Positions 1-64,000 of a stretch of 64,000 nucleotides of DNA are shown one piece after another. Every line of letters begins with the position of its first letter. Within the stretch, counting starts at the first letter, position 1. Both the position numbers and the translations under genes were made by a program. The notes below the pieces were generated by a model. The model saw nothing but the letters and a program-made list of their open reading frames with translations, was not told the DNA's origin and made no database searches. This DNA comes from Peristeroidobacter agariperforans. Its GTDB lineage: Bacteria; Pseudomonadota; Gammaproteobacteria; Steroidobacterales; Steroidobacteraceae. The stretch is taken from positions 2,873,244-2,937,243 of the forward strand of contig NZ_RYFW01000001.1 in NCBI RefSeq assembly GCF_004138335.1, in the 5' to 3' direction.

Positions 1-1371
<1,371 letters not shown>

Positions 1372-1429
1372 CGAACACCTGTGATTCAATGTCGAAAATT
1401 CTAGTCCAGAGCATGGCATTCCGTACACT

Positions 1430-1447
1430 GCGAGAGAATCGTCTCGC
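1430..1447. promoter_or_regulatory. Inverted repeat between divergent racemase and thiolase genes
   Basis: The sequence GCGAGA-gaatcg-TCTCGC is a perfect 6-bp inverted repeat. It sits in the 132-bp region between the divergent racemase and thiolase genes. TetR-type repressors of acyl-CoA metabolism often bind such sites, but no regulator gene lies nearby, so the operator role is inferred. Confidence 0.35.
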
Positions 1448-1503
1448 GACAGATGCTGTGCTTGCCGATTGAAACTCAGTTAGCAGTCAATGAGAGAAGC
1501 ACT

Positions 1504-2667
1504 ATGGGCGAAGCATATATCGTAGCGGCGGTGCGCACGGCCGGTGGCCGGCGCAATGGCAAGCTCTCCACCTGGCATCCCGCCGATATGGGCGGTGAAG
1601 TTCTCAACGCGCTGGTCGATCGCACTGGCATCGATCCGCGCGCTGTCGAGGACGTGATCGTGGGTTGTGTCAGTCAGGTGGGCGAACAGAGCTTTCACGT
1701 CGGTCGAAACGTCGTGCTGGCTTCCAAGCTGCCGGACAGCGTGCCCGCCGTTTCCATCGACCGTCAGTGCGGCTCTTCGCAGCAAGCGGTGCATTTCGCC
1801 GCGCAGGCTGTGATGTCCGGTACGCAAGACGTAGTGATTGCTGCGGGCGTTGAAAGCATGAGCCGCGTGCCGATGGGTTCGCCAGTTGCGTTGGCCGAGA
1901 CAGCGGGCGTGGGCACGGGCCCTTGGAGTGAGCGCATTCGCAAGCGTTATGGCGTGCAGCAGTTCAGTCAGTTCACGGGGGCGCAGATGCTCGCCGAGAA
2001 ATATGGCTTCAGTCGCGAGCAGCTGGATCAATATGCACTGAGCAGTCATCAGCGTGCCATCGCCGCGATTCGAGCCGACGCGTTCAAGGACGAGATCGTG
2101 CCGCTGAAAGTCGCGGACGGAAGCTTGCACACTGCGGACGAAGGCGTGCGCTTCGATGCGAGCATCGAGGCAATCAGCTCGGTGAAACTTCTGCAGGAAG
2201 GCGGGGTGTTGAGCGCGGCGAACTCGAGCCAGGTTTGCGACGGCGCGTCCGCGGTGCTCGTTTTCAACGAACGCGGCTTGAAGACTCATAACTTGAAGCC
2301 GCTCGCGCGAATTCACAATCTCACCGTCACCGCCGGCGATCCGGTGATCATGCTGGAAGAGCCGATTCCTGCGACCAAGCGCGCGTTGCAGCGAGCCGGC
2401 CTGCGCACCGGCGATATCGACTTGTTTGAAATCAACGAAGCGTTCGCTTCGGTGGTGTTGGCATGGTTGAAAGCCACCGGCGCGGATCCGGACCGGATGA
2501 ATGTCAACGGCGGCGCAATCGCGCTGGGTCATCCGCTCGGGGCAACGGGCGCCAAGCTGATGGCGACGCTCGTCCACGCTCTGCGCAAGCGCGGCAAGCG
2601 CTACGGGCTGCAGGCCATGTGCGAGGGCGGTGGCATCGCGAACGTCACCATCGTCGAAGCGCTTTGA
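1504..2667 (+). CDS. Thiolase (acetyl-CoA C-acyltransferase)
   Basis: A 387-aa thiolase of normal family length. It catalyses either thiolytic cleavage of 3-ketoacyl-CoA or the reverse condensation. The nucleophilic Cys is at about residue 89 in SIDRQCGSSQQAVHFA. The catalytic His is at about 343 in NGGAIALGHPLGATGAKL, and the second Cys at about 373 in the CEGGG motif. The start is ATG at 1504 (MGEAYIVAAVRT), which matches the usual thiolase N-terminus and follows a purine-rich GAGAGAAG; the upstream in-frame extension is rejected. The gene is divergent from a racemase and convergent with an enoyl-CoA hydratase, so it probably performs the last step of beta-oxidation for the acyl-CoA pathway encoded around it. 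The exact chain length is not visible from sequence. Confidence 0.93.
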   Translation: MGEAYIVAAVRTAGGRRNGKLSTWHPADMGGEVLNALVDRTGIDPRAVEDVIVGCVSQVGEQSFHVGRNVVLASKLPDSVPAVSIDRQCGSSQQAVHFAAQAVMSGTQDVVIAAGVESMSRVPMGSPVALAETAGVGTGPWSERIRKRYGVQQFSQFTGAQMLAEKYGFSREQLDQYALSSHQRAIAAIRADAFKDEIVPLKVADGSLHTADEGVRFDASIEAISSVKLLQEGGVLSAANSSQVCDGASAVLVFNERGLKTHNLKPLARIHNLTVTAGDPVIMLEEPIPATKRALQRAGLRTGDIDLFEINEAFASVVLAWLKATGADPDRMNVNGGAIALGHPLGATGAKLMATLVHALRKRGKRYGLQAMCEGGGIANVTIVEAL

Positions 2668-2713
2668 AGCGCGCTAGTGTCGCTCCAGGGGGGCGCTGCG
2701 CCCGGAAAAATTA

Positions 2714-2735
2714 GCCGACCTGCGCCAAGGTCGGC
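2714..2735. terminator. Bidirectional hairpin terminator between convergent genes
   Basis: GCCGACCT-gcgcca-AGGTCGGC forms an 8-bp perfect stem between the convergent thiolase and enoyl-CoA hydratase genes. On the minus strand the stem is followed by TAATTTTTCC, a fair T-run, so it best fits the leftward transcript. Confidence 0.6.
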
Positions 2736-2762
2736 GGCAAAAAGCGCAAGTAACCTGCAGGG

Positions 2763-3563
2763 TCAGGCCTTGGCGCTGTCTGTGCAGAACACCGGTCGGC
2801 GCTTTTCCTGCATGGCATTGACCGCTTCGCGGTGGTCGGCGGAGCGCGCCGTGGTCGATTCGTATGTTGTCCCTGCATCCATAACTGCCAGCACTGCGCG
2901 TTTCAACTCGACGTTCATCAATACTTTGGTCCAGCGAATCGCCTGCATCGAGCCGTGTTTCAGCCGATTGCAATACGCTGTGACGGCGTCATCCAGCTGG
3001 CTGGGACATACGCAGTGATTGACCAGTCCGATTTGCTCAGCGTGCTTTGCAGCGAGCGGCTCACCTGTCAGCAAATATTCCTTGGCCCGCCCCAGCCCGA
3101 TACGGTGAGTCCAGAGTACGGCGCCACCGTCTGCGGCCACTAAACCGACGCAGATATGCGGATCGCCGATTTTCGAACCGTCGATCGCATAGATCACATC
3201 GCACAAAAGTGCCAGCGTCGCGCCGAGGCCGATGGCATTACCATTCATTCGGCAAATCAGCGGCTTGTCCAGATCCAACATGGACAACACGATGCGTTTC
3301 GCGATGCGCGTCTCGTGGTCGAACAGCGCAGGGTCGGCGATATTGCGCGCAAGATCCTGTATATCACCGCCCGCGCAGAAGGCGCGACCAGCGCCGGTGA
3401 GCACGACAATGTCGGATTGCTCGTCGGCGCGCGCAAAGTCGAATGCGTCCGCCAGTTCGTCGTGCATCTCCAGATTGACCGCGTTGAGGAACGCGGGACG
3501 ACTCAAAGTAATGGTCAGTACCCGATCCTTCCGTGTCAGTGCCAAAGTGCCGTAGCTGCGCAC
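2763..3563 (-). CDS. Enoyl-CoA hydratase/isomerase family protein
   Basis: A 266-aa crotonase-fold protein acting on acyl-CoA thioesters, probably hydrating an enoyl-CoA or shifting a double bond. The oxyanion-hole and CoA-binding blocks are visible: LTGAGRAFCAGGDIQ near residues 54-68 and CRMNGNAIGLGATLALLCD near 103-121. In the region where hydratases usually carry their two catalytic glutamates the sequence reads GLVAADGGAVLW. The second Glu is therefore not obvious, and isomerase or another crotonase activity is possible. The gene lies 130 bp downstream of the acyl-CoA dehydrogenase gene on the same strand and is probably co-transcribed with it. Confidence 0.88.
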   Translation of the reverse strand: MRSYGTLALTRKDRVLTITLSRPAFLNAVNLEMHDELADAFDFARADEQSDIVVLTGAGRAFCAGGDIQDLARNIADPALFDHETRIAKRIVLSMLDLDKPLICRMNGNAIGLGATLALLCDVIYAIDGSKIGDPHICVGLVAADGGAVLWTHRIGLGRAKEYLLTGEPLAAKHAEQIGLVNHCVCPSQLDDAVTAYCNRLKHGSMQAIRWTKVLMNVELKRAVLAVMDAGTTYESTTARSADHREAVNAMQEKRRPVFCTDSAKA

Positions 3564-3693
3564 GTGTGCCCCCTGGTTTCGCCCGGATCGAAATGCCCGC
3601 GATCGCCCGTTACGTTATCACCGTGCGTGGCCAAGGTGTACAGGCCCGGGAATCGGCCGTATCCGGGCTGCCGCGCCCATTGGAGCTGGCGCT

Positions 3694-4821
3694 CTAAAGC
3701 GAGCGCGCGATGACCATGCGTTGGATGTCGGACGTGCCTTCGTAGATCTGGCACACGCGCACGTCGCGGTAGATCTTGGCCAGGCCGAACTCTTCGAGGT
3801 AGCCATAGCCGCCGAGCGTCTGGATGGCGCCGGAGCACACGGCTTCGGCGGTTTCGGAGGCAACGAGCTTGGCCATCGATGCTTCTTTCAAGCATGGAGC
3901 ACCGGTGTCTTTGATGCTTGCAGCGTGCAGGACGAGCTGGCGAGCAGCTTCGAGCTTTGCCGCGAGATCGGCGAGCCGGAAGCCCACGGCCTGATGCTCG
4001 ATGATCGCCTTGCCCATCGAGCGACGTTCTTTCGCATAGCCGATCGCGATGTCCAGCGCGGCCTGCGCCATGCCGATACATTGCGAAGAGATGCCGATGC
4101 GGCCCGCCTCCAGATTCGACAAGGCAATCCTATAGCCCTGGCCTTCGGCGCCGAGTCGCAGAGAGCTTTCGATGTGCAGATCGTCGAAGCGCAGGCTGCA
4201 GGTGTCCGAGGCGAGTTGCCCCAGTTTGTGCTCGACCTTGTCGACCACGTAACCCGGACGATCGGTCGGCACCAGGAACGCGGAGATGCCTTTCTTGCCC
4301 GCATCCGGATCGGTGACCGCGAACACCAGCGCCAGTCCGCCGATCTTTCCCGAGCTGATGAATTGTTTGCTGCCGTTGATCACATAGCCATCGGCAGTCC
4401 TGGTCGCGCGCGTGCGAAGAGCAGACGCGTCCGAGCCGGCATCCGCTTCGGTCAACGCGAAAGCGCCGATCATGCGGCCGCTGAGCAGCTCGGGCAGGAA
4501 GCGATTCTGCTGTTCGGAGTTGCCATCCTTCAGCAAGGCAGAAACGATCAGGCTGTTTTGAATCGACAGGATGGTGGATAACGCGCCATCGGCGGCGGCG
4601 ATTTCCATCAGCGCGAGCGCATACGACACATAGTCGGCGCCGGCGCCGCCTTTATCCTCGGGCGCGGTCATGCCCATCAAGCCCAGCTCGGCGAGCTCCT
4701 GGAACAACTCGGATGGATAAGCTCGGGCGGTTTCGTAGCTCAAGGCATTCGGGCGAATACGCTCCTGGGCGAACTCGCGGACGGAATCTGCAATGGCTTG
4801 CTGCGTGGCGGTGAGTAACAT
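3694..4821 (-). CDS. Acyl-CoA dehydrogenase
   Basis: A 375-aa flavoprotein of typical length that introduces the alpha,beta double bond into an acyl-CoA. The FAD-binding signature GAFALTEADAGSDASALRT occurs near residues 130-150. Near the C-terminus QIYEGTSDIQRMVIARSL carries the glutamate that serves as catalytic base in short- and medium-chain enzymes. The start MLLTATQQAIADSVREFAQ matches the family. The gene lies 118 bp downstream of fbiC on the same strand and upstream of an enoyl-CoA hydratase gene, forming a plausible beta-oxidation pair. The gap upstream holds a short GTG-initiated frame that runs into this gene out of frame; I do not consider it real. Confidence 0.94.
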   Translation of the reverse strand: MLLTATQQAIADSVREFAQERIRPNALSYETARAYPSELFQELAELGLMGMTAPEDKGGAGADYVSYALALMEIAAADGALSTILSIQNSLIVSALLKDGNSEQQNRFLPELLSGRMIGAFALTEADAGSDASALRTRATRTADGYVINGSKQFISSGKIGGLALVFAVTDPDAGKKGISAFLVPTDRPGYVVDKVEHKLGQLASDTCSLRFDDLHIESSLRLGAEGQGYRIALSNLEAGRIGISSQCIGMAQAALDIAIGYAKERRSMGKAIIEHQAVGFRLADLAAKLEAARQLVLHAASIKDTGAPCLKEASMAKLVASETAEAVCSGAIQTLGGYGYLEEFGLAKIYRDVRVCQIYEGTSDIQRMVIARSL

Positions 4822-4939
4822 CGGCGGAATCTTCGGTCAACAGGACGACAGCGTCACCGGCAAGAATGGCGAGGGAACCGCCCGGGCGCAATTGGTAGCG
4901 GTGTGTGGCGAGCACCCGGCGAAAAAATGTCGTTTCCAC

Positions 4940-7345
4940 TCAAGGTTGCGCATTCACATTGCAAGCCAAGCGGGTCGCCCCGCGGAGTGCATCAGCGCGC
5001 GAGGACTGCGCTCGCGCAATCTGCTCAGCGCAGGCCCGGCCGTAGAGCGTAGTTCGCTGCCGGCTGGGGCGTCCCAACTCTGTGCTGATTTGCTGCATTC
5101 GCCCGGGCTCGAGCTCCTGTCCGTGCTCACCGCCGGCAGCGCGGCTGATCGATTCGTTCATGAGTGTGCCGCCGAGGTCGTTGGCTCCCGCTTCGAGGCA
5201 TCGCTGCGCCCACCTCGGCCCGAGTTTCACCCAAGATGCCTGCACATTGCGGACGAGCGGATGTAGCGCCAGGCGACTCACTGCGTGCATCAGCAAGGCT
5301 TCTCTGAGTGTCGGGCCCTTGCGGGCCCGACCGCGAAGGTACATGGGCGCTGCCATGTGCACGAACGGTAGCGGCACGAACTCGGTAAGCCCGCCAGTTC
5401 GCTGTTGCAATCGCCGCAACAGCAGCAGGTGTCTCGCCCAGTGCTCGTATCCTTCGATGTGTCCAAACATGATCGTCGCCGTGGTCGGCAGTCCTGCTCG
5501 ATGGGCGTGAGCGACCACATCCAGCCATTCTTGTGTGTTGAGCTTGTCGGGCGCGAGGAAGCGGCGGATATCGTCATCCAGGATCTCGGCAGCTGTTCCT
5601 GGCAGGGACCCCAGGCCCGCACGCCTGAGTTCCGAAAGAAATTCTGGAATCGAGATGCCCAGGGTTCGCGCGCCGTGACTGACCTCCAGCGGCGAGAACG
5701 CATGAATGTGAATTTCCGGTTGCGCCTGTTTCGCCGCGCGGCAGATCTCGAGATAGGTGTGCCCGGTGAACGAAGGATGGATTCCCCCTTGCATGCACAC
5801 TTCGGTGCCGCCGCGCTGCCAGGCTTCTTGCACGCGGCAGCTGATTTCATCGAGGTCGATCAGGTAGGCAGGACCACGAAGCTGCCGGTGCGTGCGCCCC
5901 TTGGAGAAGGCGCAGAACCGACACTTGTACATACAAATGTTCGTGTAGTTGATATTGCGAGCTACGACATACGTCACGGTGTTGCCGACCACATCGTGGC
6001 GCAGCTCGTCGGCCGCACGGCAGATGCCCACGAAGTCAGAGCCTCGGGCCGTGAACAACTCGGCAATCTCGCTTTCTTCGAGCTCATGGCCAAACCGGGC
6101 TCGCTGTACCAGATCAGCTATTCGTGATCGTGTGCCTGGTCCTGACGACGGCACGTCGCGTAGATCGTCTTCATGTAGGGCTGTGGCGGCGCCGGCACAC
6201 CACCGCCCGACGCGTGCCCATCCTCCGCCATCGGACAGCCTCAACACCGCCGCATGCAGTTCGTCGGCGAGCCATTCATGTCGAGCTTGCACGTATCTCG
6301 GATAGATTGTAAGCCGTTCGACAAGCTCGCAGCCGGCACGAGCCGTGTGTGCAGCGAGTTGCTGCAGATGGGGCCAGGGCGCTTCAGGATTGACGTGATC
6401 CGGAGTGAGCGGCGATACACCGCCCCAGTCGTTGCAGCCTGCGGCGATGAGATCCGCGAGGTCGCCTCGGTACAAGTTGGGCGGCGCCTGGATCGACATT
6501 TGCGGGCCGAATATCCAGCGCGCCGCGGCTATGGTCCAGCACAATTCATTGCTGGAAGGCTCCGGCGCCTGTTGCATTTTCGTGCCCGGTTTGGAACGGA
6601 AGTTCTGGATGATGATTTCTTGTATGTGTCCATATCGGTCGGACAAGTCGCGCAGCGCGAGCAACGCATGGATGCGCTCACGCCGCGTTTCACCGATTCC
6701 GATGAGAATGCCACTAGTCATCGGAATACGAGCTTCGCCAGCTTGACTGAGCGTTGCCAATCTTTTCGACGGCTCTTTGTCGGGCGAGCCGAAGTGCGGG
6801 CCGCCACGCTGGCACAAGCGCTCCGAGGCGGACTCCAGCATGATGCCCATGGATGGGGCGACGTGTCTGAGCCGAGCTAGATCTGCCGCGGCCATCAGCC
6901 CTGGATTGAGATGAGGGAGCAGCCCGGTCTCGCGCAGGGCTCGCGCCGAGACGTGTTCGAGATAAGCAAGTGTGGATGGAAAGCCGAGCTCCGCCAGGGC
7001 TGCGCGCGCCTGCGCATAGCGCAGCTCCGGCCGATCGCCCAGCGTGAATAGCAGTTCCTTGCAACCGAGTGCCGCCCCGTCTCGGGCAATTCGCAGGACG
7101 TCGTCAGGACTGAGATAGGGCTTCGTCAGACGACTGGGAGTTTTGGCAAACGCACAGTAGTGGCACACGTCGCGACACAGTTGTGTCAGCGGCACGAAGA
7201 CCTTCCGTGAATAGCTGACGCATGTTCCCCAGCCTTGCTTGCGAAGCTTGCTGGCGAGCGGTGCGAGTTCGCGCCAGTCCAAGTGCCCCAGCACCTCGTA
7301 GCATTGCTCCGAGCTTGGGCGAGCGTCGCATGACAGAAGATTCAT
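4940..7345 (-). CDS. fbiC: Bifunctional FO synthase (fused CofG-CofH, FbiC type)
   Basis: An 801-aa fusion of two radical-SAM enzymes. Together they build 7,8-didemethyl-8-hydroxy-5-deazariboflavin (FO), the chromophore of coenzyme F420. The N-terminal half is CofG-like, with its [4Fe-4S] cysteines at about residues 57, 61 and 64 (CRDVCHYC). The C-terminal half is CofH-like, with cysteines at about 471, 475 and 478 (CMYKCRFC) preceded by ARNINYTNI. The chosen ATG at 7345 (MNLLSCDARPSSEQ) lies 4 bp after the cofC stop; an upstream in-frame extension of 111 codons overlaps cofC and is rejected. The length is close to actinobacterial FbiC, with both halves intact. cofD and cofE are not in this window and would have to lie elsewhere for complete F420 synthesis. 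Confidence 0.93.
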   Translation of the reverse strand: MNLLSCDARPSSEQCYEVLGHLDWRELAPLASKLRKQGWGTCVSYSRKVFVPLTQLCRDVCHYCAFAKTPSRLTKPYLSPDDVLRIARDGAALGCKELLFTLGDRPELRYAQARAALAELGFPSTLAYLEHVSARALRETGLLPHLNPGLMAAADLARLRHVAPSMGIMLESASERLCQRGGPHFGSPDKEPSKRLATLSQAGEARIPMTSGILIGIGETRRERIHALLALRDLSDRYGHIQEIIIQNFRSKPGTKMQQAPEPSSNELCWTIAAARWIFGPQMSIQAPPNLYRGDLADLIAAGCNDWGGVSPLTPDHVNPEAPWPHLQQLAAHTARAGCELVERLTIYPRYVQARHEWLADELHAAVLRLSDGGGWARVGRWCAGAATALHEDDLRDVPSSGPGTRSRIADLVQRARFGHELEESEIAELFTARGSDFVGICRAADELRHDVVGNTVTYVVARNINYTNICMYKCRFCAFSKGRTHRQLRGPAYLIDLDEISCRVQEAWQRGGTEVCMQGGIHPSFTGHTYLEICRAAKQAQPEIHIHAFSPLEVSHGARTLGISIPEFLSELRRAGLGSLPGTAAEILDDDIRRFLAPDKLNTQEWLDVVAHAHRAGLPTTATIMFGHIEGYEHWARHLLLLRRLQQRTGGLTEFVPLPFVHMAAPMYLRGRARKGPTLREALLMHAVSRLALHPLVRNVQASWVKLGPRWAQRCLEAGANDLGGTLMNESISRAAGGEHGQELEPGRMQQISTELGRPSRQRTTLYGRACAEQIARAQSSRADALRGATRLACNVNAQP

Positions 7346-7349
7346 CGCA

Positions 7350-8027
7350 TCACCCGCGAGGTGCTGCGCCGCTGAAAGTGTCGCCGGCTGGCCCAGATGA
7401 CATCGAGAGGCCCCAGGGCTGTGCTCCTGCGCGGCTTCGCAGATGCTCCAAGTCGTCGGCGCAATCCAGGTCGAGAGCAAGTCGCTCGATCTCTGCGACT
7501 CGCGTGGCAAGATTCGCGGCGCGGGCGGCGGCCAAATGCCGCCTGAAACTCGAAGAACCGAAGCAGGGCGCAATCGCTTGCGGCGGGGAGCAGAGCAAAG
7601 CGTTTGTGCCATCGCGATGACGATCCGGTACAACAACCACGTGCTCGCGACAAACCTGGCCGGTGAAAATCTCATCAACTGCGCTGGCGCAGACCAGGGG
7701 TAGATCGCCAGCCACGATCAATACGCGTTCGGGGTGCATCCCATTCAGGATTCGCAGGGCCGCTTCGATCGCTGGCGACATGCCTGCGTCCTCCTGCTGC
7801 ACGACCGGTAGTGCATTCAACGACTCGGCGAAGGCGCGCACTTCGAGACTGGATGTGACTACGGCAACAGCATCGATATTCCGGCTTTCGCGCAAAGCGA
7901 GGATTACTCGTCGCGCCATTGCGAAGAACAGGCGCTGGCGCTGCTCGGCATCAAGCGTGCCGGCAAGGCGCGACTTGGCGCGCTCGCTTGACTTGAGAGG
8001 AACCAGCGCCCAGGTGGAGGGTTGCAT
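7350..8027 (-). CDS. cofC: 2-phospho-L-lactate guanylyltransferase family (CofC/FbiD)
   Basis: A 225-aa nucleotidyltransferase of the CofC family. It activates 2-phospholactate, phosphoenolpyruvate or 3-phosphoglycerate, depending on lineage, with GTP for transfer to FO in F420 synthesis. Typical blocks are WALVPLKSSERAKSRLAG at the N-terminus, EDAGMSPAIEAAL near residues 80-92, VLIVAGDLPLV near 102-112 and DRHRDGTNALL near 132-142. It ends with FRRHLAAARA and LDLDCADDLEHL, also typical of the family. GGAGAT precedes the ATG. It is the first gene of the leftward set and is separated from fbiC by only 4 bp, which supports a joint role. The preferred phospho-acid cannot be told from sequence. 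Confidence 0.9.
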   Translation of the reverse strand: MQPSTWALVPLKSSERAKSRLAGTLDAEQRQRLFFAMARRVILALRESRNIDAVAVVTSSLEVRAFAESLNALPVVQQEDAGMSPAIEAALRILNGMHPERVLIVAGDLPLVCASAVDEIFTGQVCREHVVVVPDRHRDGTNALLCSPPQAIAPCFGSSSFRRHLAAARAANLATRVAEIERLALDLDCADDLEHLRSRAGAQPWGLSMSSGPAGDTFSGAAPRG

Positions 8028-8133
8028 ATCTCCGAGTAAGGGCTTCTGAGGGTGAGTTGTTCCTCGACTTATTCGCGGCCGCGGCGCTGCCCAAGCAGGT
8101 GCATAGAGGGCGGTTTCCTGCGTCGTTTCGACT

Positions 8134-10683
8134 CTAGGGATTGGAAATCGGCGCGGGATTCGCTGCCGTCACGGATTGATCCGCCGGCGCGGCTGCTGAC
8201 GTCGGAGCAGGAGCGACCTCCGCCGGCGGCGGAGCAGGCGGCTCTTCGGCAACCAAAGCAGCGACGTTGATGACGCTCGGATCGTCGCGAAGTTTCAGAT
8301 ACAGCCCGTCTTTGCTCGGACGCGGCACGGGCAGGGCGCGGCCGGGAAAGCCGACGGGTACGGCGACCGGCTCTTTGAACTCGGGCGTGCTGGCGATCGA
8401 ATCGACCAGGAACAGATTGGCGCCGGTGAGCTTGCAGGACTGCGTCGTATCCGCGGGACATTCCAGTTCCTTCAGCACAGGCAGTCGCACCAACGTCACG
8501 AGCGGCTGCCAGTCGCCCGCGACACCTTTGTTCACGACCCGGAACTTCAATGGTCCGAACGCGGAGAACCCGAAGGCCTTGGTGGGATCGAACGTTGCGA
8601 TCGCAACCTTGCTGTCGGCCAGCGTGAGGGTGCGGTTGGCGAAGCTCAGCGTGGTCGAGAGCGCTTCATCGGCGCTGGCGACTTCAATGTTTGCTTCACG
8701 GCTGAAGATGGCCGGCGACTTCGCGCGCACCGAGAAGATGAGCTGCGCGTCTTGCGGCAATTGGTTCTCGCTCGCGAGCTGGATGTTGCTCGTGTTGCCA
8801 CCCGAGGCGACTTGCACACTCTTACCGACCAGTTCGACCCGCGGCCGTGGCGCGGCTACTGCGACGTTCACTGGGTAGCTGCGGCCATCGTGAAGGGTGA
8901 CCTTTCCTTTCGCAGTCTCACCTTGCTGCAAGCTCGGCGCCGGCGCGTTCGATGCGTCAGTTCCTTCGGCAAGCTTCACTTCCAGCTGCAGCTGATCGCT
9001 CTGCGGATTGTCGATGGCAGTCGAAGGAACGAACTCGAGCCCCTTCAACGACAGGCTGGCCACGTCGCTGAGCCGGCTGCCTTTGAGCACGCCGTGCGAT
9101 TCGCCTTCGTGCAGAGTGAAACTTTCGAAACGTCCGGCTTCGGGATAGGCGCGCAGCTCGACCGGATGCGGCTCGCTCGAGCCGAATTGTTTGACGAACA
9201 GCGTCAACGCGCCGGGCTGCGCCTGCTGCAAGGGTAGGGTGATCTCGACCTCGTTCGCCTTGACCGGCGACCAGTCCACCCGCAGCTCCTTGCCGGTGGG
9301 ATCTTTCACCATGATGCGATCGATGCACGCGACGCTGCCCGCTTGCAGGTGAATGGTGTTGGCGCGGCCGACGATCAGCGAGCTGTCGTCCTGCGAAGCG
9401 GGAGTCCAGGTTTGCGAGTGCGTGTTGACCAGCTGAAAGCCCGGGCCGTCGAATTTGTCGAAACCCCAGTAGCCGTGCAACGAGCCTCGGAAGCGGTCGG
9501 TGAGAGTCGCGGCACCGAGCGAAGAGGTATCGATGAGGAAGCCGCCTTGAGTGGCGTCCGCGGTCGCGGGCAGTTCGATCACTTCGCCATTCTTGCCGGT
9601 GACGCGGAGGACCGTGTTGTGCGCGTATTCGGTTGCGAACACGAGCGGCGCACCTTCGACTGGAAGCACGAGCCGGTCCTTGCGCGCACAATAAATATCT
9701 TTCGGGCTCACTGCGTGCAGCGGCGGCGGCAGAGCATCTTCCACGGCGGGCAATGCTGCGACGAGCACGGACTTTGGATTCTGAAATGACGGTGGCGTGT
9801 TGAGCGTCAGCGTGAGCTCTTTGTCCACCGCGGTGGCGAGCGCAGGAATGTATTGATAGTTGGCGACGCGGAACGAGTCGAACAGCCGCCCCAGGTCCAG
9901 CAGCGAAGAAATATACGGGCTGTAGTAGCCATAGTCCGCTTGTGGCGTGTGGCTGGCCGCCATTACCAGGTCGCTCGCCGGACCGGTCGTGAGCGCCTCG
10001 ACGATGGACATGCTGTGGCCGTCGTTGAGGATCAATGTTTCCTGTCCCTCCATGAGGCAGGGCGCCTGCAGCTGCGGGAGGCGGTCGAGACATTTCTCAT
10101 CGACCCGAATGCCGAGACTGCGCGCCAGCAGCGGCGTAGTGTCTTTGAGCACCGCCGGATTCGCGGCGTTCAGATGGCGGATCGAAGTGAGATAACGCTC
10201 CAGCCGCGAGCGATCGAGCGTTGCCTGGTTCAGATCCTGCGTCGAGCGCACGAACGCGCCGGGCCGGCCGCGAACCGCGTTGACCAGTGTCTTGAAATCG
10301 CCGCCGTCTTCGGGCGCGAGGAAGATGAGGGCCTGTTGCGCGCCCTCGGGAACGCTGACGGTGAGCCCTTTCGCGCAGGCTTTTTTCCACGTCTCGCATC
10401 TGAAGAACCAATCCTTCGGCGGCGGATTGGTCGGGCCGCGCAGGAAGCTGAGCACCAGCAGATAGTGCTCGGACTGCGTCTGCGGAAAATCGGCCTTGAT
10501 CCACAGCTTGTCGCCCTCGGCCAGGTGCGGCACCTGGGCGATCGGCAGCGTGGTTTTATCCCGGGAAACAGTGACTTCGAGCGTCGGCCCGCGCAGGTCG
10601 AACGGGGCGTTCGTGGCCGCGTGGGCGGAGGTGACCGAGAGAACCGCAAGGGTCGAAAGCCATCGGCAAAGTCGCAAGCTCAT
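8134..10683 (-). CDS. Large secreted protein of unknown function
   Basis: An 849-aa protein that I do not recognise. It starts with a clear signal peptide (MSLRLCRWLSTLAVLSVTSAHA), so it is exported. The body looks beta-rich and carries several Cys residues that could form disulfides: FRCETWKKAC near residue 100, ECPADTTQSC near 740, plus KCLDRL and APCLMEG near 200. The last 45 residues are rich in proline and alanine, resembling a flexible or low-complexity tail. No catalytic motif, membrane segment or lipobox was seen. It lies downstream of the GH43-like gene on the same strand, separated by 132 bp holding a strong inverted repeat, and forms the left arm of a glycan-utilisation locus. Its role may be in envelope or glycan binding, but this is only inference from position. 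Confidence 0.8.
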   Translation of the reverse strand: MSLRLCRWLSTLAVLSVTSAHAATNAPFDLRGPTLEVTVSRDKTTLPIAQVPHLAEGDKLWIKADFPQTQSEHYLLVLSFLRGPTNPPPKDWFFRCETWKKACAKGLTVSVPEGAQQALIFLAPEDGGDFKTLVNAVRGRPGAFVRSTQDLNQATLDRSRLERYLTSIRHLNAANPAVLKDTTPLLARSLGIRVDEKCLDRLPQLQAPCLMEGQETLILNDGHSMSIVEALTTGPASDLVMAASHTPQADYGYYSPYISSLLDLGRLFDSFRVANYQYIPALATAVDKELTLTLNTPPSFQNPKSVLVAALPAVEDALPPPLHAVSPKDIYCARKDRLVLPVEGAPLVFATEYAHNTVLRVTGKNGEVIELPATADATQGGFLIDTSSLGAATLTDRFRGSLHGYWGFDKFDGPGFQLVNTHSQTWTPASQDDSSLIVGRANTIHLQAGSVACIDRIMVKDPTGKELRVDWSPVKANEVEITLPLQQAQPGALTLFVKQFGSSEPHPVELRAYPEAGRFESFTLHEGESHGVLKGSRLSDVASLSLKGLEFVPSTAIDNPQSDQLQLEVKLAEGTDASNAPAPSLQQGETAKGKVTLHDGRSYPVNVAVAAPRPRVELVGKSVQVASGGNTSNIQLASENQLPQDAQLIFSVRAKSPAIFSREANIEVASADEALSTTLSFANRTLTLADSKVAIATFDPTKAFGFSAFGPLKFRVVNKGVAGDWQPLVTLVRLPVLKELECPADTTQSCKLTGANLFLVDSIASTPEFKEPVAVPVGFPGRALPVPRPSKDGLYLKLRDDPSVINVAALVAEEPPAPPPAEVAPAPTSAAAPADQSVTAANPAPISNP

Positions 10684-10769
10684 GGGGGCGAATCGTAGGG
10701 CAGAGCGCGGGCAGGGCCAACCCGCTTGACAGCCCCCGGGGCGGGTTTTTTGCGCACAGAATCAAGGTC

Positions 10770-10808
10770 GGGGCCCAGCCTGATCAGCTCCCGTTCAGGT
10801 TGGGCCCC
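10770..10808. terminator. Strong inverted repeat downstream of the GH43-like gene
   Basis: GGGGCCCAGCCTGA and TCAGGTTGGGCCCC form a 14-bp, nearly perfect inverted repeat with an 11-bp loop, just beyond the stop at 10816. No T-run follows directly on either strand, so it may be a factor-assisted terminator, an attenuator or an mRNA-stabilising hairpin between the two leftward genes. Confidence 0.5.
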
Positions 10809-10815
10809 GCGAGCC

Positions 10816-11877
10816 TCACTGTTTCGCGGTCGGCTGCGGCGCGGGCTGCTCGATGCCGAAGCGCTCGACCAGCGCGTCATATTGCTTGCGCGAGATCGTG
10901 ATCATGGCGCCATGGCGGACCTTCGGCGGCAGGCTGTACTTGTCCCAGGTCGAAAAGAACGTGTAGCCGGAGATCTGATACCACGGGCCGGAGAGCTTGT
11001 CGGCGACCGAGAGGCCGTAGGACACGCCCGGATACTGCTCGTAGTAGAGGTACCAGATCTCGCCGTTCGGCGAGGGGATCAGCATCGGCGCTTCACGGAA
11101 ATTCGGGCTGAGCGGCGGGCTCAGGTTTTCGTAGGGACCGAGCAGGTTGTCGGAGCTGGCGATGCGGATGGTCTTGCCGGTGACCCAGTCGAGCGTCGGA
11201 TAGGTTTCGTCCTTGATGATCGCCCAGTACTTGCCTTCGGCCTTTCTCAGGAACACGTCGATCGTGCCCATCTCCCATGGCAGCAAGCGCTGCGGCGGCG
11301 CCGAGAATTGTTTCATGTCCTTGGAAGTCACATACAGCGTGCGCTGGCTCGCCCAGTACCGCTCGGCATCCTCCGGCGTGCCTTCCAGATGCGGCGTGTG
11401 CCACGTCATCACGAACTGCTTCGAAGGCTCGTCGTAGTAGATCTTCGGCGCGCCGATTCTCTGCAGCGCCTGCGAGTAGCCGGGCGTTGCTTTCAAGTCG
11501 GGCGTGTAGGTGCTGAAACGTTGCCATTCGATCAGGTCGCGCGAGGACCAGATGTTGATGGTCGGCGATGAATCGCTTTCGTTGCCCGCGATGTAGTAAG
11601 TGCCGTCGGGGCCGCGCGCGATATCGGGATGGCCGCGATAGTCATCGGTGATGCGCTTGCCGTCGTTCAAGCGATACCAGTGCAGGCCATCCAGACTGAC
11701 GCTGTAGTAGAGGCGACCGTAGTCGGCGTGCGTCATGTGCGCGAACAGATAGGCCTCGTTGACCGGCTTGTCACCGGGACGCACCTGGCCCGGCGGATCC
11801 GGTTGACGCGCCAACGCGGCGGCCGCGAACAGCGTCGCTGCCAACAGGAGCCGTCGAAAAATCTTCAGTGCAATCAT
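10816..11877 (-). CDS. Secreted GH43-like five-bladed beta-propeller protein
   Basis: A 353-aa exported protein with a signal peptide (MIALKIFRRLLLAATLFAAAALA). It has repeated blade motifs typical of the GH43/62/32/68 superfamily: YYSVSLDGLHWYRL, GHPDIARGPDGTYYIAGN and NIWSSRDLIEWQRF. Such enzymes usually act on arabinan, xylan or related side chains. Where classical GH43 enzymes have APE with the general acid, this one reads GAPKIYYDEPSKQF, so it may be a divergent subfamily or use another acid. GGGGGAA precedes the ATG. The gene is divergent from a TonB receptor-sulfatase-GH43 operon and shares its 150-bp regulatory region, which supports joint glycan induction. Its substrate is not known. 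Confidence 0.8.
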   Translation of the reverse strand: MIALKIFRRLLLAATLFAAAALARQPDPPGQVRPGDKPVNEAYLFAHMTHADYGRLYYSVSLDGLHWYRLNDGKRITDDYRGHPDIARGPDGTYYIAGNESDSSPTINIWSSRDLIEWQRFSTYTPDLKATPGYSQALQRIGAPKIYYDEPSKQFVMTWHTPHLEGTPEDAERYWASQRTLYVTSKDMKQFSAPPQRLLPWEMGTIDVFLRKAEGKYWAIIKDETYPTLDWVTGKTIRIASSDNLLGPYENLSPPLSPNFREAPMLIPSPNGEIWYLYYEQYPGVSYGLSVADKLSGPWYQISGYTFFSTWDKYSLPPKVRHGAMITISRKQYDALVERFGIEQPAPQPTAKQ

Positions 11878-11927
11878 GGCAGTTCCCCCGTCAGTACGGG
11901 CAAAGACTAGCTCGAACGGATTTATAA

Positions 11928-11944
11928 GACAAATAATACTTGTC
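11928..11944. promoter_or_regulatory. Operator-like inverted repeat GACAA-N7-TTGTC
   Basis: GACAA-ataatac-TTGTC lies in the divergent intergenic region, 83 bp upstream of the receptor ATG at 12028 and 50 bp upstream of the GH43-like start. The same 5-7-5 architecture with identical arms recurs at 37219-37235, upstream of another TonB receptor. This suggests a shared dimeric regulator (for example of the GntR or LacI family), which is inferred. Confidence 0.45.
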
Positions 11945-12027
11945 AGATTTTAGGCTGTGTGTTTCAGTATCCGGCCATACGCGCATCGAGCGCGCCATCA
12001 CGTCGTCCTTTGGGGGTTAAAGGCAGC

Positions 12028-14796
12028 ATGAGGCTCAGAAATTCATTCCTGTATTCGATGTCGGCGGTGACGCTGCTCGGCTCGGCGAGCGCTGCATTTG
12101 CGCAGGAAGCCGCGCCGGCCGCGGGCGCCGAGCAACTCGAAGAAGTTGTCGTCACCGGCATCCGTCAGAGCCTCGAGCGTGCCGCGGAGATCAAGCGGGA
12201 ATCGGCGCAGGTCCTCGATTCCATCGTCGCCGAGGACATCGGCAAGTTCCCGGACGCGACCACCGCGGCGGCGCTTCAGCGCGTGCCGGGCGTGCAGGTC
12301 ACCGTCGGTTCCAATAACGAAATCACGGGCGTTTTGATCCGTGGCCTGGGCGATATTCTGACGACGCTGGACGGTCGCGAGATCTTCTCGACAACCGGCC
12401 GCGGCTTCGCCGTGCAGGATCTGCCGGCCGAAGCGCTGTCGCGCGTCGACGTGATCAAGAGCAGCACCTCGAACCTGATCGAAGGCGGCATCGCCGGCGT
12501 GACCGATCTGCGTCTGCACAAGCCGTTCAACTTCAATGAACGCACGTTCGTTACCACGGCGCGCGCGAACTATCCCGACAACGTCGATGAAGTGAACCCG
12601 CAGTTCGGCTTCCTCGCGACCGATCGCTGGGATGTCGGCAACGGCGAAATCGGCGCGCTGCTCAACGTGACCTGGTACAAGAACGATTTCGATCGGCCGA
12701 TCTCGTTCGTCGCCGAGCGCCGCAGCCTGGTCGGCGCGCCGCACGGAGAAACTGGCGTGCTGGCGCCGAATACATTCGGCGGCTTGAACGACTACGGTTG
12801 GTACGAGCGTCCGCAGGCGAACCTCGCCATTCAGTGGCAGGCCACCGACAACCTCGAGGTCTACATGGACGGCCTCTATGCGGGTTACCGCGACGAGCAA
12901 CAGTCGGCATTCGTCGCGACGCCGTTCTTCTTCGCCGAGACGCAGCTGGAGAGCCTGGAGGTCGATGAGAGTCGCTGCTTCCTGTCGCGCGTGACGCCGG
13001 GTGGATTCAATCCCAATCTGAACGACCTCGGTAGGAAGGACGCAGAGGGCAATCCCGACCCCAATTTCACGACGGACACGCTGTGCAATATGGAGTCCGC
13101 GCGTTTCTCCAACGTTCGCGGTTTGACGAGCACGCAGGCCAAGCAGCAGGACGTCGATAACTATCTCGGCGCGATCGGCTTCAAGTGGAACAACGGCCCG
13201 ACCAGCGTGAAGTTCGATACCGCGTACCAGAAGTCCGAGCGGGAGTTTTCCAACGTCATCGTCGACATCGGCAAACACATCACCGTCGACATCGACACCG
13301 ATGTGAACGAGGGCGGCATGACCTGGCACCCCGGCAATCCGCTCGGCACGGAAGGCGGCTGGTTCCTGCGCAATGGCTTGAACCAGAACTTCGAAGAATC
13401 CACCGGCGAGTTGTGGCAGACGCGGCTCGATTTTCGTCACGAGCTCGATGGCGCGTTCGGCTTCATCCGCGCCATCGAGGCTGGCGTTCGTTACGCCGAT
13501 CGCAGCGCGCTGTTCGAACAGGCGCAGCTCAATGTGGGGGCGCCTGGCGGCGACCTGGTCACGTCGCTGGACGGTCTGCCGCTGCCGGCTGACTTCCTGG
13601 TGCGCTCGCCCGGTATCGATCGCATCAACAACGGCGCGTCGGTCCTCACGCCGAATCCGGATTACCTGCGCTCGGCGGCGGGTCGCGATGTCCTGCGCCA
13701 GATCTATGGTGCCCCGACGGGCAATCCGGCGTTCCAGCCGCAGCGTCGCTTCGATGCGTCCGAAGACACCTACGCAGCTTACTTCCAGTTGGATTATTCG
13801 GTCCCGGTCGGTGGTCTGACCATCGATGGTCTGATCGGCGCGCGTCCGACGCGCACCGAGCGGCACATCGAGGGCGCCGGTGTGGTGAGCGGCGTGGTGA
13901 TTCCGCGCATTGCGGACACGACCGACACGGAGGTTCTGCCGAACGCGAGCGCTCGCATCGACTTCAACAACGGCCTGCAGGCTCGCGTGTCGTACGCGAA
14001 GACGATGCGCCGTCCGGAGTTCACCGCGCTGAATCCCGGTCTCAACTACATCGTTGCGACCAATCCTTCCGTGATCAACTCCGGCAACGCAGGCAACCCG
14101 AATCTGAAGTCGCAGATCTCGGACAGCTACGATGCAACGCTCGAGTATTACTTCGGGCCGAGCATGGTGTCGGCCGCGGTGTACTACCGCGATCTCAAGG
14201 ATCGCGTGATCACCGCCCCGAACACGGAAACGATCGATGGCATCGACTACAACATCAGCCGTCCGCGTAACGTCGGCGCCGCCACGTTGCAGGGTATCGA
14301 GGTGAGCGGCCAAACGTTCTTCGACTTCCTGCCCGGAGCCTGGTCCGGCTTCGGTGCGTTCGCGAACTACACGTATGCGGACACCGAAGTGAAGGGTGAC
14401 GATGTGCTGGCAGGCTTCCCGCTGCAGGGCGTGTCCAAGGACAACTTCACCGTCGGCTTGCTGTACGACAAGTTCGGCGTGTCGGGGCGTCTGGTGTACA
14501 CGGCACGTTCGCGTTACTACGATGCGGATATGACGGGTACCAACATCGCCCGTCCGATCGAAGCGGATCGCGTGAATGATCTGGAGTACATCCCGACGGC
14601 GCTGAACTATGTGCGGCCGGGTGGCCGTCTGGACTTCAGCATCGGCTACGACATCACGGACGCCATCCGAGTCGATGTCGGCGGCAGCAACATCCTGCGC
14701 AACCAGTACAAGAGCTACTTCGACCTCGATTGGCTCAATCGCGACTTCCGGTACGACGACACGATCTACACGCTCGGCGTCCGAGTCCGGATGTAA
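12028..14796 (+). CDS. TonB-dependent receptor (Xanthomonas/Caulobacter type)
   Basis: A 922-aa outer-membrane transporter with a signal peptide ending at SASAAFA. A plug domain follows and opens with LEEVVVTGIRQSLERAAEIK and DSIVAEDIGKFPDATTAAALQRVPGVQV, the hallmark of the large receptor family used for carbohydrate uptake in xanthomonads and caulobacters. The rest is a beta-barrel rich in aromatic-ended strands. It ends in GVRVRM, where barrels more usually end in Phe. The start at 12028 is chosen because TTAAAGG sits at good spacing and the signal peptide begins there; an in-frame upstream extension is ignored. A sulfatase gene begins 3 bp after its stop, so the receptor and hydrolases are one operon. 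The ligand is probably an oligosaccharide. Confidence 0.93.
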   Translation: MRLRNSFLYSMSAVTLLGSASAAFAQEAAPAAGAEQLEEVVVTGIRQSLERAAEIKRESAQVLDSIVAEDIGKFPDATTAAALQRVPGVQVTVGSNNEITGVLIRGLGDILTTLDGREIFSTTGRGFAVQDLPAEALSRVDVIKSSTSNLIEGGIAGVTDLRLHKPFNFNERTFVTTARANYPDNVDEVNPQFGFLATDRWDVGNGEIGALLNVTWYKNDFDRPISFVAERRSLVGAPHGETGVLAPNTFGGLNDYGWYERPQANLAIQWQATDNLEVYMDGLYAGYRDEQQSAFVATPFFFAETQLESLEVDESRCFLSRVTPGGFNPNLNDLGRKDAEGNPDPNFTTDTLCNMESARFSNVRGLTSTQAKQQDVDNYLGAIGFKWNNGPTSVKFDTAYQKSEREFSNVIVDIGKHITVDIDTDVNEGGMTWHPGNPLGTEGGWFLRNGLNQNFEESTGELWQTRLDFRHELDGAFGFIRAIEAGVRYADRSALFEQAQLNVGAPGGDLVTSLDGLPLPADFLVRSPGIDRINNGASVLTPNPDYLRSAAGRDVLRQIYGAPTGNPAFQPQRRFDASEDTYAAYFQLDYSVPVGGLTIDGLIGARPTRTERHIEGAGVVSGVVIPRIADTTDTEVLPNASARIDFNNGLQARVSYAKTMRRPEFTALNPGLNYIVATNPSVINSGNAGNPNLKSQISDSYDATLEYYFGPSMVSAAVYYRDLKDRVITAPNTETIDGIDYNISRPRNVGAATLQGIEVSGQTFFDFLPGAWSGFGAFANYTYADTEVKGDDVLAGFPLQGVSKDNFTVGLLYDKFGVSGRLVYTARSRYYDADMTGTNIARPIEADRVNDLEYIPTALNYVRPGGRLDFSIGYDITDAIRVDVGGSNILRNQYKSYFDLDWLNRDFRYDDTIYTLGVRVRM

Positions 14797-14799
14797 GCG

Positions 14800-16503
14800 A
14801 TGGCAGTGAAGAGCTTGCTCAAGCAGGTTGGAGCGGCGCTGGCAATCGGCGCCGCGCTTTGGGCACAGACCTCATCGGCGGCGCCGGCCGCCGATGAGCG
14901 TCCGAACTTTCTGATCATCATGGCCGACGACCTCGGCTATTCCGATGTCGGCGCCTATGGCGGCGAGATCGATACTCCCAACATCGACCGTCTCGCGTCG
15001 GGCGGGCTGCAGTTCACGAACTTCTACAACTCGGCTCGCTGCTCGCCTTCTCGCGCCAACCTGCTCACCGGACGCTATGCGCATCGCGTGGGCATGGGCG
15101 AGAACGGCGGCAGCATGTCGGTCGACGTGCGCACGGTGGCGCAGGAGCTCAAAGATGCTCACTACCGGACCGCGATGGTCGGCAAGTGGCATCTCACCCG
15201 CGCCACACCGCTCGCCGATCCGGCGGAGCATTTGAAGTGGATCAATCACCAGGCCTACCTCGAGCGTGACTTCGGCGATCGCTCGACCTATCCGGCGGCG
15301 CGTGGCTTCGAAACTCACTATGGTTTGATCTGGGGCGTCTCCAGCTATTTCGATCCGTTCTCGCTGGTCGAAGGCTTCGAGCCGGTGCGCACCGTGCCGA
15401 AAGATTTTTATCTCACCGACGCGCTGAGCGATCGCGCCGTGAGCGATATCGAGTCGTTCGCCAAGGACGAGCGTCCGTTCTTCATGTATCTCGCCTACAC
15501 CGCGCCGCACTGGCCGTTGCACGCACCCGAGCAGGCCATCGCGAAGTATCGCGGCCGGTACGACGGGGGCTGGGAACAATTGCACGAGGCGCGTTACGCC
15601 AGGCAGGTGAAGCTCGGCCTCATCGATCCAAAGACCGCGCCGAAGGCGCAACTGTCCGGTGATTGGGCGCAGAATCCTGAGAAGCCGTGGGCTCAACTGA
15701 GCCAGGCTGAGCGCGCGCAAGCAGCCGCGAAGATGCCTGTGCACGCGGCCATGATCGATGTCATGGACCAGGGCATCGGACGAGTCATCGATGCGCTGAA
15801 ACGCACCGGCCAATATGAGAACACAGTGGTCGTGTTCCTCGCGGACAACGGCGCTTCGCCGGAAACGATGACGGGCACTCAGGGCTATCAGCCCGGCTAC
15901 GATCGTCAGAGCGAAACGCGTGACGGCAGAAAGATTCACTATGGCGCCGATCAACCGGCCTTGGGATCGGAGACCAGCATGGCCGGCATCGGCGCGTACT
16001 GGGCGAATGCGGCCAACACGCCGTGGCGCTATTGGAAAGCCGAAGCATACGATGGTGGCGTGCATACGCCGTTCATCGTCAGCTGGCCGAAGGGCCTCAA
16101 GCTGAAGCCAGGCACCCGAGTGGACACGCTCGGTCACATCATGGACATCGCGCCGACGTTCTTTGAGCTGGCCGGCGTGCAGCCACGCACCGAGGGTCAG
16201 CCGCCGATCGATGGTATCTCGCTGGCGTCAGCATTGGCCGGCAAGAAGACGTCACGTGGCAAGCCGCTGTTCTTCGAGCACGAAGGCTCACGGGCCGTGA
16301 TTCTCGACGACTGGAAACTGGTGGCGCGAGCGCCGGGACCGAAGTCGAAGGTTTATGCGCCGTGGTCGCTCTACCATCTGAAGACGGATCGCACCGAAAC
16401 GCGCGATCTGATCAAAGCAGAGCCAAAGCGCGCGGCGACGATGGCGAAGCTTTGGAACGAATGGTCTACGTCCGTTCACGCACGTCAACGAAGCGAGCCC
16501 TGA
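14800..16503 (+). CDS. Exported sulfatase (formylglycine-dependent)
   Basis: A 567-aa type I sulfatase that hydrolyses sulfate esters, here probably on a glycan in the periplasm. A signal peptide (to about residue 27) is followed by the metal-binding block NFLIIMADDLGYSDVGAYGG. The CSPSR motif at residues 81-85 has the Cys that is converted to formylglycine, with RAN and LLTGRYAHRVGMG after it. AMVGKWHL and FLADNGASPET are further family blocks. The gene begins 3 bp after the receptor stop, and its own stop overlaps the next start by 1 nt, so translation is probably coupled. No formylglycine-generating enzyme is encoded in the window; one must act in trans. The exact substrate is unknown. Confidence 0.93.
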   Translation: MAVKSLLKQVGAALAIGAALWAQTSSAAPAADERPNFLIIMADDLGYSDVGAYGGEIDTPNIDRLASGGLQFTNFYNSARCSPSRANLLTGRYAHRVGMGENGGSMSVDVRTVAQELKDAHYRTAMVGKWHLTRATPLADPAEHLKWINHQAYLERDFGDRSTYPAARGFETHYGLIWGVSSYFDPFSLVEGFEPVRTVPKDFYLTDALSDRAVSDIESFAKDERPFFMYLAYTAPHWPLHAPEQAIAKYRGRYDGGWEQLHEARYARQVKLGLIDPKTAPKAQLSGDWAQNPEKPWAQLSQAERAQAAAKMPVHAAMIDVMDQGIGRVIDALKRTGQYENTVVVFLADNGASPETMTGTQGYQPGYDRQSETRDGRKIHYGADQPALGSETSMAGIGAYWANAANTPWRYWKAEAYDGGVHTPFIVSWPKGLKLKPGTRVDTLGHIMDIAPTFFELAGVQPRTEGQPPIDGISLASALAGKKTSRGKPLFFEHEGSRAVILDDWKLVARAPGPKSKVYAPWSLYHLKTDRTETRDLIKAEPKRAATMAKLWNEWSTSVHARQRSEP

Positions 16504-18368
16504 TGACACCTCGAGTGGGACAGCGAGCTGCAGCGCTGGCGGTGATGTTGGCGCTGTGCGCGTCGACCGCACTCGGTCAGACGAAGCGCAGACCGCCCGC
16601 CGACGATATCTTTCTCGATCACCCGTCCCAGGATAAGAACGCGACGGTGATGCCGTCGGCGAACGCGCGGCCAGTCGAATCCTTGTTCGCTTCGCGCGCG
16701 TTGCTGGATGCGTCGATTGCCCGCTCCTCGAACAACGAGTGGTTTTTGACGGGCACGGTGCTGCGTGCGTTGCCACGCGATGGCATTCAACTTTGGACGT
16801 CGAGGGATCGACGTAGCTGGCGCTCGCTCGGCATCGTTCATGCGAAGGGCGAGCGAGTCACGGCGCCGGACATTGCAGTTCACGGTGACTCGCTTTATCT
16901 CACCTATACGGATGCGGCGGGCTGCGCTCGCGTGGCGCGTGGATCGGCGGCAAAGCCAGCCGAGCCTTACGTCGGTTCGCCCTGTCTCGTCAAGAATGCT
17001 GCCGACGCCTCGTTGTTCATCGATGACGATGGCTCGGCGTATCTGCTCTGGGGTGCAGGCATGATCGCGCGGCTGCAGACGGACATGCAGCGCCTGGCCG
17101 AGACGCCGCGTTTCCTGAAGCCGGATCCAGCGCTGCTTGCGACCAATCCGCCGCCGGGCAAGGATTGGCCGGTGCGAACGCGCGTTGGCTCGGCGGGGGC
17201 TGCGATGTTCAAGGACAACGGCCGCTATGTGCTGCTGGCCAACGAAGTCACGGGACGGATGCGCAGCCCGACCGACGATGTGTTCATGGCCGAAGCGCCG
17301 ACGCCGTATGGTCCGTTCTCCCTGCGCTATCTCGCAGTTCCTCACGCTGGTCAATCCTCGATCGTGCGGGATGATCAGGGCGCGCTGTACGCGAGCTACA
17401 ACCCGAAATGTGAAGACGACTTCTCGTTGTTCTGCGAGCAGGTCGGCCTGGTGCCGCTCGAGCGCTCGCCGGATGGGCGTCTGCGACAGTCAGCAAACAT
17501 TCTCACCGAGAACAGTGCCGTCGCGTCTGCGCGTCCGCTGCTCACCAGTGAGATGATGCGCGATCCGTCCGTCGCGCTCGGCGGCGACGGTCAATACTAT
17601 CTGGTCGGCACGCAAGGCGGATTCGGCTACGCATATCCCAACGGCGGCATTACGTTGTTCCGTTCGCAGGATCTGAAGACCTGGGAGAAGGGCGCGACAG
17701 TCTTCAATTGGAAAGGTCTGGGGCGCACGTTCAAGAACACTGCAGAGCTGTGGGCGCCAGAAATCACCTGGGTGGACAGCGATCAGACCTACTACATCGC
17801 GTTCTCCATCATGGAACGTGACGTCGGCGGCAAGACCTGGATCTATCGCTCCAAGACGGGCAAAGCGGAAGGCCCGTATGAAAACGTCGCGCGCGAAAAC
17901 TTCGTGCAGGGCATCGACGGGTTCCTGTTCGAAGATGGCGGCGATCTTTATCTGCTGTGGGGCGGCGGCAATCTCGGCAAGCTGAATGCCAAGCGCGACG
18001 CATTCGACGGACCGGTGCGTCGGCTCGTCGATACCGACGGCGAGCACATCGGCTACGAAGGCAACGCACTCATCAAGATTGGCGACACCTATTTCGTGAC
18101 CGGCGCCGAGTGGAATGGTCCGCTGCGCACCCATGGAACCTACGACATGATGTACGGCAGCTCGAAGTCTCTATTCGGTCCCTACACCAAGCGCAGGCTC
18201 GGCGCTCCGCACGCGGGGCACGGCACGCCGTTCCGAGACAAGGAAGGTCGCTACTGGTCGACGATGTTCGGCAACGACGTGACTTCGCCGTGGCGCCGTC
18301 AGTTCGGGCTCATCCCGCTGGACATCGGCGACGAGCGCGCCATTCGCGTGCCCGGCATCCAGCGCTAG
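16503..18368 (+). CDS. Exported two-lobed GH43 family protein
   Basis: A 621-aa protein with a signal peptide (RAAALAVMLALCASTALG) and two five-bladed-propeller lobes of the GH43 type in tandem. The C-terminal lobe (about 340-621) has classical motifs: MMRDPSVALGGDGQYYLVGT for the catalytic Asp region, and ELWAPEITWVDSDQTYYIAF with the general-acid Glu. In the N-terminal lobe (about 50-330) the matching block reads TAPDIAVHGDSLYLTYT, with Asp in place of the acid, so it may be a non-catalytic or altered lobe. The ATG overlaps the sulfatase stop (TGATG); a longer upstream frame inside the sulfatase gene is rejected. The last base pairs overlap the convergent neighbour. Arabinan or galactan side chains are plausible targets. 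Confidence 0.85.
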   Translation: MTPRVGQRAAALAVMLALCASTALGQTKRRPPADDIFLDHPSQDKNATVMPSANARPVESLFASRALLDASIARSSNNEWFLTGTVLRALPRDGIQLWTSRDRRSWRSLGIVHAKGERVTAPDIAVHGDSLYLTYTDAAGCARVARGSAAKPAEPYVGSPCLVKNAADASLFIDDDGSAYLLWGAGMIARLQTDMQRLAETPRFLKPDPALLATNPPPGKDWPVRTRVGSAGAAMFKDNGRYVLLANEVTGRMRSPTDDVFMAEAPTPYGPFSLRYLAVPHAGQSSIVRDDQGALYASYNPKCEDDFSLFCEQVGLVPLERSPDGRLRQSANILTENSAVASARPLLTSEMMRDPSVALGGDGQYYLVGTQGGFGYAYPNGGITLFRSQDLKTWEKGATVFNWKGLGRTFKNTAELWAPEITWVDSDQTYYIAFSIMERDVGGKTWIYRSKTGKAEGPYENVARENFVQGIDGFLFEDGGDLYLLWGGGNLGKLNAKRDAFDGPVRRLVDTDGEHIGYEGNALIKIGDTYFVTGAEWNGPLRTHGTYDMMYGSSKSLFGPYTKRRLGAPHAGHGTPFRDKEGRYWSTMFGNDVTSPWRRQFGLIPLDIGDERAIRVPGIQR

Positions 18369-18970
18369 AGGCTGCGGAGCCAGGCGTGCCCGGGGTGGCA
18401 AACCTCGAGGGCTTGCGCCAGCCAAAGGCGGTCCGCCGGAGGTAGTGTCGGCAAGGTTTGTTCGAAGTCGTCCTGATCCTTCGTGCGCGGATTCTTTGCT
18501 TTGTAGAGCAGTACTACCTGCGGGCAGAGATAGGGGATGCCGCGCGTCGTTCGGCGACTCATCGCCGACAGCGGCAGCGAGATGGAAGGGTTGCGGCGGA
18601 ACTGCCAGTGAGTCTGGGACGCTTCGTTCAACAGCAATTCCAGTCGTGTCCCGTTACGCTCCGCGTGTACTTCGTGAATCGGCAGCGCGAGCTCTTCAGG
18701 CTCCGTCCAAGGCTGCTGTTGTCCATCGACCATCTTGTGTACAGACCAGCCGGATAGAAATTGCCGAAGGCTTTGCTGATCCCGCCGCAGCACTGCTACG
18801 TCGATGTCCTGATGAGCGCGATGGCTCGCGCCTCGATGCAGGTCGAGTGCCCAGCCTCCTGCAATCCACCAGGGAGCGAGGTATGCCGCGAGGATGTTGC
18901 AGACCGGGGCCAGCGCGTCCAAGTCAGGATTGCGGCCGGCTCCCTTCCGGGAGCTGACCGAGAAAGTCAT
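18365..18970 (-). CDS. Nucleotidyltransferase-like protein (aminoglycoside 2''-adenylyltransferase fold)
   Basis: A 201-aa protein resembling the family of small nucleotidyltransferases related to aminoglycoside 2''-adenylyltransferase. The block WWIAGGWALDLHRGA, followed by HQDIDVAVLRRDQ near residues 34-62, provides the GG and DxD-like metal site. ELLLNEASQTHW and VVLLYKAKNPRTKDQDDF further match the fold. Substrate and any resistance role are unknown. The ATG start at 18970 overlaps the upstream lipoprotein gene by 47 nt. A TTG at 18922, one base after that gene's stop, is an alternative that would remove the overlap and 16 residues. The stop codon lies in a CTAG shared with the stop of the convergent GH43 gene. 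Confidence 0.7.
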   Translation of the reverse strand: MTFSVSSRKGAGRNPDLDALAPVCNILAAYLAPWWIAGGWALDLHRGASHRAHQDIDVAVLRRDQQSLRQFLSGWSVHKMVDGQQQPWTEPEELALPIHEVHAERNGTRLELLLNEASQTHWQFRRNPSISLPLSAMSRRTTRGIPYLCPQVVLLYKAKNPRTKDQDDFEQTLPTLPPADRLWLAQALEVCHPGHAWLRSL

Positions 18971-19505
18971 TGAGGCTGCGGCGGCCGTCCTGCCATTCTT
19001 CGTAGCGTCGCGGCGCCTCGGGATTGCCGCTGGCAGTGAGCTCGATGCGAGTCGAGTGGGAGATGGCGCGCAGCTCGTCGCGGCTGATCGGGAAATAGAT
19101 GGGACTCGATCCGGGAATCGGCAAGGGCAGCGCCTGGCTGATGCCCAGCTCCGAGACTTCGCCGGGGTGGCGCGTGAGGGCGACGGTGCGATCGCCCAGG
19201 TTCACTTCGATCTGTTTGAACGCCTGTTGGAATGCGCCAGCCGGGTCGGACCACGGTTCGGTCGCGCCCCACAGAATGGCGACCAGGTAGAGCTTGCGCT
19301 CGCCCATGCGATTTACTTCGATCGCGGTCAGCTGGGCGTAGTCCCGCGCGTTCAGACTCGGTGCTGGTTCAGCTCGAATGAGCACGAGCGGTTCGGTCTG
19401 GGCGGTGATCGTGACGGATGACTTGGGATCCATCCATGACTTGACCGTCGGCTGCGCTACGCACCCCGCCAGCATCAACGTCAGAAGCAGCGCTGAATAT
19501 TTCAT
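18924..19505 (-). CDS. Putative lipoprotein, unknown function
   Basis: A 193-aa protein with a lipoprotein signal: MKYSALLLTLMLAGC, with Cys at 15 in an LAGC lipobox. The mature part carries no motif I recognise; it includes a segment rich in charged residues and YFPISRDELRAISHSTR near residue 140. It is encoded downstream of the membrane protein and ECF sigma factor genes on the same strand. A role in the envelope-stress or sensing system encoded by that operon is plausible but not shown. Confidence 0.72.
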   Translation of the reverse strand: MKYSALLLTLMLAGCVAQPTVKSWMDPKSSVTITAQTEPLVLIRAEPAPSLNARDYAQLTAIEVNRMGERKLYLVAILWGATEPWSDPAGAFQQAFKQIEVNLGDRTVALTRHPGEVSELGISQALPLPIPGSSPIYFPISRDELRAISHSTRIELTASGNPEAPRRYEEWQDGRRSLNDFLGQLPEGSRPQS

Positions 19506-19554
19506 GGACGGTCCCCACAGGCCAGGATGGGCCGATCTTACAAGAAGCGCCGAA

Positions 19555-20142
19555 TCAGCGCTCCGGTTCCCCCAACGCCGACAGAGCGTCGATCTCCCGC
19601 TGGCACTGCGCCGCCTTGTATCGCTCGTAGATCATGGAAACGACGAGCCATGCGACCAGCATGCCGAGTACGCCCCACGGCGCCGATGTTCCTCGAGTCT
19701 GCGGATCGCCGAAGAAGTTCCAGCCGAGCATGGCGATGACTCCGGGCGCCATAGGCAGCACGTACCAACGCCATAGCGTTCGATGGATATCGCGCTTGCG
19801 CTCCAGCTCGCGCTTATAAAACGACAGGCTGGCTGCACTGGATTCGGACGGGTCGGTCCTGAACGGGGCAGTCCGCCGGCGCCACTGCCACATGCCGTAA
19901 GCGGCGCCGATCAATAACAGCGCCGCCGCCGATTTGACCCAGGGATGGGGCGCCAAGAGGATCACTACCGAGCACCCGGCCAGCGCCAGCAGGCCCGCGC
20001 CTTGTTCCAGCCAGTTACGGATGCGAAAGGCTCGGTGCAACTCGCCAGTGCGATGGCGAACATAGGAAACAGACATCGCGGGTACCCCCGTGGATTGCGC
20101 GCGCCAGAGAGCTTTGATGGGAGCGTCGTTGTGCTCGGTCAT
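19555..20142 (-). CDS. Membrane protein co-encoded with an ECF sigma factor
   Basis: A 195-aa protein with about four hydrophobic segments, at roughly 47-66, 68-86, 126-145 and 152-172. A basic, charged stretch (FYKRELERKRDIHRTLWRWY) lies between the second and third segments. The N-terminal 45 residues are predicted to be cytoplasmic. Its start overlaps the stop of the ECF sigma gene by 4 nt (ATGA), so it is translationally coupled. By position it could be the anti-sigma factor for that sigma, though no zinc-binding anti-sigma motif is visible. Confidence 0.75.
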   Translation of the reverse strand: MTEHNDAPIKALWRAQSTGVPAMSVSYVRHRTGELHRAFRIRNWLEQGAGLLALAGCSVVILLAPHPWVKSAAALLLIGAAYGMWQWRRRTAPFRTDPSESSAASLSFYKRELERKRDIHRTLWRWYVLPMAPGVIAMLGWNFFGDPQTRGTSAPWGVLGMLVAWLVVSMIYERYKAAQCQREIDALSALGEPER

Positions 20143-20708
20143 GACTGATGTCCCTCGTACAACTGTACGAGCAGGCGTTTGGCTCGATGGATCTTGACGC
20201 CGACGTGGCTCATGGACAGGCCGGTCACCTCGCTGATCTGTGCGGTGTCCAGGTCATCCAGATACAGCAGCACGATCTGGCGATCGAGCGGTTTGAGCTG
20301 GCCGATCAGCGTGTTCAGCAGCCCGAGCCGCTGTTCATCGTCGAGCTGACGAGCCGCATCGTGAGGATCGATGGGCTCGATGATTTCTTCCAGGTTGCAC
20401 AGCTCGCGATGGCTCAGGCGCTGGCGTCGAGTGACGTGCCGGGCCGCCATGTTGTGCGCCACCCGATACACCCAGGTGCCGAGCGAGCAGCGGCCATCGA
20501 AAATCGCAAAGCTTCGCCACAGTTCAAAATAGATCTCTTGTTGGAGATCCGCGCGCAGCTCGCGATTGGCTTCGTTCGCGTAGGCGATGCGTGCAATGGC
20601 TGGCCCGAACTCGGCCACGGCGCGAGCAAACAACCGATCCGCGGCGTCGGCGGTTTCGGCAGATCGAGGCAGCGCGTCCCAGGGCCTATCGGGTGAAAGT
20701 CCGTCCAT
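20139..20708 (-). CDS. ECF-type RNA polymerase sigma factor
   Basis: A 189-aa sigma-70 family protein with regions 2 and 4 only. Region 2 includes LQQEIYFELWRSFAIFDGRCSLGTW and VYRVAHNMAARHVTRRQR (about residues 53-98). Region 4 has the helix-turn-helix DLDTAQISEVTGLSMSHVGVKIHRAKRLL near residues 150-180. It is translationally coupled to a four-TM protein gene and lies 42 bp downstream of the secretin N-domain gene. It is the second sigma factor of this leftward operon, which suggests a cascade or a two-signal arrangement. Its target promoters are unknown. Confidence 0.9.
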   Translation of the reverse strand: MDGLSPDRPWDALPRSAETADAADRLFARAVAEFGPAIARIAYANEANRELRADLQQEIYFELWRSFAIFDGRCSLGTWVYRVAHNMAARHVTRRQRLSHRELCNLEEIIEPIDPHDAARQLDDEQRLGLLNTLIGQLKPLDRQIVLLYLDDLDTAQISEVTGLSMSHVGVKIHRAKRLLVQLYEGHQS

Positions 20709-20750
20709 GCACAGTTAGTACGCGCTGCCCGGGTTTTCTTACACGCCAGT

Positions 20751-21350
20751 TCAGTTTGACTTGGTGGCGGGCGAAGCGCATTTCTCGGGCGTGTAAGGCT
20801 CCCCGGTATCGAGCGCGGTCACGATTTTTTCCAGGCGCTTCACGTTGGCGTAGGTGTCCACGAGCAGCAGATTGTTCTTGCAGGGCAAGGCTACCAGATG
20901 GGCTTGTTGGGGCAGCAAGGGGCGCAGAATGGGGACCAGCATCGCCGCCGATACGTTCTTGATGGAGAAGACCCGGGTGACGTATTCGGCGCTGGCGTAA
21001 GAGCCATCGTTGGTCAGCATGGGAATGGCCAGTTGGCGCGCGCTCGCGTCAGGCACGACACGGACATATTTGCCGTCGTCGACCGCGGTGAATCCGTGCA
21101 CCTGTAGCACGGACAGCAGCGTGGGATAGTCGAGGCCATCGGGATCGAGGCCGATCACGGTCACGTCGCCGGCAACGCGTGGGTCGACAAGAAACTTCTT
21201 GCCGGTTTTCTTGGCCGTGCCCGCGATCACTTGTGCAATGGGAACGGCATCTTTGCTGGTGGAGGGCGAGCTTTGCGCTTGCGCGTGAGGTGCGAGCAGC
21301 AGCGCGAGAACAGCGCACGCGTGCGAGAAGATGCGGAAACGGGACTTCAT
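20751..21350 (-). CDS. Stand-alone secretin N-domain (GspD N0/N1-like) protein
   Basis: A 199-aa exported protein with a signal peptide ending at APHAQA. The mature part looks like the periplasmic N-domains of a type II secretion secretin. An N0-like segment runs over about 35-105 (KFLVDPRVAGDVTVIG, LLSVLQVHGFTAVDDGKYVRVVPD). An N1-like segment runs over about 125-188 (TRVFSIKNVSAAMLVPILRPLLPQ, NNLLLVDTYANVKRLEKIV). The pore-forming secretin domain is absent, so it cannot form a channel. Its start overlaps the stop of the PstS-like gene by 4 nt (ATGA), which indicates coupled synthesis. It may dock onto a secretin or act as a periplasmic partner of the PstS-like protein; this is inference. 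Confidence 0.82.
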   Translation of the reverse strand: MKSRFRIFSHACAVLALLLAPHAQAQSSPSTSKDAVPIAQVIAGTAKKTGKKFLVDPRVAGDVTVIGLDPDGLDYPTLLSVLQVHGFTAVDDGKYVRVVPDASARQLAIPMLTNDGSYASAEYVTRVFSIKNVSAAMLVPILRPLLPQQAHLVALPCKNNLLLVDTYANVKRLEKIVTALDTGEPYTPEKCASPATKSN

Positions 21351-22792
21351 CGGGGAACACTCCTTTCAGGGATGAGGTCGGACTCGGAAAGTGTCTGCCA
21401 GGGGCGGGACCGCTGTGCCTTCGCTTCATGCTCCTCGAGGCCGACGAACCCGGAGCCGCCGCGAGCGAAACGCTCCAGTGACTGCAGCTCGCGCATGACG
21501 TCATAGGCTTCAGTCACGCGAGTGAGGTGTGTCAGGTCCACATACAGATAAATCGGCCGGGCGAGCGGATAACTGCCGTCTGCAAACGCCGCGGTGGAGG
21601 GCTCCGGGCCTTCGAGGGCGCTGGCGGAGAGTTGGTCTCGGTTCTCGCGATAGAACTCGTAGTCCACGAGCACGAAGGCATTCGGGTCGGCCCAAAGGTT
21701 CTGTGGAATCAGCGATGCGGTTTGTTCGACTTCCGAGTAGAGACGATCGCCACGCACCGTGTGGCAGAGCTCCGCGTGCAGGGTCGGGTTGGCGATGCGC
21801 AGCCTTTCGATAGATCGCTGCGCGTTGCAGCCAGGCTCGAGCAGCGCCGTTGCGAACAGCTGGTGCAGGGGAGTGGCGCGAGCGGGTCCAAACAGCGCGA
21901 TGGGGCGGTACTCGAGTTTGAAATCGACCTGGTCCCAGGTGACGTTCGAGTTGTCGATGAAGCGCGCCGGCTCGAGGGGATCGGGGATGCGTTTCGCGGC
22001 CGCAAGATACACATCGCTGGCTGACAACTTCATTGGCGTGCTGTCGCGACCGCTCGTGAGTACCAGCGCCTGATAGCCGAGTTTCGACTCGATAATTCTG
22101 TCGATGCCATTGCGACGGCAGGTCGCAAATTCAGCATGAGCAATGCGCCGGGACGCTACCACCATATCGAACTGCCGAGCGTTGCCAGGTGCGCACAGCG
22201 CTGCAAGAGCCGCGTCTGCTTCGATCGTCTCTACACGGGGCGTGGCGCCGGATTTGCGGGGTGGCTGACGGTTTATAACGCTTCGTACCAGCGCATCCGT
22301 GAGCGGCGACACTGCAATACGCGCTGCCTGTTGCGATCGAATCAGCCCGCCCTGCATCGTCTGCTCCGAGGGGCTCGGTACAGCCGCGGCGGAACCTGCT
22401 GCTGCCGGTCCCGACTGAGCGGGGAAGCCGGTGTTTGCGGGCGAGCCTGCCGGTTCGTGTGCGTTGTCGATGCCAAGCGGGGCCGCGTCGTTTCCTTCGG
22501 GCACGAACCCCGGGCCGAGCGATCGCGGTCGATACGCGGCCGGGTCCGACTTTGCAGCGGCGATCTGCGCTTGCGACTGCGCGGGTTCTGCACGCTCGGA
22601 GGAATGCTTTTCAAGAACTAACATTCCGCCGGCGAACGCCGACCCCACGATGAGAAACACCAGGGCGCGGGTCCGCAGCGACCAGGAGCGCCGCTTTGCT
22701 CGTGCGTCCTGCGCCTGCAGCTGCTGCTTGAGCCGACGCGCGAACTGAGGCGGCGGGTCGCGTCGAAGTGCTTTCAAGAATTCGTCATTCAT
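21347..22792 (-). CDS. Membrane-anchored PstS-like periplasmic sensor, candidate anti-sigma factor
   Basis: A 481-aa protein with three parts. Residues 1-40 are cytoplasmic and charged (MNDEFLKALRRDPPPQFARRLKQQL), like the short cytosolic arm of some sigma regulators. One transmembrane helix follows at about 43-62 (ALVFLIVGSAFAGGMLVL), then a proline/alanine/serine-rich linker to about 150. The rest resembles a PstS-type phosphate-binding protein: ISPLTDALVRSVI-like opening, DMVVASRRI, SKLGYQALVLTSGRDSTPMKLSASDVYLA, and DGSYPLARPIYLYVDL near the end. The gene begins 15 bp after an ECF sigma gene and overlaps the secretin N-domain gene by 4 nt. I infer a one-pass sensor that couples a periplasmic ligand to the sigma factor. 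A canonical anti-sigma domain is not recognised. Confidence 0.72.
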   Translation of the reverse strand: MNDEFLKALRRDPPPQFARRLKQQLQAQDARAKRRSWSLRTRALVFLIVGSAFAGGMLVLEKHSSERAEPAQSQAQIAAAKSDPAAYRPRSLGPGFVPEGNDAAPLGIDNAHEPAGSPANTGFPAQSGPAAAGSAAAVPSPSEQTMQGGLIRSQQAARIAVSPLTDALVRSVINRQPPRKSGATPRVETIEADAALAALCAPGNARQFDMVVASRRIAHAEFATCRRNGIDRIIESKLGYQALVLTSGRDSTPMKLSASDVYLAAAKRIPDPLEPARFIDNSNVTWDQVDFKLEYRPIALFGPARATPLHQLFATALLEPGCNAQRSIERLRIANPTLHAELCHTVRGDRLYSEVEQTASLIPQNLWADPNAFVLVDYEFYRENRDQLSASALEGPEPSTAAFADGSYPLARPIYLYVDLTHLTRVTEAYDVMRELQSLERFARGGSGFVGLEEHEAKAQRSRPWQTLSESDLIPERSVPR

Positions 22793-22807
22793 CGCTGCTT
22801 CCTGTCA

Positions 22808-23338
22808 TCACCATTGCGAACGCAGCGTCTGAACGATTCGATACAACGAGGTACCGACGTTCGATTCGCTCAACCCGGTGAGGCGCGCGATCTCGCGATT
22901 GTTGAGAGCGGCGCCATACTTCAGTGCGATCAGCTCTTGCTCGCGTTCGGGGAGTCGGGCGGTGAGCCGGCCCAGTCGTGACAAATCGGAATCTCGCACG
23001 GCCTCCAGTTCCGGCGTGATCTCGGCGGCAAGATCGACGGCGGCATCCAGCGGCGCGTGCGGGCGGCGGGAGCGCAAGTAGTCGATGCCCACGTTCTGGG
23101 CGATGCGGAACAGCCACGTCGAGAATCCGGCCAGGTCGCGACGATAGCGGGCGCGGGCCGACCAGGCCTTCTCGAAGGTACGTGCGGTCAGGTCCTCGAC
23201 CTCGGCTCCGCCACCCAGCCTGAACCGGAAATAGTTGTAAATGCGTGGCAGCTGATCCGCGTACACCGCGTCCCAGTCCACTTTGTCCGCCGGCTCCCGG
23301 GAGCGGGCGTTGGCCATGTCCATCTGTTGCGAGACCAT
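22808..23338 (-). CDS. ECF-type RNA polymerase sigma factor
   Basis: A 176-aa sigma-70 family protein. Region 2 runs over about residues 25-90 with YNYFRFRLGGGAEVEDLTARTFEKAW and FSTWLFRIAQNVGIDYLR. Region 4 runs over about 120-175 with LPEREQELIALKYGAALNNREIARLTGLSESNVGTSLYRIV. Nearby ATGs at codons 6 and 8 could be the true start. It is the first gene of a leftward run of seven genes and is divergent from a small lipoprotein gene. The next gene, a membrane-anchored PstS-like protein, is the natural candidate for controlling it. Confidence 0.91.
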   Translation of the reverse strand: MVSQQMDMANARSREPADKVDWDAVYADQLPRIYNYFRFRLGGGAEVEDLTARTFEKAWSARARYRRDLAGFSTWLFRIAQNVGIDYLRSRRPHAPLDAAVDLAAEITPELEAVRDSDLSRLGRLTARLPEREQELIALKYGAALNNREIARLTGLSESNVGTSLYRIVQTLRSQW

Positions 23339-23453
23339 GAAAGGTATATACGGCGCAGGCCCGGAAGTATCACGGCCATCGGTGAAAGGGCAGTGTCAAG
23401 CTGGCCTGCCGCGGATGATTCCGTCACCATAGCGGCGAGGTAAAGAAGCCACC

Positions 23454-23915
23454 ATGCGATCCGTATTCATCCTGCTCGTTCCCGGCATCCTCGCCCTGGC
23501 CGCCGGCTGCGGCGAACAACGCGGCCCAACCGTCTATGTCCTCGAGGGACAGCAAACGGTCGAGTTGAAAGCAACGGCATCGCCCATGAAGGTGCAACCG
23601 GGCGGGCAGGTGGTGTTACATGTCGAGCGCCGCACCACCGGGCAGTGGAAGAAGGTTTCGCGCAGCGAGCTCAGGCCCGGCCAGTGCTGGGTGTATCGGC
23701 CGCCGGTCGAAGTCGAGCCCGAAGTGGCGCACAGCGTCCAGTGGGAAGTGGTTCCCGAGAACGCGGTCGAGTTCCACAGCGAGTACCAGCTCGATCAATC
23801 GCGCGTCGCCACCGTGCGCGCGTCGGGTAAGGTGACATTGACGCCGATTGATAAAGTCAAATGCGAAGAAGATCGCGTCGTGGCCGGCAACACGATCGAG
23901 ATCGACGCCTCCTGA
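23454..23915 (+). CDS. Small putative lipoprotein
   Basis: A 153-aa protein with a lipoprotein signal: MRSVFILLVPGILALAAGC, with Cys at 19. It has no recognised domain; the mature part is predicted to be beta-rich and includes a charged segment with two further Cys (PGQCWVYRP and DKVKCEED). AGGTAAAGAAG lies upstream of the ATG. It is divergent from the ECF sigma operon and convergent with the BNR-repeat exoprotein gene, whose stop is 2 bp away. It may belong to the sigma regulon, but no motif shows this. Confidence 0.75.
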   Translation: MRSVFILLVPGILALAAGCGEQRGPTVYVLEGQQTVELKATASPMKVQPGGQVVLHVERRTTGQWKKVSRSELRPGQCWVYRPPVEVEPEVAHSVQWEVVPENAVEFHSEYQLDQSRVATVRASGKVTLTPIDKVKCEEDRVVAGNTIEIDAS

Positions 23916-23916
23916 T

Positions 23917-26364
23917 TCAGCGTGGCGAGCGCCGCCGAGGCGGCGCGATCAAAGCCAGCAACGCAAGGCAGAGCATGAAATGAAGTGACATGCCGCCGCC
24001 GCCGCCGCTACTGCCGCCGCCGCTACTGCTGCCACCACTACTGCTACCACCGCCACCACTGCCACCACCACCGTTATCGCCACCTCCGCCGGAGCCGGGC
24101 GGGGGGGCAATCACGGGGTCAGTCGCAGTGTTATTCCCAGCAACCGTATCGCGCTCACGCGCAGTCACATTTGCTTGCACGTTCAATTGGGCCGCTGCAG
24201 GCAATGTGTAAGTGACTCGCGCCGTTGCATCGGCGTCCAGTTTCACGAATGGCAGCGAACAACGCACCGTCGTTGCGGCGGTCGTGCACGTGCCGCCGGG
24301 CAATTCCGCCGACACAGCGCTCGCGCCGGCCGGCGCCTGGATATCCAGCGCGACTCCGGTCGCCGCCAGCGGACCGATGTTATGAACGCGCACGTCGAAG
24401 CGATTCGGGGCGCCGTTGGCGCGATTGTCGGTGTGGTCGTGGATGCTGACTTCCAGATCCGGTGCGGTTTCAAAAGAGTGCAAGCCGGCGTCGCCGGTGG
24501 CGACAATTATCGTGGTTGGTGCGGCGGCATTGATTGTCAGCATGCGCGATGACCACCACGGGAACAGATGCGGGGTGGGCATGCGCTCCCACGAGGCGCC
24601 CGCATCGACAGAGCGAAGCAACAAATCTCCGGCGACGCCCGAGCTCAGGACGTACATGACATCAGGCGCCGCCGGGTCCAGCGCGATCGCGAGGGGGCTG
24701 CCATAAATGGAGCCCACGAAAGAAGGCAGCGGCGCGAAGCTGGCCCCGCCATTGTTGCTGACATTCAGAGTGCTGGCGGACACCGAATACATGCGGCTGG
24801 AATCGGCCGGATCGATCGCAATGTCGAAGGGCGCGTTGTGGGGCAGGACTCTGTTCCAGGTAGCGCCGCCGTCGACCGAGCGGAAGACGCCGTTGTTGTT
24901 GCCGCCTATTTTCAACGACGTGAGCAGCATTCGTGCGGAGTTGTGTGGATCGACCAGCAGGTGCGTGGCTTCAATGTCGTTCAGCCCACTCCCACCGACC
25001 GGTGTGAACGTGGCGCCGCCATCGGTGCTGCGCTGGATGATTGCCTCAGAGGTCCCTTGCGGAGACAGGGCCAGATAAATGTTCTGCGGATCCTGCGGAT
25101 CGAACGCGAGCGCATCGATCCGGGTCAGCGCAAGGTTGGCAGGGCCCACGTTCCACGAAGCGCCACCGTTGTTGGAGTAGCGCACGCCCCTGGCCGTGCC
25201 GGCCAGGATGATGTTTGGATCCGTGGGATGCGCGGCGAGCGAGCTGATCGTCAGGCCCGGAGCGGTCACAATCGATCGTTGCAGGGGGCCCTCGTCCGCA
25301 TCGCCGATGCCGATCTCGACTCTTCCCGTGGACGCATAGACTCGACCGCCACCGGTGGCCAGGTGGCGCACATGGGCTGCGCTGAGCCCGTCGTCCGAGC
25401 GCGTCCAGGTAGCGCCTGCATTGGCGGTTCGAAACACTCCGATCCCTGTGCCCGCGAGCACCACCTGAGGGTTGCTGGCCGAAATGGCGACGGAATACAT
25501 GCGGGCCGGCAAGTCGCCAACATCTGTCCAGCTGCCCGCCGAATAGCGGCGCACGACGCCGATGCCATTGATCGGGCTGGCGTACAGAGTGGATGGAACG
25601 GCGGGATCCGAATGTACGGCGTATCCGGGCAGGGTGGGGCTCGACGGCCATGCAGAGCCGTCATCCGGCTTGGAATACACGCCCCCGGGCGTGTTTGCCC
25701 ACAAAATATTGGGTGAACCCGGAGTCACCGCGAAGTCGCTGCTGCCGTTGGGCAGCGTCAGCGTGAGCCAGGTATCGCCGCCATTCTGGGTTTTCAACAG
25801 TGTGCTGAACCACCCGGCATAGACGACCGAGCTGTTGGCTGGATCCACGACCAGCCTGGTACCGCGTGCCGGCATGGCGGGGCGCTCCGAAAAGTTCGCG
25901 CCGCCATCGGTGCTGCGGAAGAACTGCTGTGCGTCGGTCGAGTAATAGATGGTATTGCCATCGGCGGAAATCGCCAGACCAGCTGCGTAGTTGATGCCTT
26001 CAGGCGCGTATGGACTGATATTCACGAACGTGGCGCCGGCATCGGTCGAGCGCCACAGGCCGGAGTCCCCCGCTATGGCGTAGATCCGGTTCGGATTGGC
26101 AGGATCGAACTGAATCGGGCCGTAGTTGGCAAAGAACGGGTCGAGTTGGAACAACTGGCTCCAGCTGCTGCCCCCGTCGGTTGTTCTGTAAAGCGCGGCG
26201 GTGCCCCCTACTGCGAACGCGAGATCCGGCTGCGAAGGATGCATGGCGAGCCGGTAGATGGAGCCGCCAGACGGCCCGCGCGCAGACCAACTGTTGACCC
26301 CGCCGTGGGCGGCACAGGCCACCAACCACAGCAACACGCAGGCTCCCGACCGGATCGATCGCAT
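23917..26364 (-). CDS. BNR/sortilin-like beta-propeller exoprotein with GlyGly-CTERM-like tail
   Basis: An 815-aa secreted protein. A signal peptide (to about residue 22) is followed by many repeats of the BNR/sortilin type, for example YRTTDGGSSWSQLF, WRSTDAGATFVNI and FRSVDGGATWNRVL. These build one or two beta-propellers over about 25-640. A domain like the DUF11/CARDB repeats follows (VSIHDHTDNRANGAPNRFDVRVHNIGP, about 645-760). Then comes a Gly/Ser-only linker. The last 30 residues hold GGGGG, a hydrophobic helix (MSLHFMLCLALLALIAPP) and a basic end RRRSPR. This layout matches the GlyGly-CTERM signal that rhombosortase processes on type II secreted proteins. The function of the propeller is unknown; related folds bind glycans or proteins. 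Confidence 0.82.
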   Translation of the reverse strand: MRSIRSGACVLLWLVACAAHGGVNSWSARGPSGGSIYRLAMHPSQPDLAFAVGGTAALYRTTDGGSSWSQLFQLDPFFANYGPIQFDPANPNRIYAIAGDSGLWRSTDAGATFVNISPYAPEGINYAAGLAISADGNTIYYSTDAQQFFRSTDGGANFSERPAMPARGTRLVVDPANSSVVYAGWFSTLLKTQNGGDTWLTLTLPNGSSDFAVTPGSPNILWANTPGGVYSKPDDGSAWPSSPTLPGYAVHSDPAVPSTLYASPINGIGVVRRYSAGSWTDVGDLPARMYSVAISASNPQVVLAGTGIGVFRTANAGATWTRSDDGLSAAHVRHLATGGGRVYASTGRVEIGIGDADEGPLQRSIVTAPGLTISSLAAHPTDPNIILAGTARGVRYSNNGGASWNVGPANLALTRIDALAFDPQDPQNIYLALSPQGTSEAIIQRSTDGGATFTPVGGSGLNDIEATHLLVDPHNSARMLLTSLKIGGNNNGVFRSVDGGATWNRVLPHNAPFDIAIDPADSSRMYSVSASTLNVSNNGGASFAPLPSFVGSIYGSPLAIALDPAAPDVMYVLSSGVAGDLLLRSVDAGASWERMPTPHLFPWWSSRMLTINAAAPTTIIVATGDAGLHSFETAPDLEVSIHDHTDNRANGAPNRFDVRVHNIGPLAATGVALDIQAPAGASAVSAELPGGTCTTAATTVRCSLPFVKLDADATARVTYTLPAAAQLNVQANVTARERDTVAGNNTATDPVIAPPPGSGGGGDNGGGGSGGGGSSSGGSSSGGGSSGGGGGMSLHFMLCLALLALIAPPRRRSPR
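23986..24100 (-). repeat. Low-complexity Gly/Ser-coding DNA
   Basis: About 115 bp of CCG/CCA/ACT-type triplets encode the Gly- and Ser-only linker in front of the C-terminal sorting helix of the exoprotein. The stretch is coding and would be prone to length change by slippage. Confidence 0.7.
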
Positions 26365-26546
26365 AATGAATTCCGTTTGCGCGCGCTCCCCGGTTTCGCG
26401 CAGCTCCCGCTGAGAGTTATCTTGCCGTGTTAGGCAGCCGGAGAATTTGGCGCACTTGATAGCAGATTGGCGGCGGGTTTTCGAGCGGCGTGCGTTCTTA
26501 TCTATTATGGCGGGCTACGCCGGTCGAGTTGGAGAGTCGGGTCGAG

Positions 26547-27089
26547 ATGGATGCGCCGGGACAGGCACGCCGCGGCGAGCGCGCGGAGGCGGAACAAATA
26601 GCGCTGTTGTCGAGGCAGTTTCGCCCGGCGCTGCGGCGTTTTTTCAGTAAACGCGTCAAGGAACAGCACGACATCGAGGACCTGGTTCAGGACGTGTTCG
26701 TGCGCCTGGTGCGCAAAGTGCAGGCCGACGGTTCGCAGATCGTTGCCGGTTACGTCTTCCAGACCGCGCAGAGCGTGCTCAACGACTGGCTGCGCAAGCG
26801 CCAGGTGCGGCAGTCGTCCGCGCACGAGCAGATCGAGGTCGAGCTGCCGAACCTCGAGGACGATGCCACACCCGAGCGCGATCTCGCAGGCAAGCAGAGC
26901 CTGGCGAGCGCGACGGCGGCGGTGCTCGAACTGCCGGAGGTCACGCGCACGATCTTCCTTCTGCGACGGCTCGAGGGCATGCGTTACGCCGACATCGCAA
27001 AACGTTTGCAAATGCCGATGAGTACGGTCGAGAAGCACATGGCCCGCGCCGTGGCTCATCTCGATTTGCGTCTGAACGGGAAGTCATGA
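26547..27089 (+). CDS. FecI-type ECF sigma factor
   Basis: A sigma factor of about 180 aa with region 2 (RRFFSKRVKEQHDIEDLVQDVFVRLVR, about 30-58) and a region 4 helix-turn-helix (MRYADIAKRLQMPMSTVEKHMARAVAHL near the end). The VEKHMARA ending is typical of FecI-type sigma factors that work with FecR. The start at ATG 26547 is chosen because GGAG lies 12 bp upstream; an in-frame ATG-less extension upstream is possible. The gene overlaps the fecR-like gene by 4 nt (ATGA). The three-gene set that follows is the classic surface-signalling arrangement, in which the TonB receptor signals through FecR to this sigma. Confidence 0.91.
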   Translation: MDAPGQARRGERAEAEQIALLSRQFRPALRRFFSKRVKEQHDIEDLVQDVFVRLVRKVQADGSQIVAGYVFQTAQSVLNDWLRKRQVRQSSAHEQIEVELPNLEDDATPERDLAGKQSLASATAAVLELPEVTRTIFLLRRLEGMRYADIAKRLQMPMSTVEKHMARAVAHLDLRLNGKS

Positions 27090-28114
27090 TGCGCGCTCGT
27101 CCCGTCCCTGCAGATCTTTCTTCCGCCGAAGCGGCCGCACGCTGGGTCGTGCGCCTCGATCGCGACAATGTCTCCGACGAAGAGCGTCGTGCCTTCGAAG
27201 CCTGGCGCGCCCGATCTCCGGAGCATGCCGCGGCTTACGAGCGTGCGCTCGCGGCGATGCATGTCTTCGATGCCTCGCCCGAAGATGCATCGTTGGATGC
27301 GCTTCGTCGGGCGGCGCTGCGTTATCAATCGGAACGCTCATGGTTCGGATTGAGAGCGGCTGCGGCGGCACTGGTGTTGCTGATGGCAGGCGTAGGGACG
27401 TTTGTCCTTCGCGACGACGCCCCCGCTGCTTCACTCTATGAGAAGGGCGCGGCGGACTACGTCACCCGGCGCGGCGAGAAACTCGATGTCACATTGCCGG
27501 ACGGCTCGGCGCTCACGCTCAATACGGAGACCGACCTCGATGTCGTTTTCGATGGTCGCCGGCGAACGGTCGAAGTCCTGCGCGGCCAGGCATTTTTCAA
27601 TGTCGCGAAGGATTCGTCGCGACCGTTCGTCGTCGTGGCGGGCGGCAAGCAGATAGTCGCGGTGGGCACCGCCTTCGACGTCCGGCTCGATCAGGGACGG
27701 GTCGAGGTGCAACTGGTCGAAGGCCACGTCGTCGTCGAGAATGCCGAGCCCGCCGGGTCCGCGTCGCCGCCGGCTCGCGATTCCAGGGAAAGCGTTCATC
27801 TCAATCCCGGGGAGGCGCTGGTGGCGACCGACGAGGAAGTCGTACGTGCCGCCGCGGAAGATCAACAACGTTTGCTGAAATGGCGCGACGGGCTCATCGA
27901 GTTCGACAACACGTCGCTCGCCGATGCAGTCGCGGAGTTCAATCGTTATTCCGCGCAGACCATCAGCATCGAGGATCCGAAGATCGCGACGCTGCCGATC
28001 TCGGGCGTGTTTCGCACCAACAGCCAGCGCAAGTTCCTGGAAGCCGTGACCAGTTTGCACCCGGTCATGATCGAGTATCGCGGCGCCGACCGGTTCGCCC
28101 TGGTTCCCCGCTGA
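27086..28114 (+). CDS. FecR-family anti-sigma regulator
   Basis: A 342-aa inner-membrane protein. The N-terminal DUF4880-like domain (LSSAEAAARWVVRLDRDNVSDEERRAFEAW, residues 10-45) is cytosolic and contacts the sigma factor. One membrane segment lies at about 92-110 (AAAALVLLMAGVGTFVL). The periplasmic FecR domain follows (YVTRRGEKLDVTLPDGSALTLNTETDLDV), and a C-terminal STN-like segment ends the protein (LADAVAEFNRYSAQTISIEDP and ISGVFRTNSQRKFLEAV). It is coupled to the FecI gene by an ATGA overlap and sits 51 bp before a TonB receptor with an N-terminal signalling domain. Together they should form one transenvelope signalling unit. Confidence 0.93.
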   Translation: MMRARPVPADLSSAEAAARWVVRLDRDNVSDEERRAFEAWRARSPEHAAAYERALAAMHVFDASPEDASLDALRRAALRYQSERSWFGLRAAAAALVLLMAGVGTFVLRDDAPAASLYEKGAADYVTRRGEKLDVTLPDGSALTLNTETDLDVVFDGRRRTVEVLRGQAFFNVAKDSSRPFVVVAGGKQIVAVGTAFDVRLDQGRVEVQLVEGHVVVENAEPAGSASPPARDSRESVHLNPGEALVATDEEVVRAAAEDQQRLLKWRDGLIEFDNTSLADAVAEFNRYSAQTISIEDPKIATLPISGVFRTNSQRKFLEAVTSLHPVMIEYRGADRFALVPR

Positions 28115-28115
28115 C

Positions 28116-28139
28116 AACGCTGGCGGTTTTTCCAGCGTT
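28116..28139 (+). terminator. Hairpin between fecR and the receptor gene
   Basis: AACGCTGG-cggttttt-CCAGCGTT is a perfect 8-bp stem located 2 bp after the fecR stop codon and 26 bp before the receptor ATG. It could act as a partial terminator or as an mRNA-processing site that sets the receptor level apart from the regulators. The T-run lies in the loop, not after the stem, so a simple intrinsic terminator is not certain. Confidence 0.45.
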
Positions 28140-28165
28140 ACGCGTTCTTTGGAATATAGAGCCGT

Positions 28166-31100
28166 ATGGCCGTCAGCAGCGAAGGGGGAAGAGTGCACAA
28201 GGTTCAATGGGCCACCGGTGGCGTCTGCGCGCTCGCGCTGGCCAGCAATGCTTTCGCTCAAGTGAGCGAGCAAACAGCGATCGAGATCGAGAGCGGCAAC
28301 CTCGCGCAATCGCTGACGGCGCTCGGCCGGCAAACTCAAACGGAACTGGTGTTCGATCCCACCGTCGTTGCTGATCGCAAGGCGCCCAGCGTCCGCGGCT
28401 CGATGACGGCCGACCAGGCGCTGGAATATCTGTTATCGGGAACAGGGTTGCGTCACGAGCGCACTTCTTCCGATGTCGTGCTGGTGCTCGCGAGTGCGCA
28501 GCAGTCGTCCTCGGCACCTTCGGAGCGTGCGCAAGAACAGCCCGCCGAAGATAGCGGCGGATATGGCGGCGGCCAGGAAAGCGCGTCGACGTCGGAACCT
28601 GTGCTCGAATCGATCACTGTCGTCGGCATCAGAAAATCCATTGCCGACGCCATCGAAGTGAAGCGCGAAGCCACGCGCATCATGGATTCGATCTCGGCCG
28701 AAGATATCGGCAAGCTGCCCGATCAAAACATCGCCGAGACGTTGAGCCGGATTCCCGGCGTGCAGGTGACGCGGGTCGAAGGCGAAGGCAAGTCCATCAC
28801 GGTGCGCGGACTCGGCCTCAACAAACTGTTGCTCAACGGCAAGAGCTTCATCGGCAGCGCTCGCAACGGCGATCCCAATCTGTCGGACGTTTCGCCGGAG
28901 CTGCTGGCGGGTGTCGACGTGATCAAGGCGCCGTCGGCGGATCTGGTCGAAGGCTGGCTGGGTGCGGTCATCAACCTGCGCACCAAGCGGCCGCTGGACC
29001 TGGCCGATTCGGTCATCTCCGGCCGACTGCAGAGCTCGTACGCCGATCGCGCCGAAGAGTGGGGAGAGAAGGTATCGGGCTTCGTCGCGCACACATTCGC
29101 GGATCGCAAGTTCGGCGTGTTGCTCAGCGGCTCGTATTCCAATTCGACGGGCGCGAGCGATGTCTATCAATCCGGCAGCTGGACTCGAGTGTCCAACGTC
29201 GATGCGACGGGTGATGGTGTCAACGACACGTTCTTCCGGCCCCTGCGCCTGATGAGCTGGGCGAATACCTACGAGGACGAGCGCTACTCGGTGAACGCGT
29301 CGGCGCAGTGGCGTCCGATTGACGAGCTGACATTCACGCTCGAAGGCGTGAAGTCGCGCCGCGAAACCGATCGGCTCCGCTCGACGCAGCAGGCCATTCT
29401 CACCAACAACATTACCAACGGCGTCATCGATGCGAGCGGCACGCTGGTCTCCGGCAACTTCTCCGGCGTCACCGTGCGTCCGCTGATTTACGGCGGCGAT
29501 TCGTACTCCGACAACGAGTATCTGAGCGGCAATGTCCACTGGGCCAAGGATCGTTGGACCGCGAACTTCAACGCCTCGGTGAGCGAAGGCGACGGTGCAG
29601 GTCTTGGCGGTGACGGCGGCAACAACAATTCGGGCAACGATAACGTGCTCGTGGCTCGCCAGCGCGCGGGCAACCTCGCCAGTGTTTCCTACGACGCCGC
29701 CGGCTCGAACGTCTCGCCGAATTACGGCTTCGACGCGAACTACGACATCTACGATCCGTCGCAGTACGAGATCTATACGACGTTCGATGTCGACTATGTT
29801 GCCGAGAACAAAGGTCACGACGCCGACTTCGATGTCGAGTATGAGCTCGATGGGTTCTTCAAGTCCGTGAAGGTCGGCGCGCGCACCGAAAACATCGAAG
29901 TGTTCGGCGGCAATCCGCTCTCGAGCTATCCGGCGCTGTCCAGCCACGATCCGACGCCGGGCAGCCCGTTGCTCGCGACCGAGGTGCCGGGGCTGAACTA
30001 CTCGGGCGTCATCGGTGGAATGTTTCCTGGTGAAAGCGGCAGCTTTCCACGGCGCGTGCTCACAGGGTCGGCCGATTTCAACCAGATCCGCAGCGCGCTC
30101 GGCGCGACGCCGATTTCGTTCGACACTCCGGGCGCCAAGGCCACCATCAACCAGGTGGAGCAGACCACTGACGCATTCTTTGCGATGGTGAGATTCGGCA
30201 GCGATGTGTTTGGCGTGCCGATGACGGGCGATCTCGGCGTGCGCCAGGTGAACGTGGACCGCGAATCGTTCGGCTACACCATCGTCGGCAATCAAGCGAT
30301 CGAGGCGCGCGCAGGCAAATCGTTCTCGGATACCTTGCCCAACCTCAATCTCATCTTCGACCTGCGCGACGATCTGAGATTGCGATTCGCCGCGGCCAAG
30401 GTGGTGGCGCGTCCGGATCTCACCAGCACGGGCGTGGGCATCTCGCTGCAGCCGGTTTCGATGACGGGCTTCTCGGGCAACCCGGATCTCGATCCGTTCC
30501 GCGCCACGCAGTTCGATACCACGGTCGAGTGGTACTTCGCGCCGGCCAGCCTCATTGCGGTCGGCGCATTCTATAAAGACGTGTCCGCGTTCACGACCTC
30601 GGTGGAAGTCGTCGAGGAACATCCGGAAGCGCCGAACAACACGCTCACGGGACCGGCGGCGTACACGTACATCATTGGCCGGCCGGTGAATGGCAAGGAC
30701 GGCAAGATTCAAGGCGTCGAGGTCAACTATCAGCACGCGCTGACCATGCTGCCGCAGCCCTTCGATGGTTTCGGTTACGCGTTCACTTACACGTATGCCG
30801 ATAGCGAGACGCCGGAGAAGGACGAGCTGACCGGGCAGACGCTGCCCATTCCAAACTCGTCCGAGCACAGCGCGAACGCTGTCGTGTACTACGAGAAGGG
30901 CCCGTTCAGCGGACGCGTCGCGTACAACTACCGCAGCGAGTACATGACCAACGGCGGCTCGATTGCCTCCGGCGGCAGCAACTACGCCGATGCCCGCGGG
31001 CAGGTCGACGCGTCGGCGTCGTTCAGGATCAACGACAATTTCCAGCTGACGTTCGAAGGTGTGAATCTCACACGCGAGATCAACAGTTTCTATCGCACCA

Positions 31101-31171
31101 ACCCCGGCCGGTTGTACAGCTCGTACCTCGACGACCGCCGCATCTACTTCGGCGTGGCGGCTACGTTCTGA
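28166..31171 (+). CDS. TonB-dependent transducer with STN signalling domain
   Basis: A 1001-aa outer-membrane receptor. After the signal peptide (ALALASNAFA) comes an STN domain (about 35-105: LAQSLTALGRQTQTELVFDP and TADQALEYLLSGTGL), which transmits ligand binding to FecR. A Gln/Ser/Glu-rich linker and the plug follow (ESITVVGIRKSIADAIEVKREATRIMDSISAEDIGKLPDQNIAETLSRIPGVQV, split over about 150-205). The rest is a 22-strand-type barrel ending in GVAATF, with the expected terminal Phe. A GTG at 28193 preceded by AAGGGGGA is an alternative start 9 codons in, with a better ribosome site. It is downstream of FecI and FecR genes. The ligand is unknown; the co-encoded FAD enzyme hints at an organic compound rather than iron. 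Confidence 0.94.
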   Translation: MAVSSEGGRVHKVQWATGGVCALALASNAFAQVSEQTAIEIESGNLAQSLTALGRQTQTELVFDPTVVADRKAPSVRGSMTADQALEYLLSGTGLRHERTSSDVVLVLASAQQSSSAPSERAQEQPAEDSGGYGGGQESASTSEPVLESITVVGIRKSIADAIEVKREATRIMDSISAEDIGKLPDQNIAETLSRIPGVQVTRVEGEGKSITVRGLGLNKLLLNGKSFIGSARNGDPNLSDVSPELLAGVDVIKAPSADLVEGWLGAVINLRTKRPLDLADSVISGRLQSSYADRAEEWGEKVSGFVAHTFADRKFGVLLSGSYSNSTGASDVYQSGSWTRVSNVDATGDGVNDTFFRPLRLMSWANTYEDERYSVNASAQWRPIDELTFTLEGVKSRRETDRLRSTQQAILTNNITNGVIDASGTLVSGNFSGVTVRPLIYGGDSYSDNEYLSGNVHWAKDRWTANFNASVSEGDGAGLGGDGGNNNSGNDNVLVARQRAGNLASVSYDAAGSNVSPNYGFDANYDIYDPSQYEIYTTFDVDYVAENKGHDADFDVEYELDGFFKSVKVGARTENIEVFGGNPLSSYPALSSHDPTPGSPLLATEVPGLNYSGVIGGMFPGESGSFPRRVLTGSADFNQIRSALGATPISFDTPGAKATINQVEQTTDAFFAMVRFGSDVFGVPMTGDLGVRQVNVDRESFGYTIVGNQAIEARAGKSFSDTLPNLNLIFDLRDDLRLRFAAAKVVARPDLTSTGVGISLQPVSMTGFSGNPDLDPFRATQFDTTVEWYFAPASLIAVGAFYKDVSAFTTSVEVVEEHPEAPNNTLTGPAAYTYIIGRPVNGKDGKIQGVEVNYQHALTMLPQPFDGFGYAFTYTYADSETPEKDELTGQTLPIPNSSEHSANAVVYYEKGPFSGRVAYNYRSEYMTNGGSIASGGSNYADARGQVDASASFRINDNFQLTFEGVNLTREINSFYRTNPGRLYSSYLDDRRIYFGVAATF

Positions 31172-31209
31172 TGTAACCCTGTTCCTTGCCCGCTGACTCC
31201 AAGATACAA

Positions 31210-32898
31210 ATGGCTCACTATCCAGCTGCCCGGTTCGTTGTCGGCGTTGCGTCCCTGGCTTGCATTGCCGGTTGCGCTGGCTCAGGCGGGCATGGCGATG
31301 CCAGCGTGCCGGTCGCGGCTTCGGCCGGGACGGACCTCGTCATCTACGGCTGCACGCCCGCCGGTCTCACAGCTGCAATCACTGCCAAGTCGCGCGACCG
31401 CAGTGTTGTCCTGCTTTGCCCCGAGGGGCACGTGGGCGGGATGACGACCAACGGCCTGGGCTGGGCGGACACGGGAAATCACGCCGCGATTGGCGGCATG
31501 GCGCGACGTTTCTATCAAGACGTGAAGGCGCACTACCAAGGCGTCGGCTTCAAGGGCGTCGCCACCTCGCAATCCAAAACCGAAGGCGAGGAAGATGCGA
31601 TGTGGGTGTTCGAGCCGCACGTCGCCGAGACGATCTACTTGCGATGGCTGAAGGACGCGGGCGTCAAACCTGTGTTCAACGCGAAGCTGCGCCTCGATCC
31701 CGCTGCCATCGAAAAGCGTGACCGGCAGATCGTCTCCATCCAAATGCTCGACGGTGCGCGCTACAACGGTCGCATGTTCGTCGATGCAACCTACGAGGGC
31801 GATTTGATGGCGATGGCTGGCGTGACCTTTACGACCGGCCGCGAAGGCAACGCCATGTATGGCGAGGACTACAACGGCGTGCAGACGGCGAACGCCGAGC
31901 AACACAATTTCGAGTTGAACATCGATCCGTACGTGAAGCCCGGCGATCGCTCCAGTGGCCTCGTGCCTCTGATCGAGTCTGGTCCGCCAGGCGAGCAGGG
32001 CGCAGGCGACAAGCGCATTCAAGCGTATAACTTCCGCCTGTGCATGACGAAGGATCCGGCGAACCGCGCGCCCGTGCCGAAGCCGCCGGACTACGACGCC
32101 TGGACATATGAACTGCTGGGCCGCTATCTCGATGCCGGCTGGCGGCACAGGTTCCGCAAGTTCGACCCGATTCCAAATCACAAGACCGACGTCAACAATT
32201 ACGGCGCGATCTCGACCGATTTCATCGGCGGCAATTACGACTATCCGACTGCCGACTACGAACGACGCCGCCAGATTTTCGAGGCGCACAGGAACTATCA
32301 GTCGGGCTTGATCTGGTTCATGCAGAACGATCCGCGCGTGCCCGCCGATGTGCGCCAGTCGATGTCGGAGTGGGGATTGTGCGCGGATGAGTTCGTCGAC
32401 AACGGTCATTGGCCGCGCGAAATGTATGTGCGGGAAGCGCGACGCATGGTGTCCGACTTCGTCATGACCGAGCGGCACCTGGAAGGTCAACTGCCGACGC
32501 CGCGTTCCGTCGGGCTCGGCTCGTACACGATGGATTCGCACAACGTGCAGCGCTACGTGAATGCGGACGGCTTTGCGCGCAACGAAGGCGATGTGCAGAT
32601 CCACCTCGATCGCACCTACGAGATCAGTTACGACGCCATCGTGCCGCGCGCCGCCGAAGCCACCAATCTGTTCGTGCCGGTTGCCGTGTCCGCTTCTCAC
32701 ATCGCTTATGGCTCGATCCGCATGGAGCCGGTTTTCATGATCCTGGGTCAATCCGTGGGCGAGGCGGCGGTGTTGGCGATCGAGCAGGGAATTCGCGTGC
32801 AGGACCTTCCCTATGAAATGCTGGCGGCGCGTCTGCGCGACCGAGGCCAGCTGATCGATCCTGTAAGCGGCAAATACGTTCCTGCACCGCCCCGATAG
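31210..32898 (+). CDS. FAD-dependent oxidoreductase lipoprotein
   Basis: A 562-aa protein of the FAD_oxidored family (PF12831-like), common near glycan-utilisation genes. A lipoprotein signal is visible (VASLACIAGC). The dinucleotide-binding fold comes next: TDLVIYGCTPAGLTAAITAKSRDR, followed by PEGHVGGMTTNGLGWADTG, typical of this family. The C-terminal block is VPVAVSASHIAYGSIRMEPVFMILGQSVGEAA. The ATG at 31210 gives a normal lipoprotein start; a TTG further upstream is less likely. The gene begins 38 bp after the STN receptor gene and is probably co-transcribed with it. It may oxidise or rearrange the imported ligand in the periplasm, but the substrate is unknown. Confidence 0.87.
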   Translation: MAHYPAARFVVGVASLACIAGCAGSGGHGDASVPVAASAGTDLVIYGCTPAGLTAAITAKSRDRSVVLLCPEGHVGGMTTNGLGWADTGNHAAIGGMARRFYQDVKAHYQGVGFKGVATSQSKTEGEEDAMWVFEPHVAETIYLRWLKDAGVKPVFNAKLRLDPAAIEKRDRQIVSIQMLDGARYNGRMFVDATYEGDLMAMAGVTFTTGREGNAMYGEDYNGVQTANAEQHNFELNIDPYVKPGDRSSGLVPLIESGPPGEQGAGDKRIQAYNFRLCMTKDPANRAPVPKPPDYDAWTYELLGRYLDAGWRHRFRKFDPIPNHKTDVNNYGAISTDFIGGNYDYPTADYERRRQIFEAHRNYQSGLIWFMQNDPRVPADVRQSMSEWGLCADEFVDNGHWPREMYVREARRMVSDFVMTERHLEGQLPTPRSVGLGSYTMDSHNVQRYVNADGFARNEGDVQIHLDRTYEISYDAIVPRAAEATNLFVPVAVSASHIAYGSIRMEPVFMILGQSVGEAAVLAIEQGIRVQDLPYEMLAARLRDRGQLIDPVSGKYVPAPPR

Positions 32899-32966
32899 TT
32901 GTCCGAATTTAGCGGGTGTCTTCGTGCTGCCGGGGTCGATATGATCGGCTGCGGAGGTTCACGCGC

Positions 32967-33686
32967 ATGCCTTGCGGCCTGCTCTCTCGAGCCATCATGT
33001 TCTCTTTACTCTGTGCTCCCGAAGCGGGCGCCGCTGGCTCGGGTTCGGACGACTATGCTTCCGCGCGGGCCCAGATGGTGAGTCGGCAAATCGCGGAGCG
33101 CGGTGTTAGCGATGAGCGTGTGCTGGCAGCGATGCGCAAAGTGCCCCGGCACGAGTTCGTGCCGGACAGCGAGAAACGCTCGGCCTATCACGACACGCCG
33201 TTGCCCATCGGCGAAGGCCAGACGATCTCCCAGCCCTACATCGTGGCGCTGATGACCGAACTGGCGCGGCCTGCCAGGAACCACCGCGTGCTCGAGGTCG
33301 GCACCGGGTCGGGCTATCAAGCGGCGGTGCTCGCAGAGCTCGTCGAGCACGTTTATTCCATCGAGATCGAAAGCACGCTCGCGCAAAGAGCCAGCGAAGT
33401 CCTGCGCAGACTCGGTTACGACAACGTTACTGTTCGAGCCGGCGATGGTTATGCCGGTTGGGCGGAGCATGCGCCGTTCGACGTCATCGTCATCACGGCG
33501 GCGCCAGATCACATACCGCAGCCGTTGATCGAACAACTCAAGCCCGGCGGCCGAATGGTCGTGCCCGTCGGTCCGGTCGCCGCCATACAGCAGTTGCGCG
33601 TGCTGGAAAAGAATGCGGTCGGTAAGGTTACTTCGACCGTCGTGGCGCCGGTGCGATTCGTGCCGCTGCGACGACGACCGGATTAG
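32967..33686 (+). CDS. pcm: Exported protein-L-isoaspartate O-methyltransferase
   Basis: A 239-aa methyltransferase that repairs isoaspartyl residues using S-adenosylmethionine. Family blocks are MVSRQIAERGVSDERVLAAMRKVPRHEFVP, then LPIGEGQTISQPYIVALM, the SAM-binding VLEVGTGSGYQAAVLAEL and RAGDGYAGW. The C-terminus has LKPGGRMVVPVG. The ATG at 32967 is chosen because GCGGAGG lies at good spacing. It adds MPCGLLSRAIMFSLLCAPEAGAAG, which looks like a signal peptide, so the enzyme is probably periplasmic. That is unusual because SAM is cytosolic. The gene begins 68 bp after the FAD oxidoreductase gene and may share its transcript. Confidence 0.9.
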   Translation: MPCGLLSRAIMFSLLCAPEAGAAGSGSDDYASARAQMVSRQIAERGVSDERVLAAMRKVPRHEFVPDSEKRSAYHDTPLPIGEGQTISQPYIVALMTELARPARNHRVLEVGTGSGYQAAVLAELVEHVYSIEIESTLAQRASEVLRRLGYDNVTVRAGDGYAGWAEHAPFDVIVITAAPDHIPQPLIEQLKPGGRMVVPVGPVAAIQQLRVLEKNAVGKVTSTVVAPVRFVPLRRRPD

Positions 33687-33951
33687 CCTAGAACAACTTC
33701 AACGCCTTCCCGTTTTACGTAGTAAACAAGCGGCATTGCGAGTCGACGCGCGTTTGTTTTGTTGCGAGTGCCAGGCGTATAAGAGGCGGCGGTCATCGCC
33801 GAGCGTGATTCTTCGGCCCGCTCAGTTCATGTGCAGGGCGCACCTTGGGAGTTTGTCAGCAGGATTACCCGGAGCGTAGCAGCCACGCCGCTCACGTCCT
33901 TTCTGCGTGATCGATCGTCCCATCACTCCGCAGCAACAACAGGAGCCTGCC
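33687..33951. other. 265-bp intergenic region without a gene
   Basis: I see no credible coding sequence or strong terminator here. The stretch near 33713-33728 (GTTTTACGTAGTAAAC) is weakly palindromic. The region presumably holds the promoter for the HbpS-like gene, whose ribosome site AGGAG is at 33942-33946. Confidence 0.4.
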
Positions 33952-34743
33952 ATGAACACGATTCTTCTACGGACATCGTGCCTGACTGCTTTGACTGTAG
34001 TTACAACGACGGCTGTCGCCCAGGGCGAGGGACAGGGCAGCGCCTGTGCGGCTTTGCCAGCGTATTCCCAGTTGAAAACGGCATTGACGGCGGCGCGCGA
34101 ACAAGCCAATGGTGGTTTCAACCTCGACATGTGGGGCACGGTTGTCAGTCGGGACGGCATCGTGTGTGCGGTCGCGTTCACCGGCGACGATCGCGGCTCG
34201 CAGTGGCCCGGCAGCAGAGTCATCTCCGCGCAGAAAGCAAACACCGCGAACGCTTTCAGTCTGCCGACGCTGGCGCTGTCCACAGCGAATCTGTACGCAG
34301 CGGTGCAGCCCGGCGGTTCGCTGTACGGCCTACAGCACAGCAACCCCGTCGACACGCTGGTCGCCTATCAAGGCAACGCGTCGCGTTTCGGTCTGGCGAA
34401 CGATCCGATGGTCGGCTCCCGCATCGGCGGTGTGAATGTGTTCGGCGGCGGCCTCGCGCTCTACGACCAGAATCAGCAGTTGATCGGAGCGATCGGCGTG
34501 AGCGGCGATACTTCGTGCGCCGATCACAATATCGCGTGGCGAACCCGGCACACATTGAATCTGGATTTCGTGCCCGCCGGCGTCAGTGCGCAGGGCGACG
34601 ACAACATCAACTACATCGGTCTGGTGACCGAGCCGAGCCTGGCGAACGATTTCTCGCACCCGATCTGCGCCATCGCCGGCGAGGACACCGTCTCGGACAT
34701 CAGTGCGAACCTGCCGCCGATCCAGGAGCCCGAGGAAGAATAA
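33952..34743 (+). CDS. Exported heme-binding-like protein (GlcG/HbpS, DUF336)
   Basis: A 263-aa protein with a signal peptide ending near TTAVAQG. It is related to the GlcG/HbpS family: LKTALTAAREQANGGFNLDMWGTVVSRDG, then RVISAQKANTANAFS, and the glycine-rich block IGGVNVFGGGLALYDQNQQLIGAIGVSGDTSCADH. HbpS proteins bind heme or cobalamin-like ligands in some bacteria, but residues for such binding cannot be assigned here. AGGAG precedes the ATG. The acidic tail PPIQEPEEE is unusual. It is followed by a hairpin and then by a histidine kinase gene on the same strand. In HbpS systems a kinase partner exists, so the neighbourhood may be meaningful, but this is conjecture. Confidence 0.82.
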   Translation: MNTILLRTSCLTALTVVTTTAVAQGEGQGSACAALPAYSQLKTALTAAREQANGGFNLDMWGTVVSRDGIVCAVAFTGDDRGSQWPGSRVISAQKANTANAFSLPTLALSTANLYAAVQPGGSLYGLQHSNPVDTLVAYQGNASRFGLANDPMVGSRIGGVNVFGGGLALYDQNQQLIGAIGVSGDTSCADHNIAWRTRHTLNLDFVPAGVSAQGDDNINYIGLVTEPSLANDFSHPICAIAGEDTVSDISANLPPIQEPEEE

Positions 34744-34747
34744 ATAG

Positions 34748-34790
34748 GAGCAGTGCCTGGCGGGCGGGCGTCCGTCCGCCACGCTGCTGC
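34748..34790 (+). terminator. Hairpin downstream of the HbpS-like gene
   Basis: GGCGGGCGG-gcgt-CCGTCCGCC (34759-34780) forms a stem with one G-T pair, extended by AGCAG on the left and CTGCT on the right. It is placed right after the stop of the HbpS-like gene. No T-run follows, so termination is likely but not certain. Confidence 0.5.
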
Positions 34791-34881
34791 TAAGCACAAT
34801 CGTGATTAACGCGCTGCAGGGAACCGGGGGCGAGCGCGACGATTACTCTTGTACGCCACTCGTCAACGCAAGCTGGCATCA

Positions 34882-37167
34882 ATGGTAGCGGGTGAGGGTA
34901 AGTTTCCAGACGCGGCCGCCGCGTCGGAATCGATTGAGCACGACAGCAGCTCCAAGGGTGTCAGGCCGCTCGTGAAAATCTGGGCTATTGCCCTGATATT
35001 GCACACGGCTTTCATCGCGAGCGGCCAGGCCAGCGACAAAACAACGACCTTGGTGAATGACGTCGTCTGGACCATCGCTGCAGCGCTGGCCGCGTTCAGC
35101 AGTTTTCGCGCGGCGTTTTCCTTGCACGGACGCGATCGGGTGGCGTGGCTGATCTTCGCGTTCGCGTGCGTCGCGTGGCTGCTGGGCCAGATCGTCTGGA
35201 ATGTCTTCGAGTTGTATCTCGGGCAGCGAGTGCCCTTTCCGAGCTACGCCGATATCGGTTATCTGTTGTTCGGCCCGGTAATGCTGGTCGGGTTGTTCGC
35301 CCTGCGCGCCACGCAGGAGGAGCGACGGATGACCTGGCTACGCGTGGCCAATCTGGGTTTGATTCTTTGCAGTCTCGCGGCCGTCCTGGTCACGACCCTG
35401 GCAGGGCCGTTCGAGCAGATGCCCGGCCCCATCGGCGATGCGTTGATCGTGGTCATCGAGAACGCAACGATTGCGATCGCATTCATCGTGGCCGTGTATT
35501 TCCTGTGGTCCTATCGATGGGGCGATCGCCTGCTGGCCTACGGGCTGGTGACGCTCTCACTGGGCGCGCACATGGTCACGGGAATTCTGTACACCCGCGA
35601 GCTGATCGGAGAGAGCTACGACACGACGAAGCTCTTCAACGTCGGCTGGGTGCTGGCATTTGCGCTTCATCAATGGGGCGCAGAGGCGCAGGTGACATCC
35701 AAGGCGAACGGCCACATGGGATCGCTGGCGATCCGCCAGAGCCAGGGCTGGATCGAAGCGCTCGTGCCCTCGATCCTGTTGTTTTGTGTGGCCGTGTCCG
35801 CGACCTGGTTCGCGGGGGAAACGAGCGAGAGCTCGGTCTATTTGCGCACGGTTGTGCTCATTGCATTCGCGATCGTTCTGGCCTCGCGCGAGGGCTGGCT
35901 GTATTGGCGAGGACAACAGCTGCGGTTCGCTCTCGAGAGCTCGGCAAATGCCTTGAGGCGAGCCCACGAGCGACTGCACGATCTCGACAGTCAACGCAGC
36001 GAGCTCGAGCGGGTAATTGACATGACCGCACGCGCCGGCAGCGTCGGACTTTGGGAGTGGAATCCCTCATCGAACTCAGTTCGCTACTCCCCGCACTGGA
36101 AGCAGCAGCTCGGCGAGGACGAGCTGCCGGATACGTTCGAGGCCTGGCGCGAGCGAGTGCATCCCGACGACGAGGCCAGGGCCATGGCCAAACTGGACGA
36201 GTTCATTCGCCACCCGGAACGCGAGTTCGTCTTGGAACATCGCTTGCGTCACCACGACGGCTCGTATCGCTGGGTGCTGTCACGAGGCTCGGCGTTGTTG
36301 GATTCGCAAGGGCGGCCGGTGCGCGCCCTGGGCTCGCTGGTCGATATCACTCCCTTCAAGGAGCTGGAGCAATCGTTGCGTGACAGTGAGCGCCGCTACC
36401 GGGAGCTGGCCGATGTGCTCGAATGCCGCGTGGCCCAACGTACCCGCGAGCTGTCCGATGCATATCGTGAGTCGCGCAACTTCGCCCATGCAGTGGCGCA
36501 CGACTTGAAAGCGCCCCTGCGGGCGATCAATGGCTTCTGTGCATTGCTGGACGAAAGCGCGTCGAGCAAGTTGAGCGATATCGAGCACGGCTATATCGAC
36601 CGCGCTCGTCAGGGCGCGATGCGCATGTCCGCGTTGATCGACGATCTGCTCGACTACTCTCGACTGGAGCATCGCGAGCAGCGCTTGCAGCCCATCGACT
36701 GCCGAGCTTTCGTCCGGGGGCTGCTCGACTCGATGAAGGAGGAGATCAAGGAGGCTGGCGCGCAAGTCCATGTCGAACTCGACTCACGGCCGGTCATGGC
36801 GGACAGCGAAGGACTGCGGATCGCTCTCACCAATCTCATCGAGAACGCGCTGAAGTTCTCCCGGGAGACCGGGCAGCCGCGCATCGGCATCGAATCGAGC
36901 ATCGAATACGGCCGCTATCTGCTGAAGGTGCGCGACAACGGCATCGGCTTCGACGTTGCCTATCGCGACAAGATCTTCGAGATCTTCAATCGGCTGCACG
37001 CCTCTGGCTATGAGGGCACCGGCATCGGTCTGGCGCTGGTCCGCAAGGCCGTGCAACGAATGGAAGGAGAAGTGTGGGCCGAAGCCACGCCCGGCGCAGG
37101 GGCTACGTTCTCTGTGAGTTTGAAACTGGCCGATGCCACCGAAACCGCGGTCGCCTCTGGCGCGTAG
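34882..37167 (+). CDS. Multi-TM PAS sensor histidine kinase
   Basis: A 761-aa membrane histidine kinase. The N-terminal half has about ten hydrophobic helices from residues 28 to 330. A coiled-coil-like linker (LRRAHERLHDLDSQRSELERV) leads to a PAS domain of the PAS_3 type (ARAGSVGLWEWNPSSNSVRYS, RVHPDDEARAM, YRWVLSRGSALLD). The phospho-acceptor His lies in NFAHAVAHDLKAPLRAINGF. The ATPase domain follows with NLIENALKFSR, VRDNGIGFD and GTGIGLALVRKAV. The ATG at 34882 is preferred to an upstream TTG. No response regulator gene is adjacent, so it is an orphan. It lies between a HbpS-like gene and a TonB receptor gene. Confidence 0.91.
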   Translation: MVAGEGKFPDAAAASESIEHDSSSKGVRPLVKIWAIALILHTAFIASGQASDKTTTLVNDVVWTIAAALAAFSSFRAAFSLHGRDRVAWLIFAFACVAWLLGQIVWNVFELYLGQRVPFPSYADIGYLLFGPVMLVGLFALRATQEERRMTWLRVANLGLILCSLAAVLVTTLAGPFEQMPGPIGDALIVVIENATIAIAFIVAVYFLWSYRWGDRLLAYGLVTLSLGAHMVTGILYTRELIGESYDTTKLFNVGWVLAFALHQWGAEAQVTSKANGHMGSLAIRQSQGWIEALVPSILLFCVAVSATWFAGETSESSVYLRTVVLIAFAIVLASREGWLYWRGQQLRFALESSANALRRAHERLHDLDSQRSELERVIDMTARAGSVGLWEWNPSSNSVRYSPHWKQQLGEDELPDTFEAWRERVHPDDEARAMAKLDEFIRHPEREFVLEHRLRHHDGSYRWVLSRGSALLDSQGRPVRALGSLVDITPFKELEQSLRDSERRYRELADVLECRVAQRTRELSDAYRESRNFAHAVAHDLKAPLRAINGFCALLDESASSKLSDIEHGYIDRARQGAMRMSALIDDLLDYSRLEHREQRLQPIDCRAFVRGLLDSMKEEIKEAGAQVHVELDSRPVMADSEGLRIALTNLIENALKFSRETGQPRIGIESSIEYGRYLLKVRDNGIGFDVAYRDKIFEIFNRLHASGYEGTGIGLALVRKAVQRMEGEVWAEATPGAGATFSVSLKLADATETAVASGA

Positions 37168-37196
37168 TCATTCGTAGTGCGTTGACAACGCTATTT

Positions 37197-37213
37197 CCAA
37201 CAACATTTGTTGG
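37197..37213. promoter_or_regulatory. Perfect palindrome upstream of TonB receptor gene
   Basis: CCAACAA-cat-TTGTTGG has 7-bp perfect arms. It lies 79 bp upstream of the receptor ATG, 9 bp after a TTGACA box at 37182-37187 and 5 bp before the GACAA-N7-TTGTC element. A dimeric repressor site overlapping the promoter is likely, but the protein is unknown. Confidence 0.45.
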
Positions 37214-37218
37214 TGATA

Positions 37219-37235
37219 GACAAAACCACATTGTC
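37219..37235. promoter_or_regulatory. Operator-like inverted repeat GACAA-N7-TTGTC
   Basis: GACAA-aaccaca-TTGTC repeats the arms and spacing of the element at 11928-11944. It ends 57 bp before the receptor ATG at 37293. Two TonB receptor genes thus carry the same motif, which suggests a common regulator. Only two copies were found by eye. Confidence 0.45.
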
Positions 37236-37292
37236 AATCACTCGTTTACACGTATCGCCGCCGCTACACGCGCGCCAATCGAAGGGGGGATC

Positions 37293-39779
37293 ATGAGCAG
37301 GAATTGCTACCGTCGACGGGCCGGTTGGGTCACCGTGGCCACGGTGTTCACACCCGTTCTCGTTCAGGCACAACAAGCACCGGCGGCGCCGGAAGCGCCG
37401 CCGTCCGGTCTCGAAACTGTAGTTGTTACAGGCAGCGCGCTGGGTGGCGTGAAGAAACTCGAAGCCAGTTACAACATTGTCACCGCGAATGAGGAACAGA
37501 TTCGCCAGTCGAATCCGAAAAGCACCGCGGACTTGTTGAAGATATCGCCGGGCATGTGGCCGGAAAGCTCAGGCGGTCAGACTGGCGCAAACATCGCGAT
37601 CGCGGGCTTTCCGAGCGGCGGCGACGCGCCGTTCTTCACGACGTTGCTGATGGGCTCGCCGCTGTATGGCATGCCGACTCTGTCGTTCTTCGAAACGACC
37701 AGCATCATTCGTCTCGACGACACGGTGCGCGCCGTGGAAATCCTGCAAGGCGGACCTTCGGTGGTGTTCGCCGGCGGCCAGATGGGCGCGACGGCGAACT
37801 TTCTGTTGAAGACTGGCACCGACGAGCCCTCCGGAAGCCTCGGCCTGACCTATGGCGATGAGAATCTCTGGCGTTTCGATGGCTTCACGGGTTTCAAAGT
37901 AGGCGAAGGCTGGTACGGCAGCGTCGGTGGCTTCTATCGAACTTCCGATGGCGTGCGCGATCCGGAGTTCACCGCGGACGAAGGTGGACAACTGACCGCC
38001 ACCTTGAAGCGCGAGTTCGAGAAGGGTGAGCTGATCCTGTATGCGCGCTATCTGAACGACAAGAATCAGTTCATCACGCCGATTCCGGTGATCCAGACCG
38101 GCACCGATAACTTCCACGCGTATCCGGGCTTCGATCCGCTCACGGATACTTTTTACAGTGAAGCGATCCGGCACGTGCGCCTGCCCGGCTATCCGAACGG
38201 CGGCACGACTGCCGATCTAGCCGATGGCCGCGGCGCGGACATGTGGTTCGTGGGTGCGAACTACGATCATGAGTTCGACAACGGCTGGTCGATCAGCAAC
38301 AAGTTCCTCGCCAATGCCGGCGACGTGGATACGAATGCGCTGTTCTCGCGCAGCAATCCTGCGCTGCTGGCGGACAAGTTGTATACCGTGCCCACCACTC
38401 TCGACGGCTTCCTGCTGCCGGCGGGATCGGCGACCGCGACCTTCGTGGGCGGCGGCGCGGTTGCGCCCACCCAGGATGTCATCAATCAAGGCTGGTGGTT
38501 CGTTCACAAGGAACTGCAGAACATCAACAATGACTTTCGCCTGAGCAAGGAAATTTTCCAGGACAACACGCTGACGGTGGGCCTGTATCTGGCCTACTAC
38601 GAGATGGATGACGAATGGGCCCAGGGCGGCCTTGGCATGTTGATGACGAATGAACCGAACGCGCGGCCGATCGCGGTGAGCTACGTTTCGGGCGGTCAGA
38701 CGTTTCAACTGACCGACGATCAAGGCTTCCTGGACTATGGCGGTTTCAACATCGCCCAACGCGGTCATGCGTTCAACCGCGCGATCTACCTGTCCGATTC
38801 ATGGCGCATCGACAAGTGGTTGCTGGACGCGTCGGTGCGCTTCGAGAACCAGGACGCCACCAATCGCGTGTGCAACCGGACCAACGTGAACCTCGACGGC
38901 AATCCGCTGACGATCTATGACAATGCCGTGCCTCAGTGTAACGGTACGCTGGCGATCACGGATTACGACGAGGACTTCACCTCGTGGACGGTGGGCGCGA
39001 ATTACAGCTTCACCGATACGATGTCGTCGTATGTGCGCGCGAATCGTGGCGGGCACTTTGCCGATTTCGACAACGGCATCCGCGGCAGTACCACTGGCAA
39101 CACGCCGCCCATCCAGGTGGTGCGCAACTATGAGATCGGCTTCAAATTCCAGAACGAATTCATCTATGCGGACATCAGCGGCTACTACCGCGACTTCACC
39201 GGTCTGCAGTATCAACAAACGGACCGGTTGGGCGCACCGACCGGCGCGAGGCTGTATTACGGCTCGGAGTCCAAGGGCTTGAACTTCATCGGCGCGCTCA
39301 CGCTGTGGGAGAACTTCAGGTTCCAGGCCGTGGCGAACTATCTCGATGGCGAGTACACGGACTACGACGCTTGCGTCCCTTTCACAAACGTCGTGACCGG
39401 CAACGGCTGCGCGCGGATCGAAGGCCAGCAACTGCAACGTCAGCCCAAGCTGCGGTATATGCTCACCCCGAGCTATCACTTCCCCTTCGACTGGGGCGGC
39501 ATCGATGCGCAGGTGACCTACACCCACATCGGCGACCGCACTCAGGATCAATCCGGACTGCAAGAACTGGGCTCGTACTACACCTGGGACTTCGCCGTGA
39601 TCGCGAACGTCGGCGAGAACTGGCAGTTCGCCGTGCGCGGCACCAACATATCGGATGAGCTCGGCATCACCGAAACCAATTCACGCATCTTCGGCGCAGC
39701 GGCAGGCACCGGCGGCGTGTTGCTGGCGCGTCCGATCGAGGGCAGCGAGATCAACTTCCAGGCCAAGTACCTGTGGTAG
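37293..39779 (+). CDS. TonB-dependent receptor
   Basis: An 828-aa outer-membrane receptor. The signal peptide (WVTVATVFTPVLVQAQQ) is followed by the plug with a TonB-box-like ETVVVTGSALGGVKKLEASYNI, and SNPKSTADLLKISPGMWPES replaces the usual RVPGV block. SIIRLDDTVRAVEILQGGPSVVFAGGQMGATANFLLKTGT is the end of the plug. The barrel carries many aromatic belts, and the protein ends in QAKYLW. The ATG at 37293 has GAAGGGGGGA at good spacing; a long in-frame extension upstream overlaps the kinase gene and is rejected. No STN domain is present. A classic intrinsic terminator follows at 39829-39864. It lacks the xanthomonad-type plug signature of the other two receptors and probably has a different ligand. 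Confidence 0.92.
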   Translation: MSRNCYRRRAGWVTVATVFTPVLVQAQQAPAAPEAPPSGLETVVVTGSALGGVKKLEASYNIVTANEEQIRQSNPKSTADLLKISPGMWPESSGGQTGANIAIAGFPSGGDAPFFTTLLMGSPLYGMPTLSFFETTSIIRLDDTVRAVEILQGGPSVVFAGGQMGATANFLLKTGTDEPSGSLGLTYGDENLWRFDGFTGFKVGEGWYGSVGGFYRTSDGVRDPEFTADEGGQLTATLKREFEKGELILYARYLNDKNQFITPIPVIQTGTDNFHAYPGFDPLTDTFYSEAIRHVRLPGYPNGGTTADLADGRGADMWFVGANYDHEFDNGWSISNKFLANAGDVDTNALFSRSNPALLADKLYTVPTTLDGFLLPAGSATATFVGGGAVAPTQDVINQGWWFVHKELQNINNDFRLSKEIFQDNTLTVGLYLAYYEMDDEWAQGGLGMLMTNEPNARPIAVSYVSGGQTFQLTDDQGFLDYGGFNIAQRGHAFNRAIYLSDSWRIDKWLLDASVRFENQDATNRVCNRTNVNLDGNPLTIYDNAVPQCNGTLAITDYDEDFTSWTVGANYSFTDTMSSYVRANRGGHFADFDNGIRGSTTGNTPPIQVVRNYEIGFKFQNEFIYADISGYYRDFTGLQYQQTDRLGAPTGARLYYGSESKGLNFIGALTLWENFRFQAVANYLDGEYTDYDACVPFTNVVTGNGCARIEGQQLQRQPKLRYMLTPSYHFPFDWGGIDAQVTYTHIGDRTQDQSGLQELGSYYTWDFAVIANVGENWQFAVRGTNISDELGITETNSRIFGAAAGTGGVLLARPIEGSEINFQAKYLW

Positions 39780-39828
39780 AAAACTGAGCGCTTTGTATCG
39801 CCGAGCATCGCTTCGTGTGCGAGTTCCG

Positions 39829-39864
39829 AGTGCCCGATGACATACAACGTCTCGGGCACTTTTT
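39829..39864 (+). terminator. Intrinsic terminator after the TonB receptor gene
   Basis: AGTGCCCGA (39829-39837) pairs perfectly with TCGGGCACT (39852-39860), and GAC/GTC extends the stem inside the loop. Five T follow directly. This is the best rho-independent terminator in the window. It ends 13 bp before the next ATG. Confidence 0.85.
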
Positions 39865-39876
39865 CAGGAGCAGAGC

Positions 39877-40362
39877 ATGCGAGCCAACGGCAGTTATCTG
39901 GCACTCGGCTTGATCGCGGTCGGCGTCGGCGCCTGGGCCGCGAACAACGGATCCGCACCCGAACAACTCGATGCACCCGCGGTCGCAGCGGGCTGCGCTC
40001 GTCAATTCGAGCGTGCACAGCGAGTCGACATGGAATCCTTCCGCGACTACGACGCTGAAACATTCAGGGCAGGGCACATCTCCGACACCGTAACGGTCTT
40101 CGCCAGCGGCGCCGCCCGCTACGGCATCGATGCGGTCATGGAGGCCTTGCGTTCACACTTCGAGAACCGTGAGGCCGTGTGGGCCTGGACCGAGAAATAT
40201 CGCGTCGTCGATGGCTGCAAGACAGCGTTCATCCTCTATGAAACGACCTACGACATTCCCTCGAACGGCTACCACCAGCGCGCTCTCACCGGCGTGACCT
40301 ACACCTATCGTCACGGCAAGTGGCTTGCGGTCGCGGATACGGGGACGCTGTTGCCGAATTAG
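39877..40362 (+). CDS. Exported SnoaL/DUF4440-like protein
   Basis: A 161-aa protein with an N-terminal signal-like segment (SYLALGLIAVGVGAWAANNG). The remainder fits the NTF2-like fold (SnoaL/DUF4440): CARQFERAQRVDMESFRDYDAE, then SDTVTVFASGAARYGIDAVMEALRSHF and ALTGVTYTYRHGKWLAVADTGTLL. Such proteins bind or transform small molecules, but the active residues here are not clear. Its ATG follows the receptor terminator closely; the AGGAG at 39867-39871 is a good ribosome site. Confidence 0.78.
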   Translation: MRANGSYLALGLIAVGVGAWAANNGSAPEQLDAPAVAAGCARQFERAQRVDMESFRDYDAETFRAGHISDTVTVFASGAARYGIDAVMEALRSHFENREAVWAWTEKYRVVDGCKTAFILYETTYDIPSNGYHQRALTGVTYTYRHGKWLAVADTGTLLPN

Positions 40363-40533
40363 ACCACTCCGACTGTCCGTGGCTGGGCGCCTCGGCGGGC
40401 GCCAGATTCGTGCCTAACCGGGAAGGAGGGGGATCCTTGCCTGACCGGCACGACTGAATTGCCGTGCTTGGAACGCGGCGCCCGCTCTTTCATTCTTCAG
40501 CCTGTGGATTGCGCAAGCTGATGAAGGTGCCCC

Positions 40534-41418
40534 ATGACTGACTACGCGATTGCCGACTACACGCCCCCGAAAGTCTGGGCGTGGAGCAAGCCGAACGGGG
40601 GCCAGTTCTCGAATATCAATCGGCCGGTCGCGGGTGCCACGCACGAGAAGGTGCTGCCGGTCGGGCGCCATCCGCTGCAGCTGTATTCGCAGGGCACGCC
40701 GAACGGCCAGAAAGTCACGATTCTGTTGGAAGAGCTGCTCGCGCTGGGACACAGCGGCGCCGAGTACGATGCGTGGTTGATTCGCATCGGCGCAGGAGAT
40801 CAGTTCGGCAGCGGGTTCGTGGAAATCAATCCCAACTCGAAGATTCCCGCGCTGGTGGATCGTTCGGGCGCGCAGCCGATACGTGTGTTCGAGTCCGGCG
40901 CGATTCTGGTCTACCTCGCCGAAAAATTCGGTGCGTTCCTGCCCTCTCAGCCGCAAGCCCGGGCCGAGTGTCTCTCGTGGCTGTTCTGGCAGATGGGCAG
41001 CGCGCCGTTCCTCGGCGGCGGGTTCGGGCATTTCTACGCGTATGCGCCGGCGAAAATCGAGTATGCGATCGATCGCTACGCCATGGAGACCAAGCGCCAG
41101 CTCGATGTGCTCGATAAGCGACTGGCGCAGAGCGCGTATCTCGCCGGCGACGAATACACGATCGCCGACATCGCCGTGTTCCCGTGGTACGGCGGAATGG
41201 TCAAAGGCTGGCTGTACAACGCAGGCGAGTTCCTGTCCGTGCACGAGTACAAGAACGTGCTCCGTTGGGCCGACACGTTGCTGGCTCGCCCCGCCGTCGT
41301 TCGCGGCCGCATGGTGAATCGCACGAGCGGCGATCCCGCCAATCAGTTGCACGAGCGGCACGACGCCAGCGATTTTCAGACGAAAACTCAAGACAAGCTC
41401 GTCGCGTCCAGGTTGTAG
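40534..41418 (+). CDS. yghU: Glutathione S-transferase-like disulfide-bond oxidoreductase YghU
   Basis: A 294-aa nu-class GST that matches Escherichia coli YghU over its entire length. Shared blocks are KVWAWSKPNGGQFSNINRPVAG, HEKVLPVGRHPLQLYSQGTPNG, EYDAWLIRIGAGDQF, IRVFESGAILVYLAEKFG and FLGGGFGHFYAYAP. The C-terminal NRTSGDPANQLHERHDASDF also matches. The family binds two glutathione molecules and reduces disulfides or peroxides in the cytosol. It appears to be monocistronic, with a DoxX gene 129 bp downstream. Confidence 0.95.
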   Translation: MTDYAIADYTPPKVWAWSKPNGGQFSNINRPVAGATHEKVLPVGRHPLQLYSQGTPNGQKVTILLEELLALGHSGAEYDAWLIRIGAGDQFGSGFVEINPNSKIPALVDRSGAQPIRVFESGAILVYLAEKFGAFLPSQPQARAECLSWLFWQMGSAPFLGGGFGHFYAYAPAKIEYAIDRYAMETKRQLDVLDKRLAQSAYLAGDEYTIADIAVFPWYGGMVKGWLYNAGEFLSVHEYKNVLRWADTLLARPAVVRGRMVNRTSGDPANQLHERHDASDFQTKTQDKLVASRL

Positions 41419-41547
41419 CAAGGTGCTGCCAGCCGCGCTTGGCCGATGCCGTCAAGATGCGACATCCTGTCTCCCGCCGCCGACCGAGTGTCGCAGCAGC
41501 CATTGCTCGCGGGCTACAATGGGCCGAAGCGGAATACGGGAGTTCCT

Positions 41548-41931
41548 ATGAACGACAATACCGGCAAACTGATTCTGCGGCTGGCGCTGGGCATCCTGAT
41601 CCTGTTGCACGGCATCGCCAAAATCAAAGGCGGTGTCGGCGGCCTGTCGGGCGCGGTCACTGCAGCCGGTCTCCCGGCTTTTGTCACCTATGGCGTGTAC
41701 GTGGGCGAGGTGCTGGCGCCGATCCTGGTGCTGCTCGGCTGGTACTGCCGCATCGGCGCGGGCTTGATAGCAATCAATATGTTGTTTGCCATCGCCCTGG
41801 TGCACCAAGCCGAATTGACCGTCATCGGCAAGACCGGTGGCTGGGCGCTCGAGCTGCAAGGAATGTTTCTATTCACGGCCATCGCGCTGGCGCTGCTCGG
41901 CCCGGGGCGCTTCAGTCTCAACGGCAAGTAG
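41548..41931 (+). CDS. DoxX family membrane protein
   Basis: A 127-aa protein with four predicted membrane helices and family motifs LILRLALGILILLHGIAKIKGG near the start and YVGEVLAPILVLLGWYCRIGAGLIAINM in the middle. Related proteins (DoxX/YphA) act in thiol or oxidative stress membranes. ATG 41548 is chosen because ACGGGAG precedes it; an upstream TTG-type extension is not supported. It is convergent with the hydratase gene and is separated from it by 12 bp. Confidence 0.85.
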   Translation: MNDNTGKLILRLALGILILLHGIAKIKGGVGGLSGAVTAAGLPAFVTYGVYVGEVLAPILVLLGWYCRIGAGLIAINMLFAIALVHQAELTVIGKTGGWALELQGMFLFTAIALALLGPGRFSLNGK

Positions 41932-41943
41932 CGCAGCGTTGTA

Positions 41944-42729
41944 TCAGCCGATCGTCACCGTCACGGGCGGCAGCGTGCCGAGTTCGAACGAGTAGGCGTC
42001 GCCTGCGACGGCGAATTTGGTCGGGATGATGGAGCCGGTCATGATCCACTGAGCGGGCTGCAGCGGCGTTCCAGCTTGCTCGGCGAAGCGAGCCACCCAG
42101 GCGAGCACCCAGAGCGGACCATTCATCACATCGTCGCTGGAGCCGGTGGCCACCGGCTCGCCATTGACCAGCAATCGGCCTGGCAAGCCCCGGAGATCGC
42201 CGAAAGCGGAGGGCGATGCGGCCTCGCCGAGCACGATGCCTCTGTTCCAGCTGTTCTCCGCCGCGATCGAGCTTGCCTCGAGATGGTCATAGTCGGCGTC
42301 GCGATCGTCGATGACTTCGAACGCGGCCGCAATGGCGTCGACACACGCGATCAAATCCTCGGCGTTGGCATCGGAGGGCACTGCCTTGCCGACGCGCAAT
42401 GCGAGCTCGCTTTCGATGCCCAGCCGATGGAACTCCGACTTCCGGATCTTGGCGCCGCTCGCGCGAACGTTGCTCTTCAGGATGCGGCCGCCGATCGGCT
42501 CGGCGACGCCGCAGAATGTTTGCATCTTCGCGGTGGTCAGGCCGACCTTGTACCCCGCGACGCTGTCGCTGCCGGAACGCAGCGCACGCGCCAGGATCTC
42601 AGATTGAATGGCATAGGCATCCTCGAGCGTCGCCGGGCGGCCGTCGATTCGGTAGAGCTGGAAGCGGGCGCGATTCTTCACATCGGCTTCGAATCGATCG
42701 ACGATGGCGCGAACCTGGTCGGCGTGCAT
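41944..42729 (-). CDS. 2-keto-4-pentenoate hydratase/fumarylacetoacetate hydrolase family protein
   Basis: A 261-aa protein of the hydratase branch (MhpD/DmpE-like) used in aromatic meta-cleavage and related pathways. Blocks are ATLEDAYAIQSEIL, GYKVGLTTAKMQTFCGVAEPIGGRI, ESELALRVGKAVP, with acidic metal ligands in that stretch, and VIDDRDADYDHLEASSIAAENSWNRGIVLG. IMTGSIIPTKF and VTVTIG end the protein. The ATG at 42729 is preferred because GAGG lies 7 bp upstream. It is not clustered with other meta-cleavage genes, so its substrate is open. Confidence 0.88.
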   Translation of the reverse strand: MHADQVRAIVDRFEADVKNRARFQLYRIDGRPATLEDAYAIQSEILARALRSGSDSVAGYKVGLTTAKMQTFCGVAEPIGGRILKSNVRASGAKIRKSEFHRLGIESELALRVGKAVPSDANAEDLIACVDAIAAAFEVIDDRDADYDHLEASSIAAENSWNRGIVLGEAASPSAFGDLRGLPGRLLVNGEPVATGSSDDVMNGPLWVLAWVARFAEQAGTPLQPAQWIMTGSIIPTKFAVAGDAYSFELGTLPPVTVTIG

Positions 42730-42832
42730 TGTTGTGCCTCGACACTCGGGGTTTTGGATCCTAGCACAGGCCATTTAGGAAAAATTTCTGCGTCCGCGGC
42801 AGTACACTGCGTTTGGGATTCGAGGAGAGCGT

Positions 42833-43153
42833 ATGGCTGCCTACATGATATGCACGATGCAGGTCCACGATCCGGTGACCTTTCGAAAGTACTCGGACCA
42901 CACGCCCAAGACGCTGCAAAAATATGGCGGTCGATTTTTGACGCGAGGCGACGAGGTGACGACGTCCGAAGGCGCGGCATTCTCGGAGCGCATGGTCATT
43001 CTGGAGTTTCCAGACCGCGCTTCGGCCGAAGCCTGGTACAACGATCCCGAGTATCAACGCCTATCCGAATTCCGGCGCGCGGCCACGACGAACGGTCGAA
43101 TGATTCTTCAGGAAGGCCGAGCCGATCACGTCGCGCCGGATCCTCGCGTTTGA
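42833..43153 (+). CDS. DUF1330 family protein
   Basis: A 106-aa protein of the DUF1330 family, with a ferredoxin-like (dimeric alpha-beta barrel) fold. YMICTMQVHDPVTFRKYSDH and MVILEFPDRASAEAWYNDPEYQRLSEFRRAAT are characteristic. Its function is unknown; related proteins may act as small oxygenase-like or binding proteins. An SDR gene starts 18 bp downstream and is probably co-transcribed. Confidence 0.9.
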   Translation: MAAYMICTMQVHDPVTFRKYSDHTPKTLQKYGGRFLTRGDEVTTSEGAAFSERMVILEFPDRASAEAWYNDPEYQRLSEFRRAATTNGRMILQEGRADHVAPDPRV

Positions 43154-43171
43154 TTCCCGCTGGAGCTTGTT

Positions 43172-43909
43172 ATGGATCTGAAGATTTCCGGACGTCGCGC
43201 GCTGGTATTCGGCGCGTCCAAAGGGCTTGGCAGAGCAGTCGCGCGTGAGCTGATTGCAGAGGGCGTACAGGTTGCGATCGTTTCTCGCGATCCGGATCGA
43301 ATCGCGGCAACGGCGGCGGAGATCGGAGCCATCGGCATTGCCGGCGATGTTTCTTCTCCTGGCAACTCTGAGGCGCTGGTGGCACAGGCCACGAAGGCGC
43401 TTGGCGCACCCATCGATATTCTCGTCACCAACACCGGCGGCCCGCCGGCTGGCTCCTTCGAGCGCATGTCCGCTGCCGACTGGCAAAAGGGTTTCGACAA
43501 CTTGTGGATGAGCACGGTGGAAAGCGTGCTCGCAGTGCTGCCTCACATGCGTCAACGCAAATGGGGTCGCATCCTCGCGATCACCTCGATCTCCGCGCGC
43601 GAACCGCAGCCAGGTTTGGTGATTTCAAACAGCTTGCGCGCCGGGTTGCTCGGCTTGATCAATTCTGTCAGCCGCGATATCGCGAAAGACGGGATCACGA
43701 TGAATGCACTGTTGCCCGGTTACACCGCCACCGAGCGGCTGACGGAGCTCGGCGTGGACGACGCGACCATGGGGCCCAAGATCCCGGTCGGGCGAATCGG
43801 CCGGCCGGAGGAGTTCGCAGCGCTTGCGGCGTTCCTTGCATCCGAGCGCGCCTCGTACATCACCGGCCAGGCGATTGCGGTCGATGGCGGGTTCTTGAAT
43901 TCGATCTGA
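43172..43909 (+). CDS. Short-chain dehydrogenase-like protein with atypical active site
   Basis: A 245-aa Rossmann-fold protein resembling FabG-type reductases. The cofactor block is ALVFGASKGLGRAVARELI, and the NNAG region reads VTNTGGPPAG. The catalytic Ser is present (LAITSISAREP), but where the YxxxK motif is expected the sequence reads VISNSLRAGLLGL, so the Tyr and Lys are missing. This matches an SDR-like subgroup known to lack the perfect tetrad. It might bind NAD(P) with altered or no dehydrogenase activity. The C-terminus SYITGQAIAVDGGF is typical. The gene follows the DUF1330 gene by 18 bp and precedes trmO by 46 bp. Confidence 0.88.
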   Translation: MDLKISGRRALVFGASKGLGRAVARELIAEGVQVAIVSRDPDRIAATAAEIGAIGIAGDVSSPGNSEALVAQATKALGAPIDILVTNTGGPPAGSFERMSAADWQKGFDNLWMSTVESVLAVLPHMRQRKWGRILAITSISAREPQPGLVISNSLRAGLLGLINSVSRDIAKDGITMNALLPGYTATERLTELGVDDATMGPKIPVGRIGRPEEFAALAAFLASERASYITGQAIAVDGGFLNSI

Positions 43910-43955
43910 CGTGACTGCCGGTCATTCGGACGACGCATTGGCGTATCCTGCGCCC

Positions 43956-44768
43956 ATGTCGTCCGACCTTGATAAAGATCTCTCGCGCCTCGTCGTCGAG
44001 CCCATCGGAATCGTTCGCACTTCACTGGCCACCAAAGTCGAGGCGGCACGGCAGCCGCGGGCGGCGCAGGGGGCGAGTGCGCACATCGAGTTATTTCCCG
44101 GTCGCAACTTCGAGCACGCGCTCGAAGATCTGTCGCGCTGGAAATTGATCTGGGTGATTTTCTGGTTTCACCACAATCCCGGCTGGCGCCCCAAGGTGCT
44201 GCCGCCGCGAAGCACTTCGGGCCGCAAGGGCGTGTTTGCCACGCGCTCGCCGCATCGACCCAATCCCATCGGCCTGTCCGTCGTCAGATTGGAGAAGATC
44301 GAGGGTTTGAATGTCCACATCCTGGACGCCGATATTCTCGACGGCACGCCGGTGCTCGATCTCAAACCCTACGTTGCCTACACCGACTCGCACCCAGATG
44401 CGGGCAATGGCTGGCTCGATGACCAGCCAGCCGATCCCGTCGCTGCCTACGCAGTGACATTCACGCCGAGGGCGGCGGAGCAAGCCCATTGGATCGAGAC
44501 GCGGACCGGTCTTGGTATCGACGAGCGAATTCGCTCCACCCTGGCGCTCGGCCCGGAGCCGCACCCGTATCGGCGCATTCGTCGGCTCGATGATGGAATG
44601 CAACTAGCGGTGAAAGAGTGGCGCGTTCGGTTTAGTGTCGAGGGGCGGGAGGTGCGTGTTGCCTCGATCGCGTCCGGGTTCCGGGAAGCGCAGCTCGCGA
44701 GTGAAGCTGACGACGACGTGCTACGGGCGCATCGGGAGTTTCGACAGGCGTGGGGAGAGCTGGGCTAG
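43956..44768 (+). CDS. trmO: tRNA (N6-threonylcarbamoyladenosine37-N6)-methyltransferase TrmO
   Basis: A 270-aa protein of the TsaA/YaeB (TrmO) family, which methylates the t6A37 residue of certain tRNAs. Key blocks are VEPIGIVRTSLATK at the N-terminus and LIWVIFWFHHNPGWRPKVLPPR. GVFATRSPHRPNPIGLSVVRL is the family signature and includes the SAM-binding pocket, and LDADILDGTPVLDLKPYV follows. The ATG at 43956 is chosen; a GTG at 43911 would add 15 residues and cannot be excluded. It lies downstream of the SDR gene. Confidence 0.93.
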   Translation: MSSDLDKDLSRLVVEPIGIVRTSLATKVEAARQPRAAQGASAHIELFPGRNFEHALEDLSRWKLIWVIFWFHHNPGWRPKVLPPRSTSGRKGVFATRSPHRPNPIGLSVVRLEKIEGLNVHILDADILDGTPVLDLKPYVAYTDSHPDAGNGWLDDQPADPVAAYAVTFTPRAAEQAHWIETRTGLGIDERIRSTLALGPEPHPYRRIRRLDDGMQLAVKEWRVRFSVEGREVRVASIASGFREAQLASEADDDVLRAHREFRQAWGELG

Positions 44769-44887
44769 GGCGACTTCGTCGCTACGGCAATTCGATTCCA
44801 TGACACGGCGTGTCAGCGACCTGGCGCTATCATGCGCAGGCGGAGTTTATTCGTCCGCACGATCCTTCATTTGAGCGGCAGTAAAAC

Positions 44888-45454
44888 ATGAAAACCATTT
44901 ACTACGCAGCAGCCAGCCTCGATGGCTTCATTGCGACCGAGGACGACTCGTTGGACTGGCTGTTCTCGCTCGGGAACTTGAATGACACCAGCTATCCCGA
45001 GTTCATTTCTAGCGTAGGTGCGTTGGCGATGGGCTCGGCCACTTATGAATGGATGCTCAGGAACGCAGAAAGTGTGGCCGCGCAGTCAGGTTCTGCGTGG
45101 CCCTACACGCAGCCCGCATGGATATTCTCCACTCGCAAGCTTCCTGCAATCGCCGGAGCCGACATTCGCTTCGTCAGCGGAGATGTTCGACAGGCTCATG
45201 CCGAGATGAGAGCGGCGGCTGGCGCCAGTAACATCTGGCTGGTCGGGGGCGGAGATCTGGTCGGCCAGTTCTACGATTGCGGCCTGCTGGATCAACTCAT
45301 CATCCAGATCGGCTCGTGCACGCTGGGCGCCGGCAAGCCGCTATTACCCCGCCGGCTGCTCAGTCCGGTTTTGCGCCTGGCGTCCGTTCGTCAGATCGGC
45401 TCGGGCATGGCTGAATTGCGTTACGACGTACAGAAGGCTGGGCAAGGAACATGA
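44888..45454 (+). CDS. Dihydrofolate reductase family protein (RibD C-terminal-like)
   Basis: A 188-aa protein of the DHFR-like family that uses NADPH, as in the RibD C-terminal domain. MKTIYYAAASLDGFIATEDDSLDWL, then LAMGSATYEWML, and the block IWLVGGGDLVGQFYDCGLLDQLII near residues 117-140 are typical. Its actual substrate is unknown; it lacks classical folate-binding features. Its end overlaps the DUF1697 gene start by 4 nt (ATGA), so the two are translated together. Confidence 0.9.
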   Translation: MKTIYYAAASLDGFIATEDDSLDWLFSLGNLNDTSYPEFISSVGALAMGSATYEWMLRNAESVAAQSGSAWPYTQPAWIFSTRKLPAIAGADIRFVSGDVRQAHAEMRAAAGASNIWLVGGGDLVGQFYDCGLLDQLIIQIGSCTLGAGKPLLPRRLLSPVLRLASVRQIGSGMAELRYDVQKAGQGT

Positions 45455-45960
45455 CTACCTTTATCGCTCTGCTGCGCGCCGTGAACGTGGGTGGCACTGG
45501 AAAGCTGCCCATGCAGGATCTCAAGCGCCTTTGCGAGCAGCAGGGGTTTGCGAACGTGCGCACATATATCGCAAGTGGCAATGTGATCTTCGAAAGCACG
45601 AAGCGCGAAGGCCCTGTGAAGGCCGCGCTGGAGGCGGCGTTGCGTGAGTACGCCGGTAAGGACGTTGGCGTACTGGTGCGCACGGCGAAGGAGATGCAGC
45701 AGGTGCTCGCATCCAATCCATTCGAGAAGCTTGAGCCCAATCGAACCGTGGCCTGCTTTCTCGACGATCCGCCGCCGCAGGATACGTTGCGCACGGTTAA
45801 GGGTGCACAGGACGAAGAGGTCCGTTTGGGCAAGCGGGAAATTTATGTGTACTACGGCGCAAACATGGCGCATTCCAAGTTGAAGATTCCGGTTGCGAAT
45901 GCCGGCACCGCACGGAACATGAATACGATCGCAAAGCTGGTAGAGCTTGCAACGCCTTGA
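45451..45960 (+). CDS. DUF1697 family protein
   Basis: A 169-aa protein of the DUF1697 family. MTTFIALLRAVNVGGTGKLPMQDLKRLCEQQGFANVRTYIASGNVIF gives the complete N-terminal family signature, here cited as two runs around residues 1-20 and 25-48. YVYYGANMAHSKLK is the C-terminal block. Its function is unknown. It is coupled at both ends: its ATG overlaps the DHFR-like stop and its stop TGA overlaps a TTG start of the next gene. Confidence 0.91.
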   Translation: MTTFIALLRAVNVGGTGKLPMQDLKRLCEQQGFANVRTYIASGNVIFESTKREGPVKAALEAALREYAGKDVGVLVRTAKEMQQVLASNPFEKLEPNRTVACFLDDPPPQDTLRTVKGAQDEEVRLGKREIYVYYGANMAHSKLKIPVANAGTARNMNTIAKLVELATP

Positions 45961-46514
45961 GCACTGCGAGCGCTTCGATCGGGGAAAGGATCCTCGTTAT
46001 CGGGACGAGCTGCACGGGGAAGTCGACGTTCGCACGCTCGCTGGCGTCTAAAATCGAACTGCCCATCGTTGAGCTCGACGCTTTGTACTGGGAGCCCGGC
46101 TGGACGCCTGCGGGGCCCGAGAGCTTCCGACAACGCGTCCTCGAGAGCACGCGCGGCGAGGGCTGGATCGTCGTTGGCAACTATGGAACGGTTCGTGACG
46201 CACTCTGGTCGCGCGCCACGATGGTGATCTGGCTGAACTACGGATTCGCAGTGACCTTCGCGAGGGCATTGCGAAGAACGATGCGTCGCGCCGTCACCGG
46301 AGAAGAGTTGTGGAATGGCAATCGTGAGTCGATCCGACGATCGTTCTTCTCGCGAGAATCGATTCTCTGGTGGGTCATCACTACCCATCGCCGCCGGCGC
46401 GAGGAGTTTACCGGTCTGCGCGCCAGCAACCACTACCCGCACTTGCGCTGGGTTGAATTTCAGCAGCCCGGGCAGGCGCAAGCCTATATAGCTCGTCTGC
46501 CGGCGCCTAAATAG
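45957..46514 (+). CDS. P-loop NTPase, adenylate-kinase-like/topology modulation type
   Basis: A 185-aa P-loop protein. Walker A is GTSCTGKST near residues 15-23, followed by PIVELDALYWEPGW and a lid-like region with many Arg (RRTMRRAVTGEELW and ESIRRSFFSRESILWWV). This resembles the small family often named DNA topology modulation protein FlaR or adenylate kinase-like; its substrate is not established. The start is TTG at 45957 in the sequence TTGA shared with the DUF1697 stop. Its stop region overlaps the convergent LysR gene by 8 bp. Confidence 0.85.
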   Translation: MSTASASIGERILVIGTSCTGKSTFARSLASKIELPIVELDALYWEPGWTPAGPESFRQRVLESTRGEGWIVVGNYGTVRDALWSRATMVIWLNYGFAVTFARALRRTMRRAVTGEELWNGNRESIRRSFFSRESILWWVITTHRRRREEFTGLRASNHYPHLRWVEFQQPGQAQAYIARLPAPK

Positions 46515-47409
46515 CGCTCTTCGCCGCACCAGACTTGAGCCATTCGACGACCGCAAGCAGCGCGGGTCGGCCAGCAGCATCGTCTCGACGCCGGACGAGC
46601 CAGTAGGCGTTCGCTATCTGAACATGGGCGTCGTTAAAGGGCCGAAAGAGTAGTCCGCGCGACACATCCATTTCTGCCAAGGATCCTCTCGCCAGTGCGA
46701 CGCCGAGCCCCTGCGCTGCCGCCTGCAATACCAGATCGGATGAGGTGAAGCGCGGTCCGACCCGCAGGTCGATGTTCTTCGCCGGATAGACGTCGAACCA
46801 GCGATCCCATCCGCTATCGGGATCGCGATCGTGCAGCAGCCTGGCTTTTGCCAGCGCCCGCACCGGTGTGCGCTCTCCAATGCTTTTCCAATAGCTGCGG
46901 GTTGCAACCGGATACAGCAGCTCATCCATCAGCGGTTCGCAGATCCCATCCGGCCACGGGCCGCTGCCCATGCGAAGCGCCAGGTCTGCGCCTTGCGCGG
47001 CGAGATCTTTCACCGACGGCTCAGTCACGATCGACAGTTCGATCGAAGGATGAGCTTTTGCAAGCACAGGCAGACGCGGCATCAGCCACCGCGCGGCGAG
47101 CGACGGGGTCGTCGTGATCACGATGGAGTTCGGAGCCCGCAGCTCGCGGACGCTCTCGACCGCGCGCTCAAGATCGTTCAGTCCGGAGATGAGCGCTTTA
47201 CCGAGCGCCTGTCCTTGAATCGTCAGTGCAAAGCGACGTTGTCGTCCGGGCTTCTCGATGAGCGCGACACCGAGCCACGCTTCGAGCTCGTGTACCTGTC
47301 TGCTGATTGCCGAGTGAGTGACTTGCAATACGCGAGCGGCAGGGCGCACACCTCCCGTTTCAAAAACATGAGCGAAGGCGCGCAGGGCGGAGAGTGGAAG
47401 CTTTCGCAT
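46507..47409 (-). CDS. LysR-family transcriptional regulator (GcvA-like)
   Basis: A 300-aa regulator of normal LysR length. The helix-turn-helix is LSALRAFAHVFETGGVRPAARVLQVTHSAISRQVHELEAWLG over residues 5-47. The effector-binding domain follows, with SIVITTTPSLAARWLMPRL and GVALARGSLAEMDVSRG. It resembles the GcvA-type branch. The gene is divergent from a LysE-type exporter gene 74 bp away, which it probably controls. The C-terminus overlaps the P-loop gene by 8 bp in convergent orientation. Confidence 0.93.
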   Translation of the reverse strand: MRKLPLSALRAFAHVFETGGVRPAARVLQVTHSAISRQVHELEAWLGVALIEKPGRQRRFALTIQGQALGKALISGLNDLERAVESVRELRAPNSIVITTTPSLAARWLMPRLPVLAKAHPSIELSIVTEPSVKDLAAQGADLALRMGSGPWPDGICEPLMDELLYPVATRSYWKSIGERTPVRALAKARLLHDRDPDSGWDRWFDVYPAKNIDLRVGPRFTSSDLVLQAAAQGLGVALARGSLAEMDVSRGLLFRPFNDAHVQIANAYWLVRRRDDAAGRPALLAVVEWLKSGAAKSAI

Positions 47410-47483
47410 GGTCTAAAAAAGAAACCATCTGCATCGAGTTTTGCAACAGGGTACGCGGGCCGCGCTCCTCATACTAGGGGCCT

Positions 47484-48068
47484 ATGAGCTCCCTACTGCC
47501 AGTGATCGGCGTGCTATTCGCTGCGGCGATCACACCGGGTCCCAACAACATCATTGTCATGCAAGCCGGTGCACGCGGCATGGCGCCGGCGATACGCGCC
47601 GTACTTGGTGTTGTTTGCGGCTCGATGGTGCTGCTCATCTTCACCTGGTTCGGGTTCGGACTCGCAACGTCGGTGGCGCCCGCACTTACGCTCGTTCTGC
47701 ACATTTTCTGCGCCGCATACCTTGCGTGGATGGGCGTTGCGCTGCTAACGCGAGAGCAGACAGCTGCGGCGGACGCTGCGGTTCCGTCGAACCCTTTGGG
47801 TATTGCCGCCTTTCAGCTGTTGAATCCCAAGGCATGGATCTTGGTTGCCACCGCAGTTGCGGCGATGCCTCGGGAGAGAAGCCTGGCGCTGCTGGCTCTG
47901 CTGATGGTAGCGGTGACCGGCGCTTGCTTGATGCTGTGGGCGTTGGCGGGTACGGCAGCTACGCATTTTTTTGCTCGCCCCGCGGCGCGTCGCGTCATCG
48001 ATCGAATCCTCGGCCCGGTTCTCGTGCTTTCAGCAGTGGGCATCGCCGCCGAGTTATTGAGCACTTGA
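47484..48068 (+). CDS. LysE-family amino-acid exporter
   Basis: A 194-aa membrane protein with about five or six helices and the LysE/RhtB signature AAAITPGPNNIIVMQAGARGM at the N-terminus. GSMVLLIFTWFGFGLA and FQLLNPKAWILVATAVAAM are further family blocks. Proteins of this family export amino acids or related metabolites by proton exchange. The divergent LysR gene is its likely regulator, an arrangement seen for many LysE-type exporters. Confidence 0.92.
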   Translation: MSSLLPVIGVLFAAAITPGPNNIIVMQAGARGMAPAIRAVLGVVCGSMVLLIFTWFGFGLATSVAPALTLVLHIFCAAYLAWMGVALLTREQTAAADAAVPSNPLGIAAFQLLNPKAWILVATAVAAMPRERSLALLALLMVAVTGACLMLWALAGTAATHFFARPAARRVIDRILGPVLVLSAVGIAAELLST

Positions 48069-48090
48069 GTCGAAAGCGGAGGGTTTGAGG

Positions 48091-48714
48091 ATGTGGAGCT
48101 TGCCCAACTCAGCAAGAGAAAAAGTGGTCGACGTCGCCATGAGGCCGGTCGTACTGGCGCTGGCTGGAAGTCTTCGTCGACGGTCCTATAACAAACAACT
48201 GCTGGCGGCCGCAGAGTTGCACGCACGGCCAACGCTTGCGATTCGAATCTACGACGACCTGGCGTCGGTGCCGTTGTTCAATGAAGATATCGAAGCACAC
48301 GATCCGCCGGACGGCGTCGTGAGGCTGGCGGCTGCGCTCGTGCAGTCGGATGCTTTGTTGATCGCCACGCCTGAATACAACCAGGGAGTGCCGGGAGTGC
48401 TGAAAAACGCAATCGATTGGCTGTCGCGAAGCGAGCCCGACCTGCTTGACGGCAAGCCCACCGCGATTCTCGGGGCGAGCGCCGGGCCGTGGGGAACTCG
48501 CCTCGCTCAAGCATCGCTTCGGCACACCCTCGCGGCCTGCGGCGCCATCGTGATGCCACAGCCGCAAATGTATGTGCGCGAGGCGGCCAATGCGTTCGAT
48601 AGTGACGGCGCTTTGACGGATGAGCGCGTGCGTAGCTCACTTTCGGCTTTCGTGGGTTCATTTCACAGCTGGATCGAGGGCAGCAGCAGTCTCCGCAGAC
48701 GAGTCAACTGTTAA
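48091..48714 (+). CDS. NADPH-dependent FMN reductase
   Basis: A 207-aa flavodoxin-like reductase. The phosphate-binding block is LALAGSLRRRSYNKQLL near residue 22, followed by LIATPEYNQGVPGVLKNAIDWLSR, the family hallmark, and ILGASAGPWGTRLAQ. The ATG at 48091 is preferred because GCGGAGG stands 8 bp before it; a later ATG at 48139 lacks a ribosome site. It is probably cytosolic, acting on flavins, quinones or azo compounds; it follows the LysE gene by 22 bp. Confidence 0.9.
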   Translation: MWSLPNSAREKVVDVAMRPVVLALAGSLRRRSYNKQLLAAAELHARPTLAIRIYDDLASVPLFNEDIEAHDPPDGVVRLAAALVQSDALLIATPEYNQGVPGVLKNAIDWLSRSEPDLLDGKPTAILGASAGPWGTRLAQASLRHTLAACGAIVMPQPQMYVREAANAFDSDGALTDERVRSSLSAFVGSFHSWIEGSSSLRRRVNC

Positions 48715-48789
48715 ATCAGCGACCGAAGTCCAACTCGATGCGCGGCTTGGTGACGCACGTTGGCACGTAGCATTCAGTGGCTCGCTAGA

Positions 48790-49911
48790 ATGCGGCGTAT
48801 GAAACCTCACCTCGCGGTATTGCTTGCAGCCTTCCTCGCACCGGTCACGTCCTTGGCGAGTTCGCCCTTGAAAGTGACCTTGCCGTACAAGGAGGTCATG
48901 AAGGCCAGCGTCCAGTCGAAGCAGCCGGTCGTGTATGCCCGCGTCGGCGAGCAGGGCTTTGGCGTACAACACTGGTGGGGGCCGTCGGCTACCTGGGGCA
49001 GAGTCGGCTCAATGGTCGGTGGACTTTCCGGTTTTGTGATCGCCAAGGGAATGGAGCAACTCGCCAATTCGGGCACGCCGGCCCTGGCACAGGGCGACGC
49101 GGAGAAACTCGCGCCGCTTTACGATCGTGAAGTTACGCAACGCGAGCTCGAGAAGGTGCTCGCGGAAGTTCTGAGCACGCACACTCTGTTCGCGAGCCCG
49201 GCGGTGATCAAGCAACTCGCCGACGGTTCGCCCCGGACTGCAACCGTCTTCGAGGATCCTTCGCTCATCGTCGAGCTGCACTCCTCGCTGATCACCGATT
49301 ATCGGGGGCTGCAGGTCACAGCGCTGGTGTACGAATTCAGCGCGGCGGAACAGGTCGCGAATCCCAAGTCGCCGCTGGTCGGCCGGGTGTATCGAAACCG
49401 GTTCGATTACGTGAGCGACTTGCTGCCGGCGCCTCACATCAAGACGCCTGAGGAGATCAAGGCCGACGTCGAGGCCGTGAAGGCGAAGTACCAGGGACGC
49501 CAGCTCACGAAAGAGGAGCGAGCTCAGCAGACCATCGAGCTGCGCGACGCGAAAAATGGCACGACCCTGGAGGAATGGCGCGCACCGCTCATGGAGGCCT
49601 GGCTGGCCAACGGTGGAGCCAGGCTGCACGACGCGCTGAAGCTCGGCACTGCCAAGGTGGTTGAGTTGATGGCCAAGGACCTGACGGATTTCAATGCCGT
49701 CCAGGTTAGAAACGACGTCGATGTGCTTGGCTGGAGAACGTTACGCGACGTGGAGACCGGGCGTTACACGAGCATCTTCGTCGGCGGCCCGTTTGCTGGC
49801 GCGCTGATCTCGGAACCCTCCGGTTTGAGCGTGGAGTACTGCCGGGGCACGGCATTCAGCGAGAGTCTGCCGAAGAGCGCCTGGCCCAAGTTGTGCGCCA
49901 ACGAGAAATAG
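48790..49911 (+). CDS. Exported protein of unknown function
   Basis: A 373-aa protein that I do not recognise. A signal peptide is visible (MRRMKPHLAVLLAAFLAPVTSLAS). A glycine-rich hydrophobic stretch lies near residues 70-90 (VGSMVGGLSGFVIAKGM), and a charged helical segment near 215-255 (TPEEIKADVEAVKAKYQGRQLTKEERA, split around Y). GYTSIFVGGPF-like residues and one Cys pair near the end (YCRGTAF, LCANEK) may form a disulfide. An ATG at 48799, three codons downstream, is an equally possible start. It has no operon partner. Confidence 0.75.
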   Translation: MRRMKPHLAVLLAAFLAPVTSLASSPLKVTLPYKEVMKASVQSKQPVVYARVGEQGFGVQHWWGPSATWGRVGSMVGGLSGFVIAKGMEQLANSGTPALAQGDAEKLAPLYDREVTQRELEKVLAEVLSTHTLFASPAVIKQLADGSPRTATVFEDPSLIVELHSSLITDYRGLQVTALVYEFSAAEQVANPKSPLVGRVYRNRFDYVSDLLPAPHIKTPEEIKADVEAVKAKYQGRQLTKEERAQQTIELRDAKNGTTLEEWRAPLMEAWLANGGARLHDALKLGTAKVVELMAKDLTDFNAVQVRNDVDVLGWRTLRDVETGRYTSIFVGGPFAGALISEPSGLSVEYCRGTAFSESLPKSAWPKLCANEK

Positions 49912-50032
49912 AGGCTCATAGGCGGATCCCGACTGCTGCGCACATTTCTTCCCGGCGCGTGTCCAATCAGGCCTGGCTCGAGCATCTCAGGTAGGCAAGC
50001 CCGTCAAGTCGGCGGGCAGACCCGGAGAAACC

Positions 50033-50380
50033 ATGTCCACGACCAAAACCAAGTTTCTGTTTCTGTATCGATTTCCCGCCAGCGGCGCGCCGGAGCCGGC
50101 GTCACCCGAGGCAATGCAGGCCCAGTACAAGGCCTGGGCCGCCTGGCGCGCCAGGTTCGAGAAGGAAGTCATTCCGGGCGAGGGCTTGAAGGCCGGTGGC
50201 GCGGTCGTTCGCGGCGGCAACGTGACGGATGGGCCCTATATCGAAGCCAAGGAAGTGATGGGCAGCTACGCCTTCGTCGAGACCGGCTCGCTCGCGCAAG
50301 CCATCGAGATCGCGAAGGAATGCCCGATCAACCAAGTGCCTGGGGCAAGCGTCGAGATCCGCGAGCTCGGTTGGCGTTGA
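50033..50380 (+). CDS. YCII-related (DGPF-type) protein
   Basis: A 115-aa protein of the YCII/DGPF family. FLFLYRFPASGAP, the block VRGGNVTDGPYIEAKEVMGSYAFVE (with DGPY in place of DGPF) and AIEIAKECPI are characteristic. DGPF proteins are conserved neighbours of ECF42 sigma factors. The sigma gene starts 4 bp downstream, so the pair is coupled. The biochemical function is unknown; the fold is a dimeric ferredoxin-like barrel. Confidence 0.92.
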   Translation: MSTTKTKFLFLYRFPASGAPEPASPEAMQAQYKAWAAWRARFEKEVIPGEGLKAGGAVVRGGNVTDGPYIEAKEVMGSYAFVETGSLAQAIEIAKECPINQVPGASVEIRELGWR

Positions 50381-50384
50381 GCAC

Positions 50385-51632
50385 GTGATCGATTCGACGG
50401 CTGCGCTTCCTGAGCACTACTTCCGGCACGAGTCCGGACGGTTGGTCTCGGTTCTGTCGCGTCGATTCGGCGTGCACCGGGTGGAGCTTTGTGAGGATGC
50501 CGTGCAGACGGCGCTGCTCCGCGCGGTGCAGTTATGGGCCGAGCGCGGCCAGCCGGACGACAAGGGCGCATGGCTCTATCGTGTGGCAGTGAATGAGATG
50601 CTCGGTGCGCTTCGACGTGAGAAGCGCACCGATGCCTCGATCGACAGCACCGAACAAGCGGCCGCAGAGGCTGGGGCCGAGGAGCCTGTTTTTCTGGAAC
50701 ACGAGGTCAGGGATGACCAGCTTCGCATGCTGTTCGTTTGCGCGAATCCCGCGATCCCGCGCGAATCGCAGATCGTGTTTGCGCTAAAAATCCTTTGCGG
50801 GTTCAGCACCGAGGAGATCGCGCTTCGCCTGTTCCAAAGTCATGAAGCGATTTACAAACGGCTGCAGCGGGCGCGCGCGGCGCTGCGCGAACATGTCGAA
50901 GAGTTGGAAACGCCCGGTATCGATGAGCTTGCGACGCGCTTGCCCGCAGTTCTCGAGATTCTCTATTTGCTGTTCACCGAAGGTTATAGCTCGGCGCAAC
51001 CGGACGAAGTGATACGTCACGAGCTGTGCGAGGAAGCGATTCGTCTGGGGAGGCTGCTCGACGCGCATCCGATAGGCGCTGTGCCTGAGACCGCTGCGTT
51101 GCTCGCACTCATGTATATGGACGCCGCGCGTTTCGAATCGCGCGTCGATGGGGCCGGCGGGCTGCTTCTGTTGGAGGAGCAAGATCGCTCGTTATGGGAT
51201 GGCGAGCTCATTCGCATCGGAGTTTCTTACCTGCATCGTGCGGCTCGCGGCGATGTCTTCTCTCGATATCACGCCGAAGCTGCCATTGCTGCCGAGCATT
51301 GCCTGGCGCCGTCTTATCGGGAGACCCGATGGGAAGAGATTGCGCGTCTGTATCGAATGCTCGACGGCATCAGTCCCTCGCCCATCAACACATTGAACCG
51401 AGCGATCGCGATGGCCGAGTGGCAGGGCCCCGATGCGGGGCTCGCCTTGCTCGAAGCGATCAATCCTCCGACCTGGCTGCTCGGTTATTACCTGTGGGAC
51501 GCGACGCTCGGCGAGCTTTATCGCCGCCGCGGAGATCGCGAGCGAGCGATCATGCATTTAACGCGTGCGCTCGGAGCGGCCCCGACTCACGCCGAGCAGG
51601 CGCTTGTGCGCAGAAGGCTGCAGATGGCATGA
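50385..51632 (+). CDS. ECF42-like sigma factor with C-terminal extension
   Basis: A 415-aa sigma factor, about twice the length of a standard ECF protein. Region 2 holds RRFGVHRVELCEDAVQTALLRAVQLW and GAWLYRVAVNEMLGALRREKR. Region 4 holds ILCGFSTEEIALRLFQSHEAIYKRLQRARAALRE. The extension of about 200 residues is helical and TPR-like: EEAIRLGRLLDAHP, ALLALMYMDAARFESRVD, LAPSYRETRWEEIARLYRMLDGISPSP, GELYRRRGDRERAIMHLTRAL. The ECF42 group has this extension and a DGPF partner instead of an anti-sigma factor. The start is GTG at 50385. Confidence 0.93.
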   Translation: MIDSTAALPEHYFRHESGRLVSVLSRRFGVHRVELCEDAVQTALLRAVQLWAERGQPDDKGAWLYRVAVNEMLGALRREKRTDASIDSTEQAAAEAGAEEPVFLEHEVRDDQLRMLFVCANPAIPRESQIVFALKILCGFSTEEIALRLFQSHEAIYKRLQRARAALREHVEELETPGIDELATRLPAVLEILYLLFTEGYSSAQPDEVIRHELCEEAIRLGRLLDAHPIGAVPETAALLALMYMDAARFESRVDGAGGLLLLEEQDRSLWDGELIRIGVSYLHRAARGDVFSRYHAEAAIAAEHCLAPSYRETRWEEIARLYRMLDGISPSPINTLNRAIAMAEWQGPDAGLALLEAINPPTWLLGYYLWDATLGELYRRRGDRERAIMHLTRALGAAPTHAEQALVRRRLQMA

Positions 51633-51713
51633 ATTGACAGAAACCCGCTTTGACGGCCCCAGGGGACGGGGGGCGTGGCATAGTTAGCGCCAGTTCCGTT
51701 GCCATTGACGACC

Positions 51714-52241
51714 ATGTCCATCAGTTCCGATACCCCGTCCATCCGCAGAGCCACTCCCGAAGACGCCGTAGTAATGGCCGAGTTGGGAGGGGCGACGTTC
51801 ACGGAAACATTCGGGCACTTGTATCCGCCCGAAGATCTGCAGGAGTTCCTCACCAGAAGCCACACGCCACAAAGCTGGGCCCGCACGCTCGGCGATCCCA
51901 ATCGTGGCGTGTTCGTCGTCGAGCACCCGAGCGGACGCAAGATCGGTTTCATCGTGGTCGGCGCCTGCAAACTTCCGGTCGAGAACCTGGAAGCGCAGTC
52001 GGGCGAAATACAGCAGCTGTATGTGCTTGCCGAGTTCCACAATCTTCGTCTCGGCCGACGCTTGATGGATCTGGGCCTCGAGTGGCTGGCCTCGCAGGGC
52101 CGCGCACCTCTCTATATCGGCGTCTGGTCCGAGAACTACGGCGCGCAGCGTTTCTATGAGCGCTATGGGTTCAGCAAGGTCGGCGAATACGGTTTTCCGG
52201 TGGGCAAGACGGTGGACCGGGAGTTCATCCTGAAGCGCTGA
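51714..52241 (+). CDS. GNAT family N-acetyltransferase
   Basis: A 175-aa acetyltransferase of the GNAT superfamily. SIRRATPEDAVVMAELGGATFTETFG opens the domain. The acetyl-CoA block is EIQQLYVLAEFHNLRLGRRLMDLGLEWL near residues 105-132, and YGAQRFYERYGFSKVGEYGF ends the fold. The substrate is unknown. The ATG at 51714 is chosen; an ORF start 15 bp upstream is also possible. It is convergent with the large arylsulfatase gene, 13 bp away. Confidence 0.9.
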   Translation: MSISSDTPSIRRATPEDAVVMAELGGATFTETFGHLYPPEDLQEFLTRSHTPQSWARTLGDPNRGVFVVEHPSGRKIGFIVVGACKLPVENLEAQSGEIQQLYVLAEFHNLRLGRRLMDLGLEWLASQGRAPLYIGVWSENYGAQRFYERYGFSKVGEYGFPVGKTVDREFILKR

Positions 52242-52254
52242 AACGTCCGCGTGC

Positions 52255-54615
52255 TCAACCCGCCTCGGCAGCTGCCTTCTCGCCGGCCTCGAGCGGCCCC
52301 AGATCGATAGTCACGTGCGAGATCTTGCCGGTGAAGGCGAAAGGCAGTTGATACGTGAAGTCGATGGGCGACCCCATGTCCATGCCGACATCGATGCCCT
52401 CGCCGAGCGACAACTGAATCGGGATGGTGCGTGCCAGGCGGCCGCTCGCGATGGTGTTCTGGTTCGCACTCATCGTGATCTCGCCGCCTTTGCCGAAGCC
52501 GCCGCCGTCATATTTGAACTCGACGACCAGCGTGCTCTTGCCCGCGGACAAAGGTTCCTTCGCCTCGAACGTCGTGCGTTCGACGCTCAGGAAGTTGTAA
52601 ACAAACGTCGGCTTGCCTTGTTTGAGATACAGGCCGTAGCCGCCTTCGAGCCCGCCGTGGGTGATGATCATGCCCTCGGCTTTGTCGTCCGTTGTTTCGA
52701 TCTCCGCCGTGATCTTCCATGACTTGTTGCACATCGGCGGTGACGCGGCGTCGGGCAAGCCGACGGTGCCGGGATAGTAAGTGATGGAGTTACGCCCACG
52801 AATCAAGCTAGGGCGTCCCATCAATTCCGCGTTCATGCGAACCGTGCCGCGCCAGTCCAGCGGCAGGACGTTGTACTTCGAGGCTTCGACCCACCACAGA
52901 TCCTGCAATTGCCGAAGCTTCTCGGGATATTGCTGGGCGAGGTCGTGAGCCTGCGAGAAATCCTCGTCGACGTTGTAGAGCTCCCAGGGCGCTTTGTCCG
53001 GATCCCATTCCTGCCGATTCGGATCCCAGGGAACGAATGAAGGCGACGAAGCCATCCAGCCTTCGTGATACAGGCCGCGATTGCACGCCAGCTCGAAATA
53101 CTGCGTTTTGCGGGCGCTCTTGGCCTGCGCATCGTCGAGCGTGGCGGCGAAGCTCACGCCTTCGATGGGCTTTTGTTTGACGCCGTTCAGATCGGTCGGC
53201 GGCGTGACATGGCACAGCTCGTAGAGTGTCGGAACGATGTCGATGGTGTGAATGAACTGATCGCGCAGCCCGCCTTTGTCCTTGATGCGTGCGGGCCACG
53301 AGATGATCATCGGATTGCGGGTGCCGCCGAAATGACTCGCGACCTGCTTGGTCCACTGGAACGGCGTGTTCATGGCATGCGCCCAGGCGGACGGAAAATG
53401 ATTGAAGTGCTTCGGGCCGCCGAGCTCGTCGATGGCCTTGATATTGTCCTGCCACTTTTCCAGGAAACCGTTGAAAAACATGTTCTCGCACAGCGAGCCT
53501 TCGAGGCCGCCTTCGGCGCTCGCGCCGTTGTCGCCCGCGATGTAGATGATGAGTGTGTTGTCGGCATCGGGCAGCTGCTTGACGGCCTCGACGATGCGCC
53601 CGAGTTCGTAGTCGCATTGCGCGGCGTAGCCGGCGAACACTTCCATCATTCGCGCATAGAGGCGCTTCTGATCGGCATTGAGCGAGTCCCAGGCGGGCAG
53701 GCCTTTCGAGCGCTCCGTCAGCTCGGTGTTCTCGGGAACGACGCCGAGTTTCTTTTGTCGCGCGATGGTCTGTTGCCGGTAGGCATCCCAACCGTCGTCG
53801 AACTTACCCTTGAACTTGTCGATCCATTCCTGCGGCGTCTGGTGAGGCGCATGCGTCGCACCGGTGGCGACATATAAGAAGAACGGTTTATCGGGCGCAA
53901 TGGCCTTCGCGTGGCGCACCCACGCAATCGATTTGTCGGCAAGATCGGTGGTCAGGTGATAGTTCGGATCGCGCGAAGCGGCCACCAGGTTCCGATTCTC
54001 GAACAACACCGGATTCCAGTGATTCATGTCGCCGGCATTGAACCCATAGAAATAATCGAAGCCCAGCCCGTTGGCCCAACGATCGAACGGCCCGACTGCG
54101 CTCGTCTCCCACGGCGGCGTGTTGTGATTCTTGCCGATCCACGCCGTCATGTAACCGTTCTGTCGGAGCACTTCGCCGATGGTCCCGCAGCTGCGAGGCA
54201 AGATGCAGGTGTAACCGTCGTAACCGGTCGCGACCTCGGTGATGCCGGCAAACGACGTCGAATGATGATTGCGGCCCGTGATCAACGCCGCGCGCGTCGG
54301 GCTGCACAGCGCGGTGGTATGGAAGCGGTTGTAGCGCAGCCCTTCCGTGGCCAGCCTATCCATCGTCGGCGACGGGATGCCGCCGCCGAACGTGCTGTAC
54401 TGACCGAAGCCGCAGTCGTCGATCAGGATCAGCAGGATATTGGGCGCACTGGCCGGCGCCCGCACTGGTTGGGGAAACCTGGCCGGATCGGAATCGAGAT
54501 AAGTGCGACCGACCTCGCCTTTGAAGTGAAAGTCGGGACGCGGCAGGACTTCCGGCGTGCCATGACTGTTGGAGGGATGCGCATTTCCGTTGGGTTTCCC
54601 GGCACTTTTCTTCAT
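52255..54615 (-). CDS. Large arylsulfatase (AtsA-like)
   Basis: A 786-aa sulfatase with no signal peptide visible, so probably cytosolic or exported by another route. The metal block is NILLILIDDCGFGQYSTFGGG, and the CSPTR motif at residues 104-108 carries the Cys converted to formylglycine. GRNHHSTSFAGI, WIGKNHNTPPWE and IYIAGDNGASAEGG are family blocks that hold metal and sulfate ligands. A C-terminal beta-sandwich region runs from about residue 600 (EMGRPSLIRGRNSITYYPG-like), as in the large arylsulfatases of soil bacteria. It differs in size and context from the operon sulfatase at 14800. It may release sulfate from aryl or alkyl esters. Confidence 0.92.
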   Translation of the reverse strand: MKKSAGKPNGNAHPSNSHGTPEVLPRPDFHFKGEVGRTYLDSDPARFPQPVRAPASAPNILLILIDDCGFGQYSTFGGGIPSPTMDRLATEGLRYNRFHTTALCSPTRAALITGRNHHSTSFAGITEVATGYDGYTCILPRSCGTIGEVLRQNGYMTAWIGKNHNTPPWETSAVGPFDRWANGLGFDYFYGFNAGDMNHWNPVLFENRNLVAASRDPNYHLTTDLADKSIAWVRHAKAIAPDKPFFLYVATGATHAPHQTPQEWIDKFKGKFDDGWDAYRQQTIARQKKLGVVPENTELTERSKGLPAWDSLNADQKRLYARMMEVFAGYAAQCDYELGRIVEAVKQLPDADNTLIIYIAGDNGASAEGGLEGSLCENMFFNGFLEKWQDNIKAIDELGGPKHFNHFPSAWAHAMNTPFQWTKQVASHFGGTRNPMIISWPARIKDKGGLRDQFIHTIDIVPTLYELCHVTPPTDLNGVKQKPIEGVSFAATLDDAQAKSARKTQYFELACNRGLYHEGWMASSPSFVPWDPNRQEWDPDKAPWELYNVDEDFSQAHDLAQQYPEKLRQLQDLWWVEASKYNVLPLDWRGTVRMNAELMGRPSLIRGRNSITYYPGTVGLPDAASPPMCNKSWKITAEIETTDDKAEGMIITHGGLEGGYGLYLKQGKPTFVYNFLSVERTTFEAKEPLSAGKSTLVVEFKYDGGGFGKGGEITMSANQNTIASGRLARTIPIQLSLGEGIDVGMDMGSPIDFTYQLPFAFTGKISHVTIDLGPLEAGEKAAAEAG

Positions 54616-54774
54616 GACCGCTCCGCACGACGAGTTGTCCGGTGACTATGCGGGTATCGTGGGGCAGTCGATTCGTGCGCAGGGGAGTGGTGAACCACCC
54701 GTTTCCGCGAGGCGTCTAGGCCGCGGACTGCAAAGGCGAGGTCCTATTGCAACCGATTCCGCGTCGAGCTGTTC

Positions 54775-54790
54775 CCGCCTTTCAAGGCGG
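54775..54790. other. Short hairpin upstream of the fic remnant
   Basis: CCGCCTT-tc-AAGGCGG is a perfect inverted repeat followed by AAAAAAG on the plus strand. On the minus strand the T-run precedes the stem, so it does not terminate the leftward sulfatase gene, whose start is at 54615. It may be a former terminator or regulatory hairpin of the damaged region. Confidence 0.35.
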
Positions 54791-54798
54791 AAAAAAGA

Positions 54799-54819
54799 TT
54801 AAACTTTTCAACTATTTAA
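54799..54819. promoter_or_regulatory. AT-rich imperfect inverted repeat before the fic remnant
   Basis: TTAAA-cttttcaacta-TTTAA stands out as an AT-rich island in GC-rich DNA and ends 26 bp before the ATG of the broken fic gene. It may be the old promoter or autoregulatory operator. The role is inferred from position only. Confidence 0.35.
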
Positions 54820-54845
54820 GCGGCCGGCCTTAATAAGGGAGCCCT

Positions 54846-55399
54846 ATGAGGCGCATCGAAGTCGGCCAATACGCAGTCAGTGTCGCTGGAAGCGAGAGCG
54901 TCCGCGCGTTTGTTCCTGCGCCGCTTCCGCCGAACCGCCGCTGCATCTGGAGGGAACCGTTCGTGATGCGCTCGACCGGGCGCGCTTTCTGCATTCAAAT
55001 GTGTCCGCGATAGTGAAGGCAGCGCTGGCGCACGTGCAGTTCGAAACAATTCATCCTTTCCTTGACGGCAACGGACGCATCGGTCGTTTGCTCATTACGC
55101 TCGCAGCAGCATCGCCAGCAGTACTATGCGGAGTTGAACGCGGTGCGCGAGTTGAAGGGTATCGGGCGCCAGGCGCCGACGGCGCTGCTGATCCAGGAAG
55201 CCTTGCAGGCGAAGCCGCTTGCAACGATTGCCGCGCTGACTGAAGCCACCGCGCTGACTACGCCCACTGTGACCCAGGCACTACGCGAGCTGGAAAAGCT
55301 CGGCATCGTGCGGGAGACGACGGGGAGGGCGCGAGGTCAGTGTTTGCCTATGCACGCTACCTGGATGCGTTGAACGCAGAGAGCGAATCCGCAGCCTGA
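54846..55399 (+). pseudogene. Fic-family (AMPylase-like) pseudogene with frameshifts and deletion
   Basis: This region contains pieces of a Fic-domain protein in at least three frames. The first frame begins MRRIEVGQYAVSVAGSESVRAFVPAPLPP, which matches the N-terminus of Fic proteins. EPPLHLEGTVRDALDRA then follows in another frame. The middle third of the gene, which should encode the first Fic helices, is missing. AIVKAALAHVQFETIHPFLDGNGRIGRLLITL (quoted over two runs at 55005-55100) has the intact Fic motif HPFxDGNGR. Next, QQYYAELNAVRELKGI and the winged-helix part TTPTVTQALRELEKLGIVRETTGRARG appear in a different frame. The true C-terminus SVFAYARYLDALNAE reads in yet another frame and stops at 55399. 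No single product is possible, so the gene is dead. Confidence 0.85.
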
Positions 55400-55475
55400 T
55401 GCATCATTTGTGAGGTTCAAGGCGATTCGCCGCAGAAAGGAATGGCGCCCAGCGGAGGACTGCATCTGCGGCTGT

Positions 55476-55793
55476 CTAGAACGATACCCCGCGCGGTGAG
55501 CCAACCGGCCCGGGCGACCCGGGCCGCTTGCAGGTTCTCTCGCCCATGGGCAGGCCCAGGAAATAAAAACGTGCGCGGCATTCGTAGGGGCGGGTGATGC
55601 CGCATCCTGTCGCCTCGTAGCGAGTGACTCCGACGTACCGCCTTTCGATCAATTGCACGTCGATATCCGAAGCATCGCAACCCAGATCCAGGGCGCTGCG
55701 GGTGCGTACTTGCGTAACGTTGGATGCGCATCCCGTCAGCATCGAGAGCGTGATCGCAACGATTCCCATAAGTCCGCCAGTGCGGTTTGACAT
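55476..55793 (-). CDS. Small putative lipoprotein
   Basis: A 105-aa protein with a lipoprotein signal: MSNRTGGLMGIVAITLSMLTGC, with Cys at 22. The mature part contains four further Cys (LGCDASD, TGCGITRPYECRARF, ERTCKRP) that could pair in two disulfides. GAGGGAAATA precedes the ATG at 55793, which is better than the longer upstream frame. The function is unknown, and no partner gene is evident. Confidence 0.72.
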   Translation of the reverse strand: MSNRTGGLMGIVAITLSMLTGCASNVTQVRTRSALDLGCDASDIDVQLIERRYVGVTRYEATGCGITRPYECRARFYFLGLPMGERTCKRPGSPGPVGSPRGVSF

Positions 55794-55906
55794 TATTTCC
55801 CTCATCCCTGTCGCAGCGTGCGCGATCTTAGTTCCGCGGCGGCCAGGAAACCAGCAACCGATGTATTGTGGGCGGGTAAATGTGCGGCGATGGAGATAGC
55901 CCGTCA

Positions 55907-57022
55907 ATGAAGCAACATCATCCCGAGTCCGCCACGCGGGCCATGGCGGCGGCAATGTACTTGTTGGGATTGGCGTTGAGCGCCGGCTCGTATGCGCAGG
56001 ACGCGACCAGTGACCCCGCCGTACCTTGGAGCGCGCCAGCCACAGTGAGCGTGGTGGAAGAAGAAAAGACTTTCGAGAATGGTCCCACCAAACTCAGCGG
56101 CACGCTCTATTTGGCTCGCAGCCGCAAGCCGCAGTCGGCCATCGTGGTAACGCATGCAGCCGCCTTCCCGCTGCGCGACTTGCCGCTTTACCAGCATTTG
56201 AAAGAGATGCTGCCGGCGCTCGGCATTGCCGTCTTCATCTATGACCGTCGCGGCAGCGGCAAATCGGGCGGGGATCTGCAGACCAGCGACTATACGTTGC
56301 TCGCCGATGATGCGATTGCAGCCATACGAATGCTGAAGTCCGATGCTCGTATCGATCCTCGGCGTGTCGGTATCTGGGGGTTGAGCCAGGGTGGATGGCT
56401 TGCGCTCCTGGCCGCGTCGCGCAGCCCCGAGCCGGCCTTCATCATTGCCGCGTCGGCTCCGCTCGTGAGCCCCGACGTACAGATGATGTTCCGCTCCATC
56501 AACGTCATGCGCGTGAACGGCTACCCCCAAGCCGACATCGATCAAATGATCGCAACACGTAAGGCAGTCGACGACTACATGCGCGGTTCGGGCGATCGCG
56601 CGACGGCGCAGCGCCTGGTCGACGCAGCCAAGATCAAGCCCTGGTTCAAGCTCCTCTACATGGGCCAGACGGTGACGGACCGCGCGGTCTCACGCTGGCG
56701 CAAGGAGATCGAGTTCGATCCCTTGCGAACGATGGCAGACGTCAAGGTTCCGGCACTGGTGATTTACGGGGCCGCCGATCCGGTCGTGCCGGTCGCCGTT
56801 TCGGTGGAACGGCTGCGAGCCGAGTATCCGAAGCTCGACGTCGTGGTGATTGCCGGCGCCGATCACTCGATGCAAGTATCAGTGCCGCCGCAAGTCCAGA
56901 TGGACCCTGAGCGCATCAGTGAGCAGGCACCGCAAGCCGTCGAGTATTTCGCGATCCTGGCGAGTTGGTTGACGCGGCAGGCGATTGCGACACCGCTGCA
57001 ACCTCAACTGACTTCTCATTGA
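55907..57022 (+). CDS. Exported alpha/beta-hydrolase (esterase/peptidase type)
   Basis: A 371-aa hydrolase with a signal peptide (MAAAMYLLGLALSAGSYAQ region). A typical alpha/beta fold follows: TLYLARSRKPQSAIVVTHAAAFP, VFIYDRRGSGKSGG, and the nucleophile elbow VGIWGLSQGGWLALLAA with Ser near residue 163. The acid is in VIYGAADPVVPV and the catalytic His in IAGADHSMQV. GGAGATAG precedes the ATG at 55907. It may act on esters or peptides in the periplasm; the substrate is unknown. It is monocistronic as far as can be seen. Confidence 0.86.
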   Translation: MKQHHPESATRAMAAAMYLLGLALSAGSYAQDATSDPAVPWSAPATVSVVEEEKTFENGPTKLSGTLYLARSRKPQSAIVVTHAAAFPLRDLPLYQHLKEMLPALGIAVFIYDRRGSGKSGGDLQTSDYTLLADDAIAAIRMLKSDARIDPRRVGIWGLSQGGWLALLAASRSPEPAFIIAASAPLVSPDVQMMFRSINVMRVNGYPQADIDQMIATRKAVDDYMRGSGDRATAQRLVDAAKIKPWFKLLYMGQTVTDRAVSRWRKEIEFDPLRTMADVKVPALVIYGAADPVVPVAVSVERLRAEYPKLDVVVIAGADHSMQVSVPPQVQMDPERISEQAPQAVEYFAILASWLTRQAIATPLQPQLTSH

Positions 57023-57137
57023 AAGGCGTCAGCGGCGCGGCCCTCAGGCGCTGAAGCGGTCGCCGTTCCCCGCTATTGCGGCGCTCGCCAGCCTGCTACT
57101 ACGATGAACGCCAGTGCCCGTCGGCCTGGAGCGTGTC

Positions 57138-58169
57138 ATGTTGTTCGAAACCGTGGCGTCTGGGGGTTGTCGTTCCTATCTCATCGGTTGCGAGGAGACT
57201 TGCGCGGCAGCGTTGATCGATCCTGAGTTGAGCCAGGCGGATCGCTATGTCGCGCTGGCGGCGCGCGATGGATTGCGGATCAAATATCTGGTCGATACTC
57301 ACACCCACGCCGATCATTTCTCTGCCACGCAACAGCTGGCGAAGCAACTCAATGTGCCGGTGGTGATGCACGGATCGAGTCCGGCGCCGTTCGTCGACCT
57401 GCGATTGCAGAGTGGCGAGTTGCTGGTGGTCGGCAAGCTTCGGCTGCAGGCGATGCACACGCCCGGGCACACGCGCGATTCAATGTGTTTGACGGTGGAG
57501 GATCGCGTCTTTACGGGCGACACGTTGCTCATCGGCGCGACCGGCCGAACCGACTTGCCCAGTGGCGATGCGAGCGCGCTCTACGACAGTCTCTTCAACG
57601 GATTATTGAGACTGGACGCGGCGACGAAAGTATTTCCGGCGCACGAGTACAAAGGCCGCACGCATACCACCATCGGCCAGGAGCTGGCCGAGAATCCGCG
57701 GCTTCAGCAACGTGATCGCGGGGCGTTCGTCGAGATGATGCAGAACCTCAACTTGACGATGCCCACGCACATCACGGAAGCGCTGCGCACGAACATGACG
57801 GGCGGCAAGACGGTTGCGCAGATGCTGGCCGAAGCGGCCGCGATCGTACCGTTCATGTCGCTTGCCGAGCTGAAGGGATGCATCGAATCCAACCGTTGCG
57901 ATTTCCTCGTGCTCGACGTGCGCGAGCGGGACGCTTTCATGGAAGGTCACATTCAAGGCGCACAACATCTGCCTCGCGGGCAGTTGGAATTGCGGGTGAA
58001 TCAGGAGCTGCCGGATCCCACGCGCAGGATCCTGGTCTATTGTGAATTCGGCAGAGTATCGACGCTGGCGACCGCAACGCTGCGACAGATGGGATTCAAA
58101 GGCGCAGTCGCGTTGGATGGCGGAATGAAAGCCTGGCGCGAGGCGGGATATCCAGTGGTGGGCACTTGA
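57138..58169 (+). CDS. Persulfide dioxygenase-rhodanese fusion (ETHE1-like)
   Basis: A 343-aa fusion of an ETHE1-like metallo-beta-lactamase domain and one rhodanese domain. The MBL part has the iron ligands in VDTHTHADHFSATQQL, then HTPGHTRDSMCLTV and FTGDTLLIGATGRTDLPSGD, where GRTD is a feature of persulfide dioxygenases. FPAHEYKGRTHTTI is the last ligand block. The rhodanese part (about 235-340) has FLVLDVRERDAFMEGHIQGA and the active-site loop VYCEFGRVST with Cys. Such fusions oxidise glutathione persulfide to sulfite and transfer sulfur. GGAG lies 6 bp upstream of the ATG at 57138; a GTG at 57114 is less likely. Confidence 0.9.
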   Translation: MLFETVASGGCRSYLIGCEETCAAALIDPELSQADRYVALAARDGLRIKYLVDTHTHADHFSATQQLAKQLNVPVVMHGSSPAPFVDLRLQSGELLVVGKLRLQAMHTPGHTRDSMCLTVEDRVFTGDTLLIGATGRTDLPSGDASALYDSLFNGLLRLDAATKVFPAHEYKGRTHTTIGQELAENPRLQQRDRGAFVEMMQNLNLTMPTHITEALRTNMTGGKTVAQMLAEAAAIVPFMSLAELKGCIESNRCDFLVLDVRERDAFMEGHIQGAQHLPRGQLELRVNQELPDPTRRILVYCEFGRVSTLATATLRQMGFKGAVALDGGMKAWREAGYPVVGT

Positions 58170-58275
58170 CAGAATCTCGCCGGCTCACGCTTTGTTGATT
58201 TTGAAATGTCTACCATGAGCATGCCGGGCCGGGGATAGAATCGGGCCGCCTTGGGACAACGGATCTTTCCAAAAA

Positions 58276-60513
58276 ATGCAGATGCTCGTACGGTGGGTCG
58301 CTTTCACAGCGGCGTTGGTTTCTTTGTATGGATGCGGCGGCGGAGGAGGCGGGGATAGCGAAGCACCAGCGCCACCGCCACCACCACCACCACCGCCATC
58401 GCCGGCAACGTACAGCGTCGGCGGGGCTGTCAGCGGTCTAACGGGTTCTGGCCTCGTGCTCACGCTAAATGGCGGCACCGACCTCGCCGTCAGCGGCAGT
58501 GGCAACTTCACATTCTCCAATGAGCTCGAGAGTGGCGCCAGCTACTCGGTGGCGGTGAAGAGTCAACCCGTCAACCCGCATCAGACGTGCGTTGCCACGG
58601 CTGCCTCGGGTTCCATCAGCAGCGATATCGGCAACGTTGCGGTGAGTTGTTCGACCAACACCTATAACGTCGGCGGTGCCGTCAGCGGCCTGACGGGCTC
58701 TGGCCTGGTGCTCTCGCTCAATGACGATATGGAACTGGCGGTCGGCGTCAGCGGTAACTTTAAGTTCCCCGATGCGCTCGCGAGCGGCCTCAGCTACGCG
58801 GTGACGGTGAAGACGCAGCCGAGCACACCACATCAGAATTGCGCCGTCGCGAACTCCTCCGGCACCGTCGCGGGCAGCGTCATCAGCAACGTTTCAGTGA
58901 GCTGCACCACGACCACCTATGCCGTAGGCGGCACGGTCACGGGACTGGTCGGCTCGGGGCTGGCGTTGCGCTTGAATGGCACCGACCTGCCGGTCAGCGC
59001 GAACGGCGCTTTTGCGTTTCCTTCGCTTCTGGCGAGCGGTTCCAATTATTCGGTGACGATCGTTTCGCAGCCGGCGGGTCCGCGGCAGACATGCGTTGCG
59101 ACGAATTCGTCCGGCGTCATCGGCGGAGTCGCTCCGGACGTTTCAGTGAATTGCACGACGGACAGGTACTCGGTCGGCGGGTCGGTATCCGGACTGACTG
59201 GAACGGGGCTGGTCCTGCGACTCAATGGCGATCAGGACCTGTCGATCGCCGGCGACGGCAGCTTCGTGTTTCCGTTTCCGCTGCTGAGCGGAGAACTATA
59301 CAGCGTGACGGTCGCCTCGCAGACGGGCGCTCATCGCGAGGTATGTTCGGCTCGTAACGCCACTGGATCCGGCACGACTACGGACATCACCAGTGTCAGG
59401 ATCGATTGCGCGGTCGTGCCCGGCTTCGTCTATGCCCCTGGCGGTAACCAGCGGCTCCTTCAATTCGGCATTCATCCAGCTAGCGGTGCTTTGCTGCCGA
59501 TGGGGACGGCTGCGACCGTCAGCACTACGACGGGAAATTTAGCGGTGGCGCGGAACAAAAGAGCGCTGTACGCGAGCGACTTTACATCGGTCTATTCATT
59601 CTCGGTGGACGCGAGCACAGGGGCCTTGAGCTCTCTGGGCGCACCTGTGTCCACGGGCGGTAGCATCGCGGGCCAGCTCGCGCTCACACCGTCGGAAGAC
59701 TTCCTTTATGCTGTCAGTCACTCCTCGGGCACGATCGCGATGTTCAGCATCGGCTCCGGAGGCGAGTTGTCTTCGCAAACTATCGTGGCAACGGCGCCTT
59801 ATTCTGGCTCGAGCGCCATCCAGCACATCGCCATCACGCCGGACGGAGAGTTCCTTTACTTGCTGAGCTATTCGGGGGCCAAGCCGCTCACGCCGGCGGA
59901 GCTGTGGGTCTATTCCATCGACGGCGCCACCGGTGCGCTCACGGCGGGCACAACGATTGCGCTGGCCGATTCGGGGGGGCTGATCGCGGATGCATCAACC
60001 CGCTGGGGGCTGACTATCGATCCCACGGGCCGGTTCCTGTACCTGCGTTACGTTGTGAACGTGTCCTATACGCAGGAGACGACGCTTTACCCCTATTCCA
60101 TCGACCCGGGGACGGGAACGGTGACGCCACTGAACATCAATCGGACCGTGACCAGCAGCGGCAGTAACATGCTCATCGATCCCTCCGGTCGATACGCTTA
60201 CTTGCTGGGTACCTTCAACTACCGGCCATCGGACAACCACATCGACACGTTTGCGATCGATCAGACCACCGGCGCCCTGAGCAACCTCGGAACGCCAGTG
60301 CTCGTGCAAGCGCCGCTTCGTTCGCTGGCGAGCGATGCATCGGGAAAATTTCTGTTCGTGGGAAGTAACAAGCCGGCAGGCACGTTCGATCCGGCCGCGC
60401 CGATCAACGGGTCGACCTTGGTCATCGAGCAAACCGGACCGAACATGGGACAGCCGTCCGCTCCCGGAGCCGGCGCCGGCGTGGCGAGTTTCGGTATGGT
60501 CGTGTTCGAATAA
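58276..60513 (+). CDS. Repeat-bearing lipoprotein with lactonase-like beta-propeller
   Basis: A 745-aa protein. The lipoprotein signal is MQMLVRWVAFTAALVSLYGC, with Cys at 20, then a run of Gly and a run of Pro as linker. Four tandem repeats of about 83-85 residues follow (residues 46-378). Each starts Y(S/N/A)VGG-V-GL-GSGL-L-LNG and ends with VSC-T, and each holds two Cys. The C-terminal half (about 385-745) resembles the YVTN/lactonase-type seven-bladed propeller: FVYAPGGNQRLLQFGIHPASGALL, FLYAVSHSSGTIAMFSI, TIDPTGRFLYLRY. It is probably anchored in the outer membrane and surface exposed. The function is unknown. Confidence 0.82.
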   Translation: MQMLVRWVAFTAALVSLYGCGGGGGGDSEAPAPPPPPPPPPSPATYSVGGAVSGLTGSGLVLTLNGGTDLAVSGSGNFTFSNELESGASYSVAVKSQPVNPHQTCVATAASGSISSDIGNVAVSCSTNTYNVGGAVSGLTGSGLVLSLNDDMELAVGVSGNFKFPDALASGLSYAVTVKTQPSTPHQNCAVANSSGTVAGSVISNVSVSCTTTTYAVGGTVTGLVGSGLALRLNGTDLPVSANGAFAFPSLLASGSNYSVTIVSQPAGPRQTCVATNSSGVIGGVAPDVSVNCTTDRYSVGGSVSGLTGTGLVLRLNGDQDLSIAGDGSFVFPFPLLSGELYSVTVASQTGAHREVCSARNATGSGTTTDITSVRIDCAVVPGFVYAPGGNQRLLQFGIHPASGALLPMGTAATVSTTTGNLAVARNKRALYASDFTSVYSFSVDASTGALSSLGAPVSTGGSIAGQLALTPSEDFLYAVSHSSGTIAMFSIGSGGELSSQTIVATAPYSGSSAIQHIAITPDGEFLYLLSYSGAKPLTPAELWVYSIDGATGALTAGTTIALADSGGLIADASTRWGLTIDPTGRFLYLRYVVNVSYTQETTLYPYSIDPGTGTVTPLNINRTVTSSGSNMLIDPSGRYAYLLGTFNYRPSDNHIDTFAIDQTTGALSNLGTPVLVQAPLRSLASDASGKFLFVGSNKPAGTFDPAAPINGSTLVIEQTGPNMGQPSAPGAGAGVASFGMVVFE
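58411..59412 (+). repeat. Four tandem repeats of about 250 bp inside the lipoprotein gene
   Basis: Repeat starts lie at 58411, 58663, 58918 and 59167, that is 252, 255 and 249 bp apart. The first two units are the most alike (VGGAVSGLTGSGLVL in both), suggesting recent duplication. All units keep the reading frame. They probably encode beta-sandwich modules. Confidence 0.8.
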
Positions 60514-60534
60514 CTCAAGAAACAATCTAATCGA

Positions 60535-60556
60535 CTGCACGGACTCTGCCGTGCAG
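60535..60556. terminator. Hairpin between convergent lipoprotein and ilvE genes
   Basis: CTGCACGG-actctg-CCGTGCAG is a perfect 8-bp stem in the 71 bp between the convergent genes. It has no clear T-run on either side but is well placed to end both transcripts. Confidence 0.55.
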
Positions 60557-60584
60557 CCGAGTGACACAACCGATGCAGTCTGGT

Positions 60585-61658
60585 TCAGACCTTGCGAACC
60601 CACCCGCGTGAGTCGGCAATGCTGCCGCGCTGAATGCCGACCAACTGCTCCTTGAGCTGCTTCGCGACGGGCGACTCGTGCGCTTTGTTGAGTCGGAACG
60701 AACCGGAGGAGCTGACGATCTCTCCGATGCTCGCAATCACTGCAGCCGTGCCGCACGCAAACGCTTCGCTGAGCTTTCCACTCTGAGCATCCGCGCGCCA
60801 TTGCTCCAACGCATAGGGCGCTTCCGAAACCTTCATTCCCAGCTCGCGCGCGATATCGATGATGCTGGTGCGAGTGATGCCCGGGAGGATGGTGCCGGTG
60901 AGCGGCGGCGTGACGATCGAGCCGTCGTTCATCACGAAGAACAGGTTCATGCCGCCCAGCTCTTCGATCCAGCGATGCTCGGCCGCGTCGAGGAACACGA
61001 CCTGATCGCAACTGTGCTCGGTCGCTTCGGCTTGAGCGATGAGGCTGGCCGCATAATTGCCGCCGCACTTCGCGGCTCCGGTGCCACCGGGAGCCGCGCG
61101 AGTGTATTGGTCCGAGACCCAGAGTTTCAGCGGCTTGTCGCCGCCCTTGAAATACGGACCGACGGGGCAGGCGATCACGCAGAAGATGTACTCCTGCGCC
61201 GGACGCACGCCGAGGAACGCTTCGCTCGCGAACATGAAGGGGCGCAAGTACAAGCTGCCCGCGCCGCTCGGCACCCAGTGCTTGTCGATCTTCACCAGCT
61301 CTTCGACCGCCTGGATGAACATCGACTCCGGCAGGACGGGCATCGCCAGGCGCTCTGCCGAGCGAGCGAAGCGGGTCGCATTCATTTCGGGACGAAATAG
61401 CACGATTTCGCCTTGGGCCGTGCGATACGCTTTCATGCCTTCGAAGATTTCCTGTGCGTAGTGCAGGACTGCGCAGGCCGGGTCGATCGCGAGCGGCGCG
61501 CGTGCCGTGACTTTGCCGTCGTGCCAGCCGCGGTCCGTGCTCCAGCGCAGCGTCACCATATGATCGGTGAAGACGCGACCGAAGCCGGGATCTTCGAGGG
61601 TTTTCTCTCTGGCCTGCGTGCTGACGGGCGAAGCGTGCGGTGTGATCGTGAAAGTCAT
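60585..61658 (-). CDS. ilvE: Branched-chain amino-acid aminotransferase
   Basis: A 357-aa class IV aminotransferase that interconverts branched-chain amino acids and their keto acids. The PLP Lys is at about residue 197 in GGTGAAKCGGNYAASL. LHYAQEIFEGMKAYRT, SLYLRPFMFASEAFLGV and ELGGMNLFFVMNDGSIVTPPLTGTILPG are family blocks of the longer (BCAT type II) branch. The ATG at 61658 follows GAGGATCAC, a good ribosome site; the in-frame extension upstream is not supported. It is divergent from an XRE-cupin regulator gene, 65 bp away, which may control it. Confidence 0.95.
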   Translation of the reverse strand: MTFTITPHASPVSTQAREKTLEDPGFGRVFTDHMVTLRWSTDRGWHDGKVTARAPLAIDPACAVLHYAQEIFEGMKAYRTAQGEIVLFRPEMNATRFARSAERLAMPVLPESMFIQAVEELVKIDKHWVPSGAGSLYLRPFMFASEAFLGVRPAQEYIFCVIACPVGPYFKGGDKPLKLWVSDQYTRAAPGGTGAAKCGGNYAASLIAQAEATEHSCDQVVFLDAAEHRWIEELGGMNLFFVMNDGSIVTPPLTGTILPGITRTSIIDIARELGMKVSEAPYALEQWRADAQSGKLSEAFACGTAAVIASIGEIVSSSGSFRLNKAHESPVAKQLKEQLVGIQRGSIADSRGWVRKV

Positions 61659-61723
61659 GTGTGATCCTCGAGAACGCGGAGCAAGCTGCACCGAAGCAGC
61701 GCTGACGCTATGATTTGCATTGT

Positions 61724-62464
61724 ATGGTAAAGGCCAAGCCCAGCCTCGGAAATATCGTCAGGCACATCCGCAACAGCAACGGCTGGACGCTCGCCGAGAT
61801 GAGCCAGCGCGTCGCCATCCCGCTGTCGACGCTGGCCAAGGTGGAGAAGGGTCATCTCACGCTGACCTATGACAAGCTGGTGGACCTGAGCGACAAGCTC
61901 GGCATGGGCTTGTCGGACTTCTTGAATTCGTCGACGCTCACTGCGCAGCCCAAGGGCATGGCGCGGCGGAGCGTCGGTAAAACCGCTGCCGACGGTCTGA
62001 GCGTAGAAACCCAGAACTACGACTATCGCTATCTGTGCACCGAGCTGCGCGGCAAGATCATGATTCCGATCATCAGCCGCGTGCGCTCCAGGACCATGCA
62101 GGAATTCGGTGAGCTGCTGCGTCATGCCGGCGAGGAATTCGTGTACGTGCTCGAAGGCGCCATCGAGGTGCACTCGGAGTTCTACGATCCCATTACGTTG
62201 CGTGCGGGTGAGTACGCCTATCTGGACAGCGAGATGGGCCACGGCTACCTCGTTGCCGGCGGCTTCGCGGAAGCGACGATTCTCGCGGTCTGCGCTTCGG
62301 CCGCGGCCAACCTCCAGCAGGAGTTGATTTCTCAGGCGCGTGGCGAAGCGCCCAAGACTACCAAGACCGCCGTGGCTGGCAACGCCGAAAAGCCGAAGGC
62401 GCTCAAATCTTCCACGCACAGGAAGTCCTCCGCGAAAGCCAGGCGCCGCGTCGGCGCTGCGTAG
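61724..62464 (+). CDS. XRE-family regulator with cupin sensor domain
   Basis: A 246-aa regulator. The XRE helix-turn-helix is GNIVRHIRNSNGWTLAEMSQRVAIPLSTLAKVEKGH over about residues 9-45. A cupin domain follows at about 120-205 (LLRHAGEEFVYVLEGAIEVHSEF and LRAGEYAYLDSEMGHGYLV). The cupin His is replaced or shifted in this block, so metal binding is unsure. The C-terminal 40 residues are Lys/Arg-rich (KKS-type tail: RKSSAKARRRVGAA), which may bind DNA nonspecifically. ATG 61724 is preferred over a TTG nine bases upstream. A TATGAT box at 61709-61714 is so close that the mRNA may be nearly leaderless. Confidence 0.88.
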   Translation: MVKAKPSLGNIVRHIRNSNGWTLAEMSQRVAIPLSTLAKVEKGHLTLTYDKLVDLSDKLGMGLSDFLNSSTLTAQPKGMARRSVGKTAADGLSVETQNYDYRYLCTELRGKIMIPIISRVRSRTMQEFGELLRHAGEEFVYVLEGAIEVHSEFYDPITLRAGEYAYLDSEMGHGYLVAGGFAEATILAVCASAAANLQQELISQARGEAPKTTKTAVAGNAEKPKALKSSTHRKSSAKARRRVGAA

Positions 62465-62549
62465 CTTTTTCCGCTTCGGGCGCGCGCGGGAGAATTTCGC
62501 CTCGGTCGTCTCCATTCGGAGTAGTTTATCCTGTATGGAGAAAATTCTC

Positions 62550-62577
62550 TTGACAGGAATATGGGGCTCCCTAGACT
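62550..62577 (+). promoter_or_regulatory. Candidate sigma-70 promoter of the S9 peptidase gene
   Basis: TTGACA (62550-62555) and TAGACT (62572-62577) are separated by 16 bp and end 33 bp before the ATG. The palindrome GAGAA-AA-TTCTC at 62538-62549 abuts the -35 box and could be an operator. Confidence 0.5.
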
Positions 62578-62610
62578 GGCTCGCGGGGGATACAACAATC
62601 CGGGAGTCGT

Positions 62611-64000
62611 ATGACGCAATCCCACTGGCTTGCCCGTGGCTATGGCGCGGCGCTGCTGTCTCTATGTCTTTTGCTCGGCGCGTTCGTCACTGGTCCTCGA
62701 GCCGAGGCTGCCGATAAATCGATCACCATCGCAGATCTGTTGAGCGCGCCGTTTCCGTATGGGTTGACTGCGTCGCCGAAGGCCGAGCAAGTTGCGTGGA
62801 TCGCCAATCACCTCGGCGCTCGGAATATCTATTTGGGACAGGCCGGCAGCGACGGAAAGTTCGCCGTTCGCGCGCTTACGCTTCAAGAAGGAGACAACGG
62901 CATCGAGCTCGCCGATCTGCAGTGGTCGCACGATGCTTCCATGCTCGTATTCTCGCGCGGCGGCAGTCTCGAAGGTGGCGGCCCGGTCAATCCATCGAGC
63001 GCCGCGTCCGGACCGACTGCGATGGAAATCGCTTCGGTGCGGCTCGATTCGGGAGAGATTCGTTCGTTCGGGCAAGGCAGCAACGCCGTGCCCTCGCCCG
63101 TGAACGATGACGTCGTATTCGTGCGCGGCGGGCAGATCTGGATCGGCAATCTGGCCCGCAGCGACGCTGCGACTCAGTTGCTTCAAGACGCCGGCGCCGC
63201 GAGCGAGCTGTCGTGGTCGCCGGATGGCAAGCGCCTCGCGTTCATCAGCAATCGCAAAGACTTCTCGGTCGTCGGTGTCATCGAGCTCGCGTCCAGGAAC
63301 ATTCAATGGATGAGCCCGGGCGTCGATTGGGACATGAGCCTGCGCTGGTCTCGCGACAGCAAGCGGCTCGCGTGGGTTCGTTATCCGTCGCTCGGGGAAT
63401 CTTTCTGGACCGATGCGTTCTTCGCGAAGCGTGCGGGCGAGCCCTGGTCGATTTGGGTTGCCGAAGTCGCCACCGGCACGGGCAACAGGGTGTGGACCGC
63501 CGATGCCGGGCCCGGCAGCATTTTTCAGCCCATCGAGGGCAGCACGAGCCTGTTGTGGACCGTGGACAATCGCCTGTTGTTTCCTTGGGAGCAAACCGGT
63601 TGGTTGCGGCTCTATTCGCTGGATCTGAGCCAGAAGGGCGCGCGCCCGGTGGCGTTGTCACAAGACGGCGCGGAAGTCTTTGCGATGACCTTGGATCAGA
63701 CCGGGCGCGAGGTGGTTTATTCGTCCAATGCCGAGGATGATGATCATCGTCATCTCTGGCGCGTTTCGGCCAAAGGCGGCAAGCCACAGCGCGCGACCAA
63801 GGGCGAGAGCATCGAAGACTTTCCGGTGGTGACGCCGCAGGGCTCGTTGTTCGCCATGCACAGCACCGCTCGCAATCCGATGGCGCCGGCGCTGATTCAA
63901 GCAGATGGCGCGTTCAAGACGCTACCCGCGAGCGGCAAGGCGGTGTCCTTCCCGAGCGATCGTCTGGTAGTCCCGCAGCGTGTCGTCTTCAAGAGCCCCG
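62611..64000 (+). CDS. S9 family peptidase (prolyl oligopeptidase type), C-terminus cut by window end
   Basis: The open frame runs from ATG 62611 (GGGAG at 62602-62606) to the window end, giving the first 463 residues. A signal peptide (LARGYGAALLSLCLLLGAFVTGPRAEA) is followed by ADKSITIADLLSAPFPYGLTASPKAEQVAWIAN. Beta-propeller blades then follow, such as LQWSHDASMLVFSRGG, LSWSPDGKRLAFISNRKD and LRWSRDSKRLAWVR. This is the N-terminal propeller of acylaminoacyl-peptidase-type S9 enzymes, which act on short peptides in the periplasm. The alpha/beta-hydrolase catalytic domain with Ser, Asp and His would lie beyond position 64000, so activity cannot be confirmed. Confidence 0.85.
   Translation, partial: MTQSHWLARGYGAALLSLCLLLGAFVTGPRAEAADKSITIADLLSAPFPYGLTASPKAEQVAWIANHLGARNIYLGQAGSDGKFAVRALTLQEGDNGIELADLQWSHDASMLVFSRGGSLEGGGPVNPSSAASGPTAMEIASVRLDSGEIRSFGQGSNAVPSPVNDDVVFVRGGQIWIGNLARSDAATQLLQDAGAASELSWSPDGKRLAFISNRKDFSVVGVIELASRNIQWMSPGVDWDMSLRWSRDSKRLAWVRYPSLGESFWTDAFFAKRAGEPWSIWVAEVATGTGNRVWTADAGPGSIFQPIEGSTSLLWTVDNRLLFPWEQTGWLRLYSLDLSQKGARPVALSQDGAEVFAMTLDQTGREVVYSSNAEDDDHRHLWRVSAKGGKPQRATKGESIEDFPVVTPQGSLFAMHSTARNPMAPALIQADGAFKTLPASGKAVSFPSDRLVVPQRVVFKSP

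Follow-up and report, generated by a model that had tools for sequence, protein, structure and literature searches.

Gene content of the locus and conservation of its core

The 64,000-nt stretch of Peristeroidobacter agariperforans DNA under study (the window) harbors a row of seven leftward genes (Table 1), and all seven open reading frames that the sequence-only reading had assigned to one operon at positions 18365-23338 are present. The conserved unit, however, comprises not seven but three genes, encoding the sigma factor SIG1, a 481-aa PstS-like protein and a solo N0-N1 protein. Values of dN/dS between 0.06 and 0.28 across the seven genes when compared with S. agaridevorans, together with linkage of the core triple in 7/7 genomes, indicate that the seven genes are more than chance reading frames. 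Instead of the 4-nt overlaps claimed for three junctions, just two are located inside the row (21347-21350 and 20139-20142), whereas the third (18365-18368) is formed with a convergent gene on the opposite strand; the remaining gaps in the row amount to 15, 42 and 49 nt. SIG1 and SIG2 are ECF sigma factors, with only the Sigma70 regions 2 and 4 at a size of about 170 to 190 aa, and both show matches to TIGR02937 above its cut-off as well as to Sigma70_r2 and Sigma70_r4_2.

Table 1. Genes and predicted promoters of the locus (positions in the window).
Feature	Position	Strand	Evidence
SIG1, ECF sigma factor, 176 aa	22808..23338	-	Sigma70_r2 4.6e-14, Sigma70_r4_2 1.1e-9
Candidate anti-sigma factor (P0002), 481 aa	21347..22792	-	PBP_like_2 5.7e-17
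Stand-alone exported GspD-type N0-N1 protein (P0003), 199 aa	20751..21350	-	type_II_gspD_N0 2.2e-13, Secretin_N 1.4e-8
SIG2, second ECF sigma factor, 189 aa	20139..20708	-	Sigma70_r4_2 1.6e-11, Sigma70_r2 5.4e-10
TM5, 195-aa membrane protein, partner of SIG2	19555..20142	-	4-nt overlap with SIG2
LIP6, 193-aa lipoprotein (predicted), accessory	18924..19505	-	lipobox-type signal in sequence
NT7, nucleotidyltransferase-like, accessory	18365..18922	-	PF10706 (Aminoglyc_resit) 6.2e-11, 201-aa ORF from ATG 18970
Predicted SIG1 promoter	23345..23374	-	motif YGTGAYA-N15-CGTATAWA
Predicted SIG2-module promoter	20716..20743	-	TGTAAG-N18-ACTA, within 42-nt gap 5' of SIG2

The core triple was found in 7 of the 14 Steroidobacter genomes sampled, always with the same gene order in varying surroundings, and the genes for SIG1, the PstS-like protein and N0-N1 are linked in each of the seven genomes of the genus possessing a solo N0-N1 protein. 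Conservation of gene order among relatives therefore holds for the triple (7/7), whereas the full seven-gene order beside the core recurs only in S. agaridevorans. Among 120 genomes of the family, six encode SIG1 orthologues (E ≤ 1e-40), and the identical six hold full-length relatives of P0002; the core module is known from seven genomes of a single genus.

Upstream of SIG1, all seven core genomes share the motif YGTGAYA-N15-CGTATAWA with fixed N15 spacing, followed in 7/7 by an in-frame ATG at a distance of 5-6 nt. As the motif ends 6 nt short of the SIG1 ATG in the window, a leaderless mRNA is predicted. Matches with 0 mismatches are exclusive to SIG1 in six genomes; in the seventh, 1 mismatch occurs. 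A wider regulon is not visible, since the relaxed pattern was not clearly above the reversed control in the genomes G000 (11 versus 9), G115 (13 versus 16) and G106 (12 versus 15).

Proteins of the core triple

For the 481-aa protein, a cytosolic arm (residues ~1-40), a TM helix (~43-62), a linker (~63-155) and a PstS-like periplasmic domain (~156-430) are predicted, and a single main hydropathy peak at 41-43 (43 in the window) with a positively charged N-terminal side is present in 6/6 copies. Mean pairwise identity among the six copies reaches 54.8% for arm residues 1-36 and drops to 20.3% in the linker, with the periplasmic domain in between at 41.2%, making the arm the most conserved segment of the protein. 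Being shorter than 50 aa ahead of the TM helix in 6/6 copies, the arm has the length of class II (CnrY-like) domains; domains of less than 50 aa are described as having been set aside as possible class II anti-sigma domains (PMC7406223). On the arm, none of the Pfam anti-sigma families reached its cut-off, and the NCBIfam 'antisigma' model NF052375 matched the 481-aa protein weakly (1.4e-3, 18.7 bits versus a cut-off of 100), while the FecR domains PF04773 and PF16220 were not found in it at E ≤ 1.

Structure prediction for the 481-aa protein alone results in a PstS fold, corroborating the PstS-like domain of the sequence-only reading, but the arm blocks within residues 1-40 are modelled at low confidence (pLDDT means 46-66). 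Best fold matches of this model are PstS proteins (4jwo, Z 22.8, 3.9 Å over 271 residues; 9jwy, Z 19.9, 8.3 Å over 289) and the PBP_like_2 (PF12849) match covers residues 157-422; as judged from the model, the periplasmic half is of clear PstS ancestry with a PBP fold. The motifs GSST, GTGGG and GTRD, which we take from PstS structures to form the phosphate pocket, are kept as a whole in none of the seven copies, and phosphate, the ligand suggested earlier, is consequently an unlikely one. In two PBP_like_2 proteins encoded elsewhere in the genome, GSST and GTGGG are intact, and GTRD retains its G, T and D. Kept in the seven copies are four Cys columns, N..W, GP and R.D, and further pocket positions are partly retained (Asp column 108 in 5/7, Ser113 in 4/7 and Arg114 in 7/7).

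The 199-aa protein, rightly read as an exported GspD N0/N1-like protein (Table 1), shows an XcpQ N0-N1 fold with both domains present, whereas the secretin pore PF00263, found in the genome's own GspD, was not detected in it at E ≤ 1. Identity with this GspD is 46% over residues 21-184. In a tree, 11 solo N0-N1 proteins separate from 26 GspD, and out of 44 columns invariant in the latter, 28 bear the GspD letter in at least 9 of the 11 solos, while at 8 columns it is left in at most 2. Moreover, a Cys pair (C157-C191, predicted disulfide) is found in 7/7 module copies and 0/26 GspD. Stand-alone N0-N1 proteins look like a separate family, identified among the genomes sampled only within the order Steroidobacterales. 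Because four genomes from other genera also encode solos, with SIG1 and the PstS-like protein being absent from the loci read, N0-N1 may serve an independent function.

Proposed function of the core and comparison with known systems

With fair probability, the three core genes form an envelope signalling module that probably activates itself, with a minimal-arm anti-sigma factor that would hold SIG1 and bind N0-N1 via its PstS-like domain. The 481-aa protein would retain SIG1 at the inner membrane, its ~40-residue cytosolic arm serving as a minimal (CnrY-like) anti-sigma domain that presumably binds the sigma factor. The periplasmic PstS fold, which has probably lost phosphate binding, might act as a protein- or signal-binding sensor on which the exported N0-N1 would dock as co-encoded partner, much as TonB-dependent transducers engage FecR-type anti-sigma factors through their free signalling (STN) domain. 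Once this partner is titrated, modified or altered in state, the anti-sigma factor would be cleaved, putatively by proteolysis, or would release SIG1, and freed SIG1 may then transcribe its own operon, resulting in autoregulation. For FoxA/FoxR, a released STN domain is described to bind and protect the periplasmic anti-sigma domain (PMC11637429). The trans-envelope sigma/anti-sigma system proposed before is maintained with respect to its make-up (PstS-like domain, lone N0-N1) and conserved order, but not to the phosphate ligand and SIG2 as downstream stage.

The core module appears to be a novel version of an established route for signals across the cell envelope. If true, a phosphate-binding protein and secretin N-domains would have been jointly recruited to do the sensing for a sigma switch, the binding pocket having been given up, and STN-type signalling would reach beyond TonB transducers to include a free domain of secretin origin. 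Furthermore, it would become testable whether bacteria monitor their T2SS via a secretin mimic.

The nearest described system is PUMA3 (VreA-VreI-VreR) from P. aeruginosa, a close parallel that the sequence-only reading left unnamed when knowing of no system with this make-up, albeit none was found in the open-licence literature searched; there, no anti-sigma factor derived from PstS was encountered, and no regulator consisting of GspD N0-N1 alone. Compared by description, PUMA3 consists of a co-encoded ECF sigma factor, membrane anti-sigma factor and small barrel-less periplasmic STN-type protein (PMC2729926), and here a barrel-less N0-N1 is linked in 7/7 to SIG1 and P0002, the putative anti-sigma factor. 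In contrast to PUMA3, the candidate anti-sigma factor has a PstS-like sensor half, the second domain of the small protein is a secretin N1, whereas that of VreA was modelled as TolA-like, and the gene order is not the same. In addition, vreAIR is PhoB-driven and does not control its own expression (PMC4971064), whereas an ECF-like promoter motif is conserved at the sigma gene of the core. From this closest parallel also comes a point against our explanation, as PMC4971064 reports that, in phosphate-starved cells, deletion of vreA left the regulon at the level of the wild type.

With FecI-FecR-FecA, the module shares a sigma factor, an inner-membrane protein as putative anti-sigma factor and a periplasmic STN-type domain, but it is devoid of a FecR domain and a TonB-dependent receptor, the partner being a barrel-less 199-aa N0-N1. 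One complete FecI-FecR-FecA set is located at 26547-31171 of the window, where the FecR protein (27086-28114) bears PF04773 and PF16220. To our knowledge, a PstS-like sensor is not part of the class II (CnrY-like) anti-sigma class, whose arm wraps around sigma2 and sigma4. CnrY/CnrH resembles the module in its cytosolic arm of less than 50 residues ahead of the TM helix; binding is described as solved for CnrY-CnrH (PMC7406223), whereas it is predicted here. Fold and scaffold residues are those of PstS (PF12849), but the protein is TM-anchored with a cytosolic arm, has lost the three phosphate motifs and is accompanied by no permease in the typed flanks. The solo protein has N0 and N1 in common with GspD (XcpQ, PulD), as well as the letters at the 28 columns, yet it stops after N1 without a pore, carries the extra Cys pair in the module copies and lies on a separate side of the tree.

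Among the alternatives, it appears possible, though rather unlikely, that N0-N1 mimics the GspD N-domains and shuttles between the T2SS (GspC, GspD) and the pocketless PstS-like anti-sigma factor, so that sigma activity reports the secretion state, that is, assembly or load of the secretion system. The similarity to the genome's own GspD, both in overall identity and at the 28 columns, and the presence of GspC, GspD, GspE and GspF in the genome would fit, as would the raised expression of adjacent hxc T2SS genes described for VreI overexpression in P. aeruginosa (PMC2729926). However, the GspD letter is lost at 8/44 columns, no T2SS gene appeared among the neighbors of the module, 0/11 relaxed promoter sites of G000 lie within 100 kb of gspD (the T2SS position checked) and a GspD-type match also exists in the seven genomes of the genus that lack the module.

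That the PstS-like domain still binds phosphate or another oxyanion controlling SIG1, with N0-N1 being incidental, is improbable. Such a sensor would be in line with the PstS fold matches, the kept Asp and Arg positions and one outside locus typed, where PhoR, a porin and a PstC-like permease are encoded in the vicinity of the relatives, whereas the loss of the three motifs in 7/7 copies, nearly all of which the two genomic PBP_like_2 proteins retain, and the lack of a permease among the typed flanking genes of the module argue against it. Similarly small is the chance that the PstS-like protein is an inner-membrane-anchored binding protein and SIG1 is controlled otherwise; this would agree with curated anti-sigma domains not reaching their cut-off, but is at odds with the 7/7 linkage to SIG1, the topology and the conservation of the cytosolic arm.

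The SIG2-TM5 pair and accessory genes

SIG2 and TM5 are a separate module neighboring the core, probably not a stage of its pathway. The pair is situated beside the core only in the window and in S. agaridevorans and is absent there in 5/7 core genomes. TGTAAG-N18-ACTA with the same spacing precedes 7/7 SIG2-type sigma genes read (variants are one CGTAAG start and one ACTG end). Relatives of TM5 occur in 9/120 family genomes, placed behind a SIG2-type sigma gene in 7/9 loci read, and related pairs elsewhere are encoded without SIG1 while carrying their own promoter motif. A two-stage cascade within one operon, in which SIG1 drives SIG2 as had been envisaged, is therefore unsupported and highly doubtful, even if the same strand and a 42-nt gap without a terminator-like site make read-through plausible.

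TM5 is probably the anti-sigma factor for SIG2. Its two hydrophobic blocks, with peaks near 51 and 153, are compatible with the four TM segments suggested before, but such compatibility falls short of proof. For the 195- and 193-aa proteins, no family was found above cut-off, and LIP6 showed no Pfam match at E ≤ 1. The latter appears to open with a lipobox-type signal and adjoins the core, among the six other core loci, only in S. agaridevorans and G106. The nucleotidyltransferase-like nature of NT7 is borne out by its Aminoglyc_resit match (Table 1). In the ORF list, LIP6 and NT7 overlap by 47 nt; the ATG start of NT7 at 18970 is probably wrong and TTG 18922 more likely, as the S. agaridevorans frame opens with TTG right after the lipoprotein stop and the same TTG is present in the window.

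Conservation of the gene row

In the 7.65-Mb genome of Peristeroidobacter agariperforans (G000), the row at 18365-23338 comprises genes for an ECF sigma factor (SIG1), a 481-aa PstS-like membrane protein, an exported N0-N1 protein (199 aa), a second ECF sigma factor (SIG2), a 195-aa membrane protein (TM5), LIP6 and NT7. From SIG1 onward, the junctions are a 15-nt gap, a 4-nt overlap, a 42-nt gap, a 4-nt overlap and a 49-nt gap, and the 47-nt overlap of LIP6 and NT7 is probably to be resolved by starting NT7 at TTG 18922, not at ATG 18970. What the sequence-only reading had observed of this row is partly confirmed; two of its three 4-nt overlaps lie inside the row, and the third is an overlap with a convergent gene. 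From the seven-gene unit claimed there, a three-gene core stands: the order SIG1, 481-aa-type gene, N0-N1 is found in all seven genus genomes having a solo N0-N1 gene, i.e., one without secretin pore (7 of 14 genus genomes: G000, G115, which we take to be Steroidobacter agaridevorans, G106, G074, G085, G060, and G120), but SIG2 and TM5 adjoin the core only in G000 and G115.

Coordinates of the gene row and of stand-alone N0-N1 genes outside the genus
Feature	Position	Remark
SIG1	22808-23338	leftward
481-aa PstS-like protein	21347-22792	leftward
N0-N1	20751-21350	leftward
Predicted SIG2 promoter motif	20743-20716	inside the 42-nt gap before SIG2
SIG2	20139-20708	leftward
TM5	19555-20142	leftward
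LIP6, lipoprotein	18924-19505	leftward
NT7, nucleotidyltransferase-like	18365-18970	leftward, as ORF; 18365-18922 if TTG start
Orphan N0-N1, locus L100	L100:8221-8799	other genera of the order
Orphan N0-N1, locus L101	L101:8494-9063	other genera of the order
Orphan N0-N1, locus L102	L102:8700-9278	other genera of the order
Orphan N0-N1, locus L103	L103:9001-9474	other genera of the order

The only named relative in which the 481-aa protein was found is S. agaridevorans SA29-B (84% identity). Among 120 family genomes, 49 give matches to it, of which six start at residue 1, all within the genus (in G106 as two pieces), while the remaining ones, relatives of the periplasmic binding protein (PBP) type, begin at residue 131 or later. 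The same six genomes carry the full-length relatives together with SIG1 orthologues (E<=1e-40), and both are absent in 4 of the 10 genus genomes of this sample. At class level, 94 of 369 genomes match the 481-aa protein, with a start at residue 1 only in G000 and at 85 or later in all others. At the single outside-genus locus typed by Pfam, PhoR, porin and PstC-like permease genes surround the PBP relatives.

The surroundings of the core vary: G000, G115 and G106 have a small lipoprotein-like gene in divergent orientation, G074 has LysR and AraC genes nearby, G085 has pseudouridine synthase and RND pump genes, G060 has DUF1801 and DUF222/HNH genes, and G120 has other genes again. The lipoprotein-like gene, at 23454-23915 divergent from SIG1, shows identities of 94.8% (G115) and 79.7% (G106) and went undetected at the core of the other four genomes. 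When the five core loci other than those of G000 and G115 were queried, SIG2 matched just SIG1 genes (four loci), TM5 gave no match and LIP6 matched in G106 only. The core is well supported as a unit.

Against S. agaridevorans, dN/dS values are 0.06 for SIG1, 0.28 for the PstS-like protein, 0.24 for N0-N1, 0.10 for SIG2, 0.20 for TM5, 0.13 for LIP6 and 0.19 for NT7 (from TTG). Rfam gave zero matches in 17900-24000, and the sole PADLOC match in the row is AbiEii for NT7 (8.4e-4). NT7 belongs to the aminoglycoside-2''-adenylyltransferase family (PF10706), and a resistance role is not indicated since matches to curated resistance models are far under their cut-offs. Next to the row, the genes lined up at 12058-18368 (TonB receptor, sulfatase, GH43) resemble a polysaccharide-use cluster.

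The N0-N1 and PstS-like proteins

The N0-N1 protein matches both N0 and N1 domains, with XcpQ N0-N1 as fold match, bears a Sec-type signal peptide by our own reading of the sequence and shares 46% identity with the GspD of the same genome over residues 21-184. In a tree, 11 solos (seven module copies and four from other genera) are split by one branch with 100/100 support from 26 GspD sequences, a non-random sample taken from loci of earlier searches and mostly best-scoring; a recent GspD truncation is rejected on this ground. The tree omits locus L091, which lies at a contig edge, and the duplicates L004, L100, L101, and L102, and the entries L103, L077, L068, and L075 were noted as long. Of 44 columns invariant in the 26 GspD, the letter is kept by at least 9 of the 11 solos at 28 and by at most two at 8. 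Moreover, a Cys pair (157/191) is present in 7/7 module copies and in 0/26 GspD, and the orphan solo of G094, i.e., one without SIG1 or PstS-like neighbors, has both Cys in one alignment and only the first in another.

For the orphans at L100 to L103, one of which has an in-frame TAG, no shared neighbors were seen. The loci of G094, G069, G011, and G129 gave no SIG1 or PstS-like matches save for a weak sigma match in G011, to an unrelated ECF sigma gene at a distance of 4.2 kb; the G069 orphan was missed by the gene finder and taken from the search match. The search of 296 order genomes refers to solos among the matches listed. Among the matches listed for 369 class genomes, solos stand out in G000 and G129 and none was found outside the order, with the frames of G522 (206 aa) and G365 (343 aa) left out. 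An N0-N1 match in G303 was read as a GspD cut by the contig end.

In the 481-aa protein, the main hydropathy peak lies at residue 41-43 in 6/6 copies with net positive charge ahead of it, and this peak and the preceding charge suggest an N-in, C-out topology. Mean pairwise identity is highest in the arm (residues 1-36; 54.8%), followed by 41.2% in the PBP domain, 34.6% in the transmembrane segment, 27.6% in the tail and 20.3% in the linker. The arm is modeled with low confidence as two helices, and the NCBIfam antisigma model matches weakly at residues 8-86. In PMC7406223, anti-sigma domains of fewer than 50 residues are set aside as possible class II, and CnrY wraps CnrH with two helices.

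The periplasmic part is predicted to adopt the PstS fold (pLDDT 65 for the whole model, between 69 and 91 in most blocks of 151-470), with 4jwo (Z 22.8) and 9jwy (Z 19.9) as top structure matches. However, GSST, GTGGG and GTRD, which we take to be the phosphate-pocket motifs, are kept whole in 0/7 module copies, whereas 15 or 16 of 16 outside-genus relatives in the same alignment keep them. What is left are isolated letters in single copies, with the R of GTRD in two. GSST and GTGGG fall in a loosely aligned, partly gapped stretch, so that misalignment could explain part of the loss; GTRD falls in a well aligned one. By comparison, the genome encodes at other places two PBP_like_2 proteins, one of them next to a transport permease gene, which retain GSST, GTGGG and three letters of GTRD. 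Because of the lost motifs, phosphate, as had been considered in the sequence-only reading, is judged an unlikely ligand. Nevertheless, Cys columns 98, 124, 226, and 247 as well as N185, W190, G206, P207, R251, and D253 are kept in 7/7 copies, and in the pocket region Arg114 is kept in 7/7, Asp108 in 5/7 and Ser113 in 4/7. Judged from these columns, the periplasmic domain is constrained without the usual phosphate motifs.

Promoter motifs and the SIG2-TM5 pair

Ahead of SIG1, YGTGAYA-N15-CGTATAWA is found in 7/7 genomes, in the window at 23345-23374, likely reflecting autoregulation. In-frame ATG codons start 5-6 nt past it in all seven, from which we predict a leaderless mRNA. The ATG concerned is the second one in G074, where an earlier ATG overlaps the final base of the motif, and sits ten codons upstream of the gene finder's start in G120. 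Six genomes have one zero-mismatch motif each and the G120 copy has one mismatch, while the reversed control of the strict pattern gave one match over all seven genomes at up to one mismatch. At this threshold, one extra site each appears in G000 (C10:1199959) and G115 (C1:816937), inside an open frame of 379 codons (L120:709-1848), where its Amidohydro_2 domain (residues 5-275) ends. Although the site is conserved in S. agaridevorans and followed after 4 nt by an in-frame ATG, so that an internal start is possible, chance is favored because the same letters encode the domain end. A relaxed-pattern site precedes a TM_HPP/CBS gene (C10:1233636 in G000, C1:784855 in G115); this pattern is not clearly above its reversed control, and a wider regulon is not visible with this motif.

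SIG2-TM5 belongs to a sigma/membrane-protein pair that recurs in several genera and has a promoter motif of its own. Of 120 family genomes, 9 have relatives of TM5, and a SIG2-type gene precedes TM5 in seven of the nine loci read (in L159, TM5 is known from the search match only). All seven SIG2-type genes have TGTAAG-N18-ACTA upstream, one copy starting with CGTAAG and one finishing with ACTG. The pattern is found three times in 1.14 Mb of strand-sequence from other loci, among which are the window and the S. agaridevorans locus. In 4/7 (G000, G115, G011, G044), 7-8 nt separate the motif from an in-frame ATG, suggesting leaderless mRNA for these four; in 3/7 the distance is 33-40 nt. The earlier assignment of SIG2 as a downstream stage is not supported, as the pair is absent beside the core in 5/7 genomes and has its own conserved motif; it is best read as a separate pair. 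A search of the 42-nt gap for terminator-like sites gave none, so that read-through from SIG1 into SIG2 is possible.

Proposed mechanism and related systems

The transenvelope signaling proposed in the sequence-only reading is partly supported, and the mechanism outlined here is one that we mostly infer. The components fit a system in which a membrane-bound anti-sigma factor with a sensor in the periplasm retains SIG1. By analogy with FoxA/FoxR, the PstS-like domain would be the binding site of N0-N1, and SIG1 would be released once N0-N1 is withdrawn. According to PMC11637429, the FoxA signaling domain is cleaved off and, as long as inducer is absent, binds to the anti-sigma factor FoxR and shields it from proteolysis, a precedent which provides a reason for co-encoding an N0-type domain with an anti-sigma factor. 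Given the GspD-like character of N0-N1 and the GspC and GspD genes of the genome, the secretion system is a conceivable, albeit rather doubtful, candidate for withdrawing N0-N1.

As described in PMC2729926, PUMA3 of P. aeruginosa (VreA, VreI, and VreR) adjoins the Hxc type II secretion genes, and VreA, which is periplasmic and lacks a barrel, combines an STN domain with another one modeled as TolA-like. According to PMC4971064, in a vreA deletion the regulon stayed at wild-type level under phosphate starvation. The module, with its putative anti-sigma factor, appears to follow the same overall plan, but lacks a FecR domain, its sensor being PstS-like and its N1 of the secretin type. In titles and abstract openings of mostly open-licence literature, neither a PstS-type anti-sigma factor nor a stand-alone secretin N0-N1 regulator was found. 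The module may already fall within a numbered ECF group of the catalog of Casas-Pastor et al. At 26547-31171, the window encodes a canonical set of ECF sigma factor, FecR and STN-bearing TonB-dependent transducer, which was used as a positive control in the searches with the FecR and STN models. Besides, a protein encoded at 4940-8027, adjoining a CofC-like gene, combines two radical-SAM stretches with a CofH C-terminal region and looks like a fusion of CofG and CofH of F420 synthesis.
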